Shown: positions 1-64,000 of the stretch, piece after piece | Numbering within the stretch: position 1 is the first letter of the stretch | Layout of the letters: every line of letters starts with the position of its first letter | Assembly (NCBI RefSeq): GCF_041361465.1 | Contig: NZ_JBGKAC010000002.1 | Location: 1-64,000 of the forward strand | Direction: 5' to 3' | Source of the DNA: Halobaculum sp. MBLA0143 | GTDB lineage: Archaea > Halobacteriota > Halobacteria > Halobacteriales > Haloferacaceae | Length of the DNA stretch: 64,000 nt | The notes under the pieces: generated by a model | Database searches by the model: none | The model's input: the letters and a program-made list of their open reading frames with translations, nothing else | What the model was told of the DNA's origin: nothing | Position numbers and translations under genes: made by a program

Positions 1-2793
1 ATGAGTAAGACGGAACCGATTTCGAAGCTGTCAGAGTACGGGTTCCCAGCCGAGTACATCGCAGTGTTGGAGACAGATCGTAACGTCGAGGAACTCTGGC
101 CTCCGCAGGTCGAGGCATTAAATAGCGGCCTAACGGAAGACGAGAACTTCCTAGTCGTCTCGGGCGCTGGGACGGGGAAGACGCTGCTCGCCGAGCTAGC
201 GATGGTCGACCGTTCACTCAAACAGAGAGGGTGCAGTGTCTTCCTCGTGCCGTTTAAGCCACTCGCGCGGGAGAAGCAGGAGTCGTTCGAGAGTAGCCTC
301 TCTGGGGATCTCCAACTCAACGTCACCTGTTCTGTGGGTGACGACCAGGTACCACCACGGGAACTGTTCGGCAGCGACGTTGCGATACTCACGTACGAGA
401 AGTTCAGCTACTACCTCCGGAACTACTCAGAGGAGTCGAACGATCAGATCCACACCGTGGTCGTCGACGAATTTCAGATGCTCGGGGACGAGACGCGTGG
501 CCCCACTCTCGAGATCGTTATCTCCAAAATTCTCCACAGCCACGACGATACCAAACTGGTGGGGTTGAGCGCCACGGCCTCGAACGGTGGAGAGATCGCC
601 GAGTGGATCGATGGAGAGTACGTCGACTGCCGGGGTTGGCGACCGAACCCACTGTACGAGGGGATTCACGCCGTACGTGACGGTGAGACGACGTTCTACT
701 ACGACGGAACACGACAGGAGACTCACGACGAGCGAACTCAATCACTTGTCGACAACAACGACCGGTACGATGCCATCGCCAACTATCTCCATAATAATTC
801 TGTTGACAACCAACAAATATTAGTGTTTGCTCCAACTAGAAACGATGCTGAAGAGGCGGCAGGAGAGATCAGAGACCTGATCGAGGGGTACCCGCGCTCG
901 TACAATTTCGAGATCGACGACACGGCGACAGACGAACTCAAGCAGCGTATCAAACGTGCTTCCAGAGACGGTGGCCAGACCCTGGACAACCTCGCCAAGT
1001 GTGCTAAGTGGGGGACCGCGTTCTATCACGCTGGACTCGATCCTGAAATCAGAAGTATCGTCGAGGAAGGATTCAAGAACGGAGTAGTTCGTCTCCTCGC
1101 GTCCACGAGTAACCTCGGGGCGGGGATCAATCTCCCCGTAGACAGGGTGTTCGTACTCCACCCTCGGTTCGGTGGTTCGAAGTATGGAACGCAAATGTCG
1201 ACCGCAGACTACAAGAATCTCGCCGGTCGCGCCGGTCGTCCGAGTTCCAGTCGACGTGGGGAGTCGATCCTATTCGCCGAGGACTTCCGGAAAGAACAGC
1301 AGTTGAAGAACACGTACGTACTCGGTGAGTTAGAGTCGATCGAGTCACAGGTCGAAATCACGTCCGACCTGAGCCTGATGCTTGATCTGATTCGGGAGTA
1401 TCGTACCCCGACGAACATTCACTCTTTCCTTCAGGACACGTTTATTGCTCATAGAAAAGGCATTGATGAAAAGCAGACAAGGGAGGCTGTCGACTTTGCT
1501 GCAGACAAGCTTCGACAACACGGGATGATCGACGAGGCTGGCGACGGTCTCACACTCACAGGTCTTGGCAAAGAGACCTCTAAGAACCTCGTTGAGCCAG
1601 AGACCGTTGCGACCGTCCGCTCGTATCTTGAGTCTGTACGAAATGAAGCGAAGATCGACACGTCCGATCTCCTGACTGTCCTGTGTGGAACCCCGGAGTT
1701 CAGGCATCGGAGGCTGTACACTTCCCAAAGAAATCTCAGCACAGGTGTGAGCGAGCTGACAAACGAGTACGGACTCCAGAGCCTCTCCGATAGAGAAGTC
1801 GCCAAATCACGCATCTCCGCTCGCGTCGTCGCAGACTGGCTATCGGGCGACAGTATTGAGACCGCGTTCGAGAGATACAGTATCTCTGACACCCGGTCAG
1901 CCGCAGACGTGTATCAGCGGCTCGCTCCAGAGATGAGCCGTGTTCTCGGAACTGTTCTTCGGATTCTCGAAGCTTCTGACTCAGATCTGTACGACGCCGT
2001 CAGCGACGTGAGTACGCTTGTAACACAGCTCAGGCACGGTGTCGACCGGGAAGGTATCCCGTTCTTCGATGCAGGAATCGTCGAGGGGCGCAGTGAGCTT
2101 CGTGAACTCCGTAACAAGCTCGACATCGAAGCGGTGGCAGAGATCGCAGACCTTGACTTTCAAAAACTCGATAAGAGAATGAAAACGAGGAATGCAGTTC
2201 AGGTCAAGCGAAGAGCTGTCAATGCCGTGTACGAAGGTAGAGAAGCCGCACGAAGGGACGTACTCCTCGATGTCCACGAACGAGGACTCTCCGAGGGCCG
2301 ATTCGAACGTCTCCTCAACTCTGACACCTCCGAGTTCGAGAACACGGCGGTCAGTCTCCTAGAATACGTCGACGAGATGTTCGTTGAGCCAGCGGACGAG
2401 TCCGGCCGGACGGAGGAGCCGGAGTGCCGTGTGAAAATCAGACAGCCAGACGGCACGTATCTCGAGACTAGCAACAACGAGACCATGGAGATTGGGTTCG
2501 AGTGCAAATCGAAGGAGGGTCTCGAAGGCAAAGTGGCAACGAGCGATGCGACTGCCATCGTCACCAAGGCGCCGGAGACGACAGTCCAGCTTACAGTTGC
2601 GACGCCCGGGTTCACGGAGGGAACTGACGATGCACTGGTCGACAACGATGTCGCCGGGATGACTGCTGTCGGCTTTGCCGCCTTCGTTGCCCGGGCAATT
2701 AATGGTGATCTGAGCGCAAATGACTACAGAACACTGCTAGAAGACAAGGGAATCGTCGAACTCAGTACAATCCGATCCGTTGTCGACGATTGA
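1..2793 (+). CDS. Ski2-like superfamily 2 DEAD/DEAH helicase
   Basis: A 930-residue ATP-dependent nucleic acid helicase. Visible motifs are the Walker A box SGAGTGKT (residues 54-61), the DExH-type box DEFQ (156-159), motif III LSATA (near 190), motif V STSNLGAGINLP (about 367-378) and motif VI NLAGRAGRP (about 406-414), all in the order of the Ski2/Hel308/HamB group. The 500-residue C-terminal half is helical and unrecognised. The gene starts at the first base of the window, so its partner genes upstream are not visible. Its codon use is clearly less GC-biased than that of the genes that follow, which suggests transfer. Proteins of this size and type occur as Hel308-like repair helicases and as the HamB helicase of Hachiman defence; the missing upstream neighbour would decide between them. 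The helicase assignment is firm and the role is open. Confidence 0.9.
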   Translation: MSKTEPISKLSEYGFPAEYIAVLETDRNVEELWPPQVEALNSGLTEDENFLVVSGAGTGKTLLAELAMVDRSLKQRGCSVFLVPFKPLAREKQESFESSLSGDLQLNVTCSVGDDQVPPRELFGSDVAILTYEKFSYYLRNYSEESNDQIHTVVVDEFQMLGDETRGPTLEIVISKILHSHDDTKLVGLSATASNGGEIAEWIDGEYVDCRGWRPNPLYEGIHAVRDGETTFYYDGTRQETHDERTQSLVDNNDRYDAIANYLHNNSVDNQQILVFAPTRNDAEEAAGEIRDLIEGYPRSYNFEIDDTATDELKQRIKRASRDGGQTLDNLAKCAKWGTAFYHAGLDPEIRSIVEEGFKNGVVRLLASTSNLGAGINLPVDRVFVLHPRFGGSKYGTQMSTADYKNLAGRAGRPSSSRRGESILFAEDFRKEQQLKNTYVLGELESIESQVEITSDLSLMLDLIREYRTPTNIHSFLQDTFIAHRKGIDEKQTREAVDFAADKLRQHGMIDEAGDGLTLTGLGKETSKNLVEPETVATVRSYLESVRNEAKIDTSDLLTVLCGTPEFRHRRLYTSQRNLSTGVSELTNEYGLQSLSDREVAKSRISARVVADWLSGDSIETAFERYSISDTRSAADVYQRLAPEMSRVLGTVLRILEASDSDLYDAVSDVSTLVTQLRHGVDREGIPFFDAGIVEGRSELRELRNKLDIEAVAEIADLDFQKLDKRMKTRNAVQVKRRAVNAVYEGREAARRDVLLDVHERGLSEGRFERLLNSDTSEFENTAVSLLEYVDEMFVEPADESGRTEEPECRVKIRQPDGTYLETSNNETMEIGFECKSKEGLEGKVATSDATAIVTKAPETTVQLTVATPGFTEGTDDALVDNDVAGMTAVGFAAFVARAINGDLSANDYRTLLEDKGIVELSTIRSVVDD

Positions 2794-2836
2794 CGCCGCT
2801 TGGCAGAAAATTTCAGATCCTTGTCACCACCGCCCC

Positions 2837-3493
2837 TCACCCCTCGACGGCCAGGAACCCCTGTGTCAGCCGCCCGCCGACGCCCGCGAGCAGGTCGAGC
2901 AGGTTCGCGGCGACGAACAGCCAGAGCACGCCCAGGCCGGCGACGCCGAGCGCCTCCGGCAGCGTGTCGACGACGTACCCGCCGACCTGCATCGTCGTCG
3001 TGGGGTCGTCGTAGACGAACGGCGCCGCCAGCAGCGCGAACAGGAGCGCGACCGCCGTCACCGTCACGCAGAGGGCGACGACGCCGAACGCGAACCGGGC
3101 GAACGCGAGCCCGACGCTCGTCCACGTCGTCGGCCGCGAGAGGAACCGCCGGAGCGCGTCGAAGAACCCCTCGTCCTCGCGGCGGAGCTTCGTCCGGAAC
3201 GCCGACGGCACCGACACGTCGTAGCCGAGGAGGTGCGTCGCCAGCTTCGCCTCCAGGCCCGCGACGGCCGTCGCCGCCAGCAGCGTCCCGAGGAGGATCG
3301 GAATCCCGACCCACGTCACCGCCAGGCCGACGCCCAACGACCCGCCCACGGTGATGCCGACGAAGTACGCCAGCCCGAGCGGGAACGCCAGCAGGAGGTA
3401 CGCGAGTCGTCTGTACGTCCGGAGCCGGAACGGAGCGGCGAAGAACTCCGTCACCAGGCTCGTGTCTGCCGTGAACCGTCTGTTGCTGCTCAC
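2837..3493 (-). CDS. sensor-domain membrane protein
   Basis: A 218-residue integral membrane protein resembling the putative 'Sensor' domain family (PF13796) found in haloarchaea and actinobacteria. The N-terminal block with FRLRTYRRLAYLLLAFPLGL followed by a second hydrophobic segment is characteristic. About four to five transmembrane helices are visible in two pairs, separated by a basic loop around residues 95-115. In other genomes the domain often precedes a histidine kinase, but here it stands alone and convergent to the helicase, 43 bases beyond its stop. No catalytic residues are seen. A role in membrane signal detection is known only by family name. Confidence 0.72.
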   Translation of the reverse strand: MSSNRRFTADTSLVTEFFAAPFRLRTYRRLAYLLLAFPLGLAYFVGITVGGSLGVGLAVTWVGIPILLGTLLAATAVAGLEAKLATHLLGYDVSVPSAFRTKLRREDEGFFDALRRFLSRPTTWTSVGLAFARFAFGVVALCVTVTAVALLFALLAAPFVYDDPTTTMQVGGYVVDTLPEALGVAGLGVLWLFVAANLLDLLAGVGGRLTQGFLAVEG

Positions 3494-3686
3494 ACACGGT
3501 TTGTCGGACCCGTTCCCCCTATCTCCACCCGCTCGTAGCCGAGAGAGCAGGGGTGACCGACCGTCTGGAATCTGGGACGCGACCGTGTGACGGGTGAGTC
3601 TGCGTATTCAGAAGTGGTGTCGCGCGTCGAATCGTGTTTGAATTCCAACACCAAGGTTCAAAAGTAGTAACGAGTGAGGAAGAGTC

Positions 3687-4781
3687 GTGACAGACGACGA
3701 CGGGACCGTCGGAAGACAGTCGGTGGCGGTGTGGGTGCTCGGCGTGCCGGCAGCGCTCCTGTTTGCCGTCTCGCTGGCGGCGCTCTCGAGTGTCGCAGTG
3801 ACACTCGTCCCGTCTGCACCGCTTCGAGCGACGGCCGTCGGGCTCGCGCCGGCGCCGTCCGACGGCCGTACCGCACCGACACCGCCAGCGTTCTACGTCG
3901 AACTCGCGGGCGTCGCCGGCAGTCTCGCCCTGTCGCTGGCGCTGGCGGCGATCTACGTCCGACAGAACGACGTCCTCCGACGACAGACGGAGATCCAACG
4001 CGATCAGACGGAGGTGCTGGCCGAACAGACGGAGATCCAGCGCGATCAGACGACGATCCTCGACGACCAGACGGAGATCCAACGCGATCAGACGGAGATC
4101 CAACGCGACCAGACCCGAATCGCGGCCCGTCGTGGCCACCCGTTGCTCACGTTCCGTCGGGGCAGCCTGTCGCTCGTGGCCGGCGATCCGACGCTGAAAC
4201 GGGGTCCAGACGGGGTGACCGAGGTCGAGGTCGACGGAGGCGGCGACGCTGCCCCGCGTGTGTGTGCCGTCGTCGAGAACCACGGCGACGTGGTCGCGCG
4301 TCGTCTCCAACTCGTCTGTCTGGTCGGCTACGCGGGCGAGGAGCCGACGCCCCCAGACAGAGTCTTCCCCGGGATCGCGGACGTCACCGTCGACAGCGTC
4401 TCCACGGAGCCACCCAGCGGCGAGGGTGGGTTCTTCCCCCCGAGAGAGGAGCCCTGTCTGCTCGTCGCCACGCCACAGTTCTCGTCGGCTTCCGACTACG
4501 GCGGGGGGTTTCGGCGGTTTCTGGGCGGAGTCGAGTCACACCTCGAAGACGGCGACGAACAGATCCGCTTCGGGTTCGTCCTGGTGTTCACCAACGCCGT
4601 CGGCAGTCCGTTCGAGATCGTGCTCGAACCGGGCTACGCCGTCGATCCAGCCGACTACGACGGCGAGACGGACGAGCTGACGGTCGACCGTCTCCGTGAT
4701 CTGGCGACGGGGTACGACACGGCGGACCTCGTCGACGATCTCGACTGGGAGATTCCGGAGGCACGGCTCCGAGAGCGGTAG
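3687..4781 (+). CDS. membrane protein with QTE/QRDQT coiled-coil repeats
   Basis: A 364-residue protein of unknown function starting at GTG. Two hydrophobic segments (about residues 10-40 and 70-92) are followed by a repetitive stretch at about residues 97-145 built of seven-residue units such as QTEIQRD, QTEVLAE and QTTILDD, which should form a charged coiled coil. The remaining 215 residues look soluble and beta-rich. The repeat is also visible in the DNA (roughly 3975-4120) and could expand or contract. The topology suggests a membrane-anchored sensor or scaffold with a cytoplasmic stalk, but I do not recognise the C-terminal domain. Confidence 0.7.
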   Translation: MTDDDGTVGRQSVAVWVLGVPAALLFAVSLAALSSVAVTLVPSAPLRATAVGLAPAPSDGRTAPTPPAFYVELAGVAGSLALSLALAAIYVRQNDVLRRQTEIQRDQTEVLAEQTEIQRDQTTILDDQTEIQRDQTEIQRDQTRIAARRGHPLLTFRRGSLSLVAGDPTLKRGPDGVTEVEVDGGGDAAPRVCAVVENHGDVVARRLQLVCLVGYAGEEPTPPDRVFPGIADVTVDSVSTEPPSGEGGFFPPREEPCLLVATPQFSSASDYGGGFRRFLGGVESHLEDGDEQIRFGFVLVFTNAVGSPFEIVLEPGYAVDPADYDGETDELTVDRLRDLATGYDTADLVDDLDWEIPEARLRER

Positions 4782-4815
4782 CCTCGGCACCCGAGCGCGA
4801 CGGTCGTCGGCCGGG

Positions 4816-4866
4816 AGTCGACGTGTTCGGCCGACAGTCGACGTGTTCGATCAGTAGTCGACGTGT
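4816..4866. repeat. three tandem 20-bp direct repeats
   Basis: The 11-base core AGTCGACGTGT recurs exactly every 20 bases, starting at 4816, 4836 and 4856; the first two units also share the next three bases. The array lies between the convergent ends of the coiled-coil gene and the regulator gene and overlaps the last codons of the regulator. A 20-base period is close to two helical turns, so protein binding or a short duplication are both possible. Confidence 0.6.
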
Positions 4867-5945
4867 GACGCGGAGGTGTCCTCGCTGGCACTGCCGGCTC
4901 CTTCCAGCTCGGCGACGGACGACCTGAGTTCGACGATCGCGTCCTCCGGGGCTACCCCGTCGGGGAGGCTGTCCGTGTCGATCTCACAGCTCAGTCGCCC
5001 CGTGTCGCGGTCGTACGCCACCTCGGCGCTCTCTGTCTCGTACACGAACTCGACACCGTCGGCCTCGTGGCCGAACTCGTCGAGGTCGTTCTTCCCGCCG
5101 ACCGAGCCGATACCCCACGTCGAGTCACCCATCCCGGGCCCGAAGTTACCTACCTGGGACGTCCCCGTCGCTCCCGCCGCTGCCGGCGCCACGTCCGGTC
5201 CGTCGGAAGCGTCGTCGCCGTCCGCGTCGGTCGTCGTCTCGTTCCCGCCGCCGAGCGCGTCGACGGCCCGCCGGAAACGCTCGACGACGGGGGAGTCGTC
5301 CGCGAGCCCGTACCTCGGACCCGACGCGAACGGCTGCTCGCTCCGCCGGGCGACCTCGATGTCGACCAACACGTCGACGTTGTCCTCCACGGTCGAGCGG
5401 TCGACCCCCGCCGCGCGGGCCAACTCGGCTGCGGTCAGCCGCTCGTCGGGGGCGTCCAGAAGTGCAACGAACAAGTCGACGTTCGCGGGGGACCGGAACA
5501 GCTCCACGAACGGCGAGCCGGCGACGTACAGGTCGTCGTCCGAGTCGTAGTCGTCGCTGGCGGTCTGGAGTCGGTCGACGTGGTCGAACAACCGAGCGTG
5601 TGCCTCCCGGAGTGGACCTACGGCAGAGTGGTCCGCGTCCACCCGGAACAGTTCCGGATCGGACGTCTCCGGCACCGGCTCCACGAGCCCGTACTCGTGG
5701 AACTCGTCGAGGCGTCGAGAGACGGTCGACCTGTGAACCCCGGCGAGGTCGGCCAAGTCACCGCGACTGACCGGGAGACTCCCCCTCCCGAGGAACACGT
5801 CGAGGAGCCGTACGCGCCCAGGACTGTCGAGCAGATCGGTCAGCGTTGGGTCTCTCTCACCCCCTGCGCCACTGTTTGCGTCACCACCCGAGCCACCGTC
5901 TGCACTACCGCCCGCGCCACTGTCTGCGTCACTGTCCTGGCTCAT
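4851..5945 (-). CDS. double winged-helix transcriptional regulator
   Basis: A 364-residue DNA-binding protein with two winged-helix domains. The first (about residues 25-110) has the helix-turn-helix VSRGDLADLAGVHRSTVSRR, and the second (about 140-220) has AAELARAAGVDRSTVEDNV. A disordered acidic N-terminus and a Gly/Asp-rich linker precede a small C-terminal domain of about 80 residues. I chose the ATG at 5945 because the residues before it look like a non-coding extension and the acidic MSQDSDADSG start is typical of haloarchaea. No operon partners are visible. The regulated genes are unknown. Confidence 0.78.
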   Translation of the reverse strand: MSQDSDADSGAGGSADGGSGGDANSGAGGERDPTLTDLLDSPGRVRLLDVFLGRGSLPVSRGDLADLAGVHRSTVSRRLDEFHEYGLVEPVPETSDPELFRVDADHSAVGPLREAHARLFDHVDRLQTASDDYDSDDDLYVAGSPFVELFRSPANVDLFVALLDAPDERLTAAELARAAGVDRSTVEDNVDVLVDIEVARRSEQPFASGPRYGLADDSPVVERFRRAVDALGGGNETTTDADGDDASDGPDVAPAAAGATGTSQVGNFGPGMGDSTWGIGSVGGKNDLDEFGHEADGVEFVYETESAEVAYDRDTGRLSCEIDTDSLPDGVAPEDAIVELRSSVAELEGAGSASEDTSASHVDY

Positions 5946-6138
5946 GTCTACACCTACTGTGCAGGGAGACATAACTCTGTTGCAGCAGTGCACACCAGTC
6001 ATCTGCCGTCGCTGTGCGGCTACCGTCACCCGGGCGTTCGAGTCACCGCACAGTCCCCGCGCCGTCTCGTGTCACCCCCGACGAGCGAGTCTGAACGGTC
6101 GACAGACATACAAGTGAATCGAGAGAATCAGTGCCAAC

Positions 6139-6447
6139 GTGCCGTCCAACGGGAGTATCAGTCGGGATCAGTCACGGGAAGTGCGGGACCTCACCGTCGA
6201 CCTGCTCAACCGACTGCGACAGGACGGGGACGGCCTCACGCCACGGGAGGTGTGCGAGTGGTACGACCCCCCACACGTCTCCGACAGTCTCCTCCGGGAC
6301 CTCCTCGTCGTCATGGTCGCCCACCGCGCCTGTCCGCTGGGGATGGACGACGGCCGTGTCTCCGTCGACGAGTCCGGTGTCGACGAGTACCGCCGTCTCC
6401 TCAGGGAGAACTGCACCGACCCGTTCGAACAGACCGGCGAGGTGTGA
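6139..6447 (+). CDS. small hypothetical protein, possible helix-turn-helix fold
   Basis: A 102-residue GTG-started protein divergent from the double winged-helix regulator. The central part (TPREVCEWYDPPHVSDSLLR) could form a helix-turn-helix, and the C-terminal third contains an acidic strand-helix element. It has no signal peptide or membrane segment. The haloarchaeal codon bias and acidity support coding. The divergent arrangement hints at a regulatory relation with the neighbour, but I do not recognise a family. Confidence 0.55.
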   Translation: MPSNGSISRDQSREVRDLTVDLLNRLRQDGDGLTPREVCEWYDPPHVSDSLLRDLLVVMVAHRACPLGMDDGRVSVDESGVDEYRRLLRENCTDPFEQTGEV

Positions 6448-6558
6448 GTCGGCGACTCCCCACTAGGAGCTGTCTCGGTACGGATACGTACCGCTCCGTA
6501 GCCAGCTTTTAATCGGCGACGGCCGCAGCGACCGCATGAACACGAGTGGGGGCGAGCA

Positions 6559-7947
6559 GTGAGCAGGCTGCGCGAACGGGCGGCGGGACTGGGGCTCGAG
6601 TCGCCGGCAGCAACGGCGTGGGCGCTGTACGACTGGGCCAACTCCGCGTTCGCCACCACGGTCGTCGCTGCGGTGTTCCCGATCTACTACGAGTCCGTGA
6701 TCGGGGCCGGGCTGTCGGGCAACCTGGCGTCCGTCTACTTCGGCTACACCACCGCTATCGGGCTGGCGCTGATCGCGGTTGTCTCGCCGGTGTTGGGTGC
6801 TATCGCCGACCGCTACCGGGCGAAGAAACGCTTCCTCGCCGGCTTCGTCGTCCTCGGCGTGGTGGCGACCACGGGGCTCTCCCTCACCGGTGAAGGGGAC
6901 GTGTTGCTTGCCTCCGGACTCTTCGTGTTGGCCAACGCCGGATTCGTCGGCGCCAACGTGTTCTACGACTCCCTGTTGGGTCACTTGGACGCCGACCCGG
7001 ACAGGCTGTCGACGGCGGGGTACGCCCTGGGATACTTCGGCGGCGGGGTGTTGCTCGTCGTCAACCTGGCGTGGACGCTGTCGCCGGAGACGTTCGGCTT
7101 CGCCGACACCGGCGCGGCGACCCGGGCGGCACTGCTGTCGGTTGCGGTCTGGTGGGCGGTGTTCTCGATCCCGTTGTTCCGGACGGTGCCGGAGCCGGAC
7201 GCCGACCCCGAGCCCGTCGCCGAGGGCGCGTCCGGTCCGGTCGGGGCCGGGTTCGCCCGGCTCCGGCGCACCGCCGGCGAGATCCGCGAGTACCCCGACC
7301 TCCTGTTGTTCCTCGGAGCGTTCCTGCTGTACGCCGACGGGATCGGGACGATCATCCGAATGGCCAGCATCTACGGCCGCGAGGTCGGAATCGGCCAGAC
7401 GCAGATCGTCGGTGCGCTCGTGTTGGTGCAGTTCCTGGGTGTCCCGTTCGCGTTCCTGTTCGGCTCGCTCCCCGGCCGGTCGCTGCTGGGGCGCGTCGAT
7501 CTGACGGCCAAACGCGCGCTGTACCTCGGCCTGGCCGTCTACACCGCTATCTCCGTCGGCGGCTTCTTCATGTCCGAGCCTTGGCAGTTCTGGACACTGG
7601 CGGTCGCCGTCGCCACTGTTCAGGGCGGGACACAGGCGCTGTCACGGTCACTCTACTCGACGCTGGCACCGACGGGGAAGTCCTCGGAGTTCTTCAGCTT
7701 CTTCTCCATCTCCTCGAAGGTCGCGGGCGTCGCCGGGCCGGCGTTGTTCGCCGTCGTCGGCCAGGTCACCGGCTCCAGCCGCTATAGCATCGTCTCGTTG
7801 CTCGTCTTTTTCCTGGGTGGCGCGGCACTGCTCTCGCGGGTGGACGTAGACGCGGGCCGACGGGCCGCCCGCGAGGCGGACGCCGAAGCCGCCGCCGGCG
7901 AGGGCGAACTCGCGGGCGGTACCGGTGCGGGCGTCGGCGACCCGTGA
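6559..7947 (+). CDS. UMF1/Atg22-type MFS transporter
   Basis: A 462-residue secondary transporter with about 11-12 transmembrane helices. The N-terminal WALYDWANSAFATTV block and the following loop GAIADRYRAKKR are hallmarks of the UMF1 family, related to the vacuolar efflux protein Atg22. A soluble loop around residues 210-240 separates the two halves. The C-terminus ends in a Gly/Ala/Glu-rich tail. It starts with GTG after a short AT-rich promoter (CTTTTAATC near 6505). No operon partner is present. The substrate is unknown; amino acid efflux is known for some eukaryotic relatives only. Confidence 0.85.
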   Translation: MSRLRERAAGLGLESPAATAWALYDWANSAFATTVVAAVFPIYYESVIGAGLSGNLASVYFGYTTAIGLALIAVVSPVLGAIADRYRAKKRFLAGFVVLGVVATTGLSLTGEGDVLLASGLFVLANAGFVGANVFYDSLLGHLDADPDRLSTAGYALGYFGGGVLLVVNLAWTLSPETFGFADTGAATRAALLSVAVWWAVFSIPLFRTVPEPDADPEPVAEGASGPVGAGFARLRRTAGEIREYPDLLLFLGAFLLYADGIGTIIRMASIYGREVGIGQTQIVGALVLVQFLGVPFAFLFGSLPGRSLLGRVDLTAKRALYLGLAVYTAISVGGFFMSEPWQFWTLAVAVATVQGGTQALSRSLYSTLAPTGKSSEFFSFFSISSKVAGVAGPALFAVVGQVTGSSRYSIVSLLVFFLGGAALLSRVDVDAGRRAAREADAEAAAGEGELAGGTGAGVGDP

Positions 7948-8042
7948 CCCCGTGGGTGTCGTCGATCGACGCGAGTTCCGCGTGAGTCTCGCGCCGAGAC
8001 GACGACGACGCTTATTCCGACAGGACGCGTAGTTCGGAGCGT

Positions 8043-8330
8043 ATGCCCGAAGAAGTGTTGTTCGAGACGGAGAGCGCACAGAGCAGAGCCGAGATCGCGT
8101 CGTACCTCCAGACTGTCGTCGATCGACTGGAGGCCGGCGACTCGATCACGCTGAAGTCCGGATCCGAGTCCGTCACGATGGACCCGCCCGCGCGGCCGAC
8201 GTTCGAGGTGAAGGCGGAACGCGAGGGGCCCACAGAGGGCTCCGGCGAACTGAGTGTCGAGTTCGAACTGGAGTGGGACGAGGGGGCCGACGGTGACGAC
8301 GGGGGGGCGGGCGGACTGGAGATCGAGTGA
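8043..8330 (+). CDS. amphi-Trp domain protein
   Basis: A 95-residue acidic protein of the amphi-Trp family. It shows the usual N-terminal helix with [20 protein letters not shown] followed by two amphipathic beta strands and a C-terminal strand ending EFELEWDE, from which the family takes its name. Function is not established. A second, larger member lies at 52298-52642 in this window. The ATG start is preceded by a purine-poor promoter-like stretch. Confidence 0.85.
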
Positions 8331-8448
8331 GGCGGGAAGAGTAACGCCGCACCTCGACACCCCGTCTCTGACGCCGAGTCCCACCCACCCCCGCTCACGC
8401 CGTCACACTGGCCGCCGCACTTATGATGCACCGGGGGAGCGGTTCTGT

Positions 8449-9915
8449 GTGCCAGAACAGCCGGGTGACGACGAGACGGCGAGCCACGGCGTCGCCGAGC
8501 CGGCGACAGAGGCGACGGGGCGGAACGCCGCCGGCGAGACGCCGGCGTCCGAGCCGGCGGCCGTCACGGACGAGACGACCGTCCACGACGACGAGGTGGA
8601 ACTGGAACGGACGATCAGTCTGGTCGGCGGGCTCGCCATCGGGATCGGGACGATGATCGGCGCCGGTATCTTCGTGTTCCCCGGACTGGCGGCCGACCAG
8701 GCCGGGCTGGCGGCCACCGTGTCGTTCACGCTCGGGGGTGTGGTCGCCCTACTCGTCGCGCTCCCGACCTCGGAACTGGCGACGGCGATGCCCCGCAGCG
8801 GCGGCGGCTACTACTTCGTCTCCCGCGGGCTCGGCACCGGCGCCGGCGCTATCGTCGGTCTCGGGCTGTGGCTGGGGCTGGTGTTCGCGGCCGCGTTCTA
8901 CCTCGTCGGGCTCGGCCACTACGCCAGCGCCGTGTTCGCCGAGGTCGGCGTCCAACTCCCTATTAGCCCGGTTATCGGTATCGGACTGTTGTTCGGTGCC
9001 GGGCTGACGGCGCTGAGCGTCGGCGGCACGGAGAACACGGCGACGCTCCAGAACGTCGTCGTCGGGGTCTTACTCGTCGTCCTCACGGGGTTCCTCTCGT
9101 ACGGCGTGCTCGACGCCGCCGGCGTGTTCGGACGGGAGAGCGCACCCGAACGATTCTTCTCTCGGGGAGTCACTCCGGTGTTCTCGACGGCAGCGCTCGT
9201 GTTCACCTCGTATCTAGGGTTCGCACAGGTCGCTACCGTCGCCGGGGAGATCAGAGACCCGAGCCGGAACCTCCCGTTGGCGATGGTGGGCTCGGTCGTC
9301 GTCGTCACCGTGTTCTACGTCGTGACGATCTTCGTGGCGACGAGCGCCTTCGGCGCCGACCAGCTCGGCCAGTTCGGCGAGACGGCGATGGTAGAGGTGG
9401 CTCGGGAGTTCCTCGGACTGCCGGGCGCGGTCGCCATCTTGATCGCCGGGCTGCTGGCGACGTTCTCCAGCGCGAACGCCTCGATTCTGAGCGCCTCACG
9501 GGCGGTGTACGCGCTGAGCCGCGACGCGTTGCTTCCACGACGGGCCAGCGAGATCAACCTCCGCTACGGGACGCCACACGTCGCGCTGGCGGCCGCCGGC
9601 GGCCCGATTCTCGTGCTCGTCGCCACCGGTCGGGTGGAGCTGCTCGCGGAGGTTGCCTCCTTCCTCCACCTCGTGATGTACGGACTGCTGTGCGTGACGC
9701 TGCTCGTGTTGCGCCGACGGGACCCGGAGTGGTACCGACCCACCTACCGCGCCCCGGGGTCGCCCGTGTTGCCCGCCGTCGGCGCGCTCGCCAGCGTCGC
9801 ACTGATCGCGTTCATGGGGCTGAGCTCTATCCTGATCGGCGTCGTCGTCATGACCGTGTCGTACCTCTGGTACCGCTACTACGCGCCGCGTGTCGAACTG
9901 CGGGGTGAGCTGTGA
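8449..9915 (+). CDS. APC-family amino acid permease
   Basis: A 488-residue permease of the amino acid-polyamine-organocation superfamily. About 60 disordered acidic residues precede 12 transmembrane helices. The first helix carries [15 protein letters not shown], the substrate-binding unwound segment of APC proteins. The start is placed at the GTG at 8449 because a TATA-like TTATGATG lies 21-28 bases upstream and the residues before it look non-coding. Its stop overlaps the start of the UspA gene by four bases, so the two are translated together. The pairing is common in haloarchaea and suggests regulated amino acid uptake. The substrate cannot be read from the sequence. Confidence 0.88.
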
Positions 9916-10676
9916 CGACGGATCGTCCGTCCGTCCTCGTCCCGTTGCGAGTACTGGACGGCGAGTCGCTCCCAGACGGCGTCCCCGAGCTCCTGGCGGG
10001 CGCACACGTCGTCCTGTTGGGTTACCACGTCGTCCCGGAGCAGACCCCGCCCGGGCAGGCCCGCCTCCAGTTCGAGGAGCGCGCGCGAGCGCGGCTCGAC
10101 GAGTTCGAGGAGAGTCTCGGAGCCGCCGGCGCGACCGTCGAACGCCGTCTCGTGTTCACGGAGGACGGCCAACAGACGATCGACCGCACGGTCGAGGAAC
10201 ACGGCTGTCTGGCCGTGCTCGTGCCGAGCGCGACCCCGCCCGTTGAGGACGTGCTCGTGGCCGTCCGGGGCACTGTCGGTGTCGACCGACTCGCCCGCGT
10301 CGTCGCCGGCGTGTTCGGCGAGACCGACGCGAGAGTCACGCTGTACCACGTCGCCGACCCGGACGAGACCGACGCCGACGCCGAGGCCCTGCTCGACACT
10401 GTCACCGGTCGCTTGACCGCGCTCGGCGTCGACGACGGCCGTGTCTCGATCCGTGTCGAGCGCGAGCAGGACCCGATCGACGCTATCGCCGGCGCCACCG
10501 CCGAGTTCGACACCGTCGTGATGGGGGAGACCGACCCGTCGCTGGCGACGTTCGTGTTCGGCATGCCCGCCGAGCAGGTCGCCGAGCGGTTCCTCGGCCC
10601 GGTTCTGGTCGTGCAACGGGAGCACGAGGAGGCGACGGCGCCAGCCGACAGTGTAGACGACGAGACGGCAGAGTGA
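9912..10676 (+). CDS. UspA-like universal stress protein
   Basis: A 254-residue cytoplasmic protein of the universal stress family. Two Rossmann-like repeats are visible: residues 1-120 and 120-245, each beginning with a strand ([22 protein letters not shown]). The second repeat ends with the strand-turn region [15 protein letters not shown], resembling the nucleotide-binding loop but without a canonical G2xG9G(S/T) box. It overlaps the upstream APC permease by four bases and probably modulates it. The C-terminus is an acidic tail. Confidence 0.86.
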
Positions 10677-10866
10677 CGGAGAGACGAGCACCTGCCTGTC
10701 GAGGCGGGCGAGGAGTCGGGCAGAACTCGACGACGCCGAGTCGGCCGTGCCTCGGCGTGCGGGCCCGCCGTCGTTCCGACTGGCTCTCGGCTCCGATGGC
10801 CCCCCGCCGCGTGGGTTCACCCCCGGGCGGCGACGCACCAGGCCGCGGCGGGCGTCGGGGCTCGGG

Positions 10867-11178
10867 TCAGCGACCGTCTTCGTCGTCTCCGGCTCCACGG
10901 CCGCCGCCGTCACCCGGCGGTCGCTCCGAGAGTCGGTCGAACCGACGGCGTGCCCGTCGTTCGCGGGTCTCCGTCGCGTCCGAGTCGACCGTCACGTCGA
11001 CGACCGTCGCGTCCGCGACCCGGAGCGTGACGACGCTGTCGACTGCCGCGTCGTCCGGGAGTCGGTCGGTCGGGACGACGACCTCCCGACGGTCGCCGTC
11101 GTCGACAGCCACCTCGAACGCCGCGCGACCGTCCTCGACGCGGTCGAGGACGGCCGTGTGCTCGCCGTCCGGGATCAC
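10867..11178 (-). CDS. DUF3006-like protein
   Basis: A 103-residue acidic protein. The core (GEHTAVLDRVEDGRAAFEV followed by a strand-rich segment with VVVPTDRLPDDA) matches the DUF3006 pattern, a small beta domain often encoded next to ComEC-like metallo-beta-lactamase genes. The GTG at 11178 is chosen because it overlaps the stop of the upstream lactamase gene by four bases. The C-terminal 30 residues are an Arg/Gly/Asp-rich tail. The function is unknown, but translational coupling indicates a shared task with the secreted hydrolase. Confidence 0.72.
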   Translation of the reverse strand: MIPDGEHTAVLDRVEDGRAAFEVAVDDGDRREVVVPTDRLPDDAAVDSVVTLRVADATVVDVTVDSDATETRERRARRRFDRLSERPPGDGGGRGAGDDEDGR

Positions 11179-12680
11179 CCGTAGCGCTCCTCCAACACGA
11201 CCGTCCCGTCGGGGGCCGTCAGGGTAACTGTGTCTCCGTCGTTGTTCCACACCGGGGCGCTGGCGTCCCAGTAGCGGTCGCTCGCGGTGGCGTCACCCGC
11301 GCCGGTGTGGAGCGTCAGCGTCGCGCCCGGGTCGACGACCACGCCGTCCGCGAACGTGTGGGTGTGGCCGGCGGCGTCCGCGACGGTGTACCCGGAGAGC
11401 TCCACCGGCGCGTCGCCCACGTTCCGGAGGGTGACGTACTCGTCGTTCAGGTTCGTTCGGTCGTCGCCGGCTGCGTCCGCGTGGACCGTCTCCACGACGA
11501 GCGGGTGCCCGCCGTCGGCGACTGCGGTCCTCGGATCGTCGGCTGTCGCGTCGTCCGCCGGGGAGTCGCCGACGGGCGTCGTCTCACCCGCCGTCTCGGC
11601 GTCACGGGCAGTCGTCGCCGGCGCAGTCGTCACCGTGCCCGTGCCGCGAATCGTCACCCGCGACTGGACTGGGTCGTCACTGCCGACCGAGACGGGGTCG
11701 GCCGCGCGGAGTCGCTCGGGGTCGGTCGGCGCCGCCGCCTGGGTGGCGACGGTGACGCGCTCGCCGTCGCTCACGAACACGACGTCGCCGTGTGTCGCCG
11801 TCCAGAACGTCCGGAGCGAGCCGAGTCGAGCCAGCGTCTCCTCGTGTGGGTGGCCGTACCGGGAGTCGAAGGCGCTGGAGATCACGACCGCCCGCGGGTC
11901 GACTGCGTCCACTAAGGCGGCGCTCGTGGACGACCGACTGCCGTGGTGGCCGGCCTTCAACACCGTCGCGTTCAGTCGGTCGCCGTACCGCGACACCAAC
12001 TGCGTCTCCTGGTCGTCCTCGGCGTCGCCGGTGAACAGGAAGCTCGTCGCGCCGTACGTGAGCTTCAGGACGACGCTGTTCTCGTTTCTCGCCTCTCGCT
12101 CCAGGTACGGCTCCGGCGGGCCCAACACGTCGACGCCGACGCCCTCGAACGGGATCCGGTCGCCGGCTCGCGTCTCGTAGAGGGTGACGCCGTGACGCTC
12201 GACCGCGTCGAGGTACGACTCGTACGTCCGCGTGCTGGCGGGGACACCGGGGTCGTACACCGCACCGACACCGTCGGCGTCCGTCTCGTAGTAGTCGATC
12301 ACGGCCGCGTTCCCGCCGATGTGGTCGGCGTCGTTGTGCGACACGACGAGGTGGTCGATTCGGTCGACGCCGTGCGCGCGGAGGTACGACAGGACGTGCT
12401 CGCCGTCGTCGTCGTAGTGGCCGGTGTCGATCAACATCGTCTCGCCCGTCGGCCCGACGAGCAGTGTCGCCACCGACTGGCCGACGTTGAGGAAGTGAAC
12501 CTCTAATGTGCCGTTCGTCGCCGCCGTCGACGCGTCGGCAACGCCGGACGCGCCAGTCGTCGTCGCGTCGGCTGCGCCAGCGGTACCGGTCGTCTTCGGC
12601 GTGTCGACTGCCGTCCCGCCGCCGCCACAGCCGGCGAGCACGACGAGTACGACGACGGCCAGCGCGAGACTCGATCTCAT
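11175..12680 (-). CDS. secreted ComEC-like metallo-beta-lactamase lipoprotein with lamin-tail domain
   Basis: A 501-residue exported protein. The N-terminus has a hydrophobic signal with lipobox LAGC near residue 19. Residues about 55-310 form a metallo-beta-lactamase fold of the ComEC/Rec2 type: LIDTGHYDDDG, the metal motif SHNDADHIGG, and the later histidine in KAGHHGSRSS. The C-terminal 110 residues (DEYVTLRNVGDAPVELSGYT onward) match the lamin-tail (LTD) domain. A surface nuclease or phosphodiesterase is likely from the family. It has no ComEC channel, so transport of DNA is not implied. The start is the ATG at 12680 directly before the signal peptide. Confidence 0.88.
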   Translation of the reverse strand: MRSSLALAVVVLVVLAGCGGGGTAVDTPKTTGTAGAADATTTGASGVADASTAATNGTLEVHFLNVGQSVATLLVGPTGETMLIDTGHYDDDGEHVLSYLRAHGVDRIDHLVVSHNDADHIGGNAAVIDYYETDADGVGAVYDPGVPASTRTYESYLDAVERHGVTLYETRAGDRIPFEGVGVDVLGPPEPYLEREARNENSVVLKLTYGATSFLFTGDAEDDQETQLVSRYGDRLNATVLKAGHHGSRSSTSAALVDAVDPRAVVISSAFDSRYGHPHEETLARLGSLRTFWTATHGDVVFVSDGERVTVATQAAAPTDPERLRAADPVSVGSDDPVQSRVTIRGTGTVTTAPATTARDAETAGETTPVGDSPADDATADDPRTAVADGGHPLVVETVHADAAGDDRTNLNDEYVTLRNVGDAPVELSGYTVADAAGHTHTFADGVVVDPGATLTLHTGAGDATASDRYWDASAPVWNNDGDTVTLTAPDGTVVLEERYG

Positions 12681-12855
12681 GTAGTAGCTTTGACAAATAG
12701 GTGGACGGGCAAGGCTCTGTGGGTTCCGACAGCGCGCGGCGCGACGGCCTCCCGTGTGTCGTCTCTCGTACGCCGGCCTCTCTCGCGTCGGTCTCCCGTG
12801 TCCCACTGCCGCACAGCCAACTGTCCGTTATGACGCTGCGGAGCGTCGCCCCGGT

Positions 12856-13641
12856 ATGGTTCTGCCCGTGTCCGTCGAACTGGCGGTGACGGTCGCGCTC
12901 GTGGTCGGGGTCGCGGGCGCCGTCAACGGGGTCGCGGGGTTCGGGTTCGCCGTCGTCGGGACGACCGTGCTCGCGTCGGTGCTGGAGCCGGCGACCGCCG
13001 TCGCGTTCATGCTCGTCCCGATGGTCGCGGTGAACGTCGCGCTCGTCGGCGAACTCACCCGGCGAGAGCTCCGAACCTGTGGCGCTCGGTTCGGCCCGTT
13101 GCTCGTCGCCACGGTCGTCGGCACCGTCGCTGGGATGGCGGTGCTCGACCGGCTCCCGGCGGCGCCGCTGCGCGTCCTGCTCGGAGTCGTCTCGCTCGGC
13201 TTCGTGGCCACCGCCCAGCGAACGGTCCCGCTCCCGCCGCTGCCGGGGCCGACGGACGGCCGGCTCGCGGAGACCACCCCCGTGATGGCAGCCGTCGGGC
13301 TCGTCTCGGGCGTCCTGTTCGGCGCGACGAACGTCGGCGTCCAGCTCGTCGCGTTCGTCCGGAGCTTCGACCTCTCACACGGGTTGTTCGTCGGTGTCGT
13401 CGCGCTCGTGTTCCTCGGGATCAACGGCGTCCGTGTCGTCGCCGCCGGCGCGCTCGGACTGTACCCGGACGCGGCGTTCGCCCTCGCGTCGGTCGCGGCC
13501 GCGGTCCCCGCCGCCGCCGGCGTCGCGGTCGGGCGACGGCTCCGCGACCGCGTGGGCGAACGCCTCCGGCGCGGGGTCGTCCTCGGCCTGCTGACGGTCG
13601 TCGGCGTCCGGCTGCTCCTCGGCGGCGTGGGCGTCGTCTGA
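12856..13641 (+). CDS. TSUP (TauE/SafE) family membrane exporter
   Basis: A 261-residue membrane protein with about eight transmembrane helices in two repeats, each beginning with the family signature GxxNxxxGxG-like segment (AGAVNGVAGFGFAVVG; VSGVLFGATNVGVQLV). TSUP proteins move sulfonates, sulfite or other organic anions. The ATG at 12856 is taken because a promoter-like GTTATGAC lies about 29 bases upstream and the longer reading frame before it looks non-coding. It stands alone between the lactamase gene and sppA. Confidence 0.82.
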   Translation: MVLPVSVELAVTVALVVGVAGAVNGVAGFGFAVVGTTVLASVLEPATAVAFMLVPMVAVNVALVGELTRRELRTCGARFGPLLVATVVGTVAGMAVLDRLPAAPLRVLLGVVSLGFVATAQRTVPLPPLPGPTDGRLAETTPVMAAVGLVSGVLFGATNVGVQLVAFVRSFDLSHGLFVGVVALVFLGINGVRVVAAGALGLYPDAAFALASVAAAVPAAAGVAVGRRLRDRVGERLRRGVVLGLLTVVGVRLLLGGVGVV

Positions 13642-13740
13642 TCTGCACCGTCTCGGCACGCAGGTGGTGCTCGGGTCGACGAGCCTTCGTCGCTGGCTCC
13701 GACACGGGAACTTATCTGCCGGCAGGCCGAGGCCAGCGGT

Positions 13741-14734
13741 GTGACAGAGAGGTTCCAACTGCTGGCACGGATCGGACTCGGCGTGGCCGCGGTCGTGCTC
13801 GCGGCGACGCTGGGGTACCTGGCGTTCGTGTGGTTCCCCGACAGCCCGACGGAACTCGTCGGTGTCCTGTTGACACTGGGCGTGGCGGTCGCGGCGCTCC
13901 GGATCGGCTCGTCGCTGGCAGACTCCGCGTTCCCGGCGTACAACACGGTCGAGGTGGCAGTCGAGGGACCGATCAGCCGCGACCCGAGTGGGGTCGGTCC
14001 GACGAGCGGCGGTGTGCCGGCCGACGACGTGGTCGACCAGATCGAACGCGCGGACGACGACGACGCCGCGGAGGCGCTCGTGGTGAAGCTGAACACGCCG
14101 GGGGGGGGAGGTGGTGCCCAGCGACGACATCCGGAACGCTATCGCGTCGTTCGACGGCCCGACGGTCGCGTACACGACGGACCTGTGTGCCTCCGGCGGG
14201 ATGTGGATCGCCTCCGGCTGTGACGAGCTCTGGGCGCGAGACGCCTCACAGGTGGGCTCCATCGGCGTGATCGGGCTGCGCCCCAACCTGAGCGAGTTCC
14301 TCCAGGAACGAGGGATCAGGTTCGAGTCGATCGCCGCCGGCGAGTACAAGGACGCCGGCCAGCCGGTGACGGAGTTCACCGACGAGGACCTGGAGTACCT
14401 CCAGGGGCTGACGGACGGCTTCTACGACCGGTTCGTCGACCGGGTCGCCGAGGGGATGGATCTCGACCCGGAGCTCGTCCGGGAGACGGAAGCGCGAGTG
14501 TACCTCGGCGACGAGGCCGCCGAGATCGGACTCGTCGACGCGGTGGGTGACCGGGACGCGGTCGACGACCGGGTCGCCGAACTGCTGGGTGAGGAACCGA
14601 CGACGACGGAGTTCACCCCGACGCGGGGGCTGCGCGAACGGATCGGGATGGGCAGCCGACGCGTCGCGTACAGCTTCGGCGCGGGCGTCGCCGACCGACT
14701 GTCGCCGGACGACGAGGTGCGATTCCGGCTGTGA
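13741..14734 (+). pseudogene. sppA: signal peptide peptidase SppA, interrupted by a frameshift in a nine-G run
   Basis: Two overlapping frames together give a complete 330-residue S49 peptidase. The first half (13741 to about 14110) has two membrane helices and the SppA strand LVVKLNTPGG. The second half (from about 14111) continues with VVPSDDIRNAIASF, the catalytic serine in CASGGMWIAS and the catalytic lysine in AGEYKDAGQP. The break is at a run of nine G (14100-14108); eight G would restore a single frame, and 994 minus 1 is divisible by three. A sequencing error, a true inactivation or phase variation would all look like this. SppA degrades signal peptides left in the membrane after export. 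Confidence 0.85.
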
Positions 14735-15181
14735 GCCGTCGGCGTCTCGACGGCCCCCGAGAGGGCGACCTCGATCGGGACGACGGTGTAGCCCAGTGTG
14801 GTTCCGAGGTTACCGCGAACGACGGCGAGACTCCGGCGGACGGCGTCGCCGGCGGACAGCCCGTCCAGGCTATGGCGCGTGGGGAGGAGCCGACCGCCAC
14901 GACCGGGAACGTCGACAGGAGCGCGCACGGGGAGCCGACGACGAAGGAGGCGGTGAACGCGGCCGGGCCGCTCGTGACCGCGAGCGTCCAGACCGTGACG
15001 GGAGTCGAGACGTCACAAATCCGAAGGGGTCGACGATACCGACCACGACGCCGACCGCCAACCACCTGCCCGAACTCGATTCCTTCTCGGACCTGACTGG
15101 TGGGGACTGTTCGATGTCGGCCACCCCGAAGCTGACCGGGAGAGGAGAGAGACCTGTACGCATCCTCGGGTCAGGACGCAC
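14735..15181 (-). pseudogene. probable remnant of a haloarchaeal multi-helix membrane protein
   Basis: No intact gene is evident in this 600-base interval. On the minus strand, protein-like fragments appear in three successive frames: WLAVGVVVGIVDPFG (frame of 15181), PAAFTASFVVGSP (frame of 15065) and DAVRRSLAVVRGNLGTTLGY (frame of 14928). The last resembles the repeated motif of DUF4013/DUF7847-type membrane proteins. The order is consistent with one gene that has suffered several indels. A plus-strand frame from 14731 is also open but is basic at its end and unconvincing. The remaining part (15182-15332) holds the promoter of the next gene, with AT-rich CAAATAAAT at 15305-15313. Confidence 0.35.
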
Positions 15182-15332
15182 GACAGAACCCGGAAGCGTT
15201 CTGTATCCCGGACTCGGAGATCGGGCAGACGGCAGACGACGAGGTCGTGTTCTCTGCCGCCGCAGACCCCACCTTCCGCCCTACTGTCTATCGACCAGAA
15301 AATTCAAATAAATCAGATACCGATCTAACGTT

Positions 15333-16684
15333 GTGGGACCAAGGAGGCGATTCCTCGGGGCGATAGCGGCTGCCGGCATCGGATCACTGGCCGGCTGTAG
15401 CGGTGCGGCAACCACTGACTCGACGACCGACTCGGCGGACGAACGCGGGTGGCCGTCGGTGTTCCACGATGGCCGGAACACCAATCACAACCCGCACGCG
15501 ACACCGCCCGCGAGCGAGCCGCAGGCTGCCTGGCGGGTGTCCGACCACCCGCCGATCGGGGACGCTGCTCAGATACGTGTTCTCGACGCGGTTCCGCGAC
15601 CCGTCGTGGCCGACGGTCGGCTCTACCTCGGTGGTCGAGGGATCGCCTGCTACGAGGCGGAGACTGGCGATCGACAGTGGCGACGCGAGTACGACGGTCG
15701 ATACGTCGTCGGCCTCGCAGTCGCAGGCGGCCGACTGCACGTCGTCGAGCGAGAGGTGGCCGACTCGGGATCGGACCCACGAGGACACCTGTCCGTCGTC
15801 GACACCTCGACTGGACAGCTCACACACAGGACAGACTGTCGGAGACGGCCGTCGACGCCCGTCACAGACGGCGACGCTGTCGTCGTCCCCAGTGGGGTCA
15901 CGTCGGGTTCGACACCACCGGGACTCGACGCTGGGGGCTCACCCAGGACAGTAGTATCCACCCGTACCCCGCCTCCACCCCCGCACTCACCAGAGATTCA
16001 CTGTACCTTCCACTCCCAGTTCGGTTCGGGGGCTACGACGAACAGTTCGATCTGCTCGATATTCTCCGTCGGACCCCAGGAGAGCGGTGGGGGTTCGACC
16101 TCGGGAACAGACAGCGACTGCGTCCGCCGACTGCTGTCGCCGACGGTGTCCTCGTTCCGGTCTGGCAGCAGTCGTCTCCGTCTGTCGAGAGGGAGCCGAC
16201 GGTACAGCCGGGAGTTCACGCCTTCGACCGCGATGGCACCCACCGGTGGCGGCTCTCGTTCCCGACGGCGTGGACGGACGGCAGCCCCGCCGAGTCGGAG
16301 TCGGATTACCTCGTGTCGACACCGGCTGTCAGTGACGGTGTCGGCTACGTTCTCAGTTCGTCGACACACAGCGTCGAGGGGTCGTCGGCAGTTCAGACGA
16401 TACTTCAGGCGTTCGATATCACCAGTGGCACGGAACAGTGGCGTGCCTCGCTTCCTGGCTCCGGTAGATCCACAGTCTCACCGATCGTCGCCGGGGGTCG
16501 CGTCTACGCTGTGCTCAACAACACCCGACGAGACGAACGGCGGAGCCGACTCGTCGCACACGACCAGAGTGGTGAACGGCTGTGGCACCTCGACCTCCCG
16601 AGGCTAACCTTCCACCTCGCTGCTGTCGGCGACCTACTGTACGTCACGCACCGTGACGGGGTGGTGGCGTACAGCGCGACGTAG
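15333..16684 (+). pseudogene. PQQ-like beta-propeller lipoprotein with a frameshift
   Basis: The N-terminal part starts with GTG and a Tat-type signal RRRFLGA followed by lipobox LAGC. It continues through propeller repeats with the typical blade motif (RLYLGGRGIACYEAETGDRQ). Near 15895-15910 the frame is lost; the second frame picks up at GFDTTGTRRWGL and runs to 16684 with more blades (VADGVLVPVWQ; DITSGTEQWRASLPG; LVAHDQSGERLWHLD). One missing base restores about 450 residues in a single frame (1352 plus 1 is divisible by three). The intact protein would be an extracellular PQQ-repeat scaffold. It may be a sequencing error, but it lies in a stretch with other broken genes. Confidence 0.82.
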
Positions 16685-16689
16685 GTGTC

Positions 16690-16880
16690 AGAGAGACGTG
16701 GCGACGAGGGTCGCGCCGGTGGTGTTCGTGATCGAATCCACAACCGTGCCGACCCTGTGCGTCCGGAGTGTGAGGTCGTGTCAGAACGGATTGAACAGGG
16801 GCCACACACTTCGAATCCGGCGCCGACGGCGAAGACCCTGACAACGAGTACGCCTCGCAGGCCACCGACGCCGTCACACA
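16690..16880 (-). pseudogene. degraded copy of the membrane gene at 18454-19059
   Basis: Bases 16720-16850 align by eye with 18580-18715, roughly three quarters identical, with matching blocks such as GTCCGGAG and CAGAACG in the same order and spacing. In protein terms the fragment keeps FAVGAGFEV where the intact gene has FAIGSGFEV, after which the reading is scrambled. Only the C-terminal third is recognisable. The rest of the 16685-17083 gap holds an AT-rich stretch with an inverted repeat TTACTTT/AAAGTAA (16945-16971) and the TATA box of the next gene. Confidence 0.6.
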
Positions 16881-17051
16881 TCGAGAGTGCCGAAACGAAC
16901 CCGAGACGACGAACCTCGAGTCGACACTCGTTCTTCTGACAAAATTACTTTCTTTATATGTTACAAAGTAACTGGTGTGGTGAGGATTCACCACCAGTGC
17001 GGGCTCCTCCGCCGGCGTCTCTCACCACGCTCCGACACGCGACTGGAAGGC

Positions 17052-17057
17052 TTATAC
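17052..17057 (+). promoter_or_regulatory. TATA box for 17084
   Basis: The sequence CTTATACC lies 27-33 bases before the ATG at 17084, the normal distance for a leaderless haloarchaeal transcript. It supports the internal ATG over the longer upstream frame. Confidence 0.6.
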
Positions 17058-17083
17058 CGTACGAGACAGACGCCTCCGACGGA

Positions 17084-18418
17084 ATGGTCCCCGACCCTCC
17101 CACGACCAGTAGGCGACGGCTCCTCGCAGGGTTCGGCGGCGGGGTGGCGGCGCTCGTCGGCGGCACGGTCGCGCTCGGCGCGACGGAACCGACGGCGCTG
17201 CCCGACCGGCTGACCGACGCGGCGACGGTCCACTACCCGGAGCCACCGGAGACGGCGACGCTGTGGCGTCCGACCGTCACCGAGGCGCACGCCCGGGAGG
17301 CGGTCGAACTGCTGGCGGAGACGAGCGAGCGCGCCGACGAGCTGTGGCCGCGCGTCGACGTGGACGAGCCGACGATCCTCGGCCCGCCCGTCGCCGGCGG
17401 GTGGCTGGAGACGGCCCGCGAACACCTCCGCGAGGAAGACTACCCCCGGGCGGTGTTCGACGCGATCTACGGCATCCAGTTCGCCGGCGAGAGCCTGGGG
17501 TTCGCCCGGGGGAAGCTGGATCGGGTCGGCTGGCAGGCGCTCGCGGATCGGGCGACGAGCCTCCAAGAGCGCGCTCGGGCGGTTACGACCGCCCTCCAGC
17601 CGTACCCGACGACCGTCCCGCGGCGTGATCTGGCGTGGTACGCTCGGATCGAGCAGGCGGCACAGGTCGCCGGTACGAAGGCGACGCGGGCGGTGCCGGA
17701 GCCCGACCGGCAGAGTGAGGACCCGGATCCCGATGCCCTCGGCGAGGCGACGGCGACGCTACTCCAGGCCCGGCTCTACGTTCGGGAGGCGGAACGCTTC
17801 CGCGAGCTCCTGTCCGCGAGGGTCGACGGCGAGACGACGCCGTTCCGCGACCGGCTGGCTGCCGTCGTGGAACGGTTCCGGAGTGACCTCGCGGAGTACC
17901 CCGGCCGCGACGCGGTGATGGAACGGTACTTCGACCGCGACGCCGACGAGTACGGCCCCTGGGAGTTCGCTCACTCCCGGCTGGCACGGTGGTGCTTCGA
18001 CTCGTCTCGTTCGCTGTCCGTGCCGTGGGAGACGACGATCGACGAGGAGCTGTTGGCGCTGCGAGCGGTCGCGCTGTCGATCGGGCTGGCGCGACGGCGC
18101 GCCCACGGTCGTGTCGTCGACCGACTCGTCGTCGAGCCGGACGACACCGGCTTCGACTCCGGCCACACGCTCGCGGCGAAGCGGCGCGCCCAGTCGACGT
18201 ACCGCTCCGTCGTCGGCAGTGACCCGTCGCCGTTGCTCGTCGCACAGATCGGTCGCGCGGTGGAGGACATACAGGTCGCGGAGGTGCGTCCCGGTGACCC
18301 GGACGACGACAGACCGGCGTGGCGTCGCCGGCTGAAGCCGTACCTGTACGCACTGTTGGGCCGGGCGAAACTGCAGGTGTTCCCGCCGCTCCGGGACGCG
18401 ATCCTCGGCCGCGAGTGA
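17084..18418 (+). CDS. Tat-exported protein of unknown function
   Basis: A 444-residue protein with a Tat-like signal (SRRRLLAGFGGGVAALVGG, residues 8-26). The mature part is almost entirely helical with many Arg/Glu pairs and no metal or catalytic motif that I recognise. The repeated AR..A.V.RL pattern suggests a helical-bundle or TPR-like fold. Family members appear to be confined to haloarchaea, from memory. It stands alone with its own promoter and is convergent with the following membrane gene. Confidence 0.7.
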   Translation: MVPDPPTTSRRRLLAGFGGGVAALVGGTVALGATEPTALPDRLTDAATVHYPEPPETATLWRPTVTEAHAREAVELLAETSERADELWPRVDVDEPTILGPPVAGGWLETAREHLREEDYPRAVFDAIYGIQFAGESLGFARGKLDRVGWQALADRATSLQERARAVTTALQPYPTTVPRRDLAWYARIEQAAQVAGTKATRAVPEPDRQSEDPDPDALGEATATLLQARLYVREAERFRELLSARVDGETTPFRDRLAAVVERFRSDLAEYPGRDAVMERYFDRDADEYGPWEFAHSRLARWCFDSSRSLSVPWETTIDEELLALRAVALSIGLARRRAHGRVVDRLVVEPDDTGFDSGHTLAAKRRAQSTYRSVVGSDPSPLLVAQIGRAVEDIQVAEVRPGDPDDDRPAWRRRLKPYLYALLGRAKLQVFPPLRDAILGRE

Positions 18419-18453
18419 CTCCGGCGTGGGCGAGACGACCCGGACGCCGCAGT

Positions 18454-19059
18454 TCAGGTGTCGACCGACTCGTCGGGGTCACGAGGATCGATCTGTCGCT
18501 CGTCGTCGGTGACCGACTCGTCGGAGTCGCCCACGCCGGCCGACTCGACTACCGAGACCGTGGCGGCGACGAGTGTCGCGCCGCTGGTGTTCACGGCTAG
18601 GTCCACGACCGTGTCGACGGCGTACGTCCGGAGCGTGAGATCGTACCAGAACGACTTGAACAGGAACTCGTACACTTCGAAGCCGGAACCGATGGCGAAC
18701 ACGGACGGCACGACCCACCAGACGGATCCGACGGGGACCTCTCGTCCACGGTGTGTCAGGTACGCGAGCCCGGCGACGCCGATTCCGCCGAGGCTGTGAG
18801 TGAGGAGGTCCCACCACGCGATGGTGTGGTACAGCTCCGCCCGGATACCGACGAAGTGACAGACGGAGACAGTGACTGCGACGACGCCGAACACGATCCA
18901 CCCTGCCGTCGTCTCACCGGTCCGGAGGTCCGCCACGAGCCGACGGACGAACCGGAGGAGCCACCGGTGTGGGTCGCCGGGGAACCCCGGAGTCGCGGCT
19001 GCGACCCGGGTGCCGGCGACGGCCAACACGAGCGACGCGACACCGACTGTCGCTCGCAT
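18454..19059 (-). CDS. small membrane protein resembling YjdF/DUF2238
   Basis: A 201-residue membrane protein with about five transmembrane helices. The central WWDLLTHSLGGIGVAGLAY and FAIGSGFEVYEFLFKSFW recall the DUF2238/YjdF pattern, in which polar residues (Asp, His, Glu) sit inside membrane helices. The acidic C-terminal tail is cytoplasmic by charge. The ATG at 19059 is chosen because the first helix begins there. A degraded second copy lies 1.7 kb downstream at 16690-16880, so the gene was once duplicated. Function is unknown. Confidence 0.66.
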   Translation of the reverse strand: MRATVGVASLVLAVAGTRVAAATPGFPGDPHRWLLRFVRRLVADLRTGETTAGWIVFGVVAVTVSVCHFVGIRAELYHTIAWWDLLTHSLGGIGVAGLAYLTHRGREVPVGSVWWVVPSVFAIGSGFEVYEFLFKSFWYDLTLRTYAVDTVVDLAVNTSGATLVAATVSVVESAGVGDSDESVTDDERQIDPRDPDESVDT

Positions 19060-19165
19060 CGAGAGGTGTGGCAACGTCACGTTTCTCTGAAACCCGAACG
19101 GGTGTAAAGACCTTGTGTCATATGTCGCCGTCCGTGACAGTGCGGCGGTGACCGGTACCGATGGG

Positions 19166-20182
19166 TCACCCGCCGCCGAGCGTATACGCGAGGAGGTACG
19201 CGGCGGCCGCCAGCGTGAGGGTCGCGACACCCGTCACCAGCGCTCGAAGTCGGCGGTCGACGGGCGTCGTCTGCGCCCGGAGCGCCGGCAGTCCGACCAG
19301 CGCCATCGGCGCGATGGTGAATCCGAGCCAGTGGGCGTCGACCATCGTCGGTCGGGGGAGTAACACCACCGCGGCCGCGTAGCCGACCCCGACGACGGCA
19401 CGGGGGGCGACTGCCCGCCGCAACGACCGCCCGGCGACGTGTGTGTAGACGGCCAGTCCGACCCACACCGTAGTCAGCTCGACGAACGTGATCGCGAGCA
19501 GGTTCAGCGTCGGGTCGGCGGCGAAGACCAGTCGGTCGCCCAACAGCCGTGCGTCGGTCGGCGCGAACAACGGCGGCGGGGTGGACATCAGCACGTCGCC
19601 CCAGGGGTGTGACAGCAGCCCGCCGGCGGCGGCAGCGAGACGGTCGCTCGCCGACAGCCTCGTCCGGGCGGCCACGGCGACGCCGACGGCGACCACGCCG
19701 ACGGCGAACACCCCGGCGACGAACGTGCCCCGCAGGCCGGCGACGCCGTCGCCCACCAGGAACGCCGGGGCCACGGCGAGAGCGGTCACGCCCGCCGCCA
19801 GCACGCCACGACCGTGGTCGCCGTCGGTCCACGCCCGCCAGGCCCCGCCGGCGGCCGCGACTCCGACCGCCGCGGGACCGACGACCGCCAACGGGTGGGT
19901 GACGCGTCGGTGGACGGCGTTCGACACGCCCCAGAAGCCGTTCATCGACACCACCGCATCGCCACCCAACTGCCGGACGTACGACAGCACGCCGACGAGT
20001 AAGTCCAGGTCGGGCAGGACCGCCGCGGCCGCCGCGACGGCACCGAGCCACAGCGTCGTCCGCCGATCTCGTCCCGCCAGCGCCGCGAGCCCGGCCACGA
20101 GCGCGAACGCCAGGAACTCGTGTCCGACGAACACACGCCGACGTTCCGGTGGCTGTGTGGTGTGTGTTTCGGCTGCGCTCAA
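19166..20182 (-). CDS. YdjM-like membrane-bound metal-dependent hydrolase
   Basis: A 338-residue membrane protein with about nine helices of the YdjM/DUF457 family. The candidate metal ligands are visible in order: GHEFLAFAL (residues 20-28), LPDLDLL (near 56), HRRVTHPLA (near 91-99) and SHPWGDVLMSTPP (near 195). Such proteins are annotated as inner-membrane hydrolases, induced by DNA damage in some bacteria. Here nothing in the neighbourhood specifies a substrate. The gene is divergent from the kinase-like gene at 20376. Confidence 0.82.
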   Translation of the reverse strand: MSAAETHTTQPPERRRVFVGHEFLAFALVAGLAALAGRDRRTTLWLGAVAAAAAVLPDLDLLVGVLSYVRQLGGDAVVSMNGFWGVSNAVHRRVTHPLAVVGPAAVGVAAAGGAWRAWTDGDHGRGVLAAGVTALAVAPAFLVGDGVAGLRGTFVAGVFAVGVVAVGVAVAARTRLSASDRLAAAAGGLLSHPWGDVLMSTPPPLFAPTDARLLGDRLVFAADPTLNLLAITFVELTTVWVGLAVYTHVAGRSLRRAVAPRAVVGVGYAAAVVLLPRPTMVDAHWLGFTIAPMALVGLPALRAQTTPVDRRLRALVTGVATLTLAAAAYLLAYTLGGG

Positions 20183-20344
20183 CGGGGCGGAGCCGACGGC
20201 GCTCGACGTCGCCGGCGGGACGGCCCCGTGTCGGTGTCGCCGAACGACGCTGCGACGACGGACTCACCACGACACGGGAGTTTCGCGGCCGCAGCGAGCC
20301 CCTGTATCCGTCTGACTCCGCCCGTGTCCTATTACTACCAGAAC

Positions 20345-20354
20345 TAATTTATCG
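20345..20354 (+). promoter_or_regulatory. TATA-like box for 20376
   Basis: The AT-rich TAATTTATCG lies 22-31 bases before the GTG at 20376 in an otherwise GC-rich sequence, consistent with a leaderless transcript. Confidence 0.5.
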
Positions 20355-20375
20355 AACAGGAACAACAATCTACTC

Positions 20376-21014
20376 GTGAACCACGCCGTCGTGACGGTCG
20401 GACTCCCCGGAACGGGCAAGACACACAGCGCGCGGTACCTCGCGGGACTGCTCGGAGCTCCGGTGGCGAGCCTCGGTGACGCCGTCAGACGGGACGCGCG
20501 GACGGAGCTGGAGGGGGCGGTCGTCGGCAGAGAGATCGGCAACTGGCTGTACGCTCGGTTCCGAGAGCGCGGGGCGGAGCCGTTCCGGGAGTGGATCGCC
20601 GACGCCGTCGACGACTGTCTGCCGGCGTCGACGGTCGTCGTCGACGGTGTGCGGACGCCGGTGTCGCTGTCCGACCTCCGGAGCCAGGCCGACAGGGTGA
20701 CGCTCGTCAAACTCACCGCCGGGTTCGACGTGCGCTACGAACGGGTCAGCCGTCGCAACCGTGCGGGCGCGGGGCAGTACGGTCCGGGCTACCTCCGGCG
20801 GCGCGACCGTCGAGACCTCGAGTACGGCCTGGAGACGCTGCTGACCGACGAGCCGGTCGATCACCGAATCGTCAACGAGGCGGACCGGACACAGTTGGAA
20901 CGAGAGCTCGACGCCGTCGTCGCGGCGATTCCGACGACGGCCGCAGAGACACGCACGAGAGAGACACGCAGAGACGAACTGTACGGAGACGGGTCGACCG
21001 ACGACGAGTCGTGA
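20376..21014 (+). CDS. AAA/P-loop nucleotide kinase-like protein
   Basis: A 212-residue cytoplasmic P-loop protein. The Walker A motif GLPGTGKT lies at residues 9-16. A DGVRT element near residue 92 occupies the position of Walker B, and the RR pairs near 127-150 resemble the LID of dephospho-CoA or adenylate-type kinases. Haloarchaeal proteins of this kind are usually annotated as AAA-family ATPases with kinase-like folds. The substrate is unknown. The Asp/Glu/Arg-rich C-terminal tail is unstructured. The stop is seven bases from the convergent regulator gene. Confidence 0.78.
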   Translation: MNHAVVTVGLPGTGKTHSARYLAGLLGAPVASLGDAVRRDARTELEGAVVGREIGNWLYARFRERGAEPFREWIADAVDDCLPASTVVVDGVRTPVSLSDLRSQADRVTLVKLTAGFDVRYERVSRRNRAGAGQYGPGYLRRRDRRDLEYGLETLLTDEPVDHRIVNEADRTQLERELDAVVAAIPTTAAETRTRETRRDELYGDGSTDDES

Positions 21015-21021
21015 GCGGTCG

Positions 21022-21579
21022 TCACCGCTCCGGTGGGCTGTCGACGACGCGGAGGCGACGCTGCCGGCTGTGGACGATGTGGACGCTGGCGACGACGAGC
21101 AGCCCACCGGCGACGAGCCAGGCACCGGTGTACCCGTCCAGCACGACGAACGGCGGGACACCCAGCCCCGACGCTGCCACCACCAACAGGCTGACGAGCG
21201 CGAACCCGAGGTAGAACTGGCTCCAAGGCACGTCGTCGCCCGCGATCACGTCGAAGTACACGTCGAACGCCGGCATCTCCGCTCCGACCGCGACCGTGCC
21301 CCGAGCGCTGTCGTAGTCGACGATGTCCAACCGGTCTAGCTTCGGGAGGTGCGTCTGGTGGAGCGCCGTGTACAGCCGCTTGCGCTGGCGGGCGCTCACG
21401 GCCGACAGCTCTACGTCGTTCTCCCACGCGGCGAGCTGTTCGGCGAGCTCCCCGATCGCCACCGTCTCCCCGTCCCCGACCCCGACGAGGTAGTGGATCG
21501 CGTGTCGCCGTCGACGGTTGCTCAGTGTCTCGAACAGTTCGTCCGTCTCGACGGCGTCGGTCTCTACTGCCGATTGCAT
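21022..21579 (-). CDS. DUF7344-type winged-helix protein with membrane tail
   Basis: A 185-residue protein with a winged helix at residues 10-95 (ELFETLSNRRRRHAIHYL; recognition part RKRLYTALHQTHLPKLDRL) and two membrane helices at about 115-165. This is the haloarchaeal DUF7344 architecture: a DNA-binding domain tethered to the membrane. It is one of six such genes in the window (others at 22849, 35119, 37580, 39768 and 55260). Membrane tethering suggests that it reads an envelope signal, which is inference. It has its own TATA box. Confidence 0.8.
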   Translation of the reverse strand: MQSAVETDAVETDELFETLSNRRRRHAIHYLVGVGDGETVAIGELAEQLAAWENDVELSAVSARQRKRLYTALHQTHLPKLDRLDIVDYDSARGTVAVGAEMPAFDVYFDVIAGDDVPWSQFYLGFALVSLLVVAASGLGVPPFVVLDGYTGAWLVAGGLLVVASVHIVHSRQRRLRVVDSPPER

Positions 21580-21604
21580 ATCTCGTTGTACCTCACGCTA
21601 TCGG

Positions 21605-21613
21605 AGTATAAAC
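21605..21613 (-). promoter_or_regulatory. TATA box for the 21022-21579 regulator
   Basis: Read on the minus strand the bases GTTTATACT lie 26-34 bases upstream of the ATG at 21579. The whole region 21590-21670 is unusually AT-rich, so it may also carry control sites for the divergent gene at 21840. Confidence 0.55.
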
Positions 21614-21839
21614 CCATGTGTGGAATCACCATTTATAATCTATTTAGGGTCATCTGATACTAATATCCCGTCACGACAGATCGGCTACAGTGTACTGGTG
21701 GAGCGCCGCAACAACTGTCCGTTCGGACGACGGCCGCGGCCGTCGGGCGGTCACAGGCTGTCCCGACGACGGCGTACGGAACACATACTTACGCCGACAC
21801 ACCGCGTAGCGGTGACGACCGGCACGCGCCGGCAGACAC

Positions 21840-22736
21840 ATGTCGATCCGACCACCGACACCGCAGACGCACTCGACACGCACCCGCCGAGCGACGCTCG
21901 CGGCCGCAGCCTGGCTGCGCGCTGGGCCGCTCGGAACCGCCGTGGCCTGGCTGCGCCACCCGCAGTACACCGGCGACGACCGGTGTCTCCCGTGTACCGT
22001 CGTCAACCTCGCCGCCGTCGCCGTCGGCGGGACGGTGTTGGCGACCGTCTCCCCGACCGCCGCGTTGGTCGCCGTCCTCGCCGGGGTGGCGGCCATCTGG
22101 CTCCGAGGGTACGTCGTGCCGTACACGCCGACGCTCACCCGGCGGTACCTTCCCGAGCGGGTGCTGGCGTGGTTCGGGAAGGCGGCGGCGTCCGACCGGG
22201 TCACCGCCCGCGCGGCCGACCGCGACGGGCTGTTGGAGGCCGCGGGGCTGCTCCGCCCGACGCCCGTGGGCGACGACGTGCGCTTGGACGCCGGGTTCGC
22301 CGCCGCGTGGCTGTCGGGCACCAGAGTCGCGCTCGCCGGGACGGACGGCGAGCGGACGGCGCTGTCGACCGCGCTCGGTGTCGACCGCGACGCGCTCGTC
22401 GTGACGACGTACGACGACGGAGTGGTCGCCCACCTCGACGGCGTGTGGCTGGGCACCTGGGAGTCGCGCGCGGCGTTGTTCGCCGACACCGCCGCGTTCG
22501 ATCTCCTGCCGGAGTGGCTGCCGGAGTGGGACCGACTCACGCCCGCCGCCCGCACGGAGACGGCCGCCAGTCTTCGACTGTTCGCCGAGGTGTGTCCCGC
22601 GTGTGGCGGAGCCGTCCGGCTCGGCACGGACACGGTGCCGTCGTGTTGTTCTTCCCGCCGCGTCGTCGCCGTCTCCTGTGTCGACTGTGACACCCGGATG
22701 CTGGAGGTGCGCGTCGCCGCCGACAGCCTGGAGTAG
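21840..22736 (+). CDS. membrane protein with CxxC zinc-ribbon ends
   Basis: A 298-residue haloarchaeal protein. After a basic N-terminus comes a CLPCT motif (near residue 49), two membrane helices, the conserved block VVPYTPTLTRRYLPERV, an acidic middle domain and a C-terminal zinc ribbon (CPACGG; SCC; CVDCDTR). A paralogue with the same order of elements lies at 38920-39771, and both are followed by a convergent DUF7344 gene. The arrangement suggests a two-gene module in which the zinc-ribbon membrane protein and the regulator work together, but no function is known. Confidence 0.72.
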   Translation: MSIRPPTPQTHSTRTRRATLAAAAWLRAGPLGTAVAWLRHPQYTGDDRCLPCTVVNLAAVAVGGTVLATVSPTAALVAVLAGVAAIWLRGYVVPYTPTLTRRYLPERVLAWFGKAAASDRVTARAADRDGLLEAAGLLRPTPVGDDVRLDAGFAAAWLSGTRVALAGTDGERTALSTALGVDRDALVVTTYDDGVVAHLDGVWLGTWESRAALFADTAAFDLLPEWLPEWDRLTPAARTETAASLRLFAEVCPACGGAVRLGTDTVPSCCSSRRVVAVSCVDCDTRMLEVRVAADSLE

Positions 22737-22848
22737 CCGGCGACACGCGGCCGGCGATTCGGCGTGACCCGACCGAGGCCGACCCCAGCCACACTCTGTT
22801 CTCCGACGCGAGCCGAGAGTCGAGAGCCGAGGCGGTCGTCCGCCGGCG

Positions 22849-23427
22849 TCACCGCCGCCCGTTCAGTCGCCCGTGGAGTTCGCGGAGGTCCAGCCACAGC
22901 CAGAACAGTCCGACACGGCCGCCGACTGGGGCTGCCAGCAGTTGGTACAGCGTCGAGACGGCGAACACGACCAACACGCCGCTGGCCCACAACAACGGGT
23001 CGACGAGCGCGAACGGCGGGAGAGCAGCCAACGCCGCGACGACGAGACACAGCCCGACGATCCCGACGCCCCGGTAGTACTCCCCCCAGGTGAGCCCGGC
23101 GGGGCCGAGCGTGTCCATGTACCGGATCAGTTCGCGCGCCTCCGCACGGACGACGACACGCTTGCGGACGGCGTCGTAGCTGACGAACCCGTGTTCGTCC
23201 AGTTTCGGGAGGTGTGTCTGGTGGAGCGCGTTGTAGACGCTCCGGCGGAGCGGCCGCGGTGCCGGCGTCTCGCCCGCCTCCGTGGCGGCGACCCGCTCGG
23301 ACAGCTCTCGCAGTTCCAGCGACGGCTCCCCCGGCCGCGAGGACAGGACACGGAGCGTCTCACACCGACGCGCGTTGCTCAGCAGGTGGTGCGCGTCCGT
23401 CGCACGCAGGGGGGCGTCTCGTGTCAC
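22849..23427 (-). CDS. DUF7344-type winged-helix protein with membrane tail
   Basis: A 192-residue protein. The winged helix spans about residues 10-100 (HHLLSNARRCETLRVLSS; SVYNALHQTHLPKLDEHGFV), and two membrane helices follow at about 125-170. The GTG at 23427 is preferred because the upstream residues include non-haloarchaeal-looking sequence and no promoter. It is convergent with the zinc-ribbon membrane gene, as the paralogous pair at 38.9-40.3 kb is. It is divergent from the first SipW-type gene at 23801, so it could control that cluster. Confidence 0.76.
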   Translation of the reverse strand: MTRDAPLRATDAHHLLSNARRCETLRVLSSRPGEPSLELRELSERVAATEAGETPAPRPLRRSVYNALHQTHLPKLDEHGFVSYDAVRKRVVVRAEARELIRYMDTLGPAGLTWGEYYRGVGIVGLCLVVAALAALPPFALVDPLLWASGVLVVFAVSTLYQLLAAPVGGRVGLFWLWLDLRELHGRLNGRR

Positions 23428-23800
23428 TATCGTCGAAACGCTCCGTTGCCACTTCAGTATGGGCTCGGCTCCGACCCGACGGAGTGGACCGTCGCGGTGG
23501 TTCGCCGAGCACTGTCGAGCGGCGGGGTGACCGTTCACGGCGGCGAGACGGCCGTACGCGCCCGGTAGGCGGGGCCTAACGGCCCGAAGGCCCTGGCGAC
23601 GACCCGGTAGGCGAGGGCCCGTCGCCCGGCTCGCACACCACCACAGAGCGGTACGGCGGCCCCCAAACGGGTGTCACGAGACGTTTCACGGTGTCACCGG
23701 GCGGATGCAGCGGGCTGAACCGGCTCATAGCTAACCTCGACCCCATCCAGGAGACGAGTATCCCGAGACGGTCGGACGGACGGCCGCCGGGTGACCGACT
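23428..23800. other. intergenic control region before the first SipW cluster
   Basis: No gene is seen in these 373 bases. An 11-base direct repeat CCCGGTAGGCG occurs at 23561 and 23603 (spacing 42). The stretch 23572-23592 can fold, with GGGCCT pairing to AGGCCC. Further downstream GTGTCAC occurs twice (around 23671 and 23692). The region separates the divergent DUF7344 regulator from the SipW gene and presumably holds both promoters. Confidence 0.4.
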
Positions 23801-24673
23801 ATGACAGACGACGAACCCCGACTGTACGACCTCTCGCGGCGGAAGATGCTCGCCGGCCTCGGTGCCGTGGGCCTCGCCTCCGCGGGCGCTGGACTGGGTA
23901 CGAGCGCGTTCTTCTCCGACACGGAAGAACTCGAGAACAACAGCATCACCGCGGGCACACTCGACATGTCCGTGACCGCGACCGTCGTGGCCGCGAACGA
24001 CTACTGGGCGAATCAGACGTCTTTCGAACTCGGCGCGTCGACGACCGCCGACGGCCAGGACGCCGCCGTCGGCCTCGTGGTCGACGACGCCAAGCCGGGC
24101 GACTGGGGGATCGTCTGCTGTGAGATCGACGTTCTCGACAACCCCGGCTACGTGCAGGTGAGCACGGAGGAGTTCGCGGAGGCGGGCGGCGCGAACCCCG
24201 AGCCGGAGCAGGCGGCGGAAGGCGACACGAACAACAGCGCGGACCTGGGCCAGTTCCTCCTGTCGACGGTGTGGCAGGACTACGCCGGCCCGGTGGACGG
24301 CTCTGCGGGCGGGACGCGGACCGACCTCACGAACCTGGACCCCGTGTTCAACAACGCGAGTGACCTCCTGGGGCTCCAGTACGCACAGCCGGACACCGGC
24401 GGTGTCGTCGACAGCGACCAACACCACACCACCGCTCGGGAGGCGAACGCGATCTTGGACACGGCCAACGGCGGCTACATCGTCAGAGACGACCAGGGCG
24501 TGCCGGTCGCGGTCGGCGGTGTCGACGGCGAGCCGTACGTGTTCTACCTCCTGTTGGAGATTCCGTACGAGGTCGGCAACGAGATCCAGGGGGACAGTCT
24601 CTCCTTCGATCTCGTGTTCGACACGGAGCAACGCCGGAACAACACGGACCCGTTCAACAACACGGCCGTCTGA
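23801..24673 (+). CDS. SipW-dependent TasA-like secreted protein
   Basis: A 290-residue exported protein. The signal has a twin-arginine-like LSRRKMLAGLGAVGLASAG (residues 11-29) and the SipW-type end GTSAFFSDTE. The mature part is beta-rich with DDAKPGDWG, DNPGYV and the C-terminal EIQGDSLSFDLVFDTEQ, which are shared with all other TasA-like proteins in this window. TasA/camelysin-type proteins form extracellular fibres or matrix. It is the first gene of a co-directional group reaching 32.5 kb. No von Willebrand domain is present. Confidence 0.85.
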   Translation: MTDDEPRLYDLSRRKMLAGLGAVGLASAGAGLGTSAFFSDTEELENNSITAGTLDMSVTATVVAANDYWANQTSFELGASTTADGQDAAVGLVVDDAKPGDWGIVCCEIDVLDNPGYVQVSTEEFAEAGGANPEPEQAAEGDTNNSADLGQFLLSTVWQDYAGPVDGSAGGTRTDLTNLDPVFNNASDLLGLQYAQPDTGGVVDSDQHHTTAREANAILDTANGGYIVRDDQGVPVAVGGVDGEPYVFYLLLEIPYEVGNEIQGDSLSFDLVFDTEQRRNNTDPFNNTAV

Positions 24674-24726
24674 CCCGGCCGAGGAGTGACGATAGCCGAC
24701 GGTCGGGCGGACACCCGGCCACACCG

Positions 24727-24750
24727 GTCGACGGCGACGACACCGTCGAC
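24727..24750 (+). promoter_or_regulatory. intergenic hairpin
   Basis: GTCGACGG (24727-24734) pairs perfectly with CCGTCGAC (24743-24750) around an eight-base loop, 17 bases before the ATG at 24768. It could act in the leader of the vWA gene. It does not share the T-loop-like element found before seven other genes. Confidence 0.4.
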
Positions 24751-24767
24751 ACACGCGACGACAACAC

Positions 24768-26195
24768 ATGACACACACTGACGGGCTGGGGGGACTCAGC
24801 CGACGGAAACTGCTCGCCGGCGTCGGTGCCGTCGGACTCGCGTCCGCCGGCACCGGACTGGGGACGAGCGCGTTCTTCTCCGACCAGGAGGAGTTCCGAG
24901 ACAACGACATCACCGCGGGTGAGCTCGACTTGAAGCTGGACTACAAGGCGACGTACGCCGGCGGTACGGGCCGTCTGAGCCAGATCCAGGCGATGGGCTA
25001 CCCCGACGCCGAGGAGATCGACGAGGGGACGTACCTCCTCGACCAAGCGCCGTCGCCGGCGGACATGCAAGACTGGGCGGATCTCGTCCAGGCGGCTGGC
25101 GACCAGGCGTTCGAGTTCTGTAGCCCGGAAGCCGACGAGTTCCTCGTCAACGGCGACGGCGTGCCGATCTTCACGCTCTCGGACGTGAAGCCGGGCGACA
25201 CGGGTGAGGTGACGATCAGCGTCCACCTCTGTGACAACCCGGGGTACATCGAGCTGTCCGGCGCGCTCACCGACGAGGCCGACAACGGACAGAACGACCC
25301 GGAGATCGCCGCCGAGGGGACCGACACGGACGACCTGAGCGAACTCCCGGACGAGATCCAGGTGTGTGTCTGGTACGACGAGGACTGTGACAACGTGTTC
25401 GAGCCGACCGGGACGGGCGAACGCAACGAACTGGAGGTGGCGCTCGTCAGCGACACCTCCGGCTCGATGGCCGACGAGATCGACGACCTGATCGCGGCGG
25501 CGACGGACTTCGTCGACAACCTCTCGGTTCCCGACGAGGCGGCCGCGATCTCGTTCAGCAACGGCGCGAGCCTGGACCAGGAGCTGACGACCGACTACCA
25601 GGCTGTCAAGGACGCGATCGACCTCTACGACGACGGCGGCGGTACGGACATGACCGCGGGGATCGACACGGCAGAGACGGAACTGTCGACCGGGACGAAC
25701 GCGACGGCGGGTGCCTCGAAGGTGATGATCGTCCTCTCGGACGGCTCGCCGAACGACTCGAGTGCGGCCGCGTCGGCCGCAGCGGACGCACGCAACGCCG
25801 GTGTCCGGATCTTCACGATCGCGCTGGGCACCGGGGCCGACGAGACGTTCTTGGAGACGCAGATCGCCTCCAGCCCGGACGACGCCTTCGTCGCGCCGGA
25901 CCCGGCCGACCTGGACACGGTGTACGCCCAGATTGCGAACATCGTGCTCGCGGGCGAACAGAAGATCGTCGAGGGGACGATGCGGGAGGTGTTCGACCAG
26001 TTGAGCCAGGGGATCACCCTCGACGGCTCCCGCGTCGACGCCGGCGTCCAGCCGTACCCGGCGATGACGACCCAGTGTATCGGCTTCGAGTGGGAGCTCC
26101 CGTTCGCCTCGGGCAACGAGACGCAGTCCGACAGCGTGAGTTTCGACGTCGCCGCGACGGCGACGCAGGCTCGCAACACTCCGCCACCCTCCTGA
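24768..26195 (+). CDS. SipW-dependent TasA-like protein with inserted von Willebrand A domain
   Basis: A 475-residue exported protein. The Tat/SipW signal LSRRKLLAGVGAVGL ends at GTSAFFSDQE. The TasA-like part includes SDVKPGDTGEV and DNPGYIELSG. At residue 229 a von Willebrand A domain begins with the metal-site motif DTSGS and runs to about 400 (with later GGTDM and VLSDGSPND). The TasA-like fold then resumes and ends ETQSDSVSFDVAATATQ. A surface adhesin is likely. The vWA domain lies at the same place as in the two relatives at 26300 and 45115. Confidence 0.87.
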   Translation: MTHTDGLGGLSRRKLLAGVGAVGLASAGTGLGTSAFFSDQEEFRDNDITAGELDLKLDYKATYAGGTGRLSQIQAMGYPDAEEIDEGTYLLDQAPSPADMQDWADLVQAAGDQAFEFCSPEADEFLVNGDGVPIFTLSDVKPGDTGEVTISVHLCDNPGYIELSGALTDEADNGQNDPEIAAEGTDTDDLSELPDEIQVCVWYDEDCDNVFEPTGTGERNELEVALVSDTSGSMADEIDDLIAAATDFVDNLSVPDEAAAISFSNGASLDQELTTDYQAVKDAIDLYDDGGGTDMTAGIDTAETELSTGTNATAGASKVMIVLSDGSPNDSSAAASAAADARNAGVRIFTIALGTGADETFLETQIASSPDDAFVAPDPADLDTVYAQIANIVLAGEQKIVEGTMREVFDQLSQGITLDGSRVDAGVQPYPAMTTQCIGFEWELPFASGNETQSDSVSFDVAATATQARNTPPPS

Positions 26196-26215
26196 CGACG
26201 GCCGGTGAACGGCCC

Positions 26216-26231
26216 CCCGGGATCTCCCGGG
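26216..26231 (+). promoter_or_regulatory. intergenic hairpin
   Basis: CCCGGG pairs with CCCGGG around a four-base ATCT loop, 21 bases after the stop of the previous gene and about 70 bases before the next start. It may be a processing or termination signal. No T-rich tract follows. Confidence 0.35.
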
Positions 26232-26299
26232 TCGAATCGCGCGAGCGAACAACGACCGACCGACTGGACGACACGACACAGATCGACAATTCACAACAC

Positions 26300-28009
26300 A
26301 TGACAGACAACAACGGAATCGGGCGACTCAGCAGGCGGAAGGTGCTCGCGGGCGTCGGCGCTGTCGGGCTCGCCTCGGCGGGTGCCGGGCTCGGCACGAG
26401 CGCGTTCTACGCGGACGAGGAGACGTTCCAGAACAATCAGTTCGTCGCGGGCGAACTCGACCTCCTCGTCGACTGGCAACAGACGTACACCGCGGACGGG
26501 GAGACGACGTTCGTCAACGCACACCCGGACCACGACCAGGACGGCGAGCAGTCGATCCAACTGACGGACGGTAGCGTCCGGCGGTACACGGACGACGCTG
26601 GCCTGGAGGGTGACGACGACAACGGCCGCAACGTCGACATCCTGGACTGTGACAACATCCCGCCGCTGTCGGAGGCGACGTACGGGACGGATCCGACGAC
26701 GGGGGAGCCACAGGAGGCGCTGATCGAACTCGGCGACGTGAAGCCGGGCGACGAGGGTGAGGTGACCTTCAGCCTCCACCTGTGTGACAACCCGGGCTAC
26801 CTCTGGATGCAGGCGACCGACGTCGCCGAGAGCGAAGGGCAGAACACGGACAGCGAGGCAGCCGTCGACGAGACGGAGGCCGCGGACCTGGCACGCAACA
26901 TCGACGTGGAGCTGTGGTACGACGAGGACTGTGACAACGTCCGCGACGAGACGGAGCCAGCGGACATCGTGCTCACGCTGGACTTCTCCGGCTCGATGCT
27001 GTACGACCAGTACGGCGGAATCGTCAGCGACGACGAGATCCAGGTGAACGGTACGACGTACCCGGAGACCACGCGGATCGACCTCGTGGAACTCGGCACA
27101 CGACAGTTCGTTGACTACCTCGACCGCCAGGGAACTGACTTCCAGGTGGGCGTCGCCTACTTCGACGGCGAGGGGACAGACGACACGGAGCCCCGGACGG
27201 GCGTGCTCCAGCCGCTCACGTCGGACCTGAGCCTCATCGACACGGCGCTGTCGGGGCTCCGACAGAAGCTGGCGAACGTGGTCACGGGCAGTGAGCCGTC
27301 GACACCGAACGACGGCGACGGTGACTCGGACCCGAACGCGACTGCACCGTCCATCTCCACGGGGACGTTCATCGGCGAGGGTGTCGAGGACGCACAGGGG
27401 GAACTGGCGACCAACGGCCGTGCGGGCGTCCGGGCGGCCAACATCACGCTGTCGGACGGGTCCAACTTCGCGGGCCAGGGGCCGAACACGCCCGTGGCAC
27501 CGACGGACGCCGCCGACGACGCGCGGGCCGCGAGCCCGGCACCGGGAACGGACCTGTACACCGTCTCCATTGCGAGCGCCGACGAGACGACACTCCAGGC
27601 GATGGCCGGCGCGGCCGGGAGTTCGGGCAACGATCCGGACTTCTTCTACGACGTGAACGACCCGGCGGCCATCCCGGCGGTGTTCGGGCTGCTCGCGGGC
27701 CAGTTCGTGACCGAGCGGCTGATCGTGTCGGGTACGCTGGACAGTGCACTGTCCGCACTGTCGTCGGGCAACGGGATCCCGTTGGACGGCAACCGGGCGA
27801 CGCTGTACGACGAGTTCGCGGATCCGGCGACGGACTCGGACCGCGAGCCGTTCGTCGGCGAAGGGATCCAGCACTGTCTGGCGATGTCGTGGGAACTGCC
27901 GTTCGACGTCGGCAACGAGGTGCAGGGCGACAGCGTCGCGTTCGACGTGGCGTTCTACACCGAGCAGGCCCGGAACAACGACGGCTCCGGCCCGACGGTG
28001 ACGACCTGA
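26300..28009 (+). CDS. SipW-dependent TasA-like protein with inserted von Willebrand A domain
   Basis: A 569-residue exported protein. The signal is LSRRKVLAGVGAVGL with cleavage near GTSAFYADEE. TasA-like elements are GDVKPGDEGEV, DNPGYLWMQ and the C-terminal EVQGDSVAFDVAFYTEQ. The von Willebrand A domain starts at residue 228 with DFSGS and extends to about 465; the Gly/Asp-rich segment near 335-365 is a likely surface loop. The ATG at 26300 fits the signal peptide; the longer frame is only the previous gene's tail in another reading. It may bind matrix or a partner cell. Confidence 0.87.
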   Translation: MTDNNGIGRLSRRKVLAGVGAVGLASAGAGLGTSAFYADEETFQNNQFVAGELDLLVDWQQTYTADGETTFVNAHPDHDQDGEQSIQLTDGSVRRYTDDAGLEGDDDNGRNVDILDCDNIPPLSEATYGTDPTTGEPQEALIELGDVKPGDEGEVTFSLHLCDNPGYLWMQATDVAESEGQNTDSEAAVDETEAADLARNIDVELWYDEDCDNVRDETEPADIVLTLDFSGSMLYDQYGGIVSDDEIQVNGTTYPETTRIDLVELGTRQFVDYLDRQGTDFQVGVAYFDGEGTDDTEPRTGVLQPLTSDLSLIDTALSGLRQKLANVVTGSEPSTPNDGDGDSDPNATAPSISTGTFIGEGVEDAQGELATNGRAGVRAANITLSDGSNFAGQGPNTPVAPTDAADDARAASPAPGTDLYTVSIASADETTLQAMAGAAGSSGNDPDFFYDVNDPAAIPAVFGLLAGQFVTERLIVSGTLDSALSALSSGNGIPLDGNRATLYDEFADPATDSDREPFVGEGIQHCLAMSWELPFDVGNEVQGDSVAFDVAFYTEQARNNDGSGPTVTT

Positions 28010-28336
28010 TCCGGCGAGTCACCGGTGATCTCGGCGTCACCGTCGCCGACGCCGACACTGGTCCCCCGACACGGCCCTCCACGCCGGTACGGTCGTCGTA
28101 CCGGGGGCGTAGGCGACACTCACTCCCGGCCTCGGGGCCGGACACCGTGGCGAGACGCACTCGCCCGGCCGGCCACCTCGACGGCGGGAGACGGACGGAC
28201 AGCAGACAGCCCGGCGACCGGACCGGACGGTAGCCGGCGTATACCTAACTCCGGCCGGAGCGACGTACGAACGGAGACAGACGCGAGACTGGGTCGGGAC
28301 GGCCGGCCGACGCCGGCGCGAGTCGGCGAAGGGAAC
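28010..28336 (+). other. intergenic region before the first export module
   Basis: I see no gene in these 327 bases. A promoter-like CGTATACCTAACTCC lies around 28240-28254, roughly 85-95 bases before the ATG at 28337. The pentamer CTAAC also occurs upstream of 23801, 40450 and 44058, the first genes of the other groups. Confidence 0.3.
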
Positions 28337-29152
28337 ATGCAACTCACACGGCGCACACTGTTGGCCGCAGTCGGACTCGGATCGCTGGGGGTCGGGACGG
28401 CCACCCTCGGACGGCAACGGCCACGGTTCACGAACTACAGCTACGCACAGACGAGTGGGCTCCCGGAGTCGGTGGTCCGGGTGGCCTGGTACGAACGCTA
28501 CAACGGCGTCTTCCAGGAGCGACAGAACGGCACGACCGACCCCGGACTCGACGCGACGCTCGACCCGGAGACGGACCCAGCGTACGTCGACGACCTCGCC
28601 GCGGCCGCAGACGGCCCGGTGTTCTCGTTGTCTGGTGTGCTCCCGGGCGACGACGGCGTCGTGATCGTCGGACTGGAGACGACCGCGACGGACGACCTGC
28701 TCGCGGACGAGATCGACATCTACCTCCAGACGACGGTGACGGCCGACGGCGAGGGGGAGTTCGTCGAGCCGGAGCAGGCCGCCGGCGACACGACGGCGAC
28801 GGACGGTGAGCTCGACGACGAACTCCTGGTGACGGTGTGGCGCGACGGCTCGCCGTTGGGCACCTGTGACGGTGAGGTCGACGTCACCGAGACGGTGACC
28901 GTCCCCGAACAGCCCGCGAGCGTGGCGTTGGGTGCTGGCGGCGCTGGTGCCGACGCGGGCGTACTCGTCGTGACGGGGCTGACGCCTGGCGCACCCCGGT
29001 GTGTGTCGTTGGCGTGGCGGTTCCCGTACGACGCGTCGACGAACCGCTCTCAGGGAGACTCCCTGGGGTTCGACGCCGTGTTCGCGGCAGTGCCGGCGGG
29101 CGACGGCAGCCCGTTCGAGACGGCGACCGGAGGTGAGGATGCGACTCAGTAG
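28337..29152 (+). CDS. TasA-like exported protein, first gene of export module A
   Basis: A 271-residue protein with a Tat-type signal LTRRTLLAAVGLGSLGVG but without the FFSD cleavage box. The mature part keeps the family elements VLPGDDGVVIVGL, TVWRDGS and the C-terminal RSQGDSLGFDAVFAAVP. A paralogue at 40450-41199 has the same length and order (WYERYNGV versus WYTRYDGV near the start). The stop overlaps the next gene by 14 bases, so translation is coupled. It is probably a filament subunit or cap processed by the module's own signal peptidase; that is inference. Confidence 0.78.
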   Translation: MQLTRRTLLAAVGLGSLGVGTATLGRQRPRFTNYSYAQTSGLPESVVRVAWYERYNGVFQERQNGTTDPGLDATLDPETDPAYVDDLAAAADGPVFSLSGVLPGDDGVVIVGLETTATDDLLADEIDIYLQTTVTADGEGEFVEPEQAAGDTTATDGELDDELLVTVWRDGSPLGTCDGEVDVTETVTVPEQPASVALGAGGAGADAGVLVVTGLTPGAPRCVSLAWRFPYDASTNRSQGDSLGFDAVFAAVPAGDGSPFETATGGEDATQ

Positions 29153-29765
29153 GCGGGGGCTGTTGGCGGGCGTCGCGGCCGGGACGGCGGCACTGGGCGG
29201 CGCAGGAACGGGCGCGGTCGTCCGGGACCGCGAGACGGTCGAGAGCGCGGTCGACGCCGGGCAGTTGGACGTGCGGGTGGCCTACTGGACGGACGCCGGC
29301 GCTGGGATCGACCCGACGCAGCCGGACGGCGTCGTCGACGGCCCGACGGTGACGCTCCCGGCAGTGGCACTGACGGACGCGGCGGCGACGGAGACGACGG
29401 TCGTCAGAGTGGAGCCCGTCGACGGATTCGACCGACCGGTCGCGCTGTCGATTCGAGCGACGACGCCGCAGACGACGGCGACGGAGACGGTCCGGGTCCG
29501 GCTGTCGACGGCGACGGCCGACGGCAGTCCGACCGAGACGTTGGCCGACGACACACTGTACGGGTTCGCGCAGGCGACGCCGCTGGTGGTCGACGACGGC
29601 AGCCGAACGGACGGCTGTGTCGCCACCCCGGTGACGCTGGCTGCACGGTTCGACCCCGCGGGGTTCGTCGGAATTGCAAGCGCCGATCTGACCGTGACCG
29701 TCGCCGCCGAGCAGTGTCTGTCGGCACCGACGGCCGCGCTGACCGACTCGGGGTGGTTCGAGTGA
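29139..29765 (+). CDS. TasA-like exported protein, second gene of export module A
   Basis: A 208-residue protein with the Tat-type signal LSRRGLLAGVAAGTAALGG. The mature part is beta-rich, with the paired cysteines at positions (RTDGCVATPV; AEQCLSAPT) where its paralogue (41196-41828) has also cysteines. It overlaps genes on both sides (14 bases upstream, 4 bases downstream), so the module is one translationally coupled operon. No catalytic motif is visible. Confidence 0.75.
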   Translation: MRLSRRGLLAGVAAGTAALGGAGTGAVVRDRETVESAVDAGQLDVRVAYWTDAGAGIDPTQPDGVVDGPTVTLPAVALTDAAATETTVVRVEPVDGFDRPVALSIRATTPQTTATETVRVRLSTATADGSPTETLADDTLYGFAQATPLVVDDGSRTDGCVATPVTLAARFDPAGFVGIASADLTVTVAAEQCLSAPTAALTDSGWFE

Positions 29766-31057
29766 CCCGCGAGACGCGCGAGACCCGCAGAGGGCGTGAA
29801 CCGGACGACGACGAGCCGGCGTCGGCGGCGACGGACCGCCGGCAGACGGCACGGCGGATCGCGGCCATCGGGGGGACGGTCCTGCTCGTCGCGGCGGTGG
29901 TGCCGTTCGTCGTGTTCGCAGTGCCGCAGTTGGTCGGGGCGAACTACGGGTTCGTGATCCTCTCGGGGAGTATGGAGCCGGCGCTGTCGACCGGCGACGT
30001 GGTGATCGTGGACGCGAGCACGGCCGTCGGCGTCGGCGACGTGGTGACGTACCGCAACGGGCGCGAGGTGCCGACCACCCACCGCGTGGTCGAGGTCGTA
30101 GACGGTGCCTACCTGACGCAGGGGGACGCCAACGAGAACCCGGACACCCGGCTCGTCTCGCCGGGGGACGTGCTCGGCGAGGTGACGCTGTCGATCCCGT
30201 TGATCGGCTACGTGATCCTCTGGGCGAACACCCCGGTCGGCTACGTCACGCTCGTCGTCGTGCCGTTGCTCCTGTTCGGCGGCTCGGAGCTGTACGGCTG
30301 GATGCGCCGCGGTGACGACGCAGACGGCGATGCGGACGACGACACGGACGAGCCCGTCGGCGACCCGGCGACGGACGCTCCCGACACACCCCCGGCGGCC
30401 GTCGTGACGCCACGAGAGACTGGGGCTCCGACGGCCGACGGCGGCCGACGCCGACCACCCGAGCCAGCGACAGACGGGGCCGTGATGGAGGCGATGGAGA
30501 CGACAGACGCGACCGTGATGGAGGCGATGGAGACGGCGAGCGGAACTGCGGCGGACGGCGACGGCGTCACGTCGCGGACGCCGCCGGCCGAGCCGGCGTC
30601 GGAGCCGGCGTCGGAGCCGGCGACGGTGTCGGTCGCGGAGACGGATCTCACACTGAGCGCGCTCGCGGCGGGTGGGCTCGCGGCGTACGCTGGCTGGAAC
30701 GTGTACGGCCAGGTGTCCGTCGGCGCTGCGCCGGACGCGGTCGCGGTCGGTGCGGCGACGGCCGGGCTACTCGGCTGTCTCGCCGCAGTGTACGTCACGC
30801 TCGACGGCCGGAGACGGGCGAGTGCCGCCCGGGAGGCCGTCGCAGCCGCGACCGCAGCGCAGTCGGCAGAGACGACAGGGACGACAGAGACGACGACTGC
30901 TACGACGACGGACGCTGCTGTGACTCCGGTGTCGTCGCCCGCGGAGTCGGAGGCCGACGAGGAGGCCGACAGCGAGGGCGAACTGGACACCGAGAAGAAC
31001 GAGTCGGACGAGTCGGACGAGTCGGACGAGTCGGACGGCGACGGGGGGGCACCGTGA
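29762..31057 (+). CDS. SipW-type signal peptidase I of export module A
   Basis: A 431-residue membrane peptidase. Residues 30-60 form a membrane helix, followed by the catalytic serine in LSGSMEPALSTGD, the second conserved box PTTHRVVEV with the histidine that replaces lysine in archaeal and SipW enzymes, and GDANENPDT. A second membrane helix follows, then a long acidic tail and another hydrophobic segment near 300-345. It should cut the signals of the TasA-like proteins encoded around it. Paralogues with the same core are at 41825-43048 and 56153-57292. The GTG start overlaps the previous stop by four bases. Confidence 0.88.
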   Translation: MTRETRETRRGREPDDDEPASAATDRRQTARRIAAIGGTVLLVAAVVPFVVFAVPQLVGANYGFVILSGSMEPALSTGDVVIVDASTAVGVGDVVTYRNGREVPTTHRVVEVVDGAYLTQGDANENPDTRLVSPGDVLGEVTLSIPLIGYVILWANTPVGYVTLVVVPLLLFGGSELYGWMRRGDDADGDADDDTDEPVGDPATDAPDTPPAAVVTPRETGAPTADGGRRRPPEPATDGAVMEAMETTDATVMEAMETASGTAADGDGVTSRTPPAEPASEPASEPATVSVAETDLTLSALAAGGLAAYAGWNVYGQVSVGAAPDAVAVGAATAGLLGCLAAVYVTLDGRRRASAAREAVAAATAAQSAETTGTTETTTATTTDAAVTPVSSPAESEADEEADSEGELDTEKNESDESDESDESDGDGGAP

Positions 31058-32466
31058 GCCGACCGGTGACGGTGGTGGTCGTGGCGGCGGTGGTTCTAGC
31101 GGCCGCGACCGCCGGTGCCGGCCTCGGCAGTCTCGCGCTCGTGAGCGACACGGAGACGGCGGTCCAGCCGCTCACGGTCGAGATCACCCCCGTCCCGACA
31201 CCGACGCCAGTCGTCTCGGCGTTTGGCCTCGGCGTCGTCTCGGTGGACGACGACACGACGAGCGACGAGGAGACGGAACTGCCCGTGGTCGACGTGGTCG
31301 GCAACGAGACGACACCGGCCTCCGACGAGAGTTCCGAGTCTGAGGACGCAGTCGAGACGGCCGAGACGGCCGTCGAGGACGCGGACGAACCGACGGACGA
31401 CGAAACCGTCGGAGACGACGTGGACGATTCGGACGGGAACGAGACGGTCGAGCCCGAGTCGAACGGGAACGAGACGGTCGAGCCCGAGTCGAACGGGAAC
31501 GAGACGGTCGACCTCGAAATCGGTGACAACGAGACGGTCGACCCCAAGTCGAACGGCAACGAGACAGTCGACCTCGAAATCGGTGACAACGAGACGGTCG
31601 AACCCGAGTCGAACGGGAACGAGACGGTCGAACCCGAGTCGAACGGGAACGAGACTATCGATCCCGAATCGAACGGCAACGAGACGGTCGACCTCGAAAT
31701 CGGTGACAACGAGACGGTCGACCCCAAGTCGAACGGCAACGAGACAGCCGGGATCGCACCCGACGGCAACGAAACTGTCGAACCCGAATCGAACGGGAAC
31801 GAGACGGTCGAGCCCGGGTCGAGCGGGAACGAGACGGTCGAGCCCGGGTCGAGCGGGAACGAGACGGTCGAGATCGACGACGAAGCCACGGACGACCCCG
31901 CCCCGGGAGACCCGAACGGCGGCGACGGCAACGCGACCGCCGGTGACACGCCGGACGACGGCACCGACCCAGATCCGGAGTCGGACAGGGACACCGAATC
32001 CGTGCCCGAGGGCGGCCCCGACGACGACGTGTCGAACGCGGACGACGCCGCCGCCGACGCGAACGCCTCGACTGACGACTCGGATACGTCCGACGAGACG
32101 GGTGACTCCGACGACGACACACCGAACGACCCGGCCGACACCAGCTCGACCGAGAGTGGTGCCGACGCGGACGAGACGGACGATCTGATCGACGAGACCA
32201 CAGACGAATCCGACGGTACAGACGCGGACGGCACGGACGACGCGGACGGCACGGACGACGCGGACGACGCCGAGGAGACGAGCGAGAGCGAGCCCGACGA
32301 CTCGGAAGCCGAAGCGACAGACGACTCCAGTGGCACAGACGCTGCCGACGGCGTCGACGACACGGACGGCGACACGGCCGAGGCGGGCGACGCCAGCAGC
32401 GAGGAGGAGACGAGCGAGACCGAAGCCGAGGCGACCCGGGACGACCGGGGAACGGGCGACGCCTGA
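31054..32466 (+). CDS. anchored acidic protein with 15 N-glycosylation repeats
   Basis: A 470-residue protein. It starts with a hydrophobic helix ending in a SipW-like LALVSDTET. It continues with an array of ten-residue units of the type NGNETVEPES (31441-31860) and then about 200 residues rich in Asp, Glu, Thr and Ser. Each unit carries an Asn-Glu-Thr sequon, 15 in the array, so the stalk could be densely glycosylated. The protein is the last member of module A and corresponds to the 116-residue protein at 43041. It may be a surface spacer or anchor. The start overlaps the peptidase stop by four bases. Confidence 0.76.
   Translation: MSRPVTVVVVAAVVLAAATAGAGLGSLALVSDTETAVQPLTVEITPVPTPTPVVSAFGLGVVSVDDDTTSDEETELPVVDVVGNETTPASDESSESEDAVETAETAVEDADEPTDDETVGDDVDDSDGNETVEPESNGNETVEPESNGNETVDLEIGDNETVDPKSNGNETVDLEIGDNETVEPESNGNETVEPESNGNETIDPESNGNETVDLEIGDNETVDPKSNGNETAGIAPDGNETVEPESNGNETVEPGSSGNETVEPGSSGNETVEIDDEATDDPAPGDPNGGDGNATAGDTPDDGTDPDPESDRDTESVPEGGPDDDVSNADDAAADANASTDDSDTSDETGDSDDDTPNDPADTSSTESGADADETDDLIDETTDESDGTDADGTDDADGTDDADDAEETSESEPDDSEAEATDDSSGTDAADGVDDTDGDTAEAGDASSEEETSETEAEATRDDRGTGDA
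31441..31860 (+). repeat. 14 tandem 30-bp coding repeats
   Basis: Fourteen full units of 30 bases follow each other without a gap, and a fifteenth begins at 31861. Each starts with GAGAC and ends with GGNAAC or GACAAC. Several units are identical (for example those at 31801 and 31831, and at 31591 and 31621), which implies recent duplication or gene conversion. A two-unit superpattern (VDLEIGDNET next to VDPKSNGNET) occurs at least three times. Confidence 0.9.
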
Positions 32467-32669
32467 TGGATCGTCCCCGGGGGGGAGGTCGACTCCCCGG
32501 GACCGCACCGGGCGCGACGCGGCGGAACGTGCTCGTCTGGCTGTCGTCCCTCTACGTGGCCGCGCTCGTCGCGGGGTCGATCCGGTCGGTGGGCGTGTTC
32601 CGAGGCGGTCGAACGGTGTGCGAGCGACGGCTCACACGCCGAGCCGGAGCCCGGACATCACCGCGATGA
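32466..32669 (+). CDS. possible small membrane protein
   Basis: A 67-residue frame whose ATG overlaps the stop of the repeat protein by one base. It has one hydrophobic segment (NVLVWLSSLYVAALVAG) and basic ends. Its end overlaps the convergent membrane gene by 38 bases. The basic composition is unusual here, so it may be noise; position and the membrane helix are the only support. Confidence 0.3.
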   Translation: MDRPRGGGRLPGTAPGATRRNVLVWLSSLYVAALVAGSIRSVGVFRGGRTVCERRLTRRAGARTSPR

Positions 32670-33246
32670 TCCCGAGCATGGCGGCGGCCTCGAACAGTCC
32701 GACCGCGAGGATCTTCTTCTCGACGGACGCCAGCGCCGACTCGTCCGTGTCGGAGGCGGTCCGGAGGTAGTACTCCCGGAGGTGGAGTCGGTTGGGCACG
32801 GCCAGCCCGAAGAAGAACAGTCCCCACCCGGACGCGAGCGCCAGCGTCGGCCAGGTGCCGCTGTAGCCGTACGCCAGCCCGGCGTCGCCGCTCAACAGGA
32901 GCGTGCCGGAGACGACCGTCGCCAGACTCGCGCCGAACACGAAGAAGATCACCTTCGGCGTCAGCCGCCGGGTCACCTTCCGGGCGGCGTCGTCGTCCAA
33001 CCCACCCAACACCGGGCCGACGACCGCCGGAAACACGAGCGCGAAGCCGAACCAGAGCGCGCCGGCGGCGACGTGGGCGTAGAACAACCCCGCGGTAGAG
33101 CCCAGCGCCGCCGCGACGGCGACGACCCCCAGCGGCACCGCCACGCTCCCGGCAGCGAACGCCGAGTTCGCACGCTGCGCCAGGTGTGTCACTCGTTCGA
33201 CGACGTTTCCGTCTCGTGGCACTCCCGTCTCGTCTACCGTTGCCAT
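32632..33246 (-). CDS. membrane protein resembling DUF2269/CopD
   Basis: A 204-residue protein with about five transmembrane helices. The segment FYAHVAAGALWFGFALVFPAVVG with a histidine in the first membrane helix, and the following polar loop with KVTRRLTPKV, resembles DUF2269 or CopD-type proteins. The ATG at 33246 is selected because the longer frame upstream is arginine- and cysteine-rich and not protein-like. Nothing nearby suggests copper handling. The role is unknown. Confidence 0.66.
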   Translation of the reverse strand: MATVDETGVPRDGNVVERVTHLAQRANSAFAAGSVAVPLGVVAVAAALGSTAGLFYAHVAAGALWFGFALVFPAVVGPVLGGLDDDAARKVTRRLTPKVIFFVFGASLATVVSGTLLLSGDAGLAYGYSGTWPTLALASGWGLFFFGLAVPNRLHLREYYLRTASDTDESALASVEKKILAVGLFEAAAMLGIIAVMSGLRLGV

Positions 33247-33387
33247 GTCAGTGCGTATGGAGGAATCCGACGTAAAGTTTGATACTGCGTGACATGTCAG
33301 GAGGGGGCACTGTGGGGCGCACGCGGTCGTGTGCTGCGCGGGGTCGAGAACAGAATCCACTTGCCCGCGGGCGGCGGAACGTAGCGT

Positions 33388-34461
33388 ATGGACAGACGTG
33401 CCTTCCTCCGGACGGGAGCGGCCGTAGGGGCGGTGGGTCTCGCGGGCTGTCTCGGCGGGTTCGAGACGGAACAGGTCGGCCAGCCGCCGATCCCGGAGGA
33501 CCGTCCGGACGGGGTGTACGTCCCCAGCCACGTCGAGGGGATGGCGATGGTCGGGACGGCCCGCGAGGGTGACTACGCCTTCGGGCTGACGTACAGCTAC
33601 GCCCACCGGTTCTGGAACGTCGTCGGCGACGAGACCTCGCTGACGGCGGTCGGCGAGGAGGACGACGTTCACCTGATGGCCAGCGTCTGGGACCCGGAGA
33701 CGGGGAGAGTTCTGCCGGAGACGGGGCTGTCGACGGCGATCTACCGCGACGGCGAACTCGTCACGCAGGAGGCGATCTACCCGATGCTGTCACAGCCGAT
33801 GGGGTTCCACTACGGCGCCAACTTCGGGCTGGCGGGCGACGGCGACTACACGGTGGAGCTGAGCGTCGGCGCAGTTCCCACCCGGAAGACCGGGAGCTTC
33901 CGCGGACGGTTCGACGAGCCCGTGACGGTCGAACTGCCGTTCTCGTACAGCCGGGCGGACAGAGACGAGATCGACTTCGAGATCACGCCGGACGACGAAG
34001 CCGCGACCCCCGGCGCTGTCTCTCGGATGGAGATGGAGATGCTGCCGGACTCCCGAGCGCCGGCGGTCGGCGAACTCCCGGGGAACGTCCGCGGCACAGT
34101 CGAGAGCGACGACGCGGTCCTCGCCGTCACCGTCTTGGACGAGCCGCCGGCGGGCGTCGACGGCGACGGCCAGTACCTCGCAGTCTCCGCCCGGACGGAG
34201 CACAACCGGATGTTGATCCCGGCGATGGGGCTCCGGGGGCGACTCCGGCGCGACGGCGACACCGTGTTCGACGGCCGACTCCGACGGACGCTCGATCCGA
34301 ACCTGGCGTACCACTACGGCGCGGTCGTCGACGGCGTCGAGTCCGGCGACGAACTCGAGCTCTCCGTCACGGTCCAGCCACAGACTGCCCGCCACGAGGG
34401 GTACGAGACCGCCTTCGGCGGTGTCTCCGGTCCGATGCCGGACGCGACGCTTACGCTGTAG
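33388..34461 (+). CDS. Tat lipoprotein of the P19/Tp34 iron-transporter type (DUF7350-like)
   Basis: A 357-residue lipoprotein with signal MDRRAFLRTGAAVGAVGLAG and lipobox LAGC. The segment YVPSHVEGMAMVGTAREGDY and the following HLMASVWDPETGR resemble the periplasmic Fe(II)-binding P19/Tp34 family; a Met-rich EMEMEM-like stretch (MEMEMLPD) follows. The second half is another beta domain typical of haloarchaeal DUF7350 proteins. Divalent metal binding at the cell surface is the likely role. No permease gene is adjacent. Confidence 0.78.
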   Translation: MDRRAFLRTGAAVGAVGLAGCLGGFETEQVGQPPIPEDRPDGVYVPSHVEGMAMVGTAREGDYAFGLTYSYAHRFWNVVGDETSLTAVGEEDDVHLMASVWDPETGRVLPETGLSTAIYRDGELVTQEAIYPMLSQPMGFHYGANFGLAGDGDYTVELSVGAVPTRKTGSFRGRFDEPVTVELPFSYSRADRDEIDFEITPDDEAATPGAVSRMEMEMLPDSRAPAVGELPGNVRGTVESDDAVLAVTVLDEPPAGVDGDGQYLAVSARTEHNRMLIPAMGLRGRLRRDGDTVFDGRLRRTLDPNLAYHYGAVVDGVESGDELELSVTVQPQTARHEGYETAFGGVSGPMPDATLTL

Positions 34462-34711
34462 TCGCTCGTCCACCCCGAGCAGCAATCTCGACGAAGTTGT
34501 CGAACACCAGACTCGCCTGCGCGGCCGCCGCGACGGTGTCGTCTGTGAGCTCCGCCAACAGCGCCGTCTCTCGCTCCGGATCGAACTCCTTGCCGCGAAT
34601 CACCCACGCTGCAGTCTCGCGGTCGTACTCCGGGTGGAACTGGACGCCGTCGCTGTCGCCCACCCGGAACGCCTGAACCCCGGTGTCGACGACTGCGACA
34701 CTGGGCTGCAC
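34451..34711 (-). pseudogene. C-terminal remnant of a class I glutamine amidotransferase
   Basis: The 86-residue fragment contains AFRVGDSDGVQFHPEYD, with the catalytic His and Glu of the Cys-His-Glu triad, and then helices ending LVFDNFVEIAA, as in GMP-synthase-like amidotransferases. The N-terminal half with the nucleophile cysteine is absent: upstream bases show no amidotransferase-like frame. Such proteins are about 230 residues, so about two thirds are lost. It overlaps the end of the convergent lipoprotein gene by 11 bases. Confidence 0.7.
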
Positions 34712-35118
34712 GTCCGTCTGTACGCCGCCGGCGGCGCTACAGTTTCGCTGCTCTTGTACAGCTCACGCAGTACTAGCGTGTCGGCGCTCGGTGTCCACGG
34801 GTGTCACCGCGGTCGTCGTCGGGCTCTGTCGGCGACGCCCCGTTCGCGGAGCTCGTGTAGCACCTCGTCGTCGACCGCCGACGCTCGACACGGATCCTCG
34901 GAGCCGACCACGCGTCCCCGTCGCTCGTCTGGGCTCGACCGACTCACCACGAACGACCACGACGCTCGACTCCTCCCGAGCGACCCGACCACCGACGCGG
35001 GCGTGTCGGACGAGGCTGACACCACCGCTCGCGCGCCGGCGAGAAACACAGATCACGTCGTTGATGGTTCGAGCCTGCCGAAAAGTGTATACCGAGAGAA
35101 TTCTTACCGTGGTAGAAG
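34712..35118. other. 407-base gap with no convincing gene
   Basis: Several short frames are open on both strands, but all are arginine-rich and none resembles a known protein. An AT-richer stretch GTGTATACCGAGAG at about 35084-35097 lies 20-35 bases before the next gene and may be its promoter. The region likely contains decayed sequence left with the amidotransferase remnant. Confidence 0.35.
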
Positions 35119-35442
35119 GTGGCGCGAGTGATAGACAGCAGTGACGGCGGGAGCCGCCTCGACCGGAGAGTGCTGGATCGAACGTTCGACGCTCTGGCAC
35201 ACGCGCGCCGGCGGCCGCCGTTCGGGGGTCGAGAGTCGACGGGTGCACCGTCCGTCGGCGAGGCAGAGCTCCCGGGTCGCGAGACGGTAGCGGTGTCGAC
35301 CGGGCGCGTCCACGTGCCGAAGCCAGACGGCGCCGGGTTCGTCGCGTACGACTCCGACCGGGACAGCATCGGGTGGACGAGCGACATCGGCGTGGCGTCG
35401 TCTGTGCTAGACGAGCCGCTGGCCCGCGGGGGGACGGCGTGA
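35119..35442 (+). CDS. shortened or decaying DUF7344-like winged-helix protein
   Basis: A 107-residue frame. The first helix (RTFDALAHARRR) and the C-terminal wing (HVPKPDGAGFVAYDSDRDSI) match DUF7344-type domains, but the middle, where helix-turn-helix residues should be, is replaced by Gly/Pro-rich PPFGGRESTGAPSVGE. It therefore seems partly degraded. It starts at GTG and overlaps the HalOD1 gene by four bases, the usual pair in haloarchaea. I call it a coding gene of doubtful activity. Confidence 0.5.
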   Translation: MARVIDSSDGGSRLDRRVLDRTFDALAHARRRPPFGGRESTGAPSVGEAELPGRETVAVSTGRVHVPKPDGAGFVAYDSDRDSIGWTSDIGVASSVLDEPLARGGTA

Positions 35443-35765
35443 GCGACAGTCCGGAAGAGGAGGTGGACCAGTCCGGACAGCCGTCCCTGCTGTACAGCCG
35501 ACAGTGGCACCCGGTCGAACGTCGGTCGTTCGACCCCGAGGACGACGCCGATCTCGTGACGGTCGTGATCGGCGGGGTCGCGGCCGCCGAGGGAGTCGAC
35601 CCGACGGCGGTGGCGACCCCGCCGCTGGGGTCGGTGATCGACGTGGAGGCAGTGGAACGCGCCCTGTTCGAGAGAGGCGGAGTCGAGGCCGCGGCGATGC
35701 GTTTCGTCTACCGCGGGACGCTCGTAGAGATTCGTGGCGACGGCCGGGTGACCGTGTTCCAGTAG
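35439..35765 (+). CDS. HalOD1 output-domain protein
   Basis: A 108-residue protein consisting of a HalOD1 domain (residues 30-107: VVIGGVAAAEGVDPTAVATP, followed by helix IDVEAVERALF and strands ending GRVTVFQ). HalOD1 is a haloarchaeal signalling output domain whose biochemical action is unknown. The GTG start is inside the previous gene's stop (GTGA). A second stand-alone HalOD1 gene is at 38502-38780. Both lie beside a DUF7344 gene, so the pair probably acts together. Confidence 0.82.
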   Translation: MSDSPEEEVDQSGQPSLLYSRQWHPVERRSFDPEDDADLVTVVIGGVAAAEGVDPTAVATPPLGSVIDVEAVERALFERGGVEAAAMRFVYRGTLVEIRGDGRVTVFQ

Positions 35766-35766
35766 C

Positions 35767-35922
35767 TCACTCGTCGACCGTCGGGCGGTGGAGTTCCTCG
35801 ACACGCCCGGGGTGGACCTCCTCGACGTGGGTACACACTGTCCGGTGCCGGACCTCCGGATCGATTCCCCGACCCTCCAAGCCACAGAACGGACACGCCG
35901 TCAACAGCTTCTCCCTCGGCAT
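35767..35922 (-). CDS. 51-residue zinc-finger microprotein
   Basis: Translation of the minus strand from ATG at 35922 gives 51 residues. They contain CPFC followed later by C-x-x-H (RTVCTHVEEVH), a compact zinc-finger pattern, and the acidic residues common in haloarchaeal small zinc proteins. A TATA box lies 24-31 bases upstream, which fits a leaderless transcript. It lies tail to tail with the HalOD1 gene. Such microproteins are frequent in haloarchaea and often regulate motility or biofilm traits, but this one is not assigned. Confidence 0.7.
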   Translation of the reverse strand: MPREKLLTACPFCGLEGRGIDPEVRHRTVCTHVEEVHPGRVEELHRPTVDE

Positions 35923-35945
35923 CGTATTCGTTTACACGCTTCGTA

Positions 35946-35953
35946 GTAATAAA
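35946..35953 (-). promoter_or_regulatory. TATA box of the zinc-finger microprotein
   Basis: The minus-strand sequence TTTATTAC lies 24-31 bases upstream of the ATG at 35922, in an AT-rich island (35925-35965) within GC-rich DNA. Confidence 0.6.
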
Positions 35954-36112
35954 CCCTACATCTAACGCAGCGCCGTGACAGAACTCCGTGGCGAGTCGGC
36001 TCTCCTGGTAGTACTGAAACAAGACTGCACTTCCGATCGGTTAGAGCCCCCTCCGACCAGAGCGGTCAGCGAGGCGAAAGCCGTAAGCCTCGGCGGGTTG
36101 GAGTAGAGTACG

Positions 36113-37072
36113 ATGACCGACGGGGCGGAGTCAGAAGTGGACAGTTCGAGCAAGGCTACCGACTCGGCGCCGGACGGCGAGCAGTCGTTGCCCGGGGGAG
36201 AGGAGACGAGACAGCGGAACGGGCGGTCGGCGACCGAAGGGGAGACGACACGACGGAACGGGCGGCCGTCGACTGGGAGAGAGGAGACGACACGACGGAA
36301 CGGGCGATCGTCGACCGAAGGGGAGACGACACGACGGAACGGGCGGCCGTCGACTGGGAGAGAAGAGACGAGACGCGGCGAGCAGTCGGCGACCGGAGGG
36401 ACCGCTCCGGGCCTCGGCGACCGCGACGACGACGTTGGGTTGGGACTGTTGGACGAGCAGATGGGACCGAGTTCGGCGCTCGCGCACCTCTACCGCGGCG
36501 AGCTCCACCGGACGAAGTTCTGGCGCGAACGGCTGGACCGGACGACCAACTGGGCGGTGATCCTGATCGCCGCGATCCTGACGTGGACGTTCTCGGCGGA
36601 GTCACACCCCCACTACGTCGTTCTGGTCGGCGTCGCCGCGCTGACGGTGTTCCTGATCGTCGAGGCGCGCCGCTACCGCGGCTACGACATCTGGCGCTCG
36701 CGGGTGCGTGACCTCCAGCGGAACGTGTTCGCACCCGGACTCGACCCCGACTGCGAGCCGTCGGAGGGGTGGCGCGAACGGCTGAGCGCGGCGTACGCCT
36801 CTCCGGAGCCGGCAGTGACGGCGGAGGAAGCGGTCGCGCACCGACTCCGACGCATGTACCTCCCGCTCGTGTTCGTCGTGCTCGGTGCGTGGGTGATCCG
36901 CGTCACCGCGTTCGTCGCGGAGCCGTGGCCGGCCAGCGCCGCCGTCGGCGACGCGTCCGGAGTGGTGGTGACGGCCGTCGTCGCCGGCTACGCGCTCGTG
37001 GCCGTCGTCGTCGCCCTCAGACCCCGGACCTGGCACGGTGACGAGGAACTGCGTCACGACGAGCGAGCGTAG
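36113..37072 (+). CDS. DUF2270 membrane protein with a repetitive N-terminus
   Basis: A 319-residue protein. Residues 105-319 form the DUF2270 domain: MGPSSALAHLYRGELHRTKF, one helix pair (NWAVILIAAILTWTFSA; YVVLVGVAALTVFLIVE), an RDLQRNVFAPGL segment, and two more helices. The first 100 residues are unusual: a repeated RRNGRxSTxxxET unit with net positive charge in an otherwise acidic proteome. The DNA repeat is at 36240-36365. The family function is unknown. It stands alone, just before a convergent regulator. Confidence 0.8.
   Translation: MTDGAESEVDSSSKATDSAPDGEQSLPGGEETRQRNGRSATEGETTRRNGRPSTGREETTRRNGRSSTEGETTRRNGRPSTGREETRRGEQSATGGTAPGLGDRDDDVGLGLLDEQMGPSSALAHLYRGELHRTKFWRERLDRTTNWAVILIAAILTWTFSAESHPHYVVLVGVAALTVFLIVEARRYRGYDIWRSRVRDLQRNVFAPGLDPDCEPSEGWRERLSAAYASPEPAVTAEEAVAHRLRRMYLPLVFVVLGAWVIRVTAFVAEPWPASAAVGDASGVVVTAVVAGYALVAVVVALRPRTWHGDEELRHDERA
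36240..36365 (+). repeat. in-frame direct repeats in the DUF2270 gene
   Basis: A block starting GGGGAGACGACACGACGG recurs nearly unchanged at 36240 and 36318 (78-base period, 44 of the following bases conserved), with a third shorter match between them at about 36285. The repeat encodes RRNGR(P/S)ST units and is the kind of repeat that can change length by slippage or recombination. Confidence 0.75.
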
Positions 37073-37078
37073 CTGCCG

Positions 37079-37453
37079 TCACTCCGGCCGTCTCCACACC
37101 CTGACCACCGGACCCTCGGTGGCGACGGCCACGCGGACGTCTCGGACCGCGGCCGTGTACGTCGTCGGCGGGCGACCCTCACACGGGAGTCGACTCCCCT
37201 CGTGGAGCAGTCCGGCCTCCGAGAGTCGGTCGAGCTTCCGGTACGTCGTCGAGGTCGGCACGTTCGTCGCGGCCGCGATCTCCTCGACGGACCGGTAGCG
37301 GTCGCGGACGGCGGCGAGGATCGCCCGACAGTCGTCGTCGGCCAGCGCAGAGAGCACGGCCGCTGCGCGCTCGTCCGGTAGTGTCGTCGACCCCTCGAGG
37401 CGCGTCCTGACGGCTGTCGTCGGGACTCTCCGTCGCTCCTGTGACTCGCTCAT
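37079..37453 (-). CDS. winged-helix transcriptional regulator
   Basis: A 124-residue cytoplasmic protein with a winged helix: DDDCRAILAAVRDRYRSVEE then AAATNVPTSTTYRKLDRLSE, the helix-turn-helix, and LLHEGSR as the wing. This is the ArsR-like/DUF7342-type haloarchaeal class. No ligand cysteines are apparent at the usual ArsR positions. The ATG at 37453 is favoured over one eight codons upstream because it gives an acidic MSESQE start. Convergent with DUF2270. Confidence 0.76.
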   Translation of the reverse strand: MSESQERRRVPTTAVRTRLEGSTTLPDERAAAVLSALADDDCRAILAAVRDRYRSVEEIAAATNVPTSTTYRKLDRLSEAGLLHEGSRLPCEGRPPTTYTAAVRDVRVAVATEGPVVRVWRRPE

Positions 37454-37579
37454 ACCCGTCTCTGGTCGCCGGGGCACCTCGTTACCCGCCGCGTAACGGC
37501 ACCACGAGCCGACTGAAGGCGTTGCCTACTGGCCACGTAGGCACGGACAACTTCCGGTGTCGCCGCGTCGCGGCTGCCG

Positions 37580-38218
37580 TCACCGCCGCCACAGCGTCGA
37601 CAGCCGCGTCACGGCCACCGTCACCGCCAACGGCAGCCGAGCGTCCGACAGCGTGTGATCCACCCGTGTCCAGTCGACTCGCTCGACACAGCACATCGCC
37701 AACAACGACCCGCTGGTGACCGCGGTCCAGGCTGGCGCGGTCGCGGGCGCCAACGTGGTCCCCGCGAGCGCGATCGTCGCCGCCAGCCCGCCCAAGAGGT
37801 GTCGGCGACGGAGGCCGTCGGCCAGCGCCGGGTCGGTGTCACGCCCTTCCAGTCCGTCGAGAAACGCGATCAACCGGTCTGCCGGCGGCCGCCGTACTAC
37901 GTCACCCCGGCTGCGATCGTAGTCGATCACACCCTCGTCTGCCAGCTTCGGGAGGTGGTTCTGGTAGAGGCTGATGTACACTCGTTTCCGTTGGGCCGAC
38001 GTGAGCAGCGTCGGCTCCGTGTCGTTCTCCTCGGCCGCGATCCGTTCCGCCAGTTCCGACAGCGTCGTCTCCGGTGTGTCCGCGAGTGCCGACAACACTG
38101 CCCGCCGTCTGCCGTTCTTCAGCAGCCCGAACGCCTCGTCGTATCCCAACTCACTCGTCGTCTCCGTCCCGACTGCAGTCGTTTCTCCAGTCTCACTGCC
38201 GTCTGGTGTCGTACTCAT
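37580..38218 (-). CDS. DUF7344-type winged-helix protein with membrane tail
   Basis: A 212-residue protein with the winged helix at about residues 22-110 (EAFGLLKNGRRRAVLSALAD; SAQRKRVYISLYQNHLPKL) and a hydrophobic C-terminal part from about 140 to 195. It is encoded downstream of the HalOD1 gene at 38502 on the same strand, with 283 bases between. That gap includes AT-rich TACATAAAT near 38287. A GTG six bases upstream is an alternative start. Confidence 0.78.
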   Translation of the reverse strand: MSTTPDGSETGETTAVGTETTSELGYDEAFGLLKNGRRRAVLSALADTPETTLSELAERIAAEENDTEPTLLTSAQRKRVYISLYQNHLPKLADEGVIDYDRSRGDVVRRPPADRLIAFLDGLEGRDTDPALADGLRRRHLLGGLAATIALAGTTLAPATAPAWTAVTSGSLLAMCCVERVDWTRVDHTLSDARLPLAVTVAVTRLSTLWRR

Positions 38219-38501
38219 CGTGACGCCTCCCTCACACACGGTCCGAGTGTGTCGGAGGTGTGCGTGTGCAGATTCTCTGTTCCGGTACATAAATCCGGGT
38301 CACGGTAACACCACTCGAACTGTCTGGAGACTCGTGGTTCAGATTCCGAAACAAAAATCGATAACGGAGTAGAGAAATGAGTACAGAGTGGACTTTGATA
38401 CGGAGGAACGCCGACTCACCGGACCCGACCGCGAACTGGCGCGCGGTCGGTCACTGTCTCGTCCGAGGCCGGCTCCCCGTCGGTACCAGAGACGGTCGGT
38501 G

Positions 38502-38780
38502 TCACTCGATCCGGTGTTCGGGGGGTACCACCGCGATGCTCCGGCTGTCGACGGTGACGACACAGTCCTCGTACTCGAACTGGACGACCGGGTCGCCGTC
38601 GCCCTCGAACAACGCCTGGACGGCGTCCGGATCGATCGCCTCCGACAGCGGCGTCAACGCGTCCGGCGCCGTTCCACGTAGTTCGGCGACGGTCGTCACG
38701 ACCGCGACTGTCAGCTCCGTCCCGGGGTCCCACTCCCGGACGGTCGACTCCTCCTGTCTGGCCCCGTTCGGATCTCGCAT
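38502..38780 (-). CDS. HalOD1 output-domain protein
   Basis: A 92-residue protein made of one HalOD1 domain: ELTVAVVTTVAELRGTAPDA, helix IDPDAVQALF, strands VVQFEYEDCVVTVDS. The domain covers nearly the whole chain. It lies upstream of a DUF7344 regulator on the same strand, repeating the pair seen at 35119-35765. The biochemical action of HalOD1 is not known. Confidence 0.82.
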   Translation of the reverse strand: MRDPNGARQEESTVREWDPGTELTVAVVTTVAELRGTAPDALTPLSEAIDPDAVQALFEGDGDPVVQFEYEDCVVTVDSRSIAVVPPEHRIE

Positions 38781-38919
38781 CCGTGTCTACCCTTCGACTA
38801 CTCACTACCCATCGATAAAGTAACTATCGACTACTGGGGCTCCGGCCGGCGGAGCCGTCGGCGACGAGCGGGGAAGCCACTGCATAACCAACTCCACTGC
38901 CCGCCTCTCTCCTCCGAGG

Positions 38920-39771
38920 ATGTCACACGACCGATCACTCCGGACCCGACTCCGGAGTCTGGCACGCAGGGTTCGTCCGCCGGAACACACCGGAGAGAAC
39001 CGTTGTCGTCCGTGTACCGCACTGAACACGCTGTTGGTCGCGCTCGTCGGCGGCGCGCTCGCGTCACAGTGGCCGCTCGTCGGCGGCGCGACCGTCGTCG
39101 TCGGGCTCGCGTCCGTCGCCGTCCGGGGGTACGCCGTCCCGTACACGCCGACGCTCACCCGTCGGTACCTCCCGGACCGGGTCTGGGCGTGGTTCCACGC
39201 CCCGACGGTGTCCGACGAGGACGATCCGAACGCCGAGCGCGTGCTCGTCGCCGCGGGGATCCTCCGTTCGACGGGGGAGGGGGACGACGAGCTCGAGCTG
39301 TCGCCGCCGTTCCGGTCTCGGTGGCAGTCGGCGACGGATCGGCTCGGCACCGCGGCCGACCCGGACGCGCTGCTCCGGCTGGCGGAGTTCCCGGACGTGG
39401 AGCCGTCTGCGGTGAGCTTCCGCCGGTCGCCCGAGCAGTTCGAAGCGTTCGTCGACGACACTGCCGTCGCGGAGTGGGAGTCTCCGACGGCCGCTCGGCT
39501 CGACCTGGCGGCCGCCCCCCTGGTCGCCCGTCGGTCGAGCCACTGGGGCTCGTTGGACTTCGAGGCACGCACGACCGTGCTCGCGGGGCTCCGGCTGTGG
39601 CTGGACCGGTGTCCGGACTGTCGGGGGCAGGTGGCGCTGTCGCGCGAGACGGTGCCGTCGTGTTGTCGTGACGTGCCGGTGGTCGCCGGTGGCTGTGTCG
39701 ACTGCGGGACGCGACTGTTCGAGGCGCCGGTGCCCCGGGACGGCGAGCGAGCGAGACAGACGAACGACTAG
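38920..39771 (+). CDS. membrane protein with CxxC zinc-ribbon ends (paralogue)
   Basis: A 283-residue paralogue of the protein at 21840. It has CRPCTALN near residue 30, two membrane helices, the nearly identical YTPTLTRRYLPDRVWAWF, a soluble acidic middle part, and the C-terminal zinc ribbon (CPDCRGQ; SCC; CVDCGTR). Its last codons overlap the convergent DUF7344 gene by four bases. The similarity is strong in the membrane core and the ribbon and weak in the middle, which points to an old duplication. Confidence 0.73.
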   Translation: MSHDRSLRTRLRSLARRVRPPEHTGENRCRPCTALNTLLVALVGGALASQWPLVGGATVVVGLASVAVRGYAVPYTPTLTRRYLPDRVWAWFHAPTVSDEDDPNAERVLVAAGILRSTGEGDDELELSPPFRSRWQSATDRLGTAADPDALLRLAEFPDVEPSAVSFRRSPEQFEAFVDDTAVAEWESPTAARLDLAAAPLVARRSSHWGSLDFEARTTVLAGLRLWLDRCPDCRGQVALSRETVPSCCRDVPVVAGGCVDCGTRLFEAPVPRDGERARQTND

Positions 39772-40301
39772 CGGTCGAACAGGAGCCGGCGGTACAGCCA
39801 CCGTCGGTGCCACACTCTGGCAATACCGACACCCGCCAGCGCCGCCAGCGAGACGACGGTGACGACGAGCCCGTCCAGTTCCGCGAGCGGCGGCACGTCC
39901 AGGTGGATCAACAACAGCCCCCACAGCCCGGCGACGGCGACGTTCCGGTACCACTCTGCCCACGTCATCCCGCCGGGGGCGGCGTGGCGGTAACGGTCCA
40001 ACGCCCGCGCCCGGCGACGCAGCCGGACGACCTGGTGGTCGCGGTCGTACGCGACGACGTCGGCGGCCGCCAGCCGCGGGAGGTGTGTCTGGCGCAGCGA
40101 GTTGTACACGCTCTGGCGGAGCCGTTCTGGCGGCGGACGCTCGCTCGTCTCCCGCCGGACGACGGCGTCCGTCAGCTCCGCGAGCGAACACCGTCCGGCG
40201 GCGCGAAGCTGCACGAGCGTCCGCCGTCTGCGGTCGTTGCCCAGGAGCTCGTACGCCTCCGTCGGCTCGATCTCGACGGGCGCGGGTGTGGACTGCTGCA
40301 C
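39768..40301 (-). CDS. DUF7344-type winged-helix protein with membrane tail (paralogue)
   Basis: A 177-residue protein with winged helix at about residues 15-100 (EAYELLGNDRRRRTLVQLRA; SVYNSLRQTHLPRLAAADVV) and two membrane helices at about 118-160. It forms with the zinc-ribbon gene at 38920 a convergent pair that repeats the pair at 21840/22849. It is divergent from the TasA-like gene at 40450, just as its paralogue at 22849 is divergent from the first SipW gene at 23801. This suggests control of the adjacent export module. Confidence 0.78.
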   Translation of the reverse strand: MQQSTPAPVEIEPTEAYELLGNDRRRRTLVQLRAAGRCSLAELTDAVVRRETSERPPPERLRQSVYNSLRQTHLPRLAAADVVAYDRDHQVVRLRRRARALDRYRHAAPGGMTWAEWYRNVAVAGLWGLLLIHLDVPPLAELDGLVVTVVSLAALAGVGIARVWHRRWLYRRLLFDR

Positions 40302-40449
40302 GGTTCGTCGCCGGGTGGACGCCCGGCACCGAAGTAACTACACGCCGGCTACTTCGGCGGGAGCTGGCCGTAGCTGGCGCCTAACGAAGACGAGTGGGGT
40401 CGTAGCGGGCGACGGCGTGACCCCCCCGACGGGCCGCCGGAGCACACAC

Positions 40450-41199
40450 ATGGACAGGCAGACTCGACGCGGCCTCCTGATTGCGGTGGGCGGACTGACT
40501 GCGACAGTCGCGGCGGTAGGCGACCGCCGGTCGTCACCCTGGGGCTACTCGGTCGCCGCGGACCCGGACGGCGACACGGACGACACACGGCTCCGAGTCG
40601 CGTGGTACACGCGCTACGACGGTGTCGTGACGACACAGGACGGTTCGGTCGACGCGGAGACTGCGCTCGATCCGGACCAGACCCCGGCGTACCGCGAGGA
40701 GGCGGCGAGTGCGGTCGTCACTGTCGGCAACGTGGTCCCGGGCGACGACGGCCGCCTGGCCATCGGCCTGCTCGCGGCAGACCGACCGAACGACGACGAG
40801 GGGGTCGCCGTCTGGCTCCGCCCGTCGCTCACCGAGTCCGAGAACGGCGTGACGGACCCGGAGGCGGCGGCGTCGGACGAGGGACCCGGCGGCGAGCTGG
40901 GGGCTGCCCTGGAGACAGTCGTGTGGCGCGACGACGGGCTCGTGGGTGCGTGTGACGGCACGCAGGGGATCGACGAGCCGACGGTCGCCGAGGGCAGTCT
41001 CCGCGGAACGGTCGCGGCGCTGTCGGACGGCTATCGGGTCGCCGACTGTCTCTCGCAGGGGAGCCGCGTCTGTCTGGGACTGTCGTGGTCGCTGCCGGCA
41101 GACGTCGGTGACTACGTCCAGACGGACGAGGCGAGACTGGATCTCGTGTTCGCGGGCGTACCGTGCGGGAGCCCGAACCCCTTCGGAGGGTCGCCGTGA
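40450..41199 (+). CDS. TasA-like exported protein, first gene of export module B
   Basis: A 249-residue protein with a Tat-type signal MDRQTRRGLLIAVGGLTATVA. The core repeats that of 28337: WYTRYDGVV, VVPGDDGRLAIGL, TVWRDDGLVG, and the C-terminal YVQTDEARLDLVFAGVPC. It is coupled with the next gene by a four-base overlap if the GTG at 41196 is used. It opens a four-gene operon with the same order as module A. The two proteins differ by many substitutions, so the modules are old paralogues. Confidence 0.78.
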   Translation: MDRQTRRGLLIAVGGLTATVAAVGDRRSSPWGYSVAADPDGDTDDTRLRVAWYTRYDGVVTTQDGSVDAETALDPDQTPAYREEAASAVVTVGNVVPGDDGRLAIGLLAADRPNDDEGVAVWLRPSLTESENGVTDPEAAASDEGPGGELGAALETVVWRDDGLVGACDGTQGIDEPTVAEGSLRGTVAALSDGYRVADCLSQGSRVCLGLSWSLPADVGDYVQTDEARLDLVFAGVPCGSPNPFGGSP

Positions 41200-41828
41200 C
41201 CGCCGACGGACCGTCGCGGCGACGGCTGTTGGGGGCGCTGACGGCCGCCGCCGGCACGGGGTTCCTGGGGGCGACCGGCGTGTACGCTACCCTGTCGGAT
41301 CGAGAGGTCGTCGGCGGCAACGTGTTCACGAGCGGATCGCTCGGGCTGGCCGTCGGTGCCGCGACCGCCGACGGCGAGCCGCCGGCGCCGCCGACGACGT
41401 TCGAGGACGGCCAGACGCTGTCGGTGTCGTTCGACGACCTGACCCCGGGTGACACGGGTGGGGTGACGGCCGCCGGGCAGGTCTCCGGCGGTGCCGCGCG
41501 GCTGTGGCTGACGGCGACGACTCCGTCGACGCGTCTCGCGGACCAACTCGTCGTGTCGGTGGCGTCCCGGGTGCCGTGTTCGGCGACGGCGACGACGGCG
41601 ATCTACGACGGGTCGCTGTCGGGACTGGGGGCGGCGCTCGGCGACGGGGTCCGGCTGACGACGACCGAGAGCGACGACTGTCTGGACGGTGTCGCCGGCT
41701 GTGTGGAGCTGTCGTGGTCGCTGCCGTCCGACGCGAGCGTCGACGGCGGCACCGCGGCGGCGACGCTCCAGTTCGGCGCACGGCAGTGCCGACACACGAC
41801 ACCGAGACCGGTGGGGTGGTCGCCGTGA
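41196..41828 (+). CDS. SipW-type exported protein, second gene of export module B
   Basis: A 210-residue protein. The signal SRRRLLGALTAAAGTGFLGA ends with the SipW-like box VYATLSDRE. The mature part contains DDLTPGDTGGV, which matches the KPGDxGEV box of the larger TasA-like proteins, and cysteines at positions similar to those of 29139. The GTG at 41196 overlaps the previous stop by four bases; another GTG at 41163 is possible. Confidence 0.74.
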   Translation: MTADGPSRRRLLGALTAAAGTGFLGATGVYATLSDREVVGGNVFTSGSLGLAVGAATADGEPPAPPTTFEDGQTLSVSFDDLTPGDTGGVTAAGQVSGGAARLWLTATTPSTRLADQLVVSVASRVPCSATATTAIYDGSLSGLGAALGDGVRLTTTESDDCLDGVAGCVELSWSLPSDASVDGGTAAATLQFGARQCRHTTPRPVGWSP

Positions 41829-43048
41829 GTGACGACGCGGACACGACGGGACGGCTGCGAACGATCGCGAACGTCCTCGGGACGGTCCTCCTGGTGGCTC
41901 TCCTCGTCCCGTTCGTGGTGTACGCCGCGCCGTCGGTAGTCGGCGCAGATCAGAGCTACACGGTCGTCTCTGGGAGCATGGAGCCGACGATCGGCGCGGG
42001 CGACGTCGTGATCGTGCGACAGGTGCCGCCCGACCGGATCGGGGCGGGCGACATCGTGACGTTCCGCCACGACGGCGGGCGGCTACCGACGACACACCGG
42101 GTCGTCGAACGGGTCACACAGGACGGGGAGCTGTACTTCCGGACGAAGGGCGACGCCAACGAGGAGGCGGACCCGCAGGCGGTAGCGAGTGATCAGATAA
42201 TCGGGCGCGTCCTCGTCACGCTGCCGTTCGTCGGCCACGTCGTCCAGTTCGGCTCGACGACCGCGGGGTTCGTGTCGTTCGTCGTCGCCCCGCTGACGTT
42301 GTTGGTCGTGACGGAACTGCTGTCGGTCGTCCGGAGCGACGGCGGGAGTGGCTCCCTCGGGACGGGCGGCAGGGATGACGACGACGACGACGGCAACGGC
42401 GACGGAGGCGGTCCCGGCGACGACGACCCCGGCGACGACGACGGCTCGGTGCCGCTGCGGATCGACCCGACCGGAGGAGCCACCGGCGAGGCAGAGACGA
42501 CGGAGCCGAGCGGCGACGGACGGGCGGACCCGGACGGGGACCCGAGCGACGACGGCGGCGAGACGGAGCCGGAAGTCGAGCCGCCGCCGCGCGCCCGGAC
42601 CGTCGAGGCAGACGACGAGCGAGCGGGAGACGGGACACGCGCCACAGACGGCGAGCACGCGGCGCGTAACGGGCACGCGACGGGCGATGAACACGCGACG
42701 GCCGACGGACACGCGACGGCCGACACGGACGTGGCCACCGGCGAGGAACTCGCGGAGCGGGGCGAGACGGCCGAAGGGGGTGAGGCGACCGGAGAGAGCA
42801 GTACGGACACGACACAGGCGGCGGCGGACGGCGGCGAGACGGCAGCGGCGCCGGCGGAGGTGGTCGTCACCCGTTCGGACCTACGGCTGTCGGCGGCGGT
42901 GACGGCGGCGTTCGCTGGCTACGCGGGTTGGGTGTTGTTCCAGACGGGTGTGTCGGCCTGGAGCGTCGGGGCGTTCGTCGCCGGGCTGTTGGCGGTCGGG
43001 TTCGTCCTGACGTTCTACTACGCCGCCGGGGGTGAGGGGGGTGACTGA
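41825..43048 (+). CDS. SipW-type signal peptidase I of export module B
   Basis: A 407-residue membrane peptidase paralogous to the one at 29762. It has a membrane helix at about 12-45, the catalytic serine in VSGSMEPTIGAGD, PTTHRVVERV with the conserved histidine, and GDANEEAD. A second helix, a 190-residue acidic linker with many repeats of ATADGHATAD type, and a final membrane segment (SAAVTAAFAGYAGWVLFQ) complete it. It overlaps its neighbours on both sides. It should process the TasA-like proteins of its own cluster. Confidence 0.88.
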   Translation: MSDDADTTGRLRTIANVLGTVLLVALLVPFVVYAAPSVVGADQSYTVVSGSMEPTIGAGDVVIVRQVPPDRIGAGDIVTFRHDGGRLPTTHRVVERVTQDGELYFRTKGDANEEADPQAVASDQIIGRVLVTLPFVGHVVQFGSTTAGFVSFVVAPLTLLVVTELLSVVRSDGGSGSLGTGGRDDDDDDGNGDGGGPGDDDPGDDDGSVPLRIDPTGGATGEAETTEPSGDGRADPDGDPSDDGGETEPEVEPPPRARTVEADDERAGDGTRATDGEHAARNGHATGDEHATADGHATADTDVATGEELAERGETAEGGEATGESSTDTTQAAADGGETAAAPAEVVVTRSDLRLSAAVTAAFAGYAGWVLFQTGVSAWSVGAFVAGLLAVGFVLTFYYAAGGEGGD

Positions 43049-43391
43049 CACACCGTTGCGGCGGATCGTGGCGCTGGCGCTGGCCGTCGCGGTGGCGGCG
43101 TCGGCGGGCGCCGGCGTCGCGTCGTTCGCGGCGTTCACGGACACGGAGCAGGTCCAGGCGGAGTTCGGCGCCGCGAACGCCCCGGCGACGGCCGGCAACG
43201 ACGGCGGGACGGCGACGGCCACCGCCGGTAACGACGGGGGAACACCGACGGCGACGGCCGGCAACGACGACGGCGGACCGAGCAGCGTCGAACGCCCCGA
43301 CGGCGGCGAGGACAGTGGCGGAGACCCGCTCGTGGTCGTGGAGACGACGCGGATGGCGACGACGGCCCGGACGGTGCGAACGGTCGGTTGA
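43041..43391 (+). CDS. small SipW-type anchored tail protein of export module B
   Basis: A 116-residue protein with one N-terminal membrane helix ending in a SipW-like FAAFTDTEQV, then three copies of ATAGNDGGT-type repeats and an acidic tail. It corresponds in position and layout to the 470-residue repeat protein at 31054, but its stalk is only 40 residues and lacks NET sequons. The GTG at 43041 overlaps the peptidase stop by eight bases; a GTG three codons upstream is an alternative. Confidence 0.66.
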   Translation: MTDTPLRRIVALALAVAVAASAGAGVASFAAFTDTEQVQAEFGAANAPATAGNDGGTATATAGNDGGTPTATAGNDDGGPSSVERPDGGEDSGGDPLVVVETTRMATTARTVRTVG

Positions 43392-44057
43392 ACGACGAGC
43401 GGGCGGACTCTCCTCGCTGGTGTCGTCTCGACGGCACGACCGACCACCCGACGTGCTTCGACGCCGGCGCGTCTGCCGATCTGCTCGTGACTACCCTGTG
43501 GTGTGCACTCGGGAACGACGCTGTTCTCTGGATCGACCGCGGCCCCCGTGCCCGACGGTCTGCCGTTCCCGCTCGGCTCGACGGTCTGCCGTCGCCGTGG
43601 GACAGTCGGGCCTCGGGTAGCCTCCGGCCTCTGCGCGGCGCGTCCGGTGTGCGCGGGGCGGTCGGAGACCGGCGCCGCGCCGAGGGAACCTGTCGCGCTG
43701 TCCCCCGACTGTCGGGGGGTCGTCGTCGAGAGTGAGCCATCCAGTCGCCGTCGAGAGCGAACTCGTCGACGGCCGGGTGTGAGTCGGTCGGACACACTCA
43801 CCAGCAGTGACGAGCTGCCGAACGTCCGTTCGGCGACGCGCACACCGCCACGAGTCGCCGGACGCAGTCCGAGACCTGTCGAGACGCCCTCACGAGGACC
43901 GGCGGCGAGAGCGCCGCTCGCGGCTGTAATCCTGCGACTAACGCCGCTCGAACGACTCGTTCGGGCCCACCGAGCGGTGCGTTCGGTCCGGAGTAGCCTG
44001 CGAGTAGCAAACACCCGACTACCACAATGGGAGACCACCCCACGAGGGGGAGTCACA
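43392..44057. other. 666-base gap between module B and the TasA-like gene group
   Basis: No convincing gene. A plus-strand frame could begin at a TTG at 43388 and run to 43735 with a partly protein-like start, but it becomes arginine-rich; it may be a decayed gene. The end of the gap (44015-44057) contains a hairpin CCCC-ACGA-GGGG next to the ATG at 44058, similar in shape to the second hairpin of the T-loop leader elements, but the T-loop hairpin itself is absent. Confidence 0.35.
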
Positions 44058-45038
44058 ATGACACGAGAGCGCTACGAACTGTCGAGACGGCAGGCACTGG
44101 CGGCACTGGGGACGGTCGGTGTCGCCAGCGCCGGCGCGGGACTGGGGACGAGCGCGTACTTCTCGGACCGCGAGGAGTTCACGGGCAACCAGCTCGCCGC
44201 GGGGGAGTTGGACATGAAGGTGTCCTACGAGGAACACTACAGCGACTGGTCGGAAGACGAGATGGAGGGCATCTCCGAGGAAGACGTGACGATGGAGATG
44301 CCGGCGGACACGGGCAACTTCACCGGGCTGCTGGGCGACGAGGTCGGGCCGATCTGGGTCAGTGACGAGAACGTCTCCACCTTCCAGAACAACACGGAGG
44401 TCGTCAACAGCTCGGCTGGCAAGCCGCTGACGCTGGACCCCGAGTTGGCGTGTGCCGACGGCAACCGGGCGAACGACGACCCGGCGGCCAGCATCGCCTT
44501 GGACGACGTGAAACCGGGAGACTTCGGCGAGCTGACGCTCGACTTCACGCTGTGTGGCAATCCGGGCTACGTCTGGCTGTACGGCGCGCTCACGTCGGCG
44601 TCCGAAAACGGCGTGACGGAGCCGGAGGCGGACGACCCCGACGAGGAGGAGGGGGTCGTGGAACTCCTCGACGAGATCCAGGTGATCGTCTGGGACGACA
44701 CGGACCAGGACAACGTGCTCGACGAGGAGGAGTCGACGCTGGTCGGTCCGGTGTCGCTCCGGACGTTCCTGGCGGAGTACACCCTGGAGCCGACGAACGG
44801 CAGTTTCGGACTGCCGCTACCGGGCGACATCACGGCGACGAGCGCCGGCGGCAGCGGGCGGAACTGTTACAGCGCGGCACCGGCCACCCACGCGGTCGGG
44901 TTCGGGTGGTACCTCCCGGTGGACCACGCCAACGAGATCCAGACGGACTCCGTCACGTTCGATCTCGGGTTCTACACCGAGCAGTGCCGCCACAACGACG
45001 GCTCCGGGCAGAACCGGACGGACGTGCCACAGCCGTGA
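44058..45038 (+). CDS. SipW-dependent TasA-like secreted protein
   Basis: A 326-residue exported protein with signal LSRRQALAALGTVGV ending GTSAYFSDRE. The mature part has SYEEHYSDWSEDE, DDVKPGDFGELTL, GNPGYVWLYG, the acidic block DPDEEEGVVELLDE and the C-terminal EIQTDSVTFDLGFYTEQC. These blocks recur almost unchanged in the next three genes, whereas the parts between them differ. It is the basic form without an inserted domain. It is probably a subunit of a surface fibre. Confidence 0.87.
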   Translation: MTRERYELSRRQALAALGTVGVASAGAGLGTSAYFSDREEFTGNQLAAGELDMKVSYEEHYSDWSEDEMEGISEEDVTMEMPADTGNFTGLLGDEVGPIWVSDENVSTFQNNTEVVNSSAGKPLTLDPELACADGNRANDDPAASIALDDVKPGDFGELTLDFTLCGNPGYVWLYGALTSASENGVTEPEADDPDEEEGVVELLDEIQVIVWDDTDQDNVLDEEESTLVGPVSLRTFLAEYTLEPTNGSFGLPLPGDITATSAGGSGRNCYSAAPATHAVGFGWYLPVDHANEIQTDSVTFDLGFYTEQCRHNDGSGQNRTDVPQP

Positions 45039-45114
45039 TCCGGAGTCACCCCACGCGTACCACACGCCAACCGCCAGCGCCGTCGGGTGAGGACGGCACA
45101 CAGACAACAGACAG

Positions 45115-46773
45115 ATGACACGAGACGACACGAGTGGACTAGAACTGTCGCGCCGGCGACTACTCGCCGGTCTCGGGACCGCTGGGGTCGCCAGCGCCGG
45201 CGCGGGACTAGGGACGAGCGCGTACTTCTCGGACCGCGAGGAGTTCACGGGCAACCAGCTCGCTGCGGGGGAGTTGAACATGGTCGTCTCCTACGAGGAG
45301 CACTACAGCGACTGGTCGCCGGACGAACTGGAGGGTATCTCCGAGGAGGACGTGACGATGGAGAACCCGATGGACACGACCAACTTCACCGGGATCTTGG
45401 GGAACGACGTCGGGCCGCTCTGGGTCCGCAACGAGAACGTCTCCACCTTCCAGAACAACACGGAAGTCGTCGACGAGTCGATCCCGAAGCCGCTGACGCT
45501 GGACGAGGAGGATCCGTGTGCGTCCGCGGACGCGGCCAACGACGACCCCGCCGCGAGCATCGACCTGGACGACGTGAAGCCGGGGGACTTCGGCGAACTG
45601 ACGCTCGACTTCGCGCTGTGTGACAACCCGGGGTACGTCTGGCTGTCCGGCGGGCTCGAGTCCGCCAGCGAGAACGGCCTGACGGAGCCGGAGGCGGACG
45701 ACCCCGACGAGGAGGAGGGCGTCGTGGAACTTCTCGACGAGGTGCAGACCCGCGTCTGGTACGACGCGGACTGTGACAACGTGTTCGACCAGGCGTCAGA
45801 GCCAGTGTGTGCGGACCTCATCATCGACACCTCCGGGTCGATGGAAGACGCCGTCTACGCGGACGGCGACCCGACGATCACGAAGGCGGAGGCGGCAAAC
45901 GAGATCGCCCGCGACATCGTCACCACGACGGACGACGTGGACGGCGCGGACGACGGAGTCCTCGGGCCGGGGCCGCTGGGGAGCACGGACAACAACCGCT
46001 TCGCGGTGAACTCCTTCGCCGACGAGGACACCATCGAGCAGCCGCTGACGGACGACGAACAGCTGGTGTTGGACGGGCTCGACGCCGCACTGGCGAGCAC
46101 GCCGGCCGGCGGGACGAACGTCGCAGAGGCGCTCACACTCGCCGAGACCTCGCTGAGCGACTGCACGGTCGGCAACGAGAAGTTCGCGGTGTTGTTCACC
46201 AACGCACCGTCGCCGGACTCCACCGTCCGCCAGAACATCCGCGACGCCGCGACGGACCTGAAGGACGTGGCCGGCGTGACGATCAAGGTAGTCGCGCTGG
46301 ACGTCGACCCGACGAGCACGGACGCGGACTTCTGGCGAGACATCGCGTCGACGCCGTCGGACACCTACTTCGTCTACCAGGACGGCGGCACTGGCACTAG
46401 CTCGCCGGGTGGTGACGACGACGTGCGCCAGGAGATGGCCGCGGCGGCGTCTGCTATCACGGCGGAGATCACCGGCGGCGGCACCACGACCGACGGTGAG
46501 CGTCTGTTGTTCCAGGGGTCGCTCCGAGAGCTGACGGAGGCGATCGGGCCACAGCCCGGGCTCCCCTTGGACCCGACCGACGAACCCGGGCGGGCGTGTT
46601 ACGACGCGAACGTCCGGTCGTGTATCGGGGTCGGGTGGTACCTCCCGGTGGACCACGCCAACGAGATCCAGACGGACTCCGCCACGTTCGACATCGGGTT
46701 CTACACCGAGCAGTGTCGCCACAACGACGGCTCCGGGATGCCCCGGGAGGAGAACGCGACCAGCGACTCCTGA
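45115..46773 (+). CDS. SipW-dependent TasA-like protein with inserted von Willebrand A domain
   Basis: A 552-residue relative of the preceding protein. The first 230 residues are nearly the same, including SYEEHYSDWSPDE and DPDEEEGVVELLDE. A von Willebrand A domain is then inserted at DTSGS (residues 238-242) and runs to about 455, with GGTNVAEAL as the third metal-site segment. The TasA-like end EIQTDSATFDIGFYTEQC follows. Recent duplication of the framework with an added adhesive domain is the simplest reading. Confidence 0.87.
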   Translation: MTRDDTSGLELSRRRLLAGLGTAGVASAGAGLGTSAYFSDREEFTGNQLAAGELNMVVSYEEHYSDWSPDELEGISEEDVTMENPMDTTNFTGILGNDVGPLWVRNENVSTFQNNTEVVDESIPKPLTLDEEDPCASADAANDDPAASIDLDDVKPGDFGELTLDFALCDNPGYVWLSGGLESASENGLTEPEADDPDEEEGVVELLDEVQTRVWYDADCDNVFDQASEPVCADLIIDTSGSMEDAVYADGDPTITKAEAANEIARDIVTTTDDVDGADDGVLGPGPLGSTDNNRFAVNSFADEDTIEQPLTDDEQLVLDGLDAALASTPAGGTNVAEALTLAETSLSDCTVGNEKFAVLFTNAPSPDSTVRQNIRDAATDLKDVAGVTIKVVALDVDPTSTDADFWRDIASTPSDTYFVYQDGGTGTSSPGGDDDVRQEMAAAASAITAEITGGGTTTDGERLLFQGSLRELTEAIGPQPGLPLDPTDEPGRACYDANVRSCIGVGWYLPVDHANEIQTDSATFDIGFYTEQCRHNDGSGMPREENATSDS

Positions 46774-46889
46774 GACGGGCGGGCGGAGCGAACGACGCGA
46801 GCAGTTCGAACGACGCACACCCGGGATCGTGGGTGAGAGGGGGTGTCGTGCGGCGTGGGCGGTGACGGTCCAGGTGTGCGTCTGCAGTC

Positions 46890-47069
46890 TCCCACGCGGA
46901 CGCGGCGGGGTCGACCCGCCGCCGGCCGCGTACGGCGTCTCCGACGCGAGTCGGAGGCTCGTGATACGGCGTGACGTATCACGACGTCCCCTGGGTTGGG
47001 GACTCGTGACACGGGCTCTGCCGTGTGACGGCGGTTCGACCCCGTCGGTGGGACTCCCCCGAGAGGGGG
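46890..47069 (+). promoter_or_regulatory. T-loop leader RNA element, copy 1 (largest)
   Basis: The closing stem is TCCCAC (46890-46895) with GTGGGA (47048-47053). Inside lie five hairpins: GCGGCGGG/CCCGCCGC (46902-46922), CTCCGAC-GCGA-GTCGGAG (46939-46956), CGTGATAC/GTATCACG (46960-46983), GTCCCC/GGGGAC (46986-47003) and ACACGG/CCGTGT (47009-47026). The T-loop hairpin CGGCGG-TTCGACC-CCGTCG (47029-47047) joins the closing stem directly. A CCCCC-GAGA-GGGGG hairpin (47056-47069) follows, 17 bases before the ATG at 47086. Confidence 0.75.
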
Positions 47070-47085
47070 GAGACACGACCGAACC

Positions 47086-48624
47086 ATGACAGACCGAATC
47101 CGACTCTCACGACGACGGGTGCTCGCGGCACTCGGGACGGCGGGCGTCGTCTCTGCCGGTGCGGGACTGGGGACGAGCGCGTACTTCTCGGACCGCGAGG
47201 AGTTCACCGGGAACAGCATCACCGCCGGCAGCCTCGACATGAAGGTTGCCGCGAGCGAGTACTACAGCGACTGGTCGGAAGACGAGGCGGAGTTCGCCTC
47301 GATGGCCAGTTCGCCCGAGACGACGGACGTGCGGCTACCGGCGCCCGACGGGAACCCGGACGCCAACGACATCGCGCTGGACCTAGACGACGAGACGGCG
47401 GACGTGTACGAACAGTTCGTCGGGACGCTGCGGACGGGCGACAACATCAACGGTGGCGTTCCGGTGGACGGAGACCTCTGCGGCACGGAGAGCGACGCCG
47501 ACGGCGCGGCCGTGATCGAGCTCGAGGACGTGAAGCCGGGCGACTTCGGCGGCGTGCAGTTCGCCGTCGAGCTGTGTGACAACCCCGGCTACCTCTGGCT
47601 GAGCGCGTTGTTGGAGGCCGCGAGCGAGAACGGCGTGACAGAGCCGGAGGCGGACGACCCCGACGAGGAGGAAGGTGTCGTCGAGCTGCTAGACGAGATT
47701 CAGATCGCGTACGGCGTCGGCGGCATCCAAGACTCCAGTGTGTTCGAGGACACGAGCACCGGGTTCCAGCCGACGAACCAGATGACGCTCCGCGAGTTCC
47801 TGGCGGCGGCGTCCTCGGACAAGGGGGTCCCGTTGTCGCCGACCGGGATCGCCGACGAGGCGACCGGTCGGGAGTGTTTCTCCGGATCGTCCATCGCCGA
47901 GGTGAGTCTGCTCTGGTGGCTGCCGGTGGACCACGCCAACCAGATCCAGACGGACTCTGCCACGTTCACGCTCGGGTTCTACACCGAGCAGTGCCGCCAC
48001 AACGACGGCTCCGGGCAGGCGCCCGAGGACGTCGTCCTGTCGAGCGACACGACCGACGGCGTCAGGGAGAGCGGCGAGTGGATCAACGCGGTGGTGAGCG
48101 CCGGTCCGACGACGACGATCGACGTGGAGCTGGACGGCGCTATGTACGGCAACGAGCCCGGCGAGTGGCCGAGCAACCCCACCAGTTACGTCGTCGAGGC
48201 GGTCGTCGACCACGACTTCGACGGGCTGGCGGCGGCCGACTCGAACGGGTTCACGGACGACTTCCGGATCGGCTACGGCGGCGCGGACAACAGCGAGCGG
48301 GTCGCGGCCGGACAGCCGACCCCCGGCGGCTACATCAAGCGCCGCCAGCCAGACGGGAGCTTCGTCGTCGTCGCCGAGGAGGACCTGTCGGGGTTCTCGG
48401 CCACGGAGTCGGCCGACCAGCTGTCGTACACGTTCGAGATCGACTGGACGAGCGATCTGAGCGCGACCGGGGCGCCCGTGAGCACCCCGGGCGCGGCGAT
48501 CGTCGACGAAGTGTTCGCGAGCGACGGCGGCGAGGGCGTCGCGTCGAACCCGAGCCCGAGCAACCAGGACGGCCGAGAGGACATCGACAACGTCACCGAC
48601 AGCTCCGGGGTCATCTACCTGTAG
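47086..48624 (+). CDS. SipW-dependent TasA-like protein with a C-terminal extension
   Basis: A 512-residue exported protein. The first 310 residues follow the TasA-like plan: signal LSRRRVLAALGTAGV, GTSAYFSDRE, EDVKPGDFGGV, DNPGYLWLS, DPDEEEGVVELLDE, and QIQTDSATFTLGFYTEQC. After this usual C-terminus come about 200 further residues with strands and Gly/Asp-rich turns (for example VELDGAMYGNEPGEW). I do not recognise them. The extension is absent from the three neighbours and may be a separate surface domain. The message begins with leader element copy 1. Confidence 0.85.
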   Translation: MTDRIRLSRRRVLAALGTAGVVSAGAGLGTSAYFSDREEFTGNSITAGSLDMKVAASEYYSDWSEDEAEFASMASSPETTDVRLPAPDGNPDANDIALDLDDETADVYEQFVGTLRTGDNINGGVPVDGDLCGTESDADGAAVIELEDVKPGDFGGVQFAVELCDNPGYLWLSALLEAASENGVTEPEADDPDEEEGVVELLDEIQIAYGVGGIQDSSVFEDTSTGFQPTNQMTLREFLAAASSDKGVPLSPTGIADEATGRECFSGSSIAEVSLLWWLPVDHANQIQTDSATFTLGFYTEQCRHNDGSGQAPEDVVLSSDTTDGVRESGEWINAVVSAGPTTTIDVELDGAMYGNEPGEWPSNPTSYVVEAVVDHDFDGLAAADSNGFTDDFRIGYGGADNSERVAAGQPTPGGYIKRRQPDGSFVVVAEEDLSGFSATESADQLSYTFEIDWTSDLSATGAPVSTPGAAIVDEVFASDGGEGVASNPSPSNQDGREDIDNVTDSSGVIYL

Positions 48625-48702
48625 TCGCCGGACGGCGGCGGCACGGGCGCATCGCTCGGTGACGCGGCGGCCCCGACGACCGTCCCCTCTCACCACCCAC
48701 TC

Positions 48703-48775
48703 ACCCACACCGGTGTGCCGTGTCGTTGCGGTCGGCGGTTCGACTCCGCCGGTGGGTCTCGCGGCCACAGCCGCG
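48703..48775 (+). promoter_or_regulatory. T-loop leader RNA element, copy 2
   Basis: The closing stem is ACCCAC (48703-48708) with GTGGGT (48752-48757). One inner hairpin, ACCG with CGGT (48709-48712 and 48729-48732), fills the whole interior. The T-loop hairpin CGGCGG-TTCGACT-CCGCCG (48733-48751) is flush with the closing stem. The second hairpin is CGCGGC-CACA-GCCGCG (48760-48775), a different sequence from other copies but the same shape, nine bases before the ATG at 48785. Confidence 0.75.
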
Positions 48776-48784
48776 GCGGACACC

Positions 48785-49936
48785 ATGACAGATGGACACA
48801 CGACACTGACACGACGACGACTGCTCGTGGCCCTGGGAGGTGCCGGGGTCGTCTCGGCCGGGTCGGGGCTGGGGACGAGCGCGTACTTCTCGGACCGCGA
48901 GGAGTTCGACGGGAACCGCTTGGTCGCGGGGGAACTAGACCTGATGGTCGACTGGTCGGAACACTACAGCGACTGGTCGGTCGACGAGAACGACGACTAC
49001 GTGGACGGGAGCCTGATCGGCGGTGACCCCGACGAGTTCGACACGGACACCGACGGCGACGGCGTGGACGACTTCGAGGTGGTGACGACGGGCGGCGACC
49101 CGAGCGCGGTCCCGTCGGGGTACGTCGGCGTGCCGACGCCGACGGAGCCGCTGGTGGCGGTGCCCAGCGAGGCACTGAACGACTTCCAGTACAACACCGA
49201 GGTGGAGGCGTACCCGGACGCCGACGGCGACGGCCACCAGGATCCGATCCTCACCCGCAACCAGATTGCGTCGTTCAATCCCGGGCTCACCGCCGAGGAG
49301 GTGGAGACGGCCTACCGCGACCAGTTCGCGCAGGTGCCGCAGGACCTGGAGGCGCCCGTGATCGACTTGAACGACGTGAAGCCGGGCGACTTCGGTGAGG
49401 TGACGTTCAGCCTCCACCTGTTCCACAACCCGGGGTACATCTGGCTGACGGGAGACCTCGTGAGCGCCGCCGAGAACGGCACGACGGAGCCGGAGGCGGA
49501 CGACCCCGACGAGGAGGAGGGTGTCGTCGAGCTGTTGGACGAGGTCCAGGTCGCCGTCTGGCACGACGACGGCGACAACGTGTTAGAGCCGGAGGAGGTC
49601 GTCAACTCCCCGCACGCGGTGACGGAGCCGTCGAACATCACGCTCACCGCCGAGGAGGCGCTGATAACGGACGGGAGTCTCCGCGAGGTGTTGGCGGAGC
49701 TGTCCGACGGCAACGGCGTGCCGTTGGACGCCGACCCGTTGACAGAGACGCGGGACTGTTACCCCAACTCCACGACGCGACACGTCGCGTTCGCGTGGTG
49801 GCTCCCGGTGGACCACGCCAACGAGATTCAGACGGACTCTGCTACGTTCGATCTCGGGTTCTACACCGAGCAGTGCCGCCACAACGACGGCAGCGGGCAG
49901 GCGCCCGAGGAGACGGAGACGGCCGGCGGTGGGTGA
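48785..49936 (+). CDS. SipW-dependent TasA-like secreted protein
   Basis: A 383-residue exported protein: signal LTRRRLLVALGGAGVV, GTSAYFSDREEF, DWSEHYSDWSVDE, NDVKPGDFGEV, HNPGYIWLTG, DPDEEEGVVELLDE, and C-terminal EIQTDSATFDLGFYTEQC. A Gly/Asp-rich calcium-loop-like stretch (DTDTDGDGVDD) near residues 80-92 is unique to it among the neighbours. It closes the second TasA-like group and is preceded by leader element copy 2. Confidence 0.87.
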   Translation: MTDGHTTLTRRRLLVALGGAGVVSAGSGLGTSAYFSDREEFDGNRLVAGELDLMVDWSEHYSDWSVDENDDYVDGSLIGGDPDEFDTDTDGDGVDDFEVVTTGGDPSAVPSGYVGVPTPTEPLVAVPSEALNDFQYNTEVEAYPDADGDGHQDPILTRNQIASFNPGLTAEEVETAYRDQFAQVPQDLEAPVIDLNDVKPGDFGEVTFSLHLFHNPGYIWLTGDLVSAAENGTTEPEADDPDEEEGVVELLDEVQVAVWHDDGDNVLEPEEVVNSPHAVTEPSNITLTAEEALITDGSLREVLAELSDGNGVPLDADPLTETRDCYPNSTTRHVAFAWWLPVDHANEIQTDSATFDLGFYTEQCRHNDGSGQAPEETETAGGG

Positions 49937-49957
49937 GCTACTTGGCCACGGGAGGGG

Positions 49958-51178
49958 TCACGTCCGCTGGCGCCCCGGCACGTCGTCACCGAACGCGTCG
50001 CCGACGAGCAACAGGGCGGCGACGACGGCCGTGAGGGTCACCAGTGCGGGCACCCACACCCACCAGTTTCCTCGGATTCCGGAGCGGATCACGTTGCCGA
50101 ACGAGGGAACCCGTCGCGCGGCGTCGCCGAGCCCGACGAAAGTGAGTCCGACTTCGAGGAGGAGCAACTGCGGAGCGCGTCGCGTCGCCTCCACGAAGAC
50201 GGTGCCGGAGACGTTCGGCAGGATGTGCCGCCGGAGGACGGCCGACGAGGAGGCGCCGGCGCCACGGGCCGCGCGGACGTAGTCGGCGTCACGGCGTTCG
50301 AGCACGGCGCCGCGGACGAGCTTCGCCGTGCTGGCCCAGCCCAGGAGTCCGAACGCCCCGACGAACAGGAGGTGACTCTCGCCGAACACGAACACGCCCA
50401 GCAGGTAGACGACGAACGTCGGCGTCGACTGCTGGACGTCGACGTACCAGGAGAGCACGTCGTCGACGCGACCGCCGGCGTAACCGGAGACGGCGCCGAC
50501 GAGCGTTCCGATCGGCACCGCCAGCGCGAGGGTGACGACGACGATCTGGAGGCTACTCCGGAGCGCGTGGACGAGCAGCGTCACCACGTCGTAGCCGATC
50601 GCGTTCGTCCCGAGAGGGTACTGGAGCGTACCGGGACAGGCTCGGCTCTCCCCGGTGCCGACGACACTGGCGACGCAGTCGTTCGTGGCCGTCGGGTAGG
50701 CGACCTGGACGGCGACCGGCGGCTGATCCGACGACAGCGGCGCAGCGTCGGGGAGGCCGGCGACCACGGGGCCGACGACGGCGACGGCGGTCGCGGCCGC
50801 GAGCGTCAGCGCCGCGACCGCGGTGAGTGGGTCGCGTCGGAGCGGCCGGAGCCGGGCGAGGGCGACACGCGGGGCCCGGACGGCCGCCGGGAGGACGACC
50901 ACGGCGGCCGTCAGGAGCGCGATTCGGAACAGCCAGACGACCGGCGTGGGGTTGCGGTCCAGCAACGGGTCGACGTTCGTCGCCTGGGTCTCCGTCCAGG
51001 CGAGCGCGAGGCCGACGGCCGCCAACGCCGCGAGGACGAGCCGGACGACCGGGACGGACGGCGAGGGGTCCGCGTCGCTCCAGTCGATCTCGTGGACGCC
51101 GGCGACGCCGCCGTCCGTCGCGGGAGCACAGTCGGTCTCGTCGGTCTGGTCGGGGGAGGGATCGGGATCGGGAACCAC
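49958..51178 (-). CDS. DppC-type oligopeptide ABC transporter permease
   Basis: A 406-residue membrane protein. After two additional N-terminal helices (about 50-125) comes the BPD-transporter domain (about 200-400) with the coupling motif RGAGASSSAVLRRHILPNV (EAA loop). The start is the GTG at 51178, supported by the TATA box at 51203-51215. It is divergent from a DppB-type permease. Neither binding protein nor ATPases are encoded here, so these must be elsewhere or lost. The substrate is probably peptides or nickel, by family. Confidence 0.83.
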   Translation of the reverse strand: MVPDPDPSPDQTDETDCAPATDGGVAGVHEIDWSDADPSPSVPVVRLVLAALAAVGLALAWTETQATNVDPLLDRNPTPVVWLFRIALLTAAVVVLPAAVRAPRVALARLRPLRRDPLTAVAALTLAAATAVAVVGPVVAGLPDAAPLSSDQPPVAVQVAYPTATNDCVASVVGTGESRACPGTLQYPLGTNAIGYDVVTLLVHALRSSLQIVVVTLALAVPIGTLVGAVSGYAGGRVDDVLSWYVDVQQSTPTFVVYLLGVFVFGESHLLFVGAFGLLGWASTAKLVRGAVLERRDADYVRAARGAGASSSAVLRRHILPNVSGTVFVEATRRAPQLLLLEVGLTFVGLGDAARRVPSFGNVIRSGIRGNWWVWVPALVTLTAVVAALLLVGDAFGDDVPGRQRT

Positions 51179-51202
51179 CGTCGGGCGGTTCGTCGACCCG
51201 AA

Positions 51203-51215
51203 GATACAAAATATC
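51203..51215 (-). promoter_or_regulatory. TATA box for the DppC-type gene
   Basis: The palindromic AT-rich GATACAAAATATC lies 25-37 bases upstream of the GTG at 51178 on the minus strand. It also lies about 60-70 bases upstream of the divergent ATG at 51275 and may serve both genes. Confidence 0.6.
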
Positions 51216-51274
51216 TCTGTCGGTAGGTGTTGCCGGAGCGTCGCCACCGGCGACGCCGGTCCCCGAACAGATCC

Positions 51275-52270
51275 ATGTCGAGACGGACGTTCCTCCTCCG
51301 ACGAGTGGCGTTCGCGGCCGTCGCACTCCTGGCAGTCCTGACGGCGACGTTCGCGGTGATCGAACTCACGGCCAACCCGGCGGTCGCCAGGGTCGCGGCG
51401 GAAGCGAGCCGGCAGGCTGCCGCAGAGAACGCCAACGCGACGGAACAGACCCGACAGGTACGCGAGGCGGTCCAGGCGTACCGCGAGGCGAACGGGCTAG
51501 ACCGCCCGTTGCCGGTGCGGTACGTCGACTGGATGGTGAGCGTGGTCACGCTGGACTGGGGAGTCTCGCGGGACCCGGCACGGCTCGACGTGCGGTCCGT
51601 CCGGACGCTCGTCGGCGACGGGCTGGCGACGACGGCCGTCTGGGTGACGCCGGCGGTCGTCGGCTCACTCGTCGGGAGCACGTTGTTCGGGCTGGCGACG
51701 GCGAGCCGGACGACGAGCGGCCGCGAGCGGAGCGTCGCCGGGCTGTCGTACCTCCTGTACGGGCTGCCGAACTTCTGGCTGGCGCTGATCGCGCTGCCGG
51801 TCGTCCTCGCGGCCGCGGTGCCGACCGCCTGGCTGGCGGCCTCCGGCGTCGGCGTCGGAACGGTCAGCGCGTCGCTGGCGCTGGGGCTGAGTCTGCTCGC
51901 GGTCCAGGCGCGGTACGTTCGGACGGAGACGAACGAGCGGCTCCGGCGGGCGTTCGTCAAGACGGTTCGAGCGAAGGGAGGCGGTCGCCGAGCCGTCGGC
52001 CGTCACGTCCTGCGACACGGCGCCGTCACGCTGGCGTCGTTGTTCGTCGCGGACGTGTTGGGCGTGCTCGTCGTGGAGGTGTTCGTGTTGGAGACCGCGC
52101 TCGGGCTGGACGGGTTCGGCGCGCTCGGGGTCCGGGCGATTCGACGACAGGATCTCCCCATCGTGCTCGGGGTGACGTTCGTCCTCGCGGCCGTCGGGGT
52201 GACGGCGAACCTCCTCGCGGACGTGGTGTACGGCACGCTCGACCCCCGAGCGACGGTCGACGACGACTGA
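51275..52270 (+). CDS. DppB-type oligopeptide ABC transporter permease
   Basis: A 331-residue permease with an N-terminal helix (FLLRRVAFAAVALLAVLTATF), a periplasmic region with NGLDRPLPVRYVDWM and LDWGVSRD (family hallmarks), and five further helices. The EAA-loop equivalent VKTVRAKGGGRRAVGRHVLR is present. It normally pairs with a DppC-type partner in one operon, but here the partner is divergent. Both genes lack their ATPases, so the pair is unusual. Confidence 0.84.
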   Translation: MSRRTFLLRRVAFAAVALLAVLTATFAVIELTANPAVARVAAEASRQAAAENANATEQTRQVREAVQAYREANGLDRPLPVRYVDWMVSVVTLDWGVSRDPARLDVRSVRTLVGDGLATTAVWVTPAVVGSLVGSTLFGLATASRTTSGRERSVAGLSYLLYGLPNFWLALIALPVVLAAAVPTAWLAASGVGVGTVSASLALGLSLLAVQARYVRTETNERLRRAFVKTVRAKGGGRRAVGRHVLRHGAVTLASLFVADVLGVLVVEVFVLETALGLDGFGALGVRAIRRQDLPIVLGVTFVLAAVGVTANLLADVVYGTLDPRATVDDD

Positions 52271-52297
52271 GCACCCCCCGTCCGGCCGCCCGGTGAC

Positions 52298-52642
52298 TCA
52301 CTCGACCGACGGACCGGTGTCGTCCGACCGTCCGGGGAGTTCCACTTCGATCTCCAGTTCCGGGTCGTCGACGCCGTCGTAGTCCACCTCCAGTTCCACG
52401 GGTTCGCCGAAGCCGAACGGTAGTTCCCACTCCTCGTCGGTGATCGTCAGCTCGTCGCCGGACTGGAGCCGTTCACCCAGGTCGACCAGGAACTCGCCGG
52501 CCGCGGCCGCCGACAGTCGGTACTCCCGCTCGAACTCGCGGCCGCTGCGGATCACGGTCCGTTCCGTCGATTCGGTCTCCTCGGTCTCCGTCTCTCCGGT
52601 CGCTCCCGTCTCACCGTCGACATCGGGCTGATCGTCCGTCAT
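52298..52642 (-). CDS. amphi-Trp domain protein
   Basis: A 114-residue acidic protein. A Glu/Thr-rich tail (residues 1-25) precedes the amphi-Trp domain: FEREYRLSAAAAGEFLVDLG, ERLQSGDELTITDEEWELPF and two final strands. It is distantly related to the 95-residue protein at 8043. Function unknown. Confidence 0.84.
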   Translation of the reverse strand: MTDDQPDVDGETGATGETETEETESTERTVIRSGREFEREYRLSAAAAGEFLVDLGERLQSGDELTITDEEWELPFGFGEPVELEVDYDGVDDPELEIEVELPGRSDDTGPSVE

Positions 52643-52687
52643 CGCTCGAATTTTGGCCCGCCTAAAACAAGAACGTGGCGGTCGGGG

Positions 52688-54256
52688 TCAGCCGGTCTCG
52701 ACAATCTCGAGGGTGTAGCGACCGCTGCCGGCGTACGAGTCGACAGTGACGTACAGCGGTACCGAGACGTCTGGGTTCTGGACGGTGAGGCTCTCGTTGC
52801 TGTCCGTGGAGACGAACCGTTTCGTCGCAGTGTCGTTCGTCGGGCAGTTCGCAACGCCGTCGTTGACGTAGAGGTCGAAGTCGGTCCCGTCTTCCCCGCT
52901 CAGCTCGACGTCGACGGCCGAGGGGTTGTCGAACGAGAAGCCGTACCGGTAGCAGTCGGAGTCGTCGAACCCGGAGAGCCGGCTCGTGACGCTGTCGGTC
53001 CTCTGTCGCAGCCCGCCGCTCGGCCTCGGCGGGACCGGGATGTCGCCCGGGTCCTCCTCGACGGCCGCCTGCGCGTCGACGATACCGACCGGAGTGGTAA
53101 CCTCGGAGCTCGCTCGCAGGTGTCTGCGTGTCTCCGTCCGATCCGTCCCGTGTTGGGCCATGATGAGTGCCGCGACGCCGGCGGCACACGGCGAGGCCAT
53201 CGAGGTTCCACTGAACCCCGTGTACTTCTTGCCTTTGTACCCGTCCGGGACCGTAGACAGGTAGTCGACCCCCGGAGCGACCACTTCGACCTGTTCACCG
53301 GTGTTGGTGAACGAGGCGAGAGTGCCGTCGGAGTCGGCTGCCGCGACTGCGACGACTAGGTCGTAGCCCGCCGGGAAGCTGACAGCCTCCCTCCCGTCGT
53401 TGCCCGCAGCCGCGACGAGCAACGCCCCCTTGCGGTGTGCGTACTGGACCGCGCTCAGTTCTACGTTCGAGGCGGTCGAAGCGCCAAGCGAGAGGTTGAT
53501 GATGTCGGCGTTCTGGTCGCCCGCCCACCGAATCGCGTCTGCGATGTCCTCGGTGAATCCGGCACCGCTATCCCCGAGTGCACGACCGAAGATCAGCTCC
53601 GATTGACTCACACCGGTCACGCCCGTCTCGTTGTCTGTCACCGCCGCGGCGATTCCGCCGACGTGAGTGCCGTGTGGCTGCGGCTGGCCGTTGTTGGTTC
53701 CGTTGATCGGGTCGCTGTCGCCGCCGAAGACGAAGTCTCTCCCGGGGTTCGCCCGGACGTTCGCGGCCAGATCCTCGTGTTCGTAGTCGGCGCCGGTGTC
53801 GATCACGGCGATCCGGACGTCGGAAGAGCCGACCGTGGTGTCGAACGCCGCGTTCGCGTTGATCAGGTCCAACGACTCCTGCTCACTCCGGAGCGGGTCG
53901 TCCGGGGTGAGTCGCCGTGTCCGGAGTTTGTTCCGCTCGGCGTACCGCACCATGTCGTGGGCCTCGGCGGTCTGAACGTAGTCGTGTTCGATTGCCGTCG
54001 GCGTGTCCGGCGGGAACTGGACGGTGACGTACCGTAGCGTGTCGTCCACGGAACGGATCGCTGCCGACTCCGGCATCGTCTCCGCCACCGGGCCACGGAG
54101 GCTGTCGGCGGCTGCCGACACCCCGACGAGCACCCGATCCGCCCGGGAGGCGGACGGCTCCTGGCCCGCCGCCGGCCCGGCGACCGTGGTCGCCGCCGCC
54201 GCCGCGCCGGTCGCTCGGAGGAACCCACGGCGTGAGAGCCCGTCGTCGTCCGTCAC
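52688..54256 (-). CDS. Tat-exported subtilisin-like serine protease (halolysin type)
   Basis: A 522-residue S8 protease. The Tat signal is SRRGFLRATGAAAAATTVAG. An inhibitor-like propeptide follows (about 35-115), then the catalytic triad: Asp in IAVIDTGADYEHED, His in PHGTHVGGIAA and Ser in FSGTSMASPCAAG, each in full consensus. The C-terminal 120 residues are a PPC-like beta domain. Extracellular protein degradation is expected. I chose the GTG at 54256 because GAGGGTGG lies just upstream; a GTG at 54265 is possible. Confidence 0.9.
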   Translation of the reverse strand: MTDDDGLSRRGFLRATGAAAAATTVAGPAAGQEPSASRADRVLVGVSAAADSLRGPVAETMPESAAIRSVDDTLRYVTVQFPPDTPTAIEHDYVQTAEAHDMVRYAERNKLRTRRLTPDDPLRSEQESLDLINANAAFDTTVGSSDVRIAVIDTGADYEHEDLAANVRANPGRDFVFGGDSDPINGTNNGQPQPHGTHVGGIAAAVTDNETGVTGVSQSELIFGRALGDSGAGFTEDIADAIRWAGDQNADIINLSLGASTASNVELSAVQYAHRKGALLVAAAGNDGREAVSFPAGYDLVVAVAAADSDGTLASFTNTGEQVEVVAPGVDYLSTVPDGYKGKKYTGFSGTSMASPCAAGVAALIMAQHGTDRTETRRHLRASSEVTTPVGIVDAQAAVEEDPGDIPVPPRPSGGLRQRTDSVTSRLSGFDDSDCYRYGFSFDNPSAVDVELSGEDGTDFDLYVNDGVANCPTNDTATKRFVSTDSNESLTVQNPDVSVPLYVTVDSYAGSGRYTLEIVETG

Positions 54257-54365
54257 GGCGACCACCCTCGACGCCCGCGTGCCGTTGTCTCACGCGTCGG
54301 TCGGCGCTCCCGCGCGTCGTCTCTCCCGCTCGGTCTCGCCTGTCGTCGCGTCGTCGTATCTCGGG

Positions 54366-55163
54366 TCACAGTTCGATAATGTCGTCCGGGCCGATCGACT
54401 GCGGTACGACCACCTGGACCACCGTCCGACCGCCGCCACCGGTGACGAACACGATCCGCGCCCGGTCACCTCGGGTGAGCGGGTCGAGATCGGCCGGCCG
54501 CCTGTCGTCGGCGGTCCCGCTCTCGACGGCCGCGACGTTGATGTAGATCGACGCCAACTGGCCGTCACTCGACAGCAGCGTGTTCTGGTCGGAGTTCGGC
54601 GAGAAAGTGTGGTACGTCAGGTGTGGATCACTCGCTCCGTCGAGACTCCCGGGGTTCGTGGCCGGGTCGGACTGCTGGACCGGAGAGATCCCGGCCGTCG
54701 CTCCGGCGGTCGAACTGTCGCCGGCGCCGAACCCGTCCCCACCCGCCCGCCCGGGGGCGTACGGCTCCGTCCCGCCGTGGTAGAGTGTCGTGGTCTGATT
54801 GGGTCCACGCCACAGAACGGTGAGGTTGCGGAGCCGGATCTCCTCTCCGCCCGGTGGCCGCTCGACCGTGACCGACAACGTGTTCACCGTCCCGTCGGCC
54901 AGCGCGTCGCCGCCGGACTTCGTCAGGTGGTCGTTCCGGTTGCCAGTGATGTTTCCGGCGACGGAGACGACCCGAAGCCGCGACGTGACGCGGTCGACGG
55001 ACTCCTCGCCCGTCTGTTCGCCCTTCGACTGGAGGAACCCGGCGGTGTCGAGGAACACTCCTGCCGCGATCGTCGCGACGATCACCATGGCGGTGAAGAC
55101 GATCAACGTCCCGATTCCGACCTGTCCCGACTCGTCACTCGCCCCGTCGAACAGTCTGCGCAT
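54366..55163 (-). CDS. archaellin-like protein, orphan
   Basis: A 265-residue protein. The class III signal context is DESGQVGIGTLIVFTAMVIV, then a hydrophobic N-terminal helix ending GFLQSKGEQTGEESVDRV, which is diagnostic of archaellins. The remaining 200 residues are beta-rich with several NxT sequons (NITGN, NLTVL, NQTTT). No other archaellum gene is nearby, so it is an isolated copy. It could be an alternative filament or adhesion pilin. A TATA-like TTATAAATT lies at 55194-55202. Confidence 0.85.
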   Translation of the reverse strand: MRRLFDGASDESGQVGIGTLIVFTAMVIVATIAAGVFLDTAGFLQSKGEQTGEESVDRVTSRLRVVSVAGNITGNRNDHLTKSGGDALADGTVNTLSVTVERPPGGEEIRLRNLTVLWRGPNQTTTLYHGGTEPYAPGRAGGDGFGAGDSSTAGATAGISPVQQSDPATNPGSLDGASDPHLTYHTFSPNSDQNTLLSSDGQLASIYINVAAVESGTADDRRPADLDPLTRGDRARIVFVTGGGGRTVVQVVVPQSIGPDDIIEL

Positions 55164-55259
55164 CGTATCGGCTCATATCGAGGTAACGGCCCCAATTTAT
55201 AACACTTGGGTCGAAAAATCAGTTCTGAGAAAAACGCGAGGCGTGGCGGTCTGCTCGTC

Positions 55260-55847
55260 TCAGTCGTCCGTCTCGCCGGGGCCGATTTCGACTTCCGGCG
55301 GCGTGCCGTCGGCGACGAGTTCGACCCCACGAGAGAAGTAGGCGTGAGCGGCCGCAGATACGGTCAGAGCGGCGACGAGCGCCGCCATCCACACTACGTC
55401 GGGCAGCGTCGAGAACGGCGGAGCGCCCACCCAGACGGCCAGCAGGAGGCTCACCGCGACTCCAGAGAGTCCGAGGTAGTAGTGGCTCCAGGGAATCTCT
55501 CGGCCGTGAACGAGCTCCATATACACTTCGTACTCCTCTAGCTCCGGTCGTGCGTGGATCACCGACGCTCGTTCGTCGTAGTCCACGAGCCCGGCGTCGG
55601 CGAGCTTCGGGAGGTGTGACTGCTGGAGCGCCGTGTACACCCGCTTGCGTTCTGTGCTCGACACCTGCTCCGGCGGCTGTTCCGTCTCCCAGGCCGCGAT
55701 CCGTCTGGCGAGTTCGCCCAACTCGACTGTGTCTTCTTCCCCCTGTCCCAGCGCGTACACCGCGTACCGCCGCCGCCTGTTCGACAAGATCTCGAACAAC
55801 TGTTCTGTCGTCTCCGCCTCGCTCAAGTCCTCCCCGACCACGTTCAT
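55260..55847 (-). CDS. DUF7344-type winged-helix protein with membrane tail
   Basis: A 195-residue protein with winged helix at about residues 12-105 (QLFEILSNRRRRYAVYALGQ; STERKRVYTALQQSHLPKL) and two membrane helices at about 122-170. It resembles most closely the copy at 21022. It lies just upstream of the archaellin gene on the same strand (96 bases between), and might control it. Confidence 0.8.
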   Translation of the reverse strand: MNVVGEDLSEAETTEQLFEILSNRRRRYAVYALGQGEEDTVELGELARRIAAWETEQPPEQVSSTERKRVYTALQQSHLPKLADAGLVDYDERASVIHARPELEEYEVYMELVHGREIPWSHYYLGLSGVAVSLLLAVWVGAPPFSTLPDVVWMAALVAALTVSAAAHAYFSRGVELVADGTPPEVEIGPGETDD

Positions 55848-56152
55848 GTGTCGTAACGTGTCCTACAACGGATATGTAATAAGAGTTCGAGAGAGTAGTG
55901 TCGGTGGATTGGTGAAATACAGAATCTCTCCGTTGAAAGCCTCTATTATAAGAGCCCGTTTATCATAGTCGTCATGTGAGAAATAGAAATAACTAGACTC
56001 AGCGTAAAATCTGTGAGAACGAACCGTCAGGCACGCGTCAGCGCCGGTGAATCGTCGGGCGCGCCCGGTCGACGGGTCCGACACCCCAGTGGGTGTGGTA
56101 TCGTCCTGCAATTATCAATCTGTGAGAACTACTGAGTGGCTGAGAGGCTCCG
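55848..56152. other. 305-base AT-rich intergenic region
   Basis: This is the most AT-rich stretch of the window. A minus-strand TATA-like TTATTACATATC (55871-55883) fits the regulator at 55847. A frame of 82 residues (55863-56111, minus) is open but has no recognisable feature. The 12-mer ATCTGTGAGAAC occurs at 56009 and 56118. I see no RNA gene. Confidence 0.4.
55871..55883 (-). promoter_or_regulatory. TATA box for the DUF7344 gene at 55260-55847
   Basis: Minus-strand CTTATTACATATC lies 24-36 bases upstream of the ATG at 55847, consistent with leaderless transcription. Confidence 0.6.
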
Positions 56153-57292
56153 TCACAGAGTGCCGGAGCGGCGGCGATCGTCACGGTCGCGGCTCCGGAT
56201 CCGGCCGGCCAGCAGTGGGTAGCCGAGGAGGTAGAAGCCGCCTCCCAGGACGGCGTCGATCACGACTACCGGGAGCCAGGGGTGGACGCCGGCGAGTCCG
56301 ACGATCATCGGTGTCGGCAGGAGCGCCAGATACCGGTGTGTCGTGAGGACGCGCCGGTAGTAGCCCGTCTCCTCGGGTGCGGTGATGGTGATCTCCGTCG
56401 TCGCCTCGCCTCGAGACGGGATCGACACCGTCCGGTCGCGGACGCCGATCCCGTCGCCGACCGGTTCCAGCACCGCCACCACTGGAACGAGCCCGGTGTT
56501 GCCCAGCCGGACGGCCTGCTCGCGGGTCTCGCCGGCCGGGATCACGCTCGGCTGATCGCTGTCGAACTCCGCGCTGACGACGCCGTACTCCGTCGGCCCG
56601 GAGGGCAACAGCATCGTCCCCGTGGCTGCGACAACGATGATCGCCGTGAACACGCGGAGGTACCGCTGGCCGTCCGTCCCGCCACGGTCGCGGTCCGGTG
56701 TGCGGTCGCGCTCGTCCGTCTCGCGGCGACTCCTGGTCACGACATCGACGACGTAGCCGATCGCAGACAGGAGTCCGAGTCCGTACCCGACCCCGGTGAG
56801 CCCCATCAGCGACCGTAGACCGGTGTAAGCGGCCGCGTACCGTTGGATCGTCCCGAGGGCGCCGCCGATCGCCTGGACGACCGTCCCGAGTTCCGGGATC
56901 ACGACCACGCCGCTACCGGCCTCTGCCGCCACCGCGACGATCTGCGTCCGCTTGACCGGCGGCTCCTCGCCGTCTTGGTCCGTGAACGGGTTCGCGTCCC
57001 CGCGGGTGACGTAGCCGCGGTCCGTCCGGTCGACGATCCGGTGGGTGACGAGCCCACCACCCTGGAGCTGTCTGGCACGGAACGTCACCACGTCGCCCTC
57101 CTCCGGCGGGCCGGTCACGGCCGTCGGCAACGGGACGAACCCGTCGCCGGCGTCGATCGTCGGCTCCATGCTCCCCGTGCGGACGTAGCTCACGAGCACC
57201 GGCTGGCCGAGGAGCTGGCCGACGACGAGCGCGACTGCCAGGAGCACGAACGCAACCTCGAGAGCCGTCCCGAGGGTCTGGAGCGGGCGCAC
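56153..57292 (-). CDS. SipW-type signal peptidase I, third copy
   Basis: A 379-residue membrane peptidase. The N-terminal helix (AFVLLAVALVVGQLLG) precedes the catalytic serine in RTGSMEPTIDAGD; LVTHRIVDRT carries the histidine and RGDANPFTD the aspartate box. The middle and C-terminus hold further helices and a beta domain (GETREQAVRLGNTGLVPVV), which resembles the DUF1102-like proteins' beta fold. It is encoded six bases downstream of the DUF1102-like gene at 57299, so one operon. It probably serves the DUF1102 run at 58-64 kb. Confidence 0.86.
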   Translation of the reverse strand: MRPLQTLGTALEVAFVLLAVALVVGQLLGQPVLVSYVRTGSMEPTIDAGDGFVPLPTAVTGPPEEGDVVTFRARQLQGGGLVTHRIVDRTDRGYVTRGDANPFTDQDGEEPPVKRTQIVAVAAEAGSGVVVIPELGTVVQAIGGALGTIQRYAAAYTGLRSLMGLTGVGYGLGLLSAIGYVVDVVTRSRRETDERDRTPDRDRGGTDGQRYLRVFTAIIVVAATGTMLLPSGPTEYGVVSAEFDSDQPSVIPAGETREQAVRLGNTGLVPVVAVLEPVGDGIGVRDRTVSIPSRGEATTEITITAPEETGYYRRVLTTHRYLALLPTPMIVGLAGVHPWLPVVVIDAVLGGGFYLLGYPLLAGRIRSRDRDDRRRSGTL

Positions 57293-57298
57293 GGTCGA

Positions 57299-57976
57299 TC
57301 AGCCCTCCTCGTCGTTGTCGTTGTCGTCGTCGCTGTCGTCGTCGTCGCTGTCGTCGTCGTCGCTGTCGTCGTCGTCGCTGTCGTCGTTGTTGCTGGCGTC
57401 GTCGCTGTCGTCGTTGTTGCTGGCGTCGTCGCTGTCGTCGTTGTTGCTGGCGTTATCGCTGGCGTTGTCGCTGGCGTTGTCGCTAGCATTATCGCTGGCG
57501 TTGTCGTTGGTCGCTGGCGCCGAACACGTGAACCGGATCTCTCGGTCGAGTTCCACCCCGACGCCCTCGTCGTCGGCCGTGAGGCTCACCGACACCGGGA
57601 CCACGACCGCCCCACGGGTCGACTCGTTACACGACACCGTCCCGCGGAACGTCTCATTCCCGCCGCCGGCGACGTACTGCGTGGTGTCCTCCAGCGTCAG
57701 GCTCCCGCCCACGACCTCGCCGACGGTGACCGTCACGTCGGCACCGAAGCCGAACCGGTTGGCGACCCGGAGGACGGCCGTCTCCGCCTCGCTGCCGGCG
57801 GCGACCGACGGGGGCTCCCCGTCCGACCACGCCTCCGTCTCGACGTACCCCTGCCCTCGCTCGGCGATATCGATACCGACGGACCGGTCGGTCGACACCG
57901 CTGCGTACCCGCTCGTCGCTGTCACGAGTCCGAGTACCGCGACCCCCAACAGCACGAATCGTCGCCAGCGTGTCAT
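57299..57976 (-). CDS. DUF1102-like exported protein with a DNAS/Asp-rich tail
   Basis: A 225-residue protein. A signal-type helix (FVLLGVAVLGLVTATSGYAA) is followed by a beta domain beginning STDRSVGIDIAERGQGY, similar to the SxxRDVSVxVAxD start of DUF1102 proteins. The last 69 residues consist of five DNAS units (N-glycosylation sequons), then DDASNNDDS and DDDDS units. It is cotranscribed with the signal peptidase downstream. It is probably a surface anchor comparable to the protein at 31054. Confidence 0.72.
   Translation of the reverse strand: MTRWRRFVLLGVAVLGLVTATSGYAAVSTDRSVGIDIAERGQGYVETEAWSDGEPPSVAAGSEAETAVLRVANRFGFGADVTVTVGEVVGGSLTLEDTTQYVAGGGNETFRGTVSCNESTRGAVVVPVSVSLTADDEGVGVELDREIRFTCSAPATNDNASDNASDNASDNASDNASNNDDSDDASNNDDSDDASNNDDSDDDDSDDDDSDDDDSDDDNDNDEEG
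57302..57508 (-). repeat. low-complexity coding repeats (DNAS, NNDDSDDAS, DDDDS)
   Basis: The gene end is built from short in-frame units of 12, 27 and 15 bases. The three classes follow each other in blocks, so the repeat has grown stepwise. The unit DNAS gives an N-glycosylation sequon each time. Confidence 0.85.
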
Positions 57977-58060
57977 CTAGCCACCATGTGTGCGCCCGCC
58001 TCATTAGTAACACGCCGCCAAGAGCGCCACAGCCCACGATTGAACCGTCTCAGGGCGTCC

Positions 58061-58117
58061 GTTCGCGGCTCTCAGCCCGTGGTTCACGGCTCTCGAATCG
58101 TAGTTCGCCGCTCACTG
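58061..58117. repeat. three imperfect 21-base-spaced direct repeats
   Basis: GTTCGCGGCTCTC (58061), GTTCACGGCTCTC (58082) and GTTCGCCGCTCAC (58103) recur with an exact period of 21 bases, two helical turns. They lie between the divergent DUF1102-like genes, where an operator for a protein binding one DNA face would be expected. The rest of the 57977-58339 gap holds the minus-strand promoter and leader element copy 3. Confidence 0.55.
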
Positions 58118-58243
58118 ACACTCCGTTCGGTCGTACAGGCGCTCCGACACCGAACCGCTGGCTCGGCGAGCGTCGTCTCACTCGGCTCATTACAAGGTGG
58201 GTACCGCTCGTTGTGTGTCAGTGTGAGCCGGGGCGACCCGGTG

Positions 58244-58329
58244 ACCCACGCAGGGTGAGCTGGTCGGGCCGACGACGGGCCGACCGAGTTCGGTGGTTCG
58301 ACTCCGCCGGTGGGCCTCCCCGAGAGGGG
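58244..58329 (+). promoter_or_regulatory. T-loop leader RNA element, copy 3
   Basis: The closing stem is CCCAC (58245-58249) with GTGGG (58310-58314), flanked by an A-C mismatch. The interior has one hairpin, GGTCGG (58262-58267) with CCGACC (58280-58285). The T-loop hairpin is CGGTGG-TTCGACT-CCGCCG (58291-58309) with one T-G wobble. CCCC-GAGA-GGGG (58318-58329) follows, 10 bases before the ATG at 58340. Another hairpin with GCGA tetraloop (CCGGG/CCCGG, 58228-58241) lies just outside the stem. Confidence 0.75.
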
Positions 58330-58339
58330 GTGAACACCG

Positions 58340-58969
58340 ATGCAACGACGCAAGATGCTGGCGGCCCTCGGATCGGCCGCCGTCGGCGGCGCAACGGCAG
58401 TGAGTACGGGTGCATTCACGAGCGTGGAGGCGAATCGGGACATCAGCGTGGAGGTCGCTGGCGACTCGAGCGCGTTGCTCGCCTTCCAGAAGGCGACAAC
58501 TGGTGAGGATGGGGGGGGCAGTGTCACCCCCAACGCAGGTGACTACGTCACCCTACCGAGTGACGGGCAGCTGGCGTTGGACTTCACCGGCAGCGACGAG
58601 GGCGCGACAGGGCTCAACCAGAACGCGAGCACCAAGTTCTCCAACCTGTTCGACATCGTGAACCAGGGGACCCAGACGGTCGAGGTGTACGTGGACCCGG
58701 ACCAGCCTGGTGGCATCGCGTTCTTCGCCGAAGGGCCGGACAGTAACGACGATGGGGGCGTTCGCGACCCTGGCAACTCGGCCTACCCGGATCCGGACAA
58801 CGACGGCGATCAAGACCAGGGTGCCGGCTTCTCGGCGAGCAACCCGGTGATCCTCGGCGTCGGCAGTCGGCTCGAGAACGTTAGCTGTCGGGTCAACACG
58901 CCGGAGGATCTCTCTGACGACCCGATAGAGATGACAATCGTAGCGGAGGAGACGGACAAGACGAACTGA
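58340..58969 (+). CDS. DUF1102 domain exported protein
   Basis: A 209-residue exported protein with signal QRRKMLAALGSAAVGGATAV and the family box GAFTSVEANRDISVEVAGD. Further family blocks are LDFTGSDEGATGLNQNA and LFDIVNQGTQTVEVYV. The signal type suggests SipW processing and cell-surface location. It is the first of five co-directional DUF1102 genes, each behind a leader element. The family function is unknown; it is often annotated only as DUF1102. Confidence 0.84.
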   Translation: MQRRKMLAALGSAAVGGATAVSTGAFTSVEANRDISVEVAGDSSALLAFQKATTGEDGGGSVTPNAGDYVTLPSDGQLALDFTGSDEGATGLNQNASTKFSNLFDIVNQGTQTVEVYVDPDQPGGIAFFAEGPDSNDDGGVRDPGNSAYPDPDNDGDQDQGAGFSASNPVILGVGSRLENVSCRVNTPEDLSDDPIEMTIVAEETDKTN

Positions 58970-59007
58970 GAAGACTGTCGCTCGAGGGAGGATCGAGTCG
59001 GAACCAC

Positions 59008-59110
59008 ACCCACGTTGGCACGTAGCGCCTCTCCCGCTGTCGAGGGCTACGACACGGCACCTGTCGTGTGACGACGGTTCGACTCCGTCGGTGGGCCTTC
59101 CCGAGAGGGG
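59008..59110 (+). promoter_or_regulatory. T-loop leader RNA element, copy 4
   Basis: The closing stem is CCCAC (59009-59013) with GTGGG (59091-59095). Two inner hairpins are present: CGTAGC-G-CCTC (59021-59031) with GAGG-GCTACG (59042-59051), and ACACG/CGTGT (59052-59069). The T-loop hairpin CGACGG-TTCGACT-CCGTCG (59072-59090) shows an A-T pair where copies 2 and 7 have G-C. TCCC-GAGA-GGGG (59099-59110) follows, eight bases before the ATG at 59119. The element starts 38 bases after the previous stop. Confidence 0.75.
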
Positions 59111-59118
59111 GACACTGT

Positions 59119-61617
59119 ATGAAGCGACGTAGCCTACTAATTGGACTCGGAACGGCAGCTGGGGCAGGCGCAGTGGGAACAGGGGCGTTTACTAGCGTGG
59201 AGGCGAGCCGAGACCTCTCGGTCTCGGTCGCCGACGACAGCGAGGCACTCCTGGGTATCGAACCCGGGAGCGGGCCGAACGCACGAGCCTTCACCGACAG
59301 TGACGGGGAGACTGTCTCTCTTGACTTTTCGAAGGGATCGGAGATCGGACTCGGGACGGACTCGGTGTACCAGTTCGACGACGTACTCCAGCTCGTGAAT
59401 CGGGGCACACAGACAGTGTACGCGTGGGTGAGGCTGGACTTCTCCGAGTCTGACCTGAGCCGCGACGACCTGTACTTCTACCCGCAGTCGAACTCGTCGC
59501 GGCGACTCAACGACGGCGACAACAGCGTCGTGACGCTCCCGGTCGGCGAGTCGGTGTCGCTCGGGCTGTTCGTGGATACCGACGCCGTCGGGACCGACCA
59601 GTCGCTGACGGGGACGATCCACGCCGACGTGGACGTTCCGGGTGGGTCACAGCCACGTGACGCGGGCGGCGACGAGGCGGCGGTCGTGACTACCGATCCC
59701 GACGACGGGGAGTTCGACTCGATCCAGAACGCGATCGACGAAGTGACCGGGACGACCGTGTTCGTGGAGTCCGGAACGTACCCGGAGACCGTCGCCATCG
59801 GCAAGCCGGACCTGACACTCACCACGACCGGCTCCAGTGAAGTCGTGGTCGAGGGGCGTATCCTCGTCGAAGCCGACGACGTGACCGTCGACGGGTTCAC
59901 CGTCTCGCCGCCGGCAGCGACGGACACGACCGAGGCCGAGGCGATCCGCGTGAGCGGGTCGGCCAGTAACGTCTCGATCGTCGACAACTTGGTCGACGGG
60001 TTCGAGCGAACCGACGAGGGCGGCTTCTACGGCGTCGGGGGGATCGTCGCCTTCGGTGGCGACGCGGACGACCCGGTCGAAGACGTGACCGTACGCGACA
60101 ACGAGGTCCGCGGGCTCGAGAACACGGTCTCGGGTGGTGTCGCAGGGATCAGCGTTCAGGGGAACGTCAAGGATGCCGTCGTCGAGAACAACCGTGTCGC
60201 CGATCTCGGTCAGGAGGTCACGAGCTACGGGTTCGGTGTCACGATCCGTGCCACCGGGAACCACGACATCGTGCCGAGTGCGGTCGACGTTCGAGCGAAC
60301 ACCGTCGACTCTGTGCTGGCCGACGACGGCCCGTTCCTCGGAGTCGGTCTCGGGGTCGAGGCCGACGGGAGCGACTACAGCTTCGAGGAGAACACCGTCC
60401 AGAACGTCGGGCTCGGCGCGGAGGTCAAGGCGGCAGGCGACGAGACGACGTTCGCGGACAACGATTTCGGCGGGACCGAGTTCCGGTTGGGTGACATCAC
60501 TGGGGACGTGGCGCTGGACGAGTTCGTCACGGACAACGAGTTCCTCGCCGACGGACTCGGGGGAGCAGCGGGGACAGACAGCGTCACGCCGGGCAGTATT
60601 CGACCTGACGACGTAGCGCCGTACCAGCAGGCAGTCCTGCCGACGATCTCGGAGGCACTCGGTGTCTCCGAGCGGGGTGCTCGGATCGACGTCGCCGACG
60701 GGACGTACGGCACAGACAGCTACGGCCGCAACCCGGGGCTCCAGATCGGGTCACAGGACGCCGGGACGGGCCCCGGGTCGGCACCGCTCGGCAACGTCAC
60801 GCTCGTCGGACACGACAGACCGACGGTCGACGGCTGGGTTCAGATCCTCGACCCCGGCGTCACCTTCGAGACGTTCGAGGTGACCGACCAAGTGTTCGGC
60901 TACGGTCTCGCGGCGTTCGAGCCGGGTGTGACGCTACGTGACGTGGTCGTGAGTGGTGTCACCAACGGGTTGTTCGTCCCGTCGCTGTCGGACGTGCTCG
61001 TCGAGGACTGCACCGTCGAGAACTACTCGTTCTACGGTGCACTCGTCTCCGGGCGTGGAGCGTTCGGTGGAGCCACGCCGACCGTCGAAGGGGTCACGTT
61101 CGACGGGAGCTCTGGTGGCGGTGCCGTCGGGATCGGTGTGGTCGGGACGAGCGCACGGGTGCTCGACAACACCGTCACCGGCAACGAGTTCGTGACCGAA
61201 GAAGGCGAGCAGGAGGGTGCCGGAATCGCCCACTTCTCCGGGTCGGCGGTGTCGATCCGAGAGAATCTGATCGCAGAGAACGACGACGGTGTCTCCGTTG
61301 CCGGGACAGACGCCGGCACACTGACCGTGAGTAGCAACGACATCGTCGCCAATCTGGTCGGGGTCGCCAACGAGGGCGAGACGGGAGTCGACGCGACCGG
61401 GAACTGGTGGGGCGACGACGATGGCCCCGGTGAGGGAACGAACAGTACCGGAACCGAGGGACTGGTCGACGCCGACCCCTGGTCGACCGAACCCGGGCCG
61501 AACTGGAACGAGGCGGGTGAACCGGTGGGGTTCTCGACGGCCTCGGCCGAGGGCACGTCGACCGACACGGAGTGGCGTGGTCCGAAGCCGCCGGCCGACC
61601 CGGAGGCGACAGAGTAG
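59119..61617 (+). CDS. DUF1102 protein fused to a right-handed beta-helix
   Basis: An 832-residue exported protein. Residues 1-180 are a DUF1102 domain (RRSLLIGLGTAAGAGAVGTG, GAFTSVEASRDLSVSVADD, VNRGTQTVYAWV). From about 200 the chain has parallel beta-helix repeats: PDDGEFDSIQNAIDEV as entry, then many VxDNxVxxxxxG turns, an interruption near 480-530 with a second entry (GARIDVADGTYGTDSYGRNP), and an exit GNWWGDDDGPGEG. Beta-helices of this kind usually bind or cut polysaccharides. No catalytic triad of known lyases is seen. Large surface protein. Confidence 0.85.
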   Translation: MKRRSLLIGLGTAAGAGAVGTGAFTSVEASRDLSVSVADDSEALLGIEPGSGPNARAFTDSDGETVSLDFSKGSEIGLGTDSVYQFDDVLQLVNRGTQTVYAWVRLDFSESDLSRDDLYFYPQSNSSRRLNDGDNSVVTLPVGESVSLGLFVDTDAVGTDQSLTGTIHADVDVPGGSQPRDAGGDEAAVVTTDPDDGEFDSIQNAIDEVTGTTVFVESGTYPETVAIGKPDLTLTTTGSSEVVVEGRILVEADDVTVDGFTVSPPAATDTTEAEAIRVSGSASNVSIVDNLVDGFERTDEGGFYGVGGIVAFGGDADDPVEDVTVRDNEVRGLENTVSGGVAGISVQGNVKDAVVENNRVADLGQEVTSYGFGVTIRATGNHDIVPSAVDVRANTVDSVLADDGPFLGVGLGVEADGSDYSFEENTVQNVGLGAEVKAAGDETTFADNDFGGTEFRLGDITGDVALDEFVTDNEFLADGLGGAAGTDSVTPGSIRPDDVAPYQQAVLPTISEALGVSERGARIDVADGTYGTDSYGRNPGLQIGSQDAGTGPGSAPLGNVTLVGHDRPTVDGWVQILDPGVTFETFEVTDQVFGYGLAAFEPGVTLRDVVVSGVTNGLFVPSLSDVLVEDCTVENYSFYGALVSGRGAFGGATPTVEGVTFDGSSGGGAVGIGVVGTSARVLDNTVTGNEFVTEEGEQEGAGIAHFSGSAVSIRENLIAENDDGVSVAGTDAGTLTVSSNDIVANLVGVANEGETGVDATGNWWGDDDGPGEGTNSTGTEGLVDADPWSTEPGPNWNEAGEPVGFSTASAEGTSTDTEWRGPKPPADPEATE

Positions 61618-61625
61618 CCGACACA

Positions 61626-61701
61626 GCTCACACGGGTCGTCCGTGTCCACGACCGGACACGGCGACGGTTCGACTCCGTCGGTGGGTCTCTCCGAGAGGG
61701 G
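61626..61701 (+). promoter_or_regulatory. T-loop leader RNA element, copy 5, with pseudoknot-capable interior
   Basis: The closing stem is weak: GCTCAC (61626-61631) with GTGGGT (61682-61687). The interior holds two interleaved perfect complementarities: GGTCGT (61635-61640) with ACGACC (61649-61654), and CCGTGTCC (61641-61648) with GGACACGG (61655-61662). The order A-B-A'-B' allows a pseudoknot or a switch. The T-loop hairpin is CGACGG-TTCGACT-CCGTCG (61663-61681). A CTCC-GAGA-GGGG hairpin (61690-61701) lies 10 bases before the ATG. Confidence 0.7.
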
Positions 61702-61711
61702 GTGAACACCA

Positions 61712-62305
61712 ATGCAACGACGCACGATGCTGGCGGCCCTCGGATCGGTCGCCGTCGGCGGCGCGACGGCGATGAGTACAGGTGCGTTCACCAGCGTCAG
61801 TACCAACCGAGGCGTGGACGTGTCCGTGGCGAGCGACACGGACGCACTGTTAGCGCTCCGACCGGCCGACACCCCGAACGGCGCGTACGCGACGGCGGCC
61901 AACGGGACACTGTCGCTGGACGTGACCGGCGCCGACGGTGGTCCCGGTGTGAACCCGGACGCGCTGACCGTCCTCGACGACGTGTTTCGAGTGGAGAATC
62001 GGGGGACGAGCACCGTCGAACTCACCGGCGAGAAGACCGGCTCCTACCCCGACGCGGTGGTGTTCGGAGTGAACCAAGCGAGAGGCGGGTTCACCGAACT
62101 CGACGTGTTCCACACGCTCGACCCCGAGGCCCCGACCGGGATCGACTCGGACCTCCTGTTCGAGGGAGAACAGCCACGCGGCAGCGGCAGTCGGCAGATT
62201 CCAGTCGGTCACTCGTACTACGTCAGTCTCCTGATCGACACGCGGGGTATCTCCGCCGACGAGGTGCTGATCGACGGGCTCGAGCTCACGGCCGATGCAG
62301 TGTAA
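61712..62305 (+). CDS. DUF1102 domain exported protein
   Basis: A 197-residue exported protein with signal QRRTMLAALGSVAVGGATAM, family box GAFTSVSTNRGVDVSVASD, LDVTGADGGPGVNPDALTVL and VENRGTSTVELTG. It has the basic length of a single DUF1102 domain with no fused module. Its first 25 codons are almost identical in sequence to those of 58340, a sign of recent duplication or gene conversion at the 5' end. The next leader element starts two bases after its stop. Confidence 0.84.
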   Translation: MQRRTMLAALGSVAVGGATAMSTGAFTSVSTNRGVDVSVASDTDALLALRPADTPNGAYATAANGTLSLDVTGADGGPGVNPDALTVLDDVFRVENRGTSTVELTGEKTGSYPDAVVFGVNQARGGFTELDVFHTLDPEAPTGIDSDLLFEGEQPRGSGSRQIPVGHSYYVSLLIDTRGISADEVLIDGLELTADAV

Positions 62306-62307
62306 CA

Positions 62308-62348
62308 ACCCACGTTCGGCGTACAGCGGTTCGACTCCGCTGGTGGGT
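62308..62348 (+). promoter_or_regulatory. T-loop leader RNA element, copy 6 (minimal)
   Basis: This is the smallest copy: 41 bases between two genes. ACCCAC (62308-62313) pairs with GTGGGT (62343-62348). The interior is just 10 bases. The T-loop hairpin CAGCGG-TTCGACT-CCGCTG (62324-62342) has an A-T pair where other copies have G-C. No second hairpin; the ATG at 62354 follows five bases later. It shows which parts are indispensable: closing stem plus T-loop hairpin. Confidence 0.75.
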
Positions 62349-62353
62349 CTCGA

Positions 62354-63577
62354 ATGAACAGGCGAACGCTACTCGCCGCACTCGGCGCGGTCGGAGGAGT
62401 CAGCGGCGTAATCGGCTCGGGTGCGTTCACCAGTGTCGTCGCCGAGCGGACGATCTCCGTCGAGACGGCCGCCGACGAGGACGCGCTGGTCGGACTCGAA
62501 CCCATCGACACGGCGAACGGGCGAGCGTACGCCACGACCGCGGCCGGCGACCGGCTCGCGCTGGCGTTCGGCGCGACCGAGGCGGGTGGTAGCGGGCTGG
62601 GGGCGGACTCGACCTACCAGCTCGACGACGTGTTCCGGGTGACGAACCGTGGGACACAACCGGTCTACGTCTGGGCGACGTTCGCGGGAGCAGACGAGTC
62701 CGCGTTGGAGACGACGGGTCCGAACCCGGACGTGTACGTCTATCCGAACGGAGACGCCGGGGACGTGTTGCGCGACAGCGAGGACGACGTGTCGTACCTC
62801 GGGGTCGGCGAGTCGGTCTCGGTCGGCGTGTTCTTCGACACCACGGGTGTCGCGGTTGGAGAGCTAGACCTGACGGTGACGATCAACGCTGCGGCGACGA
62901 ACCCCGCTTCCGGTGCGGTCGTTGCCGGCGACGGGACGACGATCCCGGGGCCGACGGGCGGACTTGCGGCACACTGGCCACTGGATCGAGTCGGGGAAGG
63001 GGTCGCCGAGGACGTCGTCGGCGGAGCAGACGGGTCGGTTCCGGAGGCGGTGACGGCTGCGGCCGGCAAGAGTGGCGGTGCAGTCCAGTTCCCAGAGGAA
63101 GACCAGTTCGTCGAGACCACGGCACGTCTGGGTGTGGGCAGTCCGTTCTCGCTGGCTGTCTGGGCGAACGCGGCCGGGTTCGACCAGACCGAGTACCCGT
63201 TGGCCGTTTCGAAGTGGCAGCGCGCCAGGAACCGTGACTACCTGATCGGGTATCACGGTCCGGAGGGGCGACTGTACACACAGTTCAACCGAGAGCCGGA
63301 CGGCAACAAAGCGACGTTGTTCGGTCCGGAGCCCGAGACCGGCGTCTGGTACCACTGTGTGCTGACGTACGACAGATCCGGTCGCGGACGGTTCTACGTC
63401 GACGGCTCGGTGGTCGGGGAGACGCAGGGGCCGTTCGGCACGTCGAGTTCACAGTTCGTGATCGGGTCGAAGGACGGCGGCGGGAACTCGTGGCACGGAC
63501 GTGTCGAGGACGTTCGGCTGTACGATCGGGCACTCGATCCAGGAGAGGTGACGGCGCTGTACGACGCGACGAAGTGA
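62354..63577 (+). CDS. DUF1102 protein fused to a LamG/concanavalin-like domain
   Basis: A 407-residue exported protein. Residues 1-195 form a DUF1102 domain (NRRTLLAALGAVGGVSGVIG, GAFTSVVAERTISVETAAD, VTNRGTQPVYVWA). Residues about 210-405 form a LamG-type jelly roll: LAAHWPLDRVGEGVAEDVVG, FSLAVWANAAGF, WYHCVLTYDRSGRGRFYVDG and DVRLYDRALDPGEVTALYD are the classic blocks. LamG domains bind glycans or proteins, so it is probably an adhesive surface protein. Confidence 0.87.
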   Translation: MNRRTLLAALGAVGGVSGVIGSGAFTSVVAERTISVETAADEDALVGLEPIDTANGRAYATTAAGDRLALAFGATEAGGSGLGADSTYQLDDVFRVTNRGTQPVYVWATFAGADESALETTGPNPDVYVYPNGDAGDVLRDSEDDVSYLGVGESVSVGVFFDTTGVAVGELDLTVTINAAATNPASGAVVAGDGTTIPGPTGGLAAHWPLDRVGEGVAEDVVGGADGSVPEAVTAAAGKSGGAVQFPEEDQFVETTARLGVGSPFSLAVWANAAGFDQTEYPLAVSKWQRARNRDYLIGYHGPEGRLYTQFNREPDGNKATLFGPEPETGVWYHCVLTYDRSGRGRFYVDGSVVGETQGPFGTSSSQFVIGSKDGGGNSWHGRVEDVRLYDRALDPGEVTALYDATK

Positions 63578-63579
63578 CT

Positions 63580-63724
63580 GCCCACGCTGGTGTACGTGTC
63601 TCCACGTTCGGAGACACGACGCGGACTCCGTGGACGGCGTCTCCGGTTCGTGCCGGAGACCCCCGACACGGAGTCACCGTGTCGCGGCGGTTCGACTCCG
63701 CCGGTGGGTCTCCCCGAGAAGGGG
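63580..63724 (+). promoter_or_regulatory. T-loop leader RNA element, copy 7, with alternative pairings
   Basis: The closing stem is GCCCAC (63580-63585) with GTGGGT (63704-63709), beginning two bases after the preceding stop. Interior hairpins: GTGTCTCC/GGAGACAC (63596-63617), GTCTCCGG/CCGGAGAC (63639-63660) and GACACGG/CCGTGTC (63665-63683). In competition, GACTCCGTG (63624-63632) can pair with CACGGAGTC (63667-63675). The T-loop hairpin is CGGCGG-TTCGACT-CCGCCG (63685-63703), followed by CCCC-GAGAA-GGGG (63712-63724) and the ATG at 63735. Confidence 0.75.
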
Positions 63725-63734
63725 TAGTGTGAGT

Positions 63735-64000
63735 ATGCAACGACGCAAACTACTGATCGGAATCGGAACCGCAGTCGGCGCAGGAGCGGTTGGAACCGGT
63801 GCGTTCACCAGCGTCTCCGCAGAGCGTGACGTGACAGTGCAGGTGGCGGACGACGCGGACGCGCTGTTGGGCATCGAGACGGGTGACGGGCCGAACGCGA
63901 GTGCGTTCGCCGAGACGACCACCGACGGGACGGTCGCACTGGACTTCTCGGAGACGAGTGCTGGCGGCTCCGGGCTCGGGACGGACTCGGAGTACCAGTT
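63735..64000 (+). CDS. DUF1102 domain exported protein (truncated by the window end)
   Basis: The first 88 codons are visible. The signal is QRRKLLIGIGTAVGAGAVGT and the family box GAFTSVSAERDVTVQVADD. The following segment (LLGIETGDGPNASAFAE; ALDFSETSAGGSGLG) is closest to the start of the beta-helix protein at 59119. The rest lies outside the window. It may again be a fusion protein. Confidence 0.82.
   Translation, partial: MQRRKLLIGIGTAVGAGAVGTGAFTSVSAERDVTVQVADDADALLGIETGDGPNASAFAETTTDGTVALDFSETSAGGSGLGTDSEYQ

Follow-up and report, generated by a model that had tools for sequence, protein, structure and literature searches.

Candidate TasA-type fibre operons of separate ancestry in the haloarchaeon Halobaculum sp. 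MBLA0143

Biofilms of Bacillus have a protein scaffold made of TasA-type fibres, and the structure of an archaeal relative is known from Pyrobaculum. The window analysed here, the first 64,000 nucleotides of contig NZ_JBGKAC010000002.1 of Halobaculum sp. MBLA0143, carries two runs of four overlapping genes, each with its own signal peptidase: what do these runs encode, and how did one genome come to hold both? The gene names hide the system: above cut-off, neither Pfam nor NCBIfam has a family for the genes that we call T, U and N, apart from a short leader model. The literature searched, which included few subscription papers, yielded no mention of SipW or TasA-like proteins alongside haloarchaea. 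We consider it likely that each module forms, along with the S genes next to it, one TasA-type fibre operon of haloarchaea, and the two complete sets offer a concrete, testable candidate for an archaeal counterpart of the Bacillus biofilm fibre.

Two four-gene modules and their subunit arrays

Both modules run on the + strand in the order T-U-P-N, as a sequence-only reading of this DNA had described. Module 1 consists of T1 (28337-29152), a predicted TasA-fold protein with a Tat twin arginine and without a SipW-type site; U1 (29139-29765), a second putative exported protein with a Tat twin arginine, recognised by its conserved position; P1 (29762-31057), an archaeal-type signal peptidase I with an acidic C-terminal extension and further membrane helices, whose C-terminal region matches P2 by BLASTP; and N1 (31054-32466), 470 residues comprising a SipW-type leader, a short alternating-hydrophobic stretch and a disordered, acidic, sequon-rich tail. 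In module 2, T2 (40450-41199) is TasA-like with a Tat twin arginine, is 35% identical to T1 over 262 aa (E 1.5e-28) and was also matched in the whole-genome search; U2 (41196-41828), again a second putative exported protein, has a near-threshold SipW-type leader (TIGR04088 17.9 bits against a cut-off of 19, and 22.9 in the genome search); P2 (41825-43048) is the archaeal-type signal peptidase I; and N2 (43041-43391) is a short stalk gene of 116 residues, with a SipW-type leader above the TIGR04088 cut-off (20.8 bits). Neighbouring genes overlap by 14, 4 and 4 nt in module 1 and by 4, 4 and 8 nt in module 2 (later GTG starts), in keeping with the 4-14 bases given previously; these lengths depend on start choice, and longer possible starts enlarge some of them. 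Across the modules P1 and P2 are clear homologues, U1 and U2 match weakly (E 0.009), and N1 and N2 have just the leader type in common, their tails being unrelated in sequence, which bears out the remark that the last genes differ greatly.

Likeness of the peptidase cores had also been noted. Against the archaeal signal peptidase I model (TIGR02228, cut-off 51.85 bits) P1, P2 and the more distant P3 (below) score 87, 111 and 54 bits, respectively, and all three keep the S-x-M-E-P (S-G-S-M-E-P), T-H-R and G-D-A-N motifs. This family has five matches in the genome, three of them within the window. We call the peptidases SipW-like rather than SipW because scores of 83 and 95 bits against the SipW equivalog NF046067 fall short of its 190-bit cut-off.

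Three S genes upstream of module 1 (23801-28009) and four downstream of module 2 (44058-49936), all on the + strand, had gone unmentioned. S1a (23801-24673) is a candidate TasA/camelysin-like subunit with a Tat twin arginine and a SipW-type leader; S1b (24768-26195) is TasA-like with an inserted VWA domain, placed by alignment and by PF00092 (69.7 bits, residues 224-387); and S1c (26300-28009), whose orthologues in other loci are 54-83% identical, carries a VWA-like insert that scores 20.7 bits, below the VWA cut-off. S1a and S1c also match PF12389 above cut-off. The module 2 array comprises S2a (44058-45038), a TasA-like subunit by its structural model; S2b (45115-46773), TasA-like with an inserted VWA domain (PF13519 39.7 bits, PF00092 38 bits); S2c (47086-48624), TasA-like with a C-terminal addition and the best TIGR04088 score in the genome (37.5 bits); and S2d (48785-49936; TIGR04088 29.3 bits). 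The VWA inserts of S1b and S2b and the VWA-like insert of S1c sit in the second half of the TasA-like domain. Over the first 226 residues S2a and S2b (44058-46773) share 78% identity, and only S2b has the insert; the pair looks like the product of a recent tandem duplication in which that insert was gained or lost.

The SipW-cognate leader model TIGR04088 finds nine matches in the whole 3.58 Mb genome, all at 23.8-49 kb of the window: the seven S genes, all above cut-off, N2 and, weakly, U2. The S leaders combine a Tat motif (S/T-RR-x-x-L) with GLGTSAF(F/Y)(S/A)D in module 1 or the nearly identical GLGTSAYFSD in module 2, and SipW-type cleavage would be expected within this sequence. Among haloarchaeal relatives the model matches all 30 S leaders at E 0.1 or better and 0 of 34 T proteins, and T is therefore not filed as a SipW substrate.

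Predicted fold, the gene after the peptidase and a proposed fibre

Searching solved structures with S and T sequence profiles alone gave insignificant matches (TasA 5of1, E 0.58), so that the fold match rests on predicted models. The AlphaFold2 model of S2a, built from 43 sequences with a modest mean pLDDT of 63, has TasA as its three best structural matches (Z 11.0, 10.8 and 10.2), the next, unrelated match lying at Z 6.2; TasA also takes the top two places in Foldseek, with modest E-values of about 1e-3 to 1e-4 and about 15% sequence identity. For T1 (34 sequences, pLDDT 76) the three best matches are again TasA, at Z 8.3-8.1, close to the level that the structure-comparison tool calls common. 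Both models also match AbpA of the archaeal bundling pili of Pyrobaculum calidifontis (7ueg; Z 6.1 for T1 and 5.0 for S2a), a TasA-like fold that is not the best match here. Both S2a and T1 are thus predicted to adopt the TasA jelly-roll fold. The PF12389 matches of S1a and S1c could be taken to mean that the S proteins are proteases ('Camelysin metallo-endopeptidase') or other surface proteins, secreted and unpolymerised; however, these matches span roughly 50 of 196 profile positions, at the start of the profile, which is the leader region, and the predicted fold is that of TasA, making this reading quite improbable.

We then considered N. In the collected loci it directly follows 101 of 111 SipW-type peptidases, some loci being counted twice under two collections, and 89 of these have a junction of 1, 4, 8 or 11 nt; the same loose follower rule is satisfied by 147 of 1386 other genes (11%), a background that includes the T, U and P junctions. 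TIGR04088 is by far the commonest family among N leaders (19/44), and the leader profile of N aligns to that of S with 95% probability. The TapA model TIGR04087 matches one of the 44, weakly (E 0.014), and N is therefore not a TapA family member. After T-x-A-L-L-S-D-x-E, bulky hydrophobic residues occupy positions +4, +6 and +8 in 86%, 53% and 92%, respectively, of 36 non-redundant N proteins, as against 7% in the tails, a pattern resembling one exposed strand. The remainder is low-complexity, acidic or S/T-rich, no folded domain was found in N, and N-glycosylation sequons exceed shuffles in 64 of 85 tails; the N1 tail has 18 against 5.8 in shuffles, and the N2 tail none.

The last gene had been read as one N-terminal helix with an acidic stalk. 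In its sequence that helix is closer to a SipW-type leader than to an ordinary membrane anchor. N might nevertheless stay anchored in the membrane by an uncleaved helix, as a stalk tethering or shielding the peptidase and donating no strand: it has no twin arginine, adjoins P directly and begins with a hydrophobic segment. Such a stalk would need neither the SipW-type motif that ends the helix nor the conserved alternating-hydrophobic stretch behind it; both lower the standing of this explanation, which we judge unlikely. We favour an N with a SipW-type leader and a donor-like N-terminal strand. In B. subtilis, TapA1-57 (leader plus 14 mature residues) suffices for biofilm formation (PMC10151520), and TapA is thought to supply the first donor strand (PMC9674648). 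Taking these findings together with the leader and hydrophobic pattern of N, we infer that N acts as the N-terminal part of TapA does and may start or anchor a fibre.

The computed leaders, predicted fold, synteny, phylogeny and N sequence pattern suggest how cleavage by P, polymerisation and the roles of T, U, N and the VWA domains might fit together. The S proteins would be fibre subunits that leave the cell by the Tat route, the VWA heads on some of them serving adhesion. The module's signal peptidase would cut just upstream of F/Y-F-S-D-x-E, freeing an N-terminal strand, and S subunits would join head to tail, each strand inserted into the next subunit, by analogy with B. subtilis TasA, which polymerises by donor-strand exchange (PMC9674648), and with P. 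calidifontis AbpA. T, with a predicted TasA fold and no SipW-type site, may serve as a specialised subunit at the base or the end. With its SipW-type leader and one donor-like strand, N would initiate the fibre or anchor it, and its disordered, acidic, often glycosylated stalk could span the S-layer.

The B. subtilis tapA-sipW-tasA operon (PMC9674648, PMC10151520) likewise sets a SipW-type peptidase beside TasA-fold subunits with SipW-type leaders, with an overlapping peptidase junction and an accessory gene whose N-terminal stretch follows a leader. The haloarchaeal clusters differ in the Tat motif added to the leaders, in having several subunits per cluster, some with VWA, in the extra gene T with its predicted TasA fold and in the order S-T-U-P-N; TapA, moreover, has a folded domain, and none was found in N. 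The B. cereus cluster sipW-calY1-bc_1280-calY2 is similar in serving several camelysins with one SipW, whereas the part of PMC10151520 that covers it reports no Tat signals, VWA or stalk gene.

Conservation across haloarchaea and ancestry of the two modules

Matches to the T profile, which picks up S proteins as well, occur in 39 of 195 genomes sampled evenly across the order, and a scan of 84,980 species genomes yielded 59 named loci. Synteny in other haloarchaea had been proposed as a check, and the same order recurs in dozens of loci, beyond chance: fetched regions read S(1-5)-T-U-P-N, with the U position conserved among loci, and S-T-U-P-N is found in Haloferacaceae, Haloarculaceae, Natronomonadaceae and Halobacteriaceae, the cluster always accompanied by a peptidase. 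The operon type thus recurs in many genera, among them Halorubrum, Halobellus, Halonotius, Halorientalis, Natronomonas, Haloglomus, Halorarius, Haloarchaeobius and Halobacterium. Several genomes (G183, G188, G144, G146 and G021) have two clusters, each with its own peptidase. The conserved N opens a simple genetic test of fibre start and S-layer crossing. In one of these two-cluster genomes (G144; locus L089, 7781-10581) two SipW-type clusters face each other within about 3 kb. The peptidases of several loci (L126-L142) are short and SipW-like and form a sister clade; they often adjoin DUF7344 genes, and N-like genes come after them too, in some cases with no evident TasA array.

DUF7344 genes also stand beside the clusters of the window, all of those named here on the - strand: one near cluster 1 (21022-21579; PF24035 103 bits) encodes a putative regulator and another is divergent from module 2 (39768-40301; 79.6 bits). 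Seven DUF7344 proteins in the genome exceed the PF24035 cut-off, five of them beside these clusters (about 21-56 kb of the window; 21289-55796), and the domain occurs somewhere in 100 of 108 fetched peptidase loci. These counts suggest that DUF7344 proteins may regulate haloarchaeal fibre clusters, possibly as a shared regulator.

The two modules had been called duplicated. They are indeed homologous, with the same gene order and T proteins still recognisably alike, and they lie 12 kb apart on one replicon (contig C2, 589 kb, the other contig, C1, being 2.99 Mb), all of which could be expected had one ancestral module been copied within this genome and the copies then diverged. The trees, however, place the modules in separate T and P clades. 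P1 shares a clade with members of three other families (100/94), with P2 outside it, in a P tree rebuilt without P3 and the chromosomal peptidases because of their very long branches in the first tree. T1 and its orthologue in a congener (G196) nest among Halorientalis (99/96), and T2 pairs with that congener's second module (100/98). AU tests reject, under the models used, uniting the genus's four P (p 0.007) or four T (p 2e-10) sequences. The congener has orthologues of both modules in the same gene orders, about 300 kb apart, together with module 2's unusual downstream S genes. Trees, AU tests and congener speak against a recent local duplication, which we reject, and the reading of one ancestral module copied in this genome and then diverged is very improbable. 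Phylogeny did not point to the opposite extreme either, independent assembly of the modules from unrelated parts. We take the modules to be old, separately inherited versions of one system. From the trees, AU tests and congener, module 1 was probably gained as a block from a Halorientalis-like or Haloarculaceae-like source, while module 2 is the genus's other, older set.

A third peptidase beside Taf-type pilins

The pair at 56153-57976 had been taken for a third, incomplete version of the module. The pair exists, but it is ruled out as such a version, since P3 and its neighbours belong to another system, a separate pilus locus. P3 (56153-57292, - strand) is a signal peptidase of another lineage, on a long branch outside the SipW-type clade, and P3-like peptidases elsewhere lie within a few kb of Taf-type pilins in about 11 of 16 loci. 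N3 (57299-57976, - strand) is by its sequence an exported protein with a D/N-rich tail and has no family match. Next to them, D1-D4 (58340-63577, + strand) are DUF1102/Taf-type pilin-like proteins, of which D1 and D3 match the solved structure 9P0A ('Pilin') at E 6.5e-14 and 1e-12, respectively. Their scores (TafE 53-75 bits of 155, TafA 40 of 190) miss the Taf equivalog cut-offs, marking them, as far as their sequences tell, as relatives of Taf pilins rather than equivalogs. Modules 1 and 2 differ from Taf-type fimbriae in both pilin family and peptidase lineage.

How many export lines, then, does the window hold? It has two leader types, TasA-type in modules 1 and 2 and Taf-type in cluster 3, and separate TasA-type and Taf-type lines are plausible. 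The peptidase of each module does keep close company with a putative substrate set of its own, in this genome as elsewhere, as had been supposed. Three truly separate lines, each peptidase restricted to its own substrates, is a doubtful proposition. In its favour, every cluster keeps its own peptidase even in two-cluster genomes, and P3 is of a distinct lineage adjoining other pilins. Against this, the S1 and S2 leaders are near-identical around the cut site, so that cross-processing by P1 and P2 is likely, and a clearly different leader (TGAFTSV) occurs in the P3 line only.

A broader picture, which we put forward tentatively and as somewhat less probable than not, is that haloarchaea widely carry a Tat-exported, SipW-type-processed TasA machine. 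In it the undescribed N would contribute one donor strand, borne on a stalk that is disordered and often glycosylated, starting the fibre and tying it through the S-layer, with VWA subunits as adhesive heads, and one cell could have a pair of these machines, differing in ancestry, as well as a Taf-type pilus. Between the clusters there is also an archaellin gene (54366-55163, - strand; PF01917, 91.8 bits), which brings the region to at least three types of filament by gene content. The DUF1102/Taf-type array itself runs past the window end, up to about 66.6 kb of the contig, and within it D2 is fused to a beta-helix and D4 to a LamG domain.
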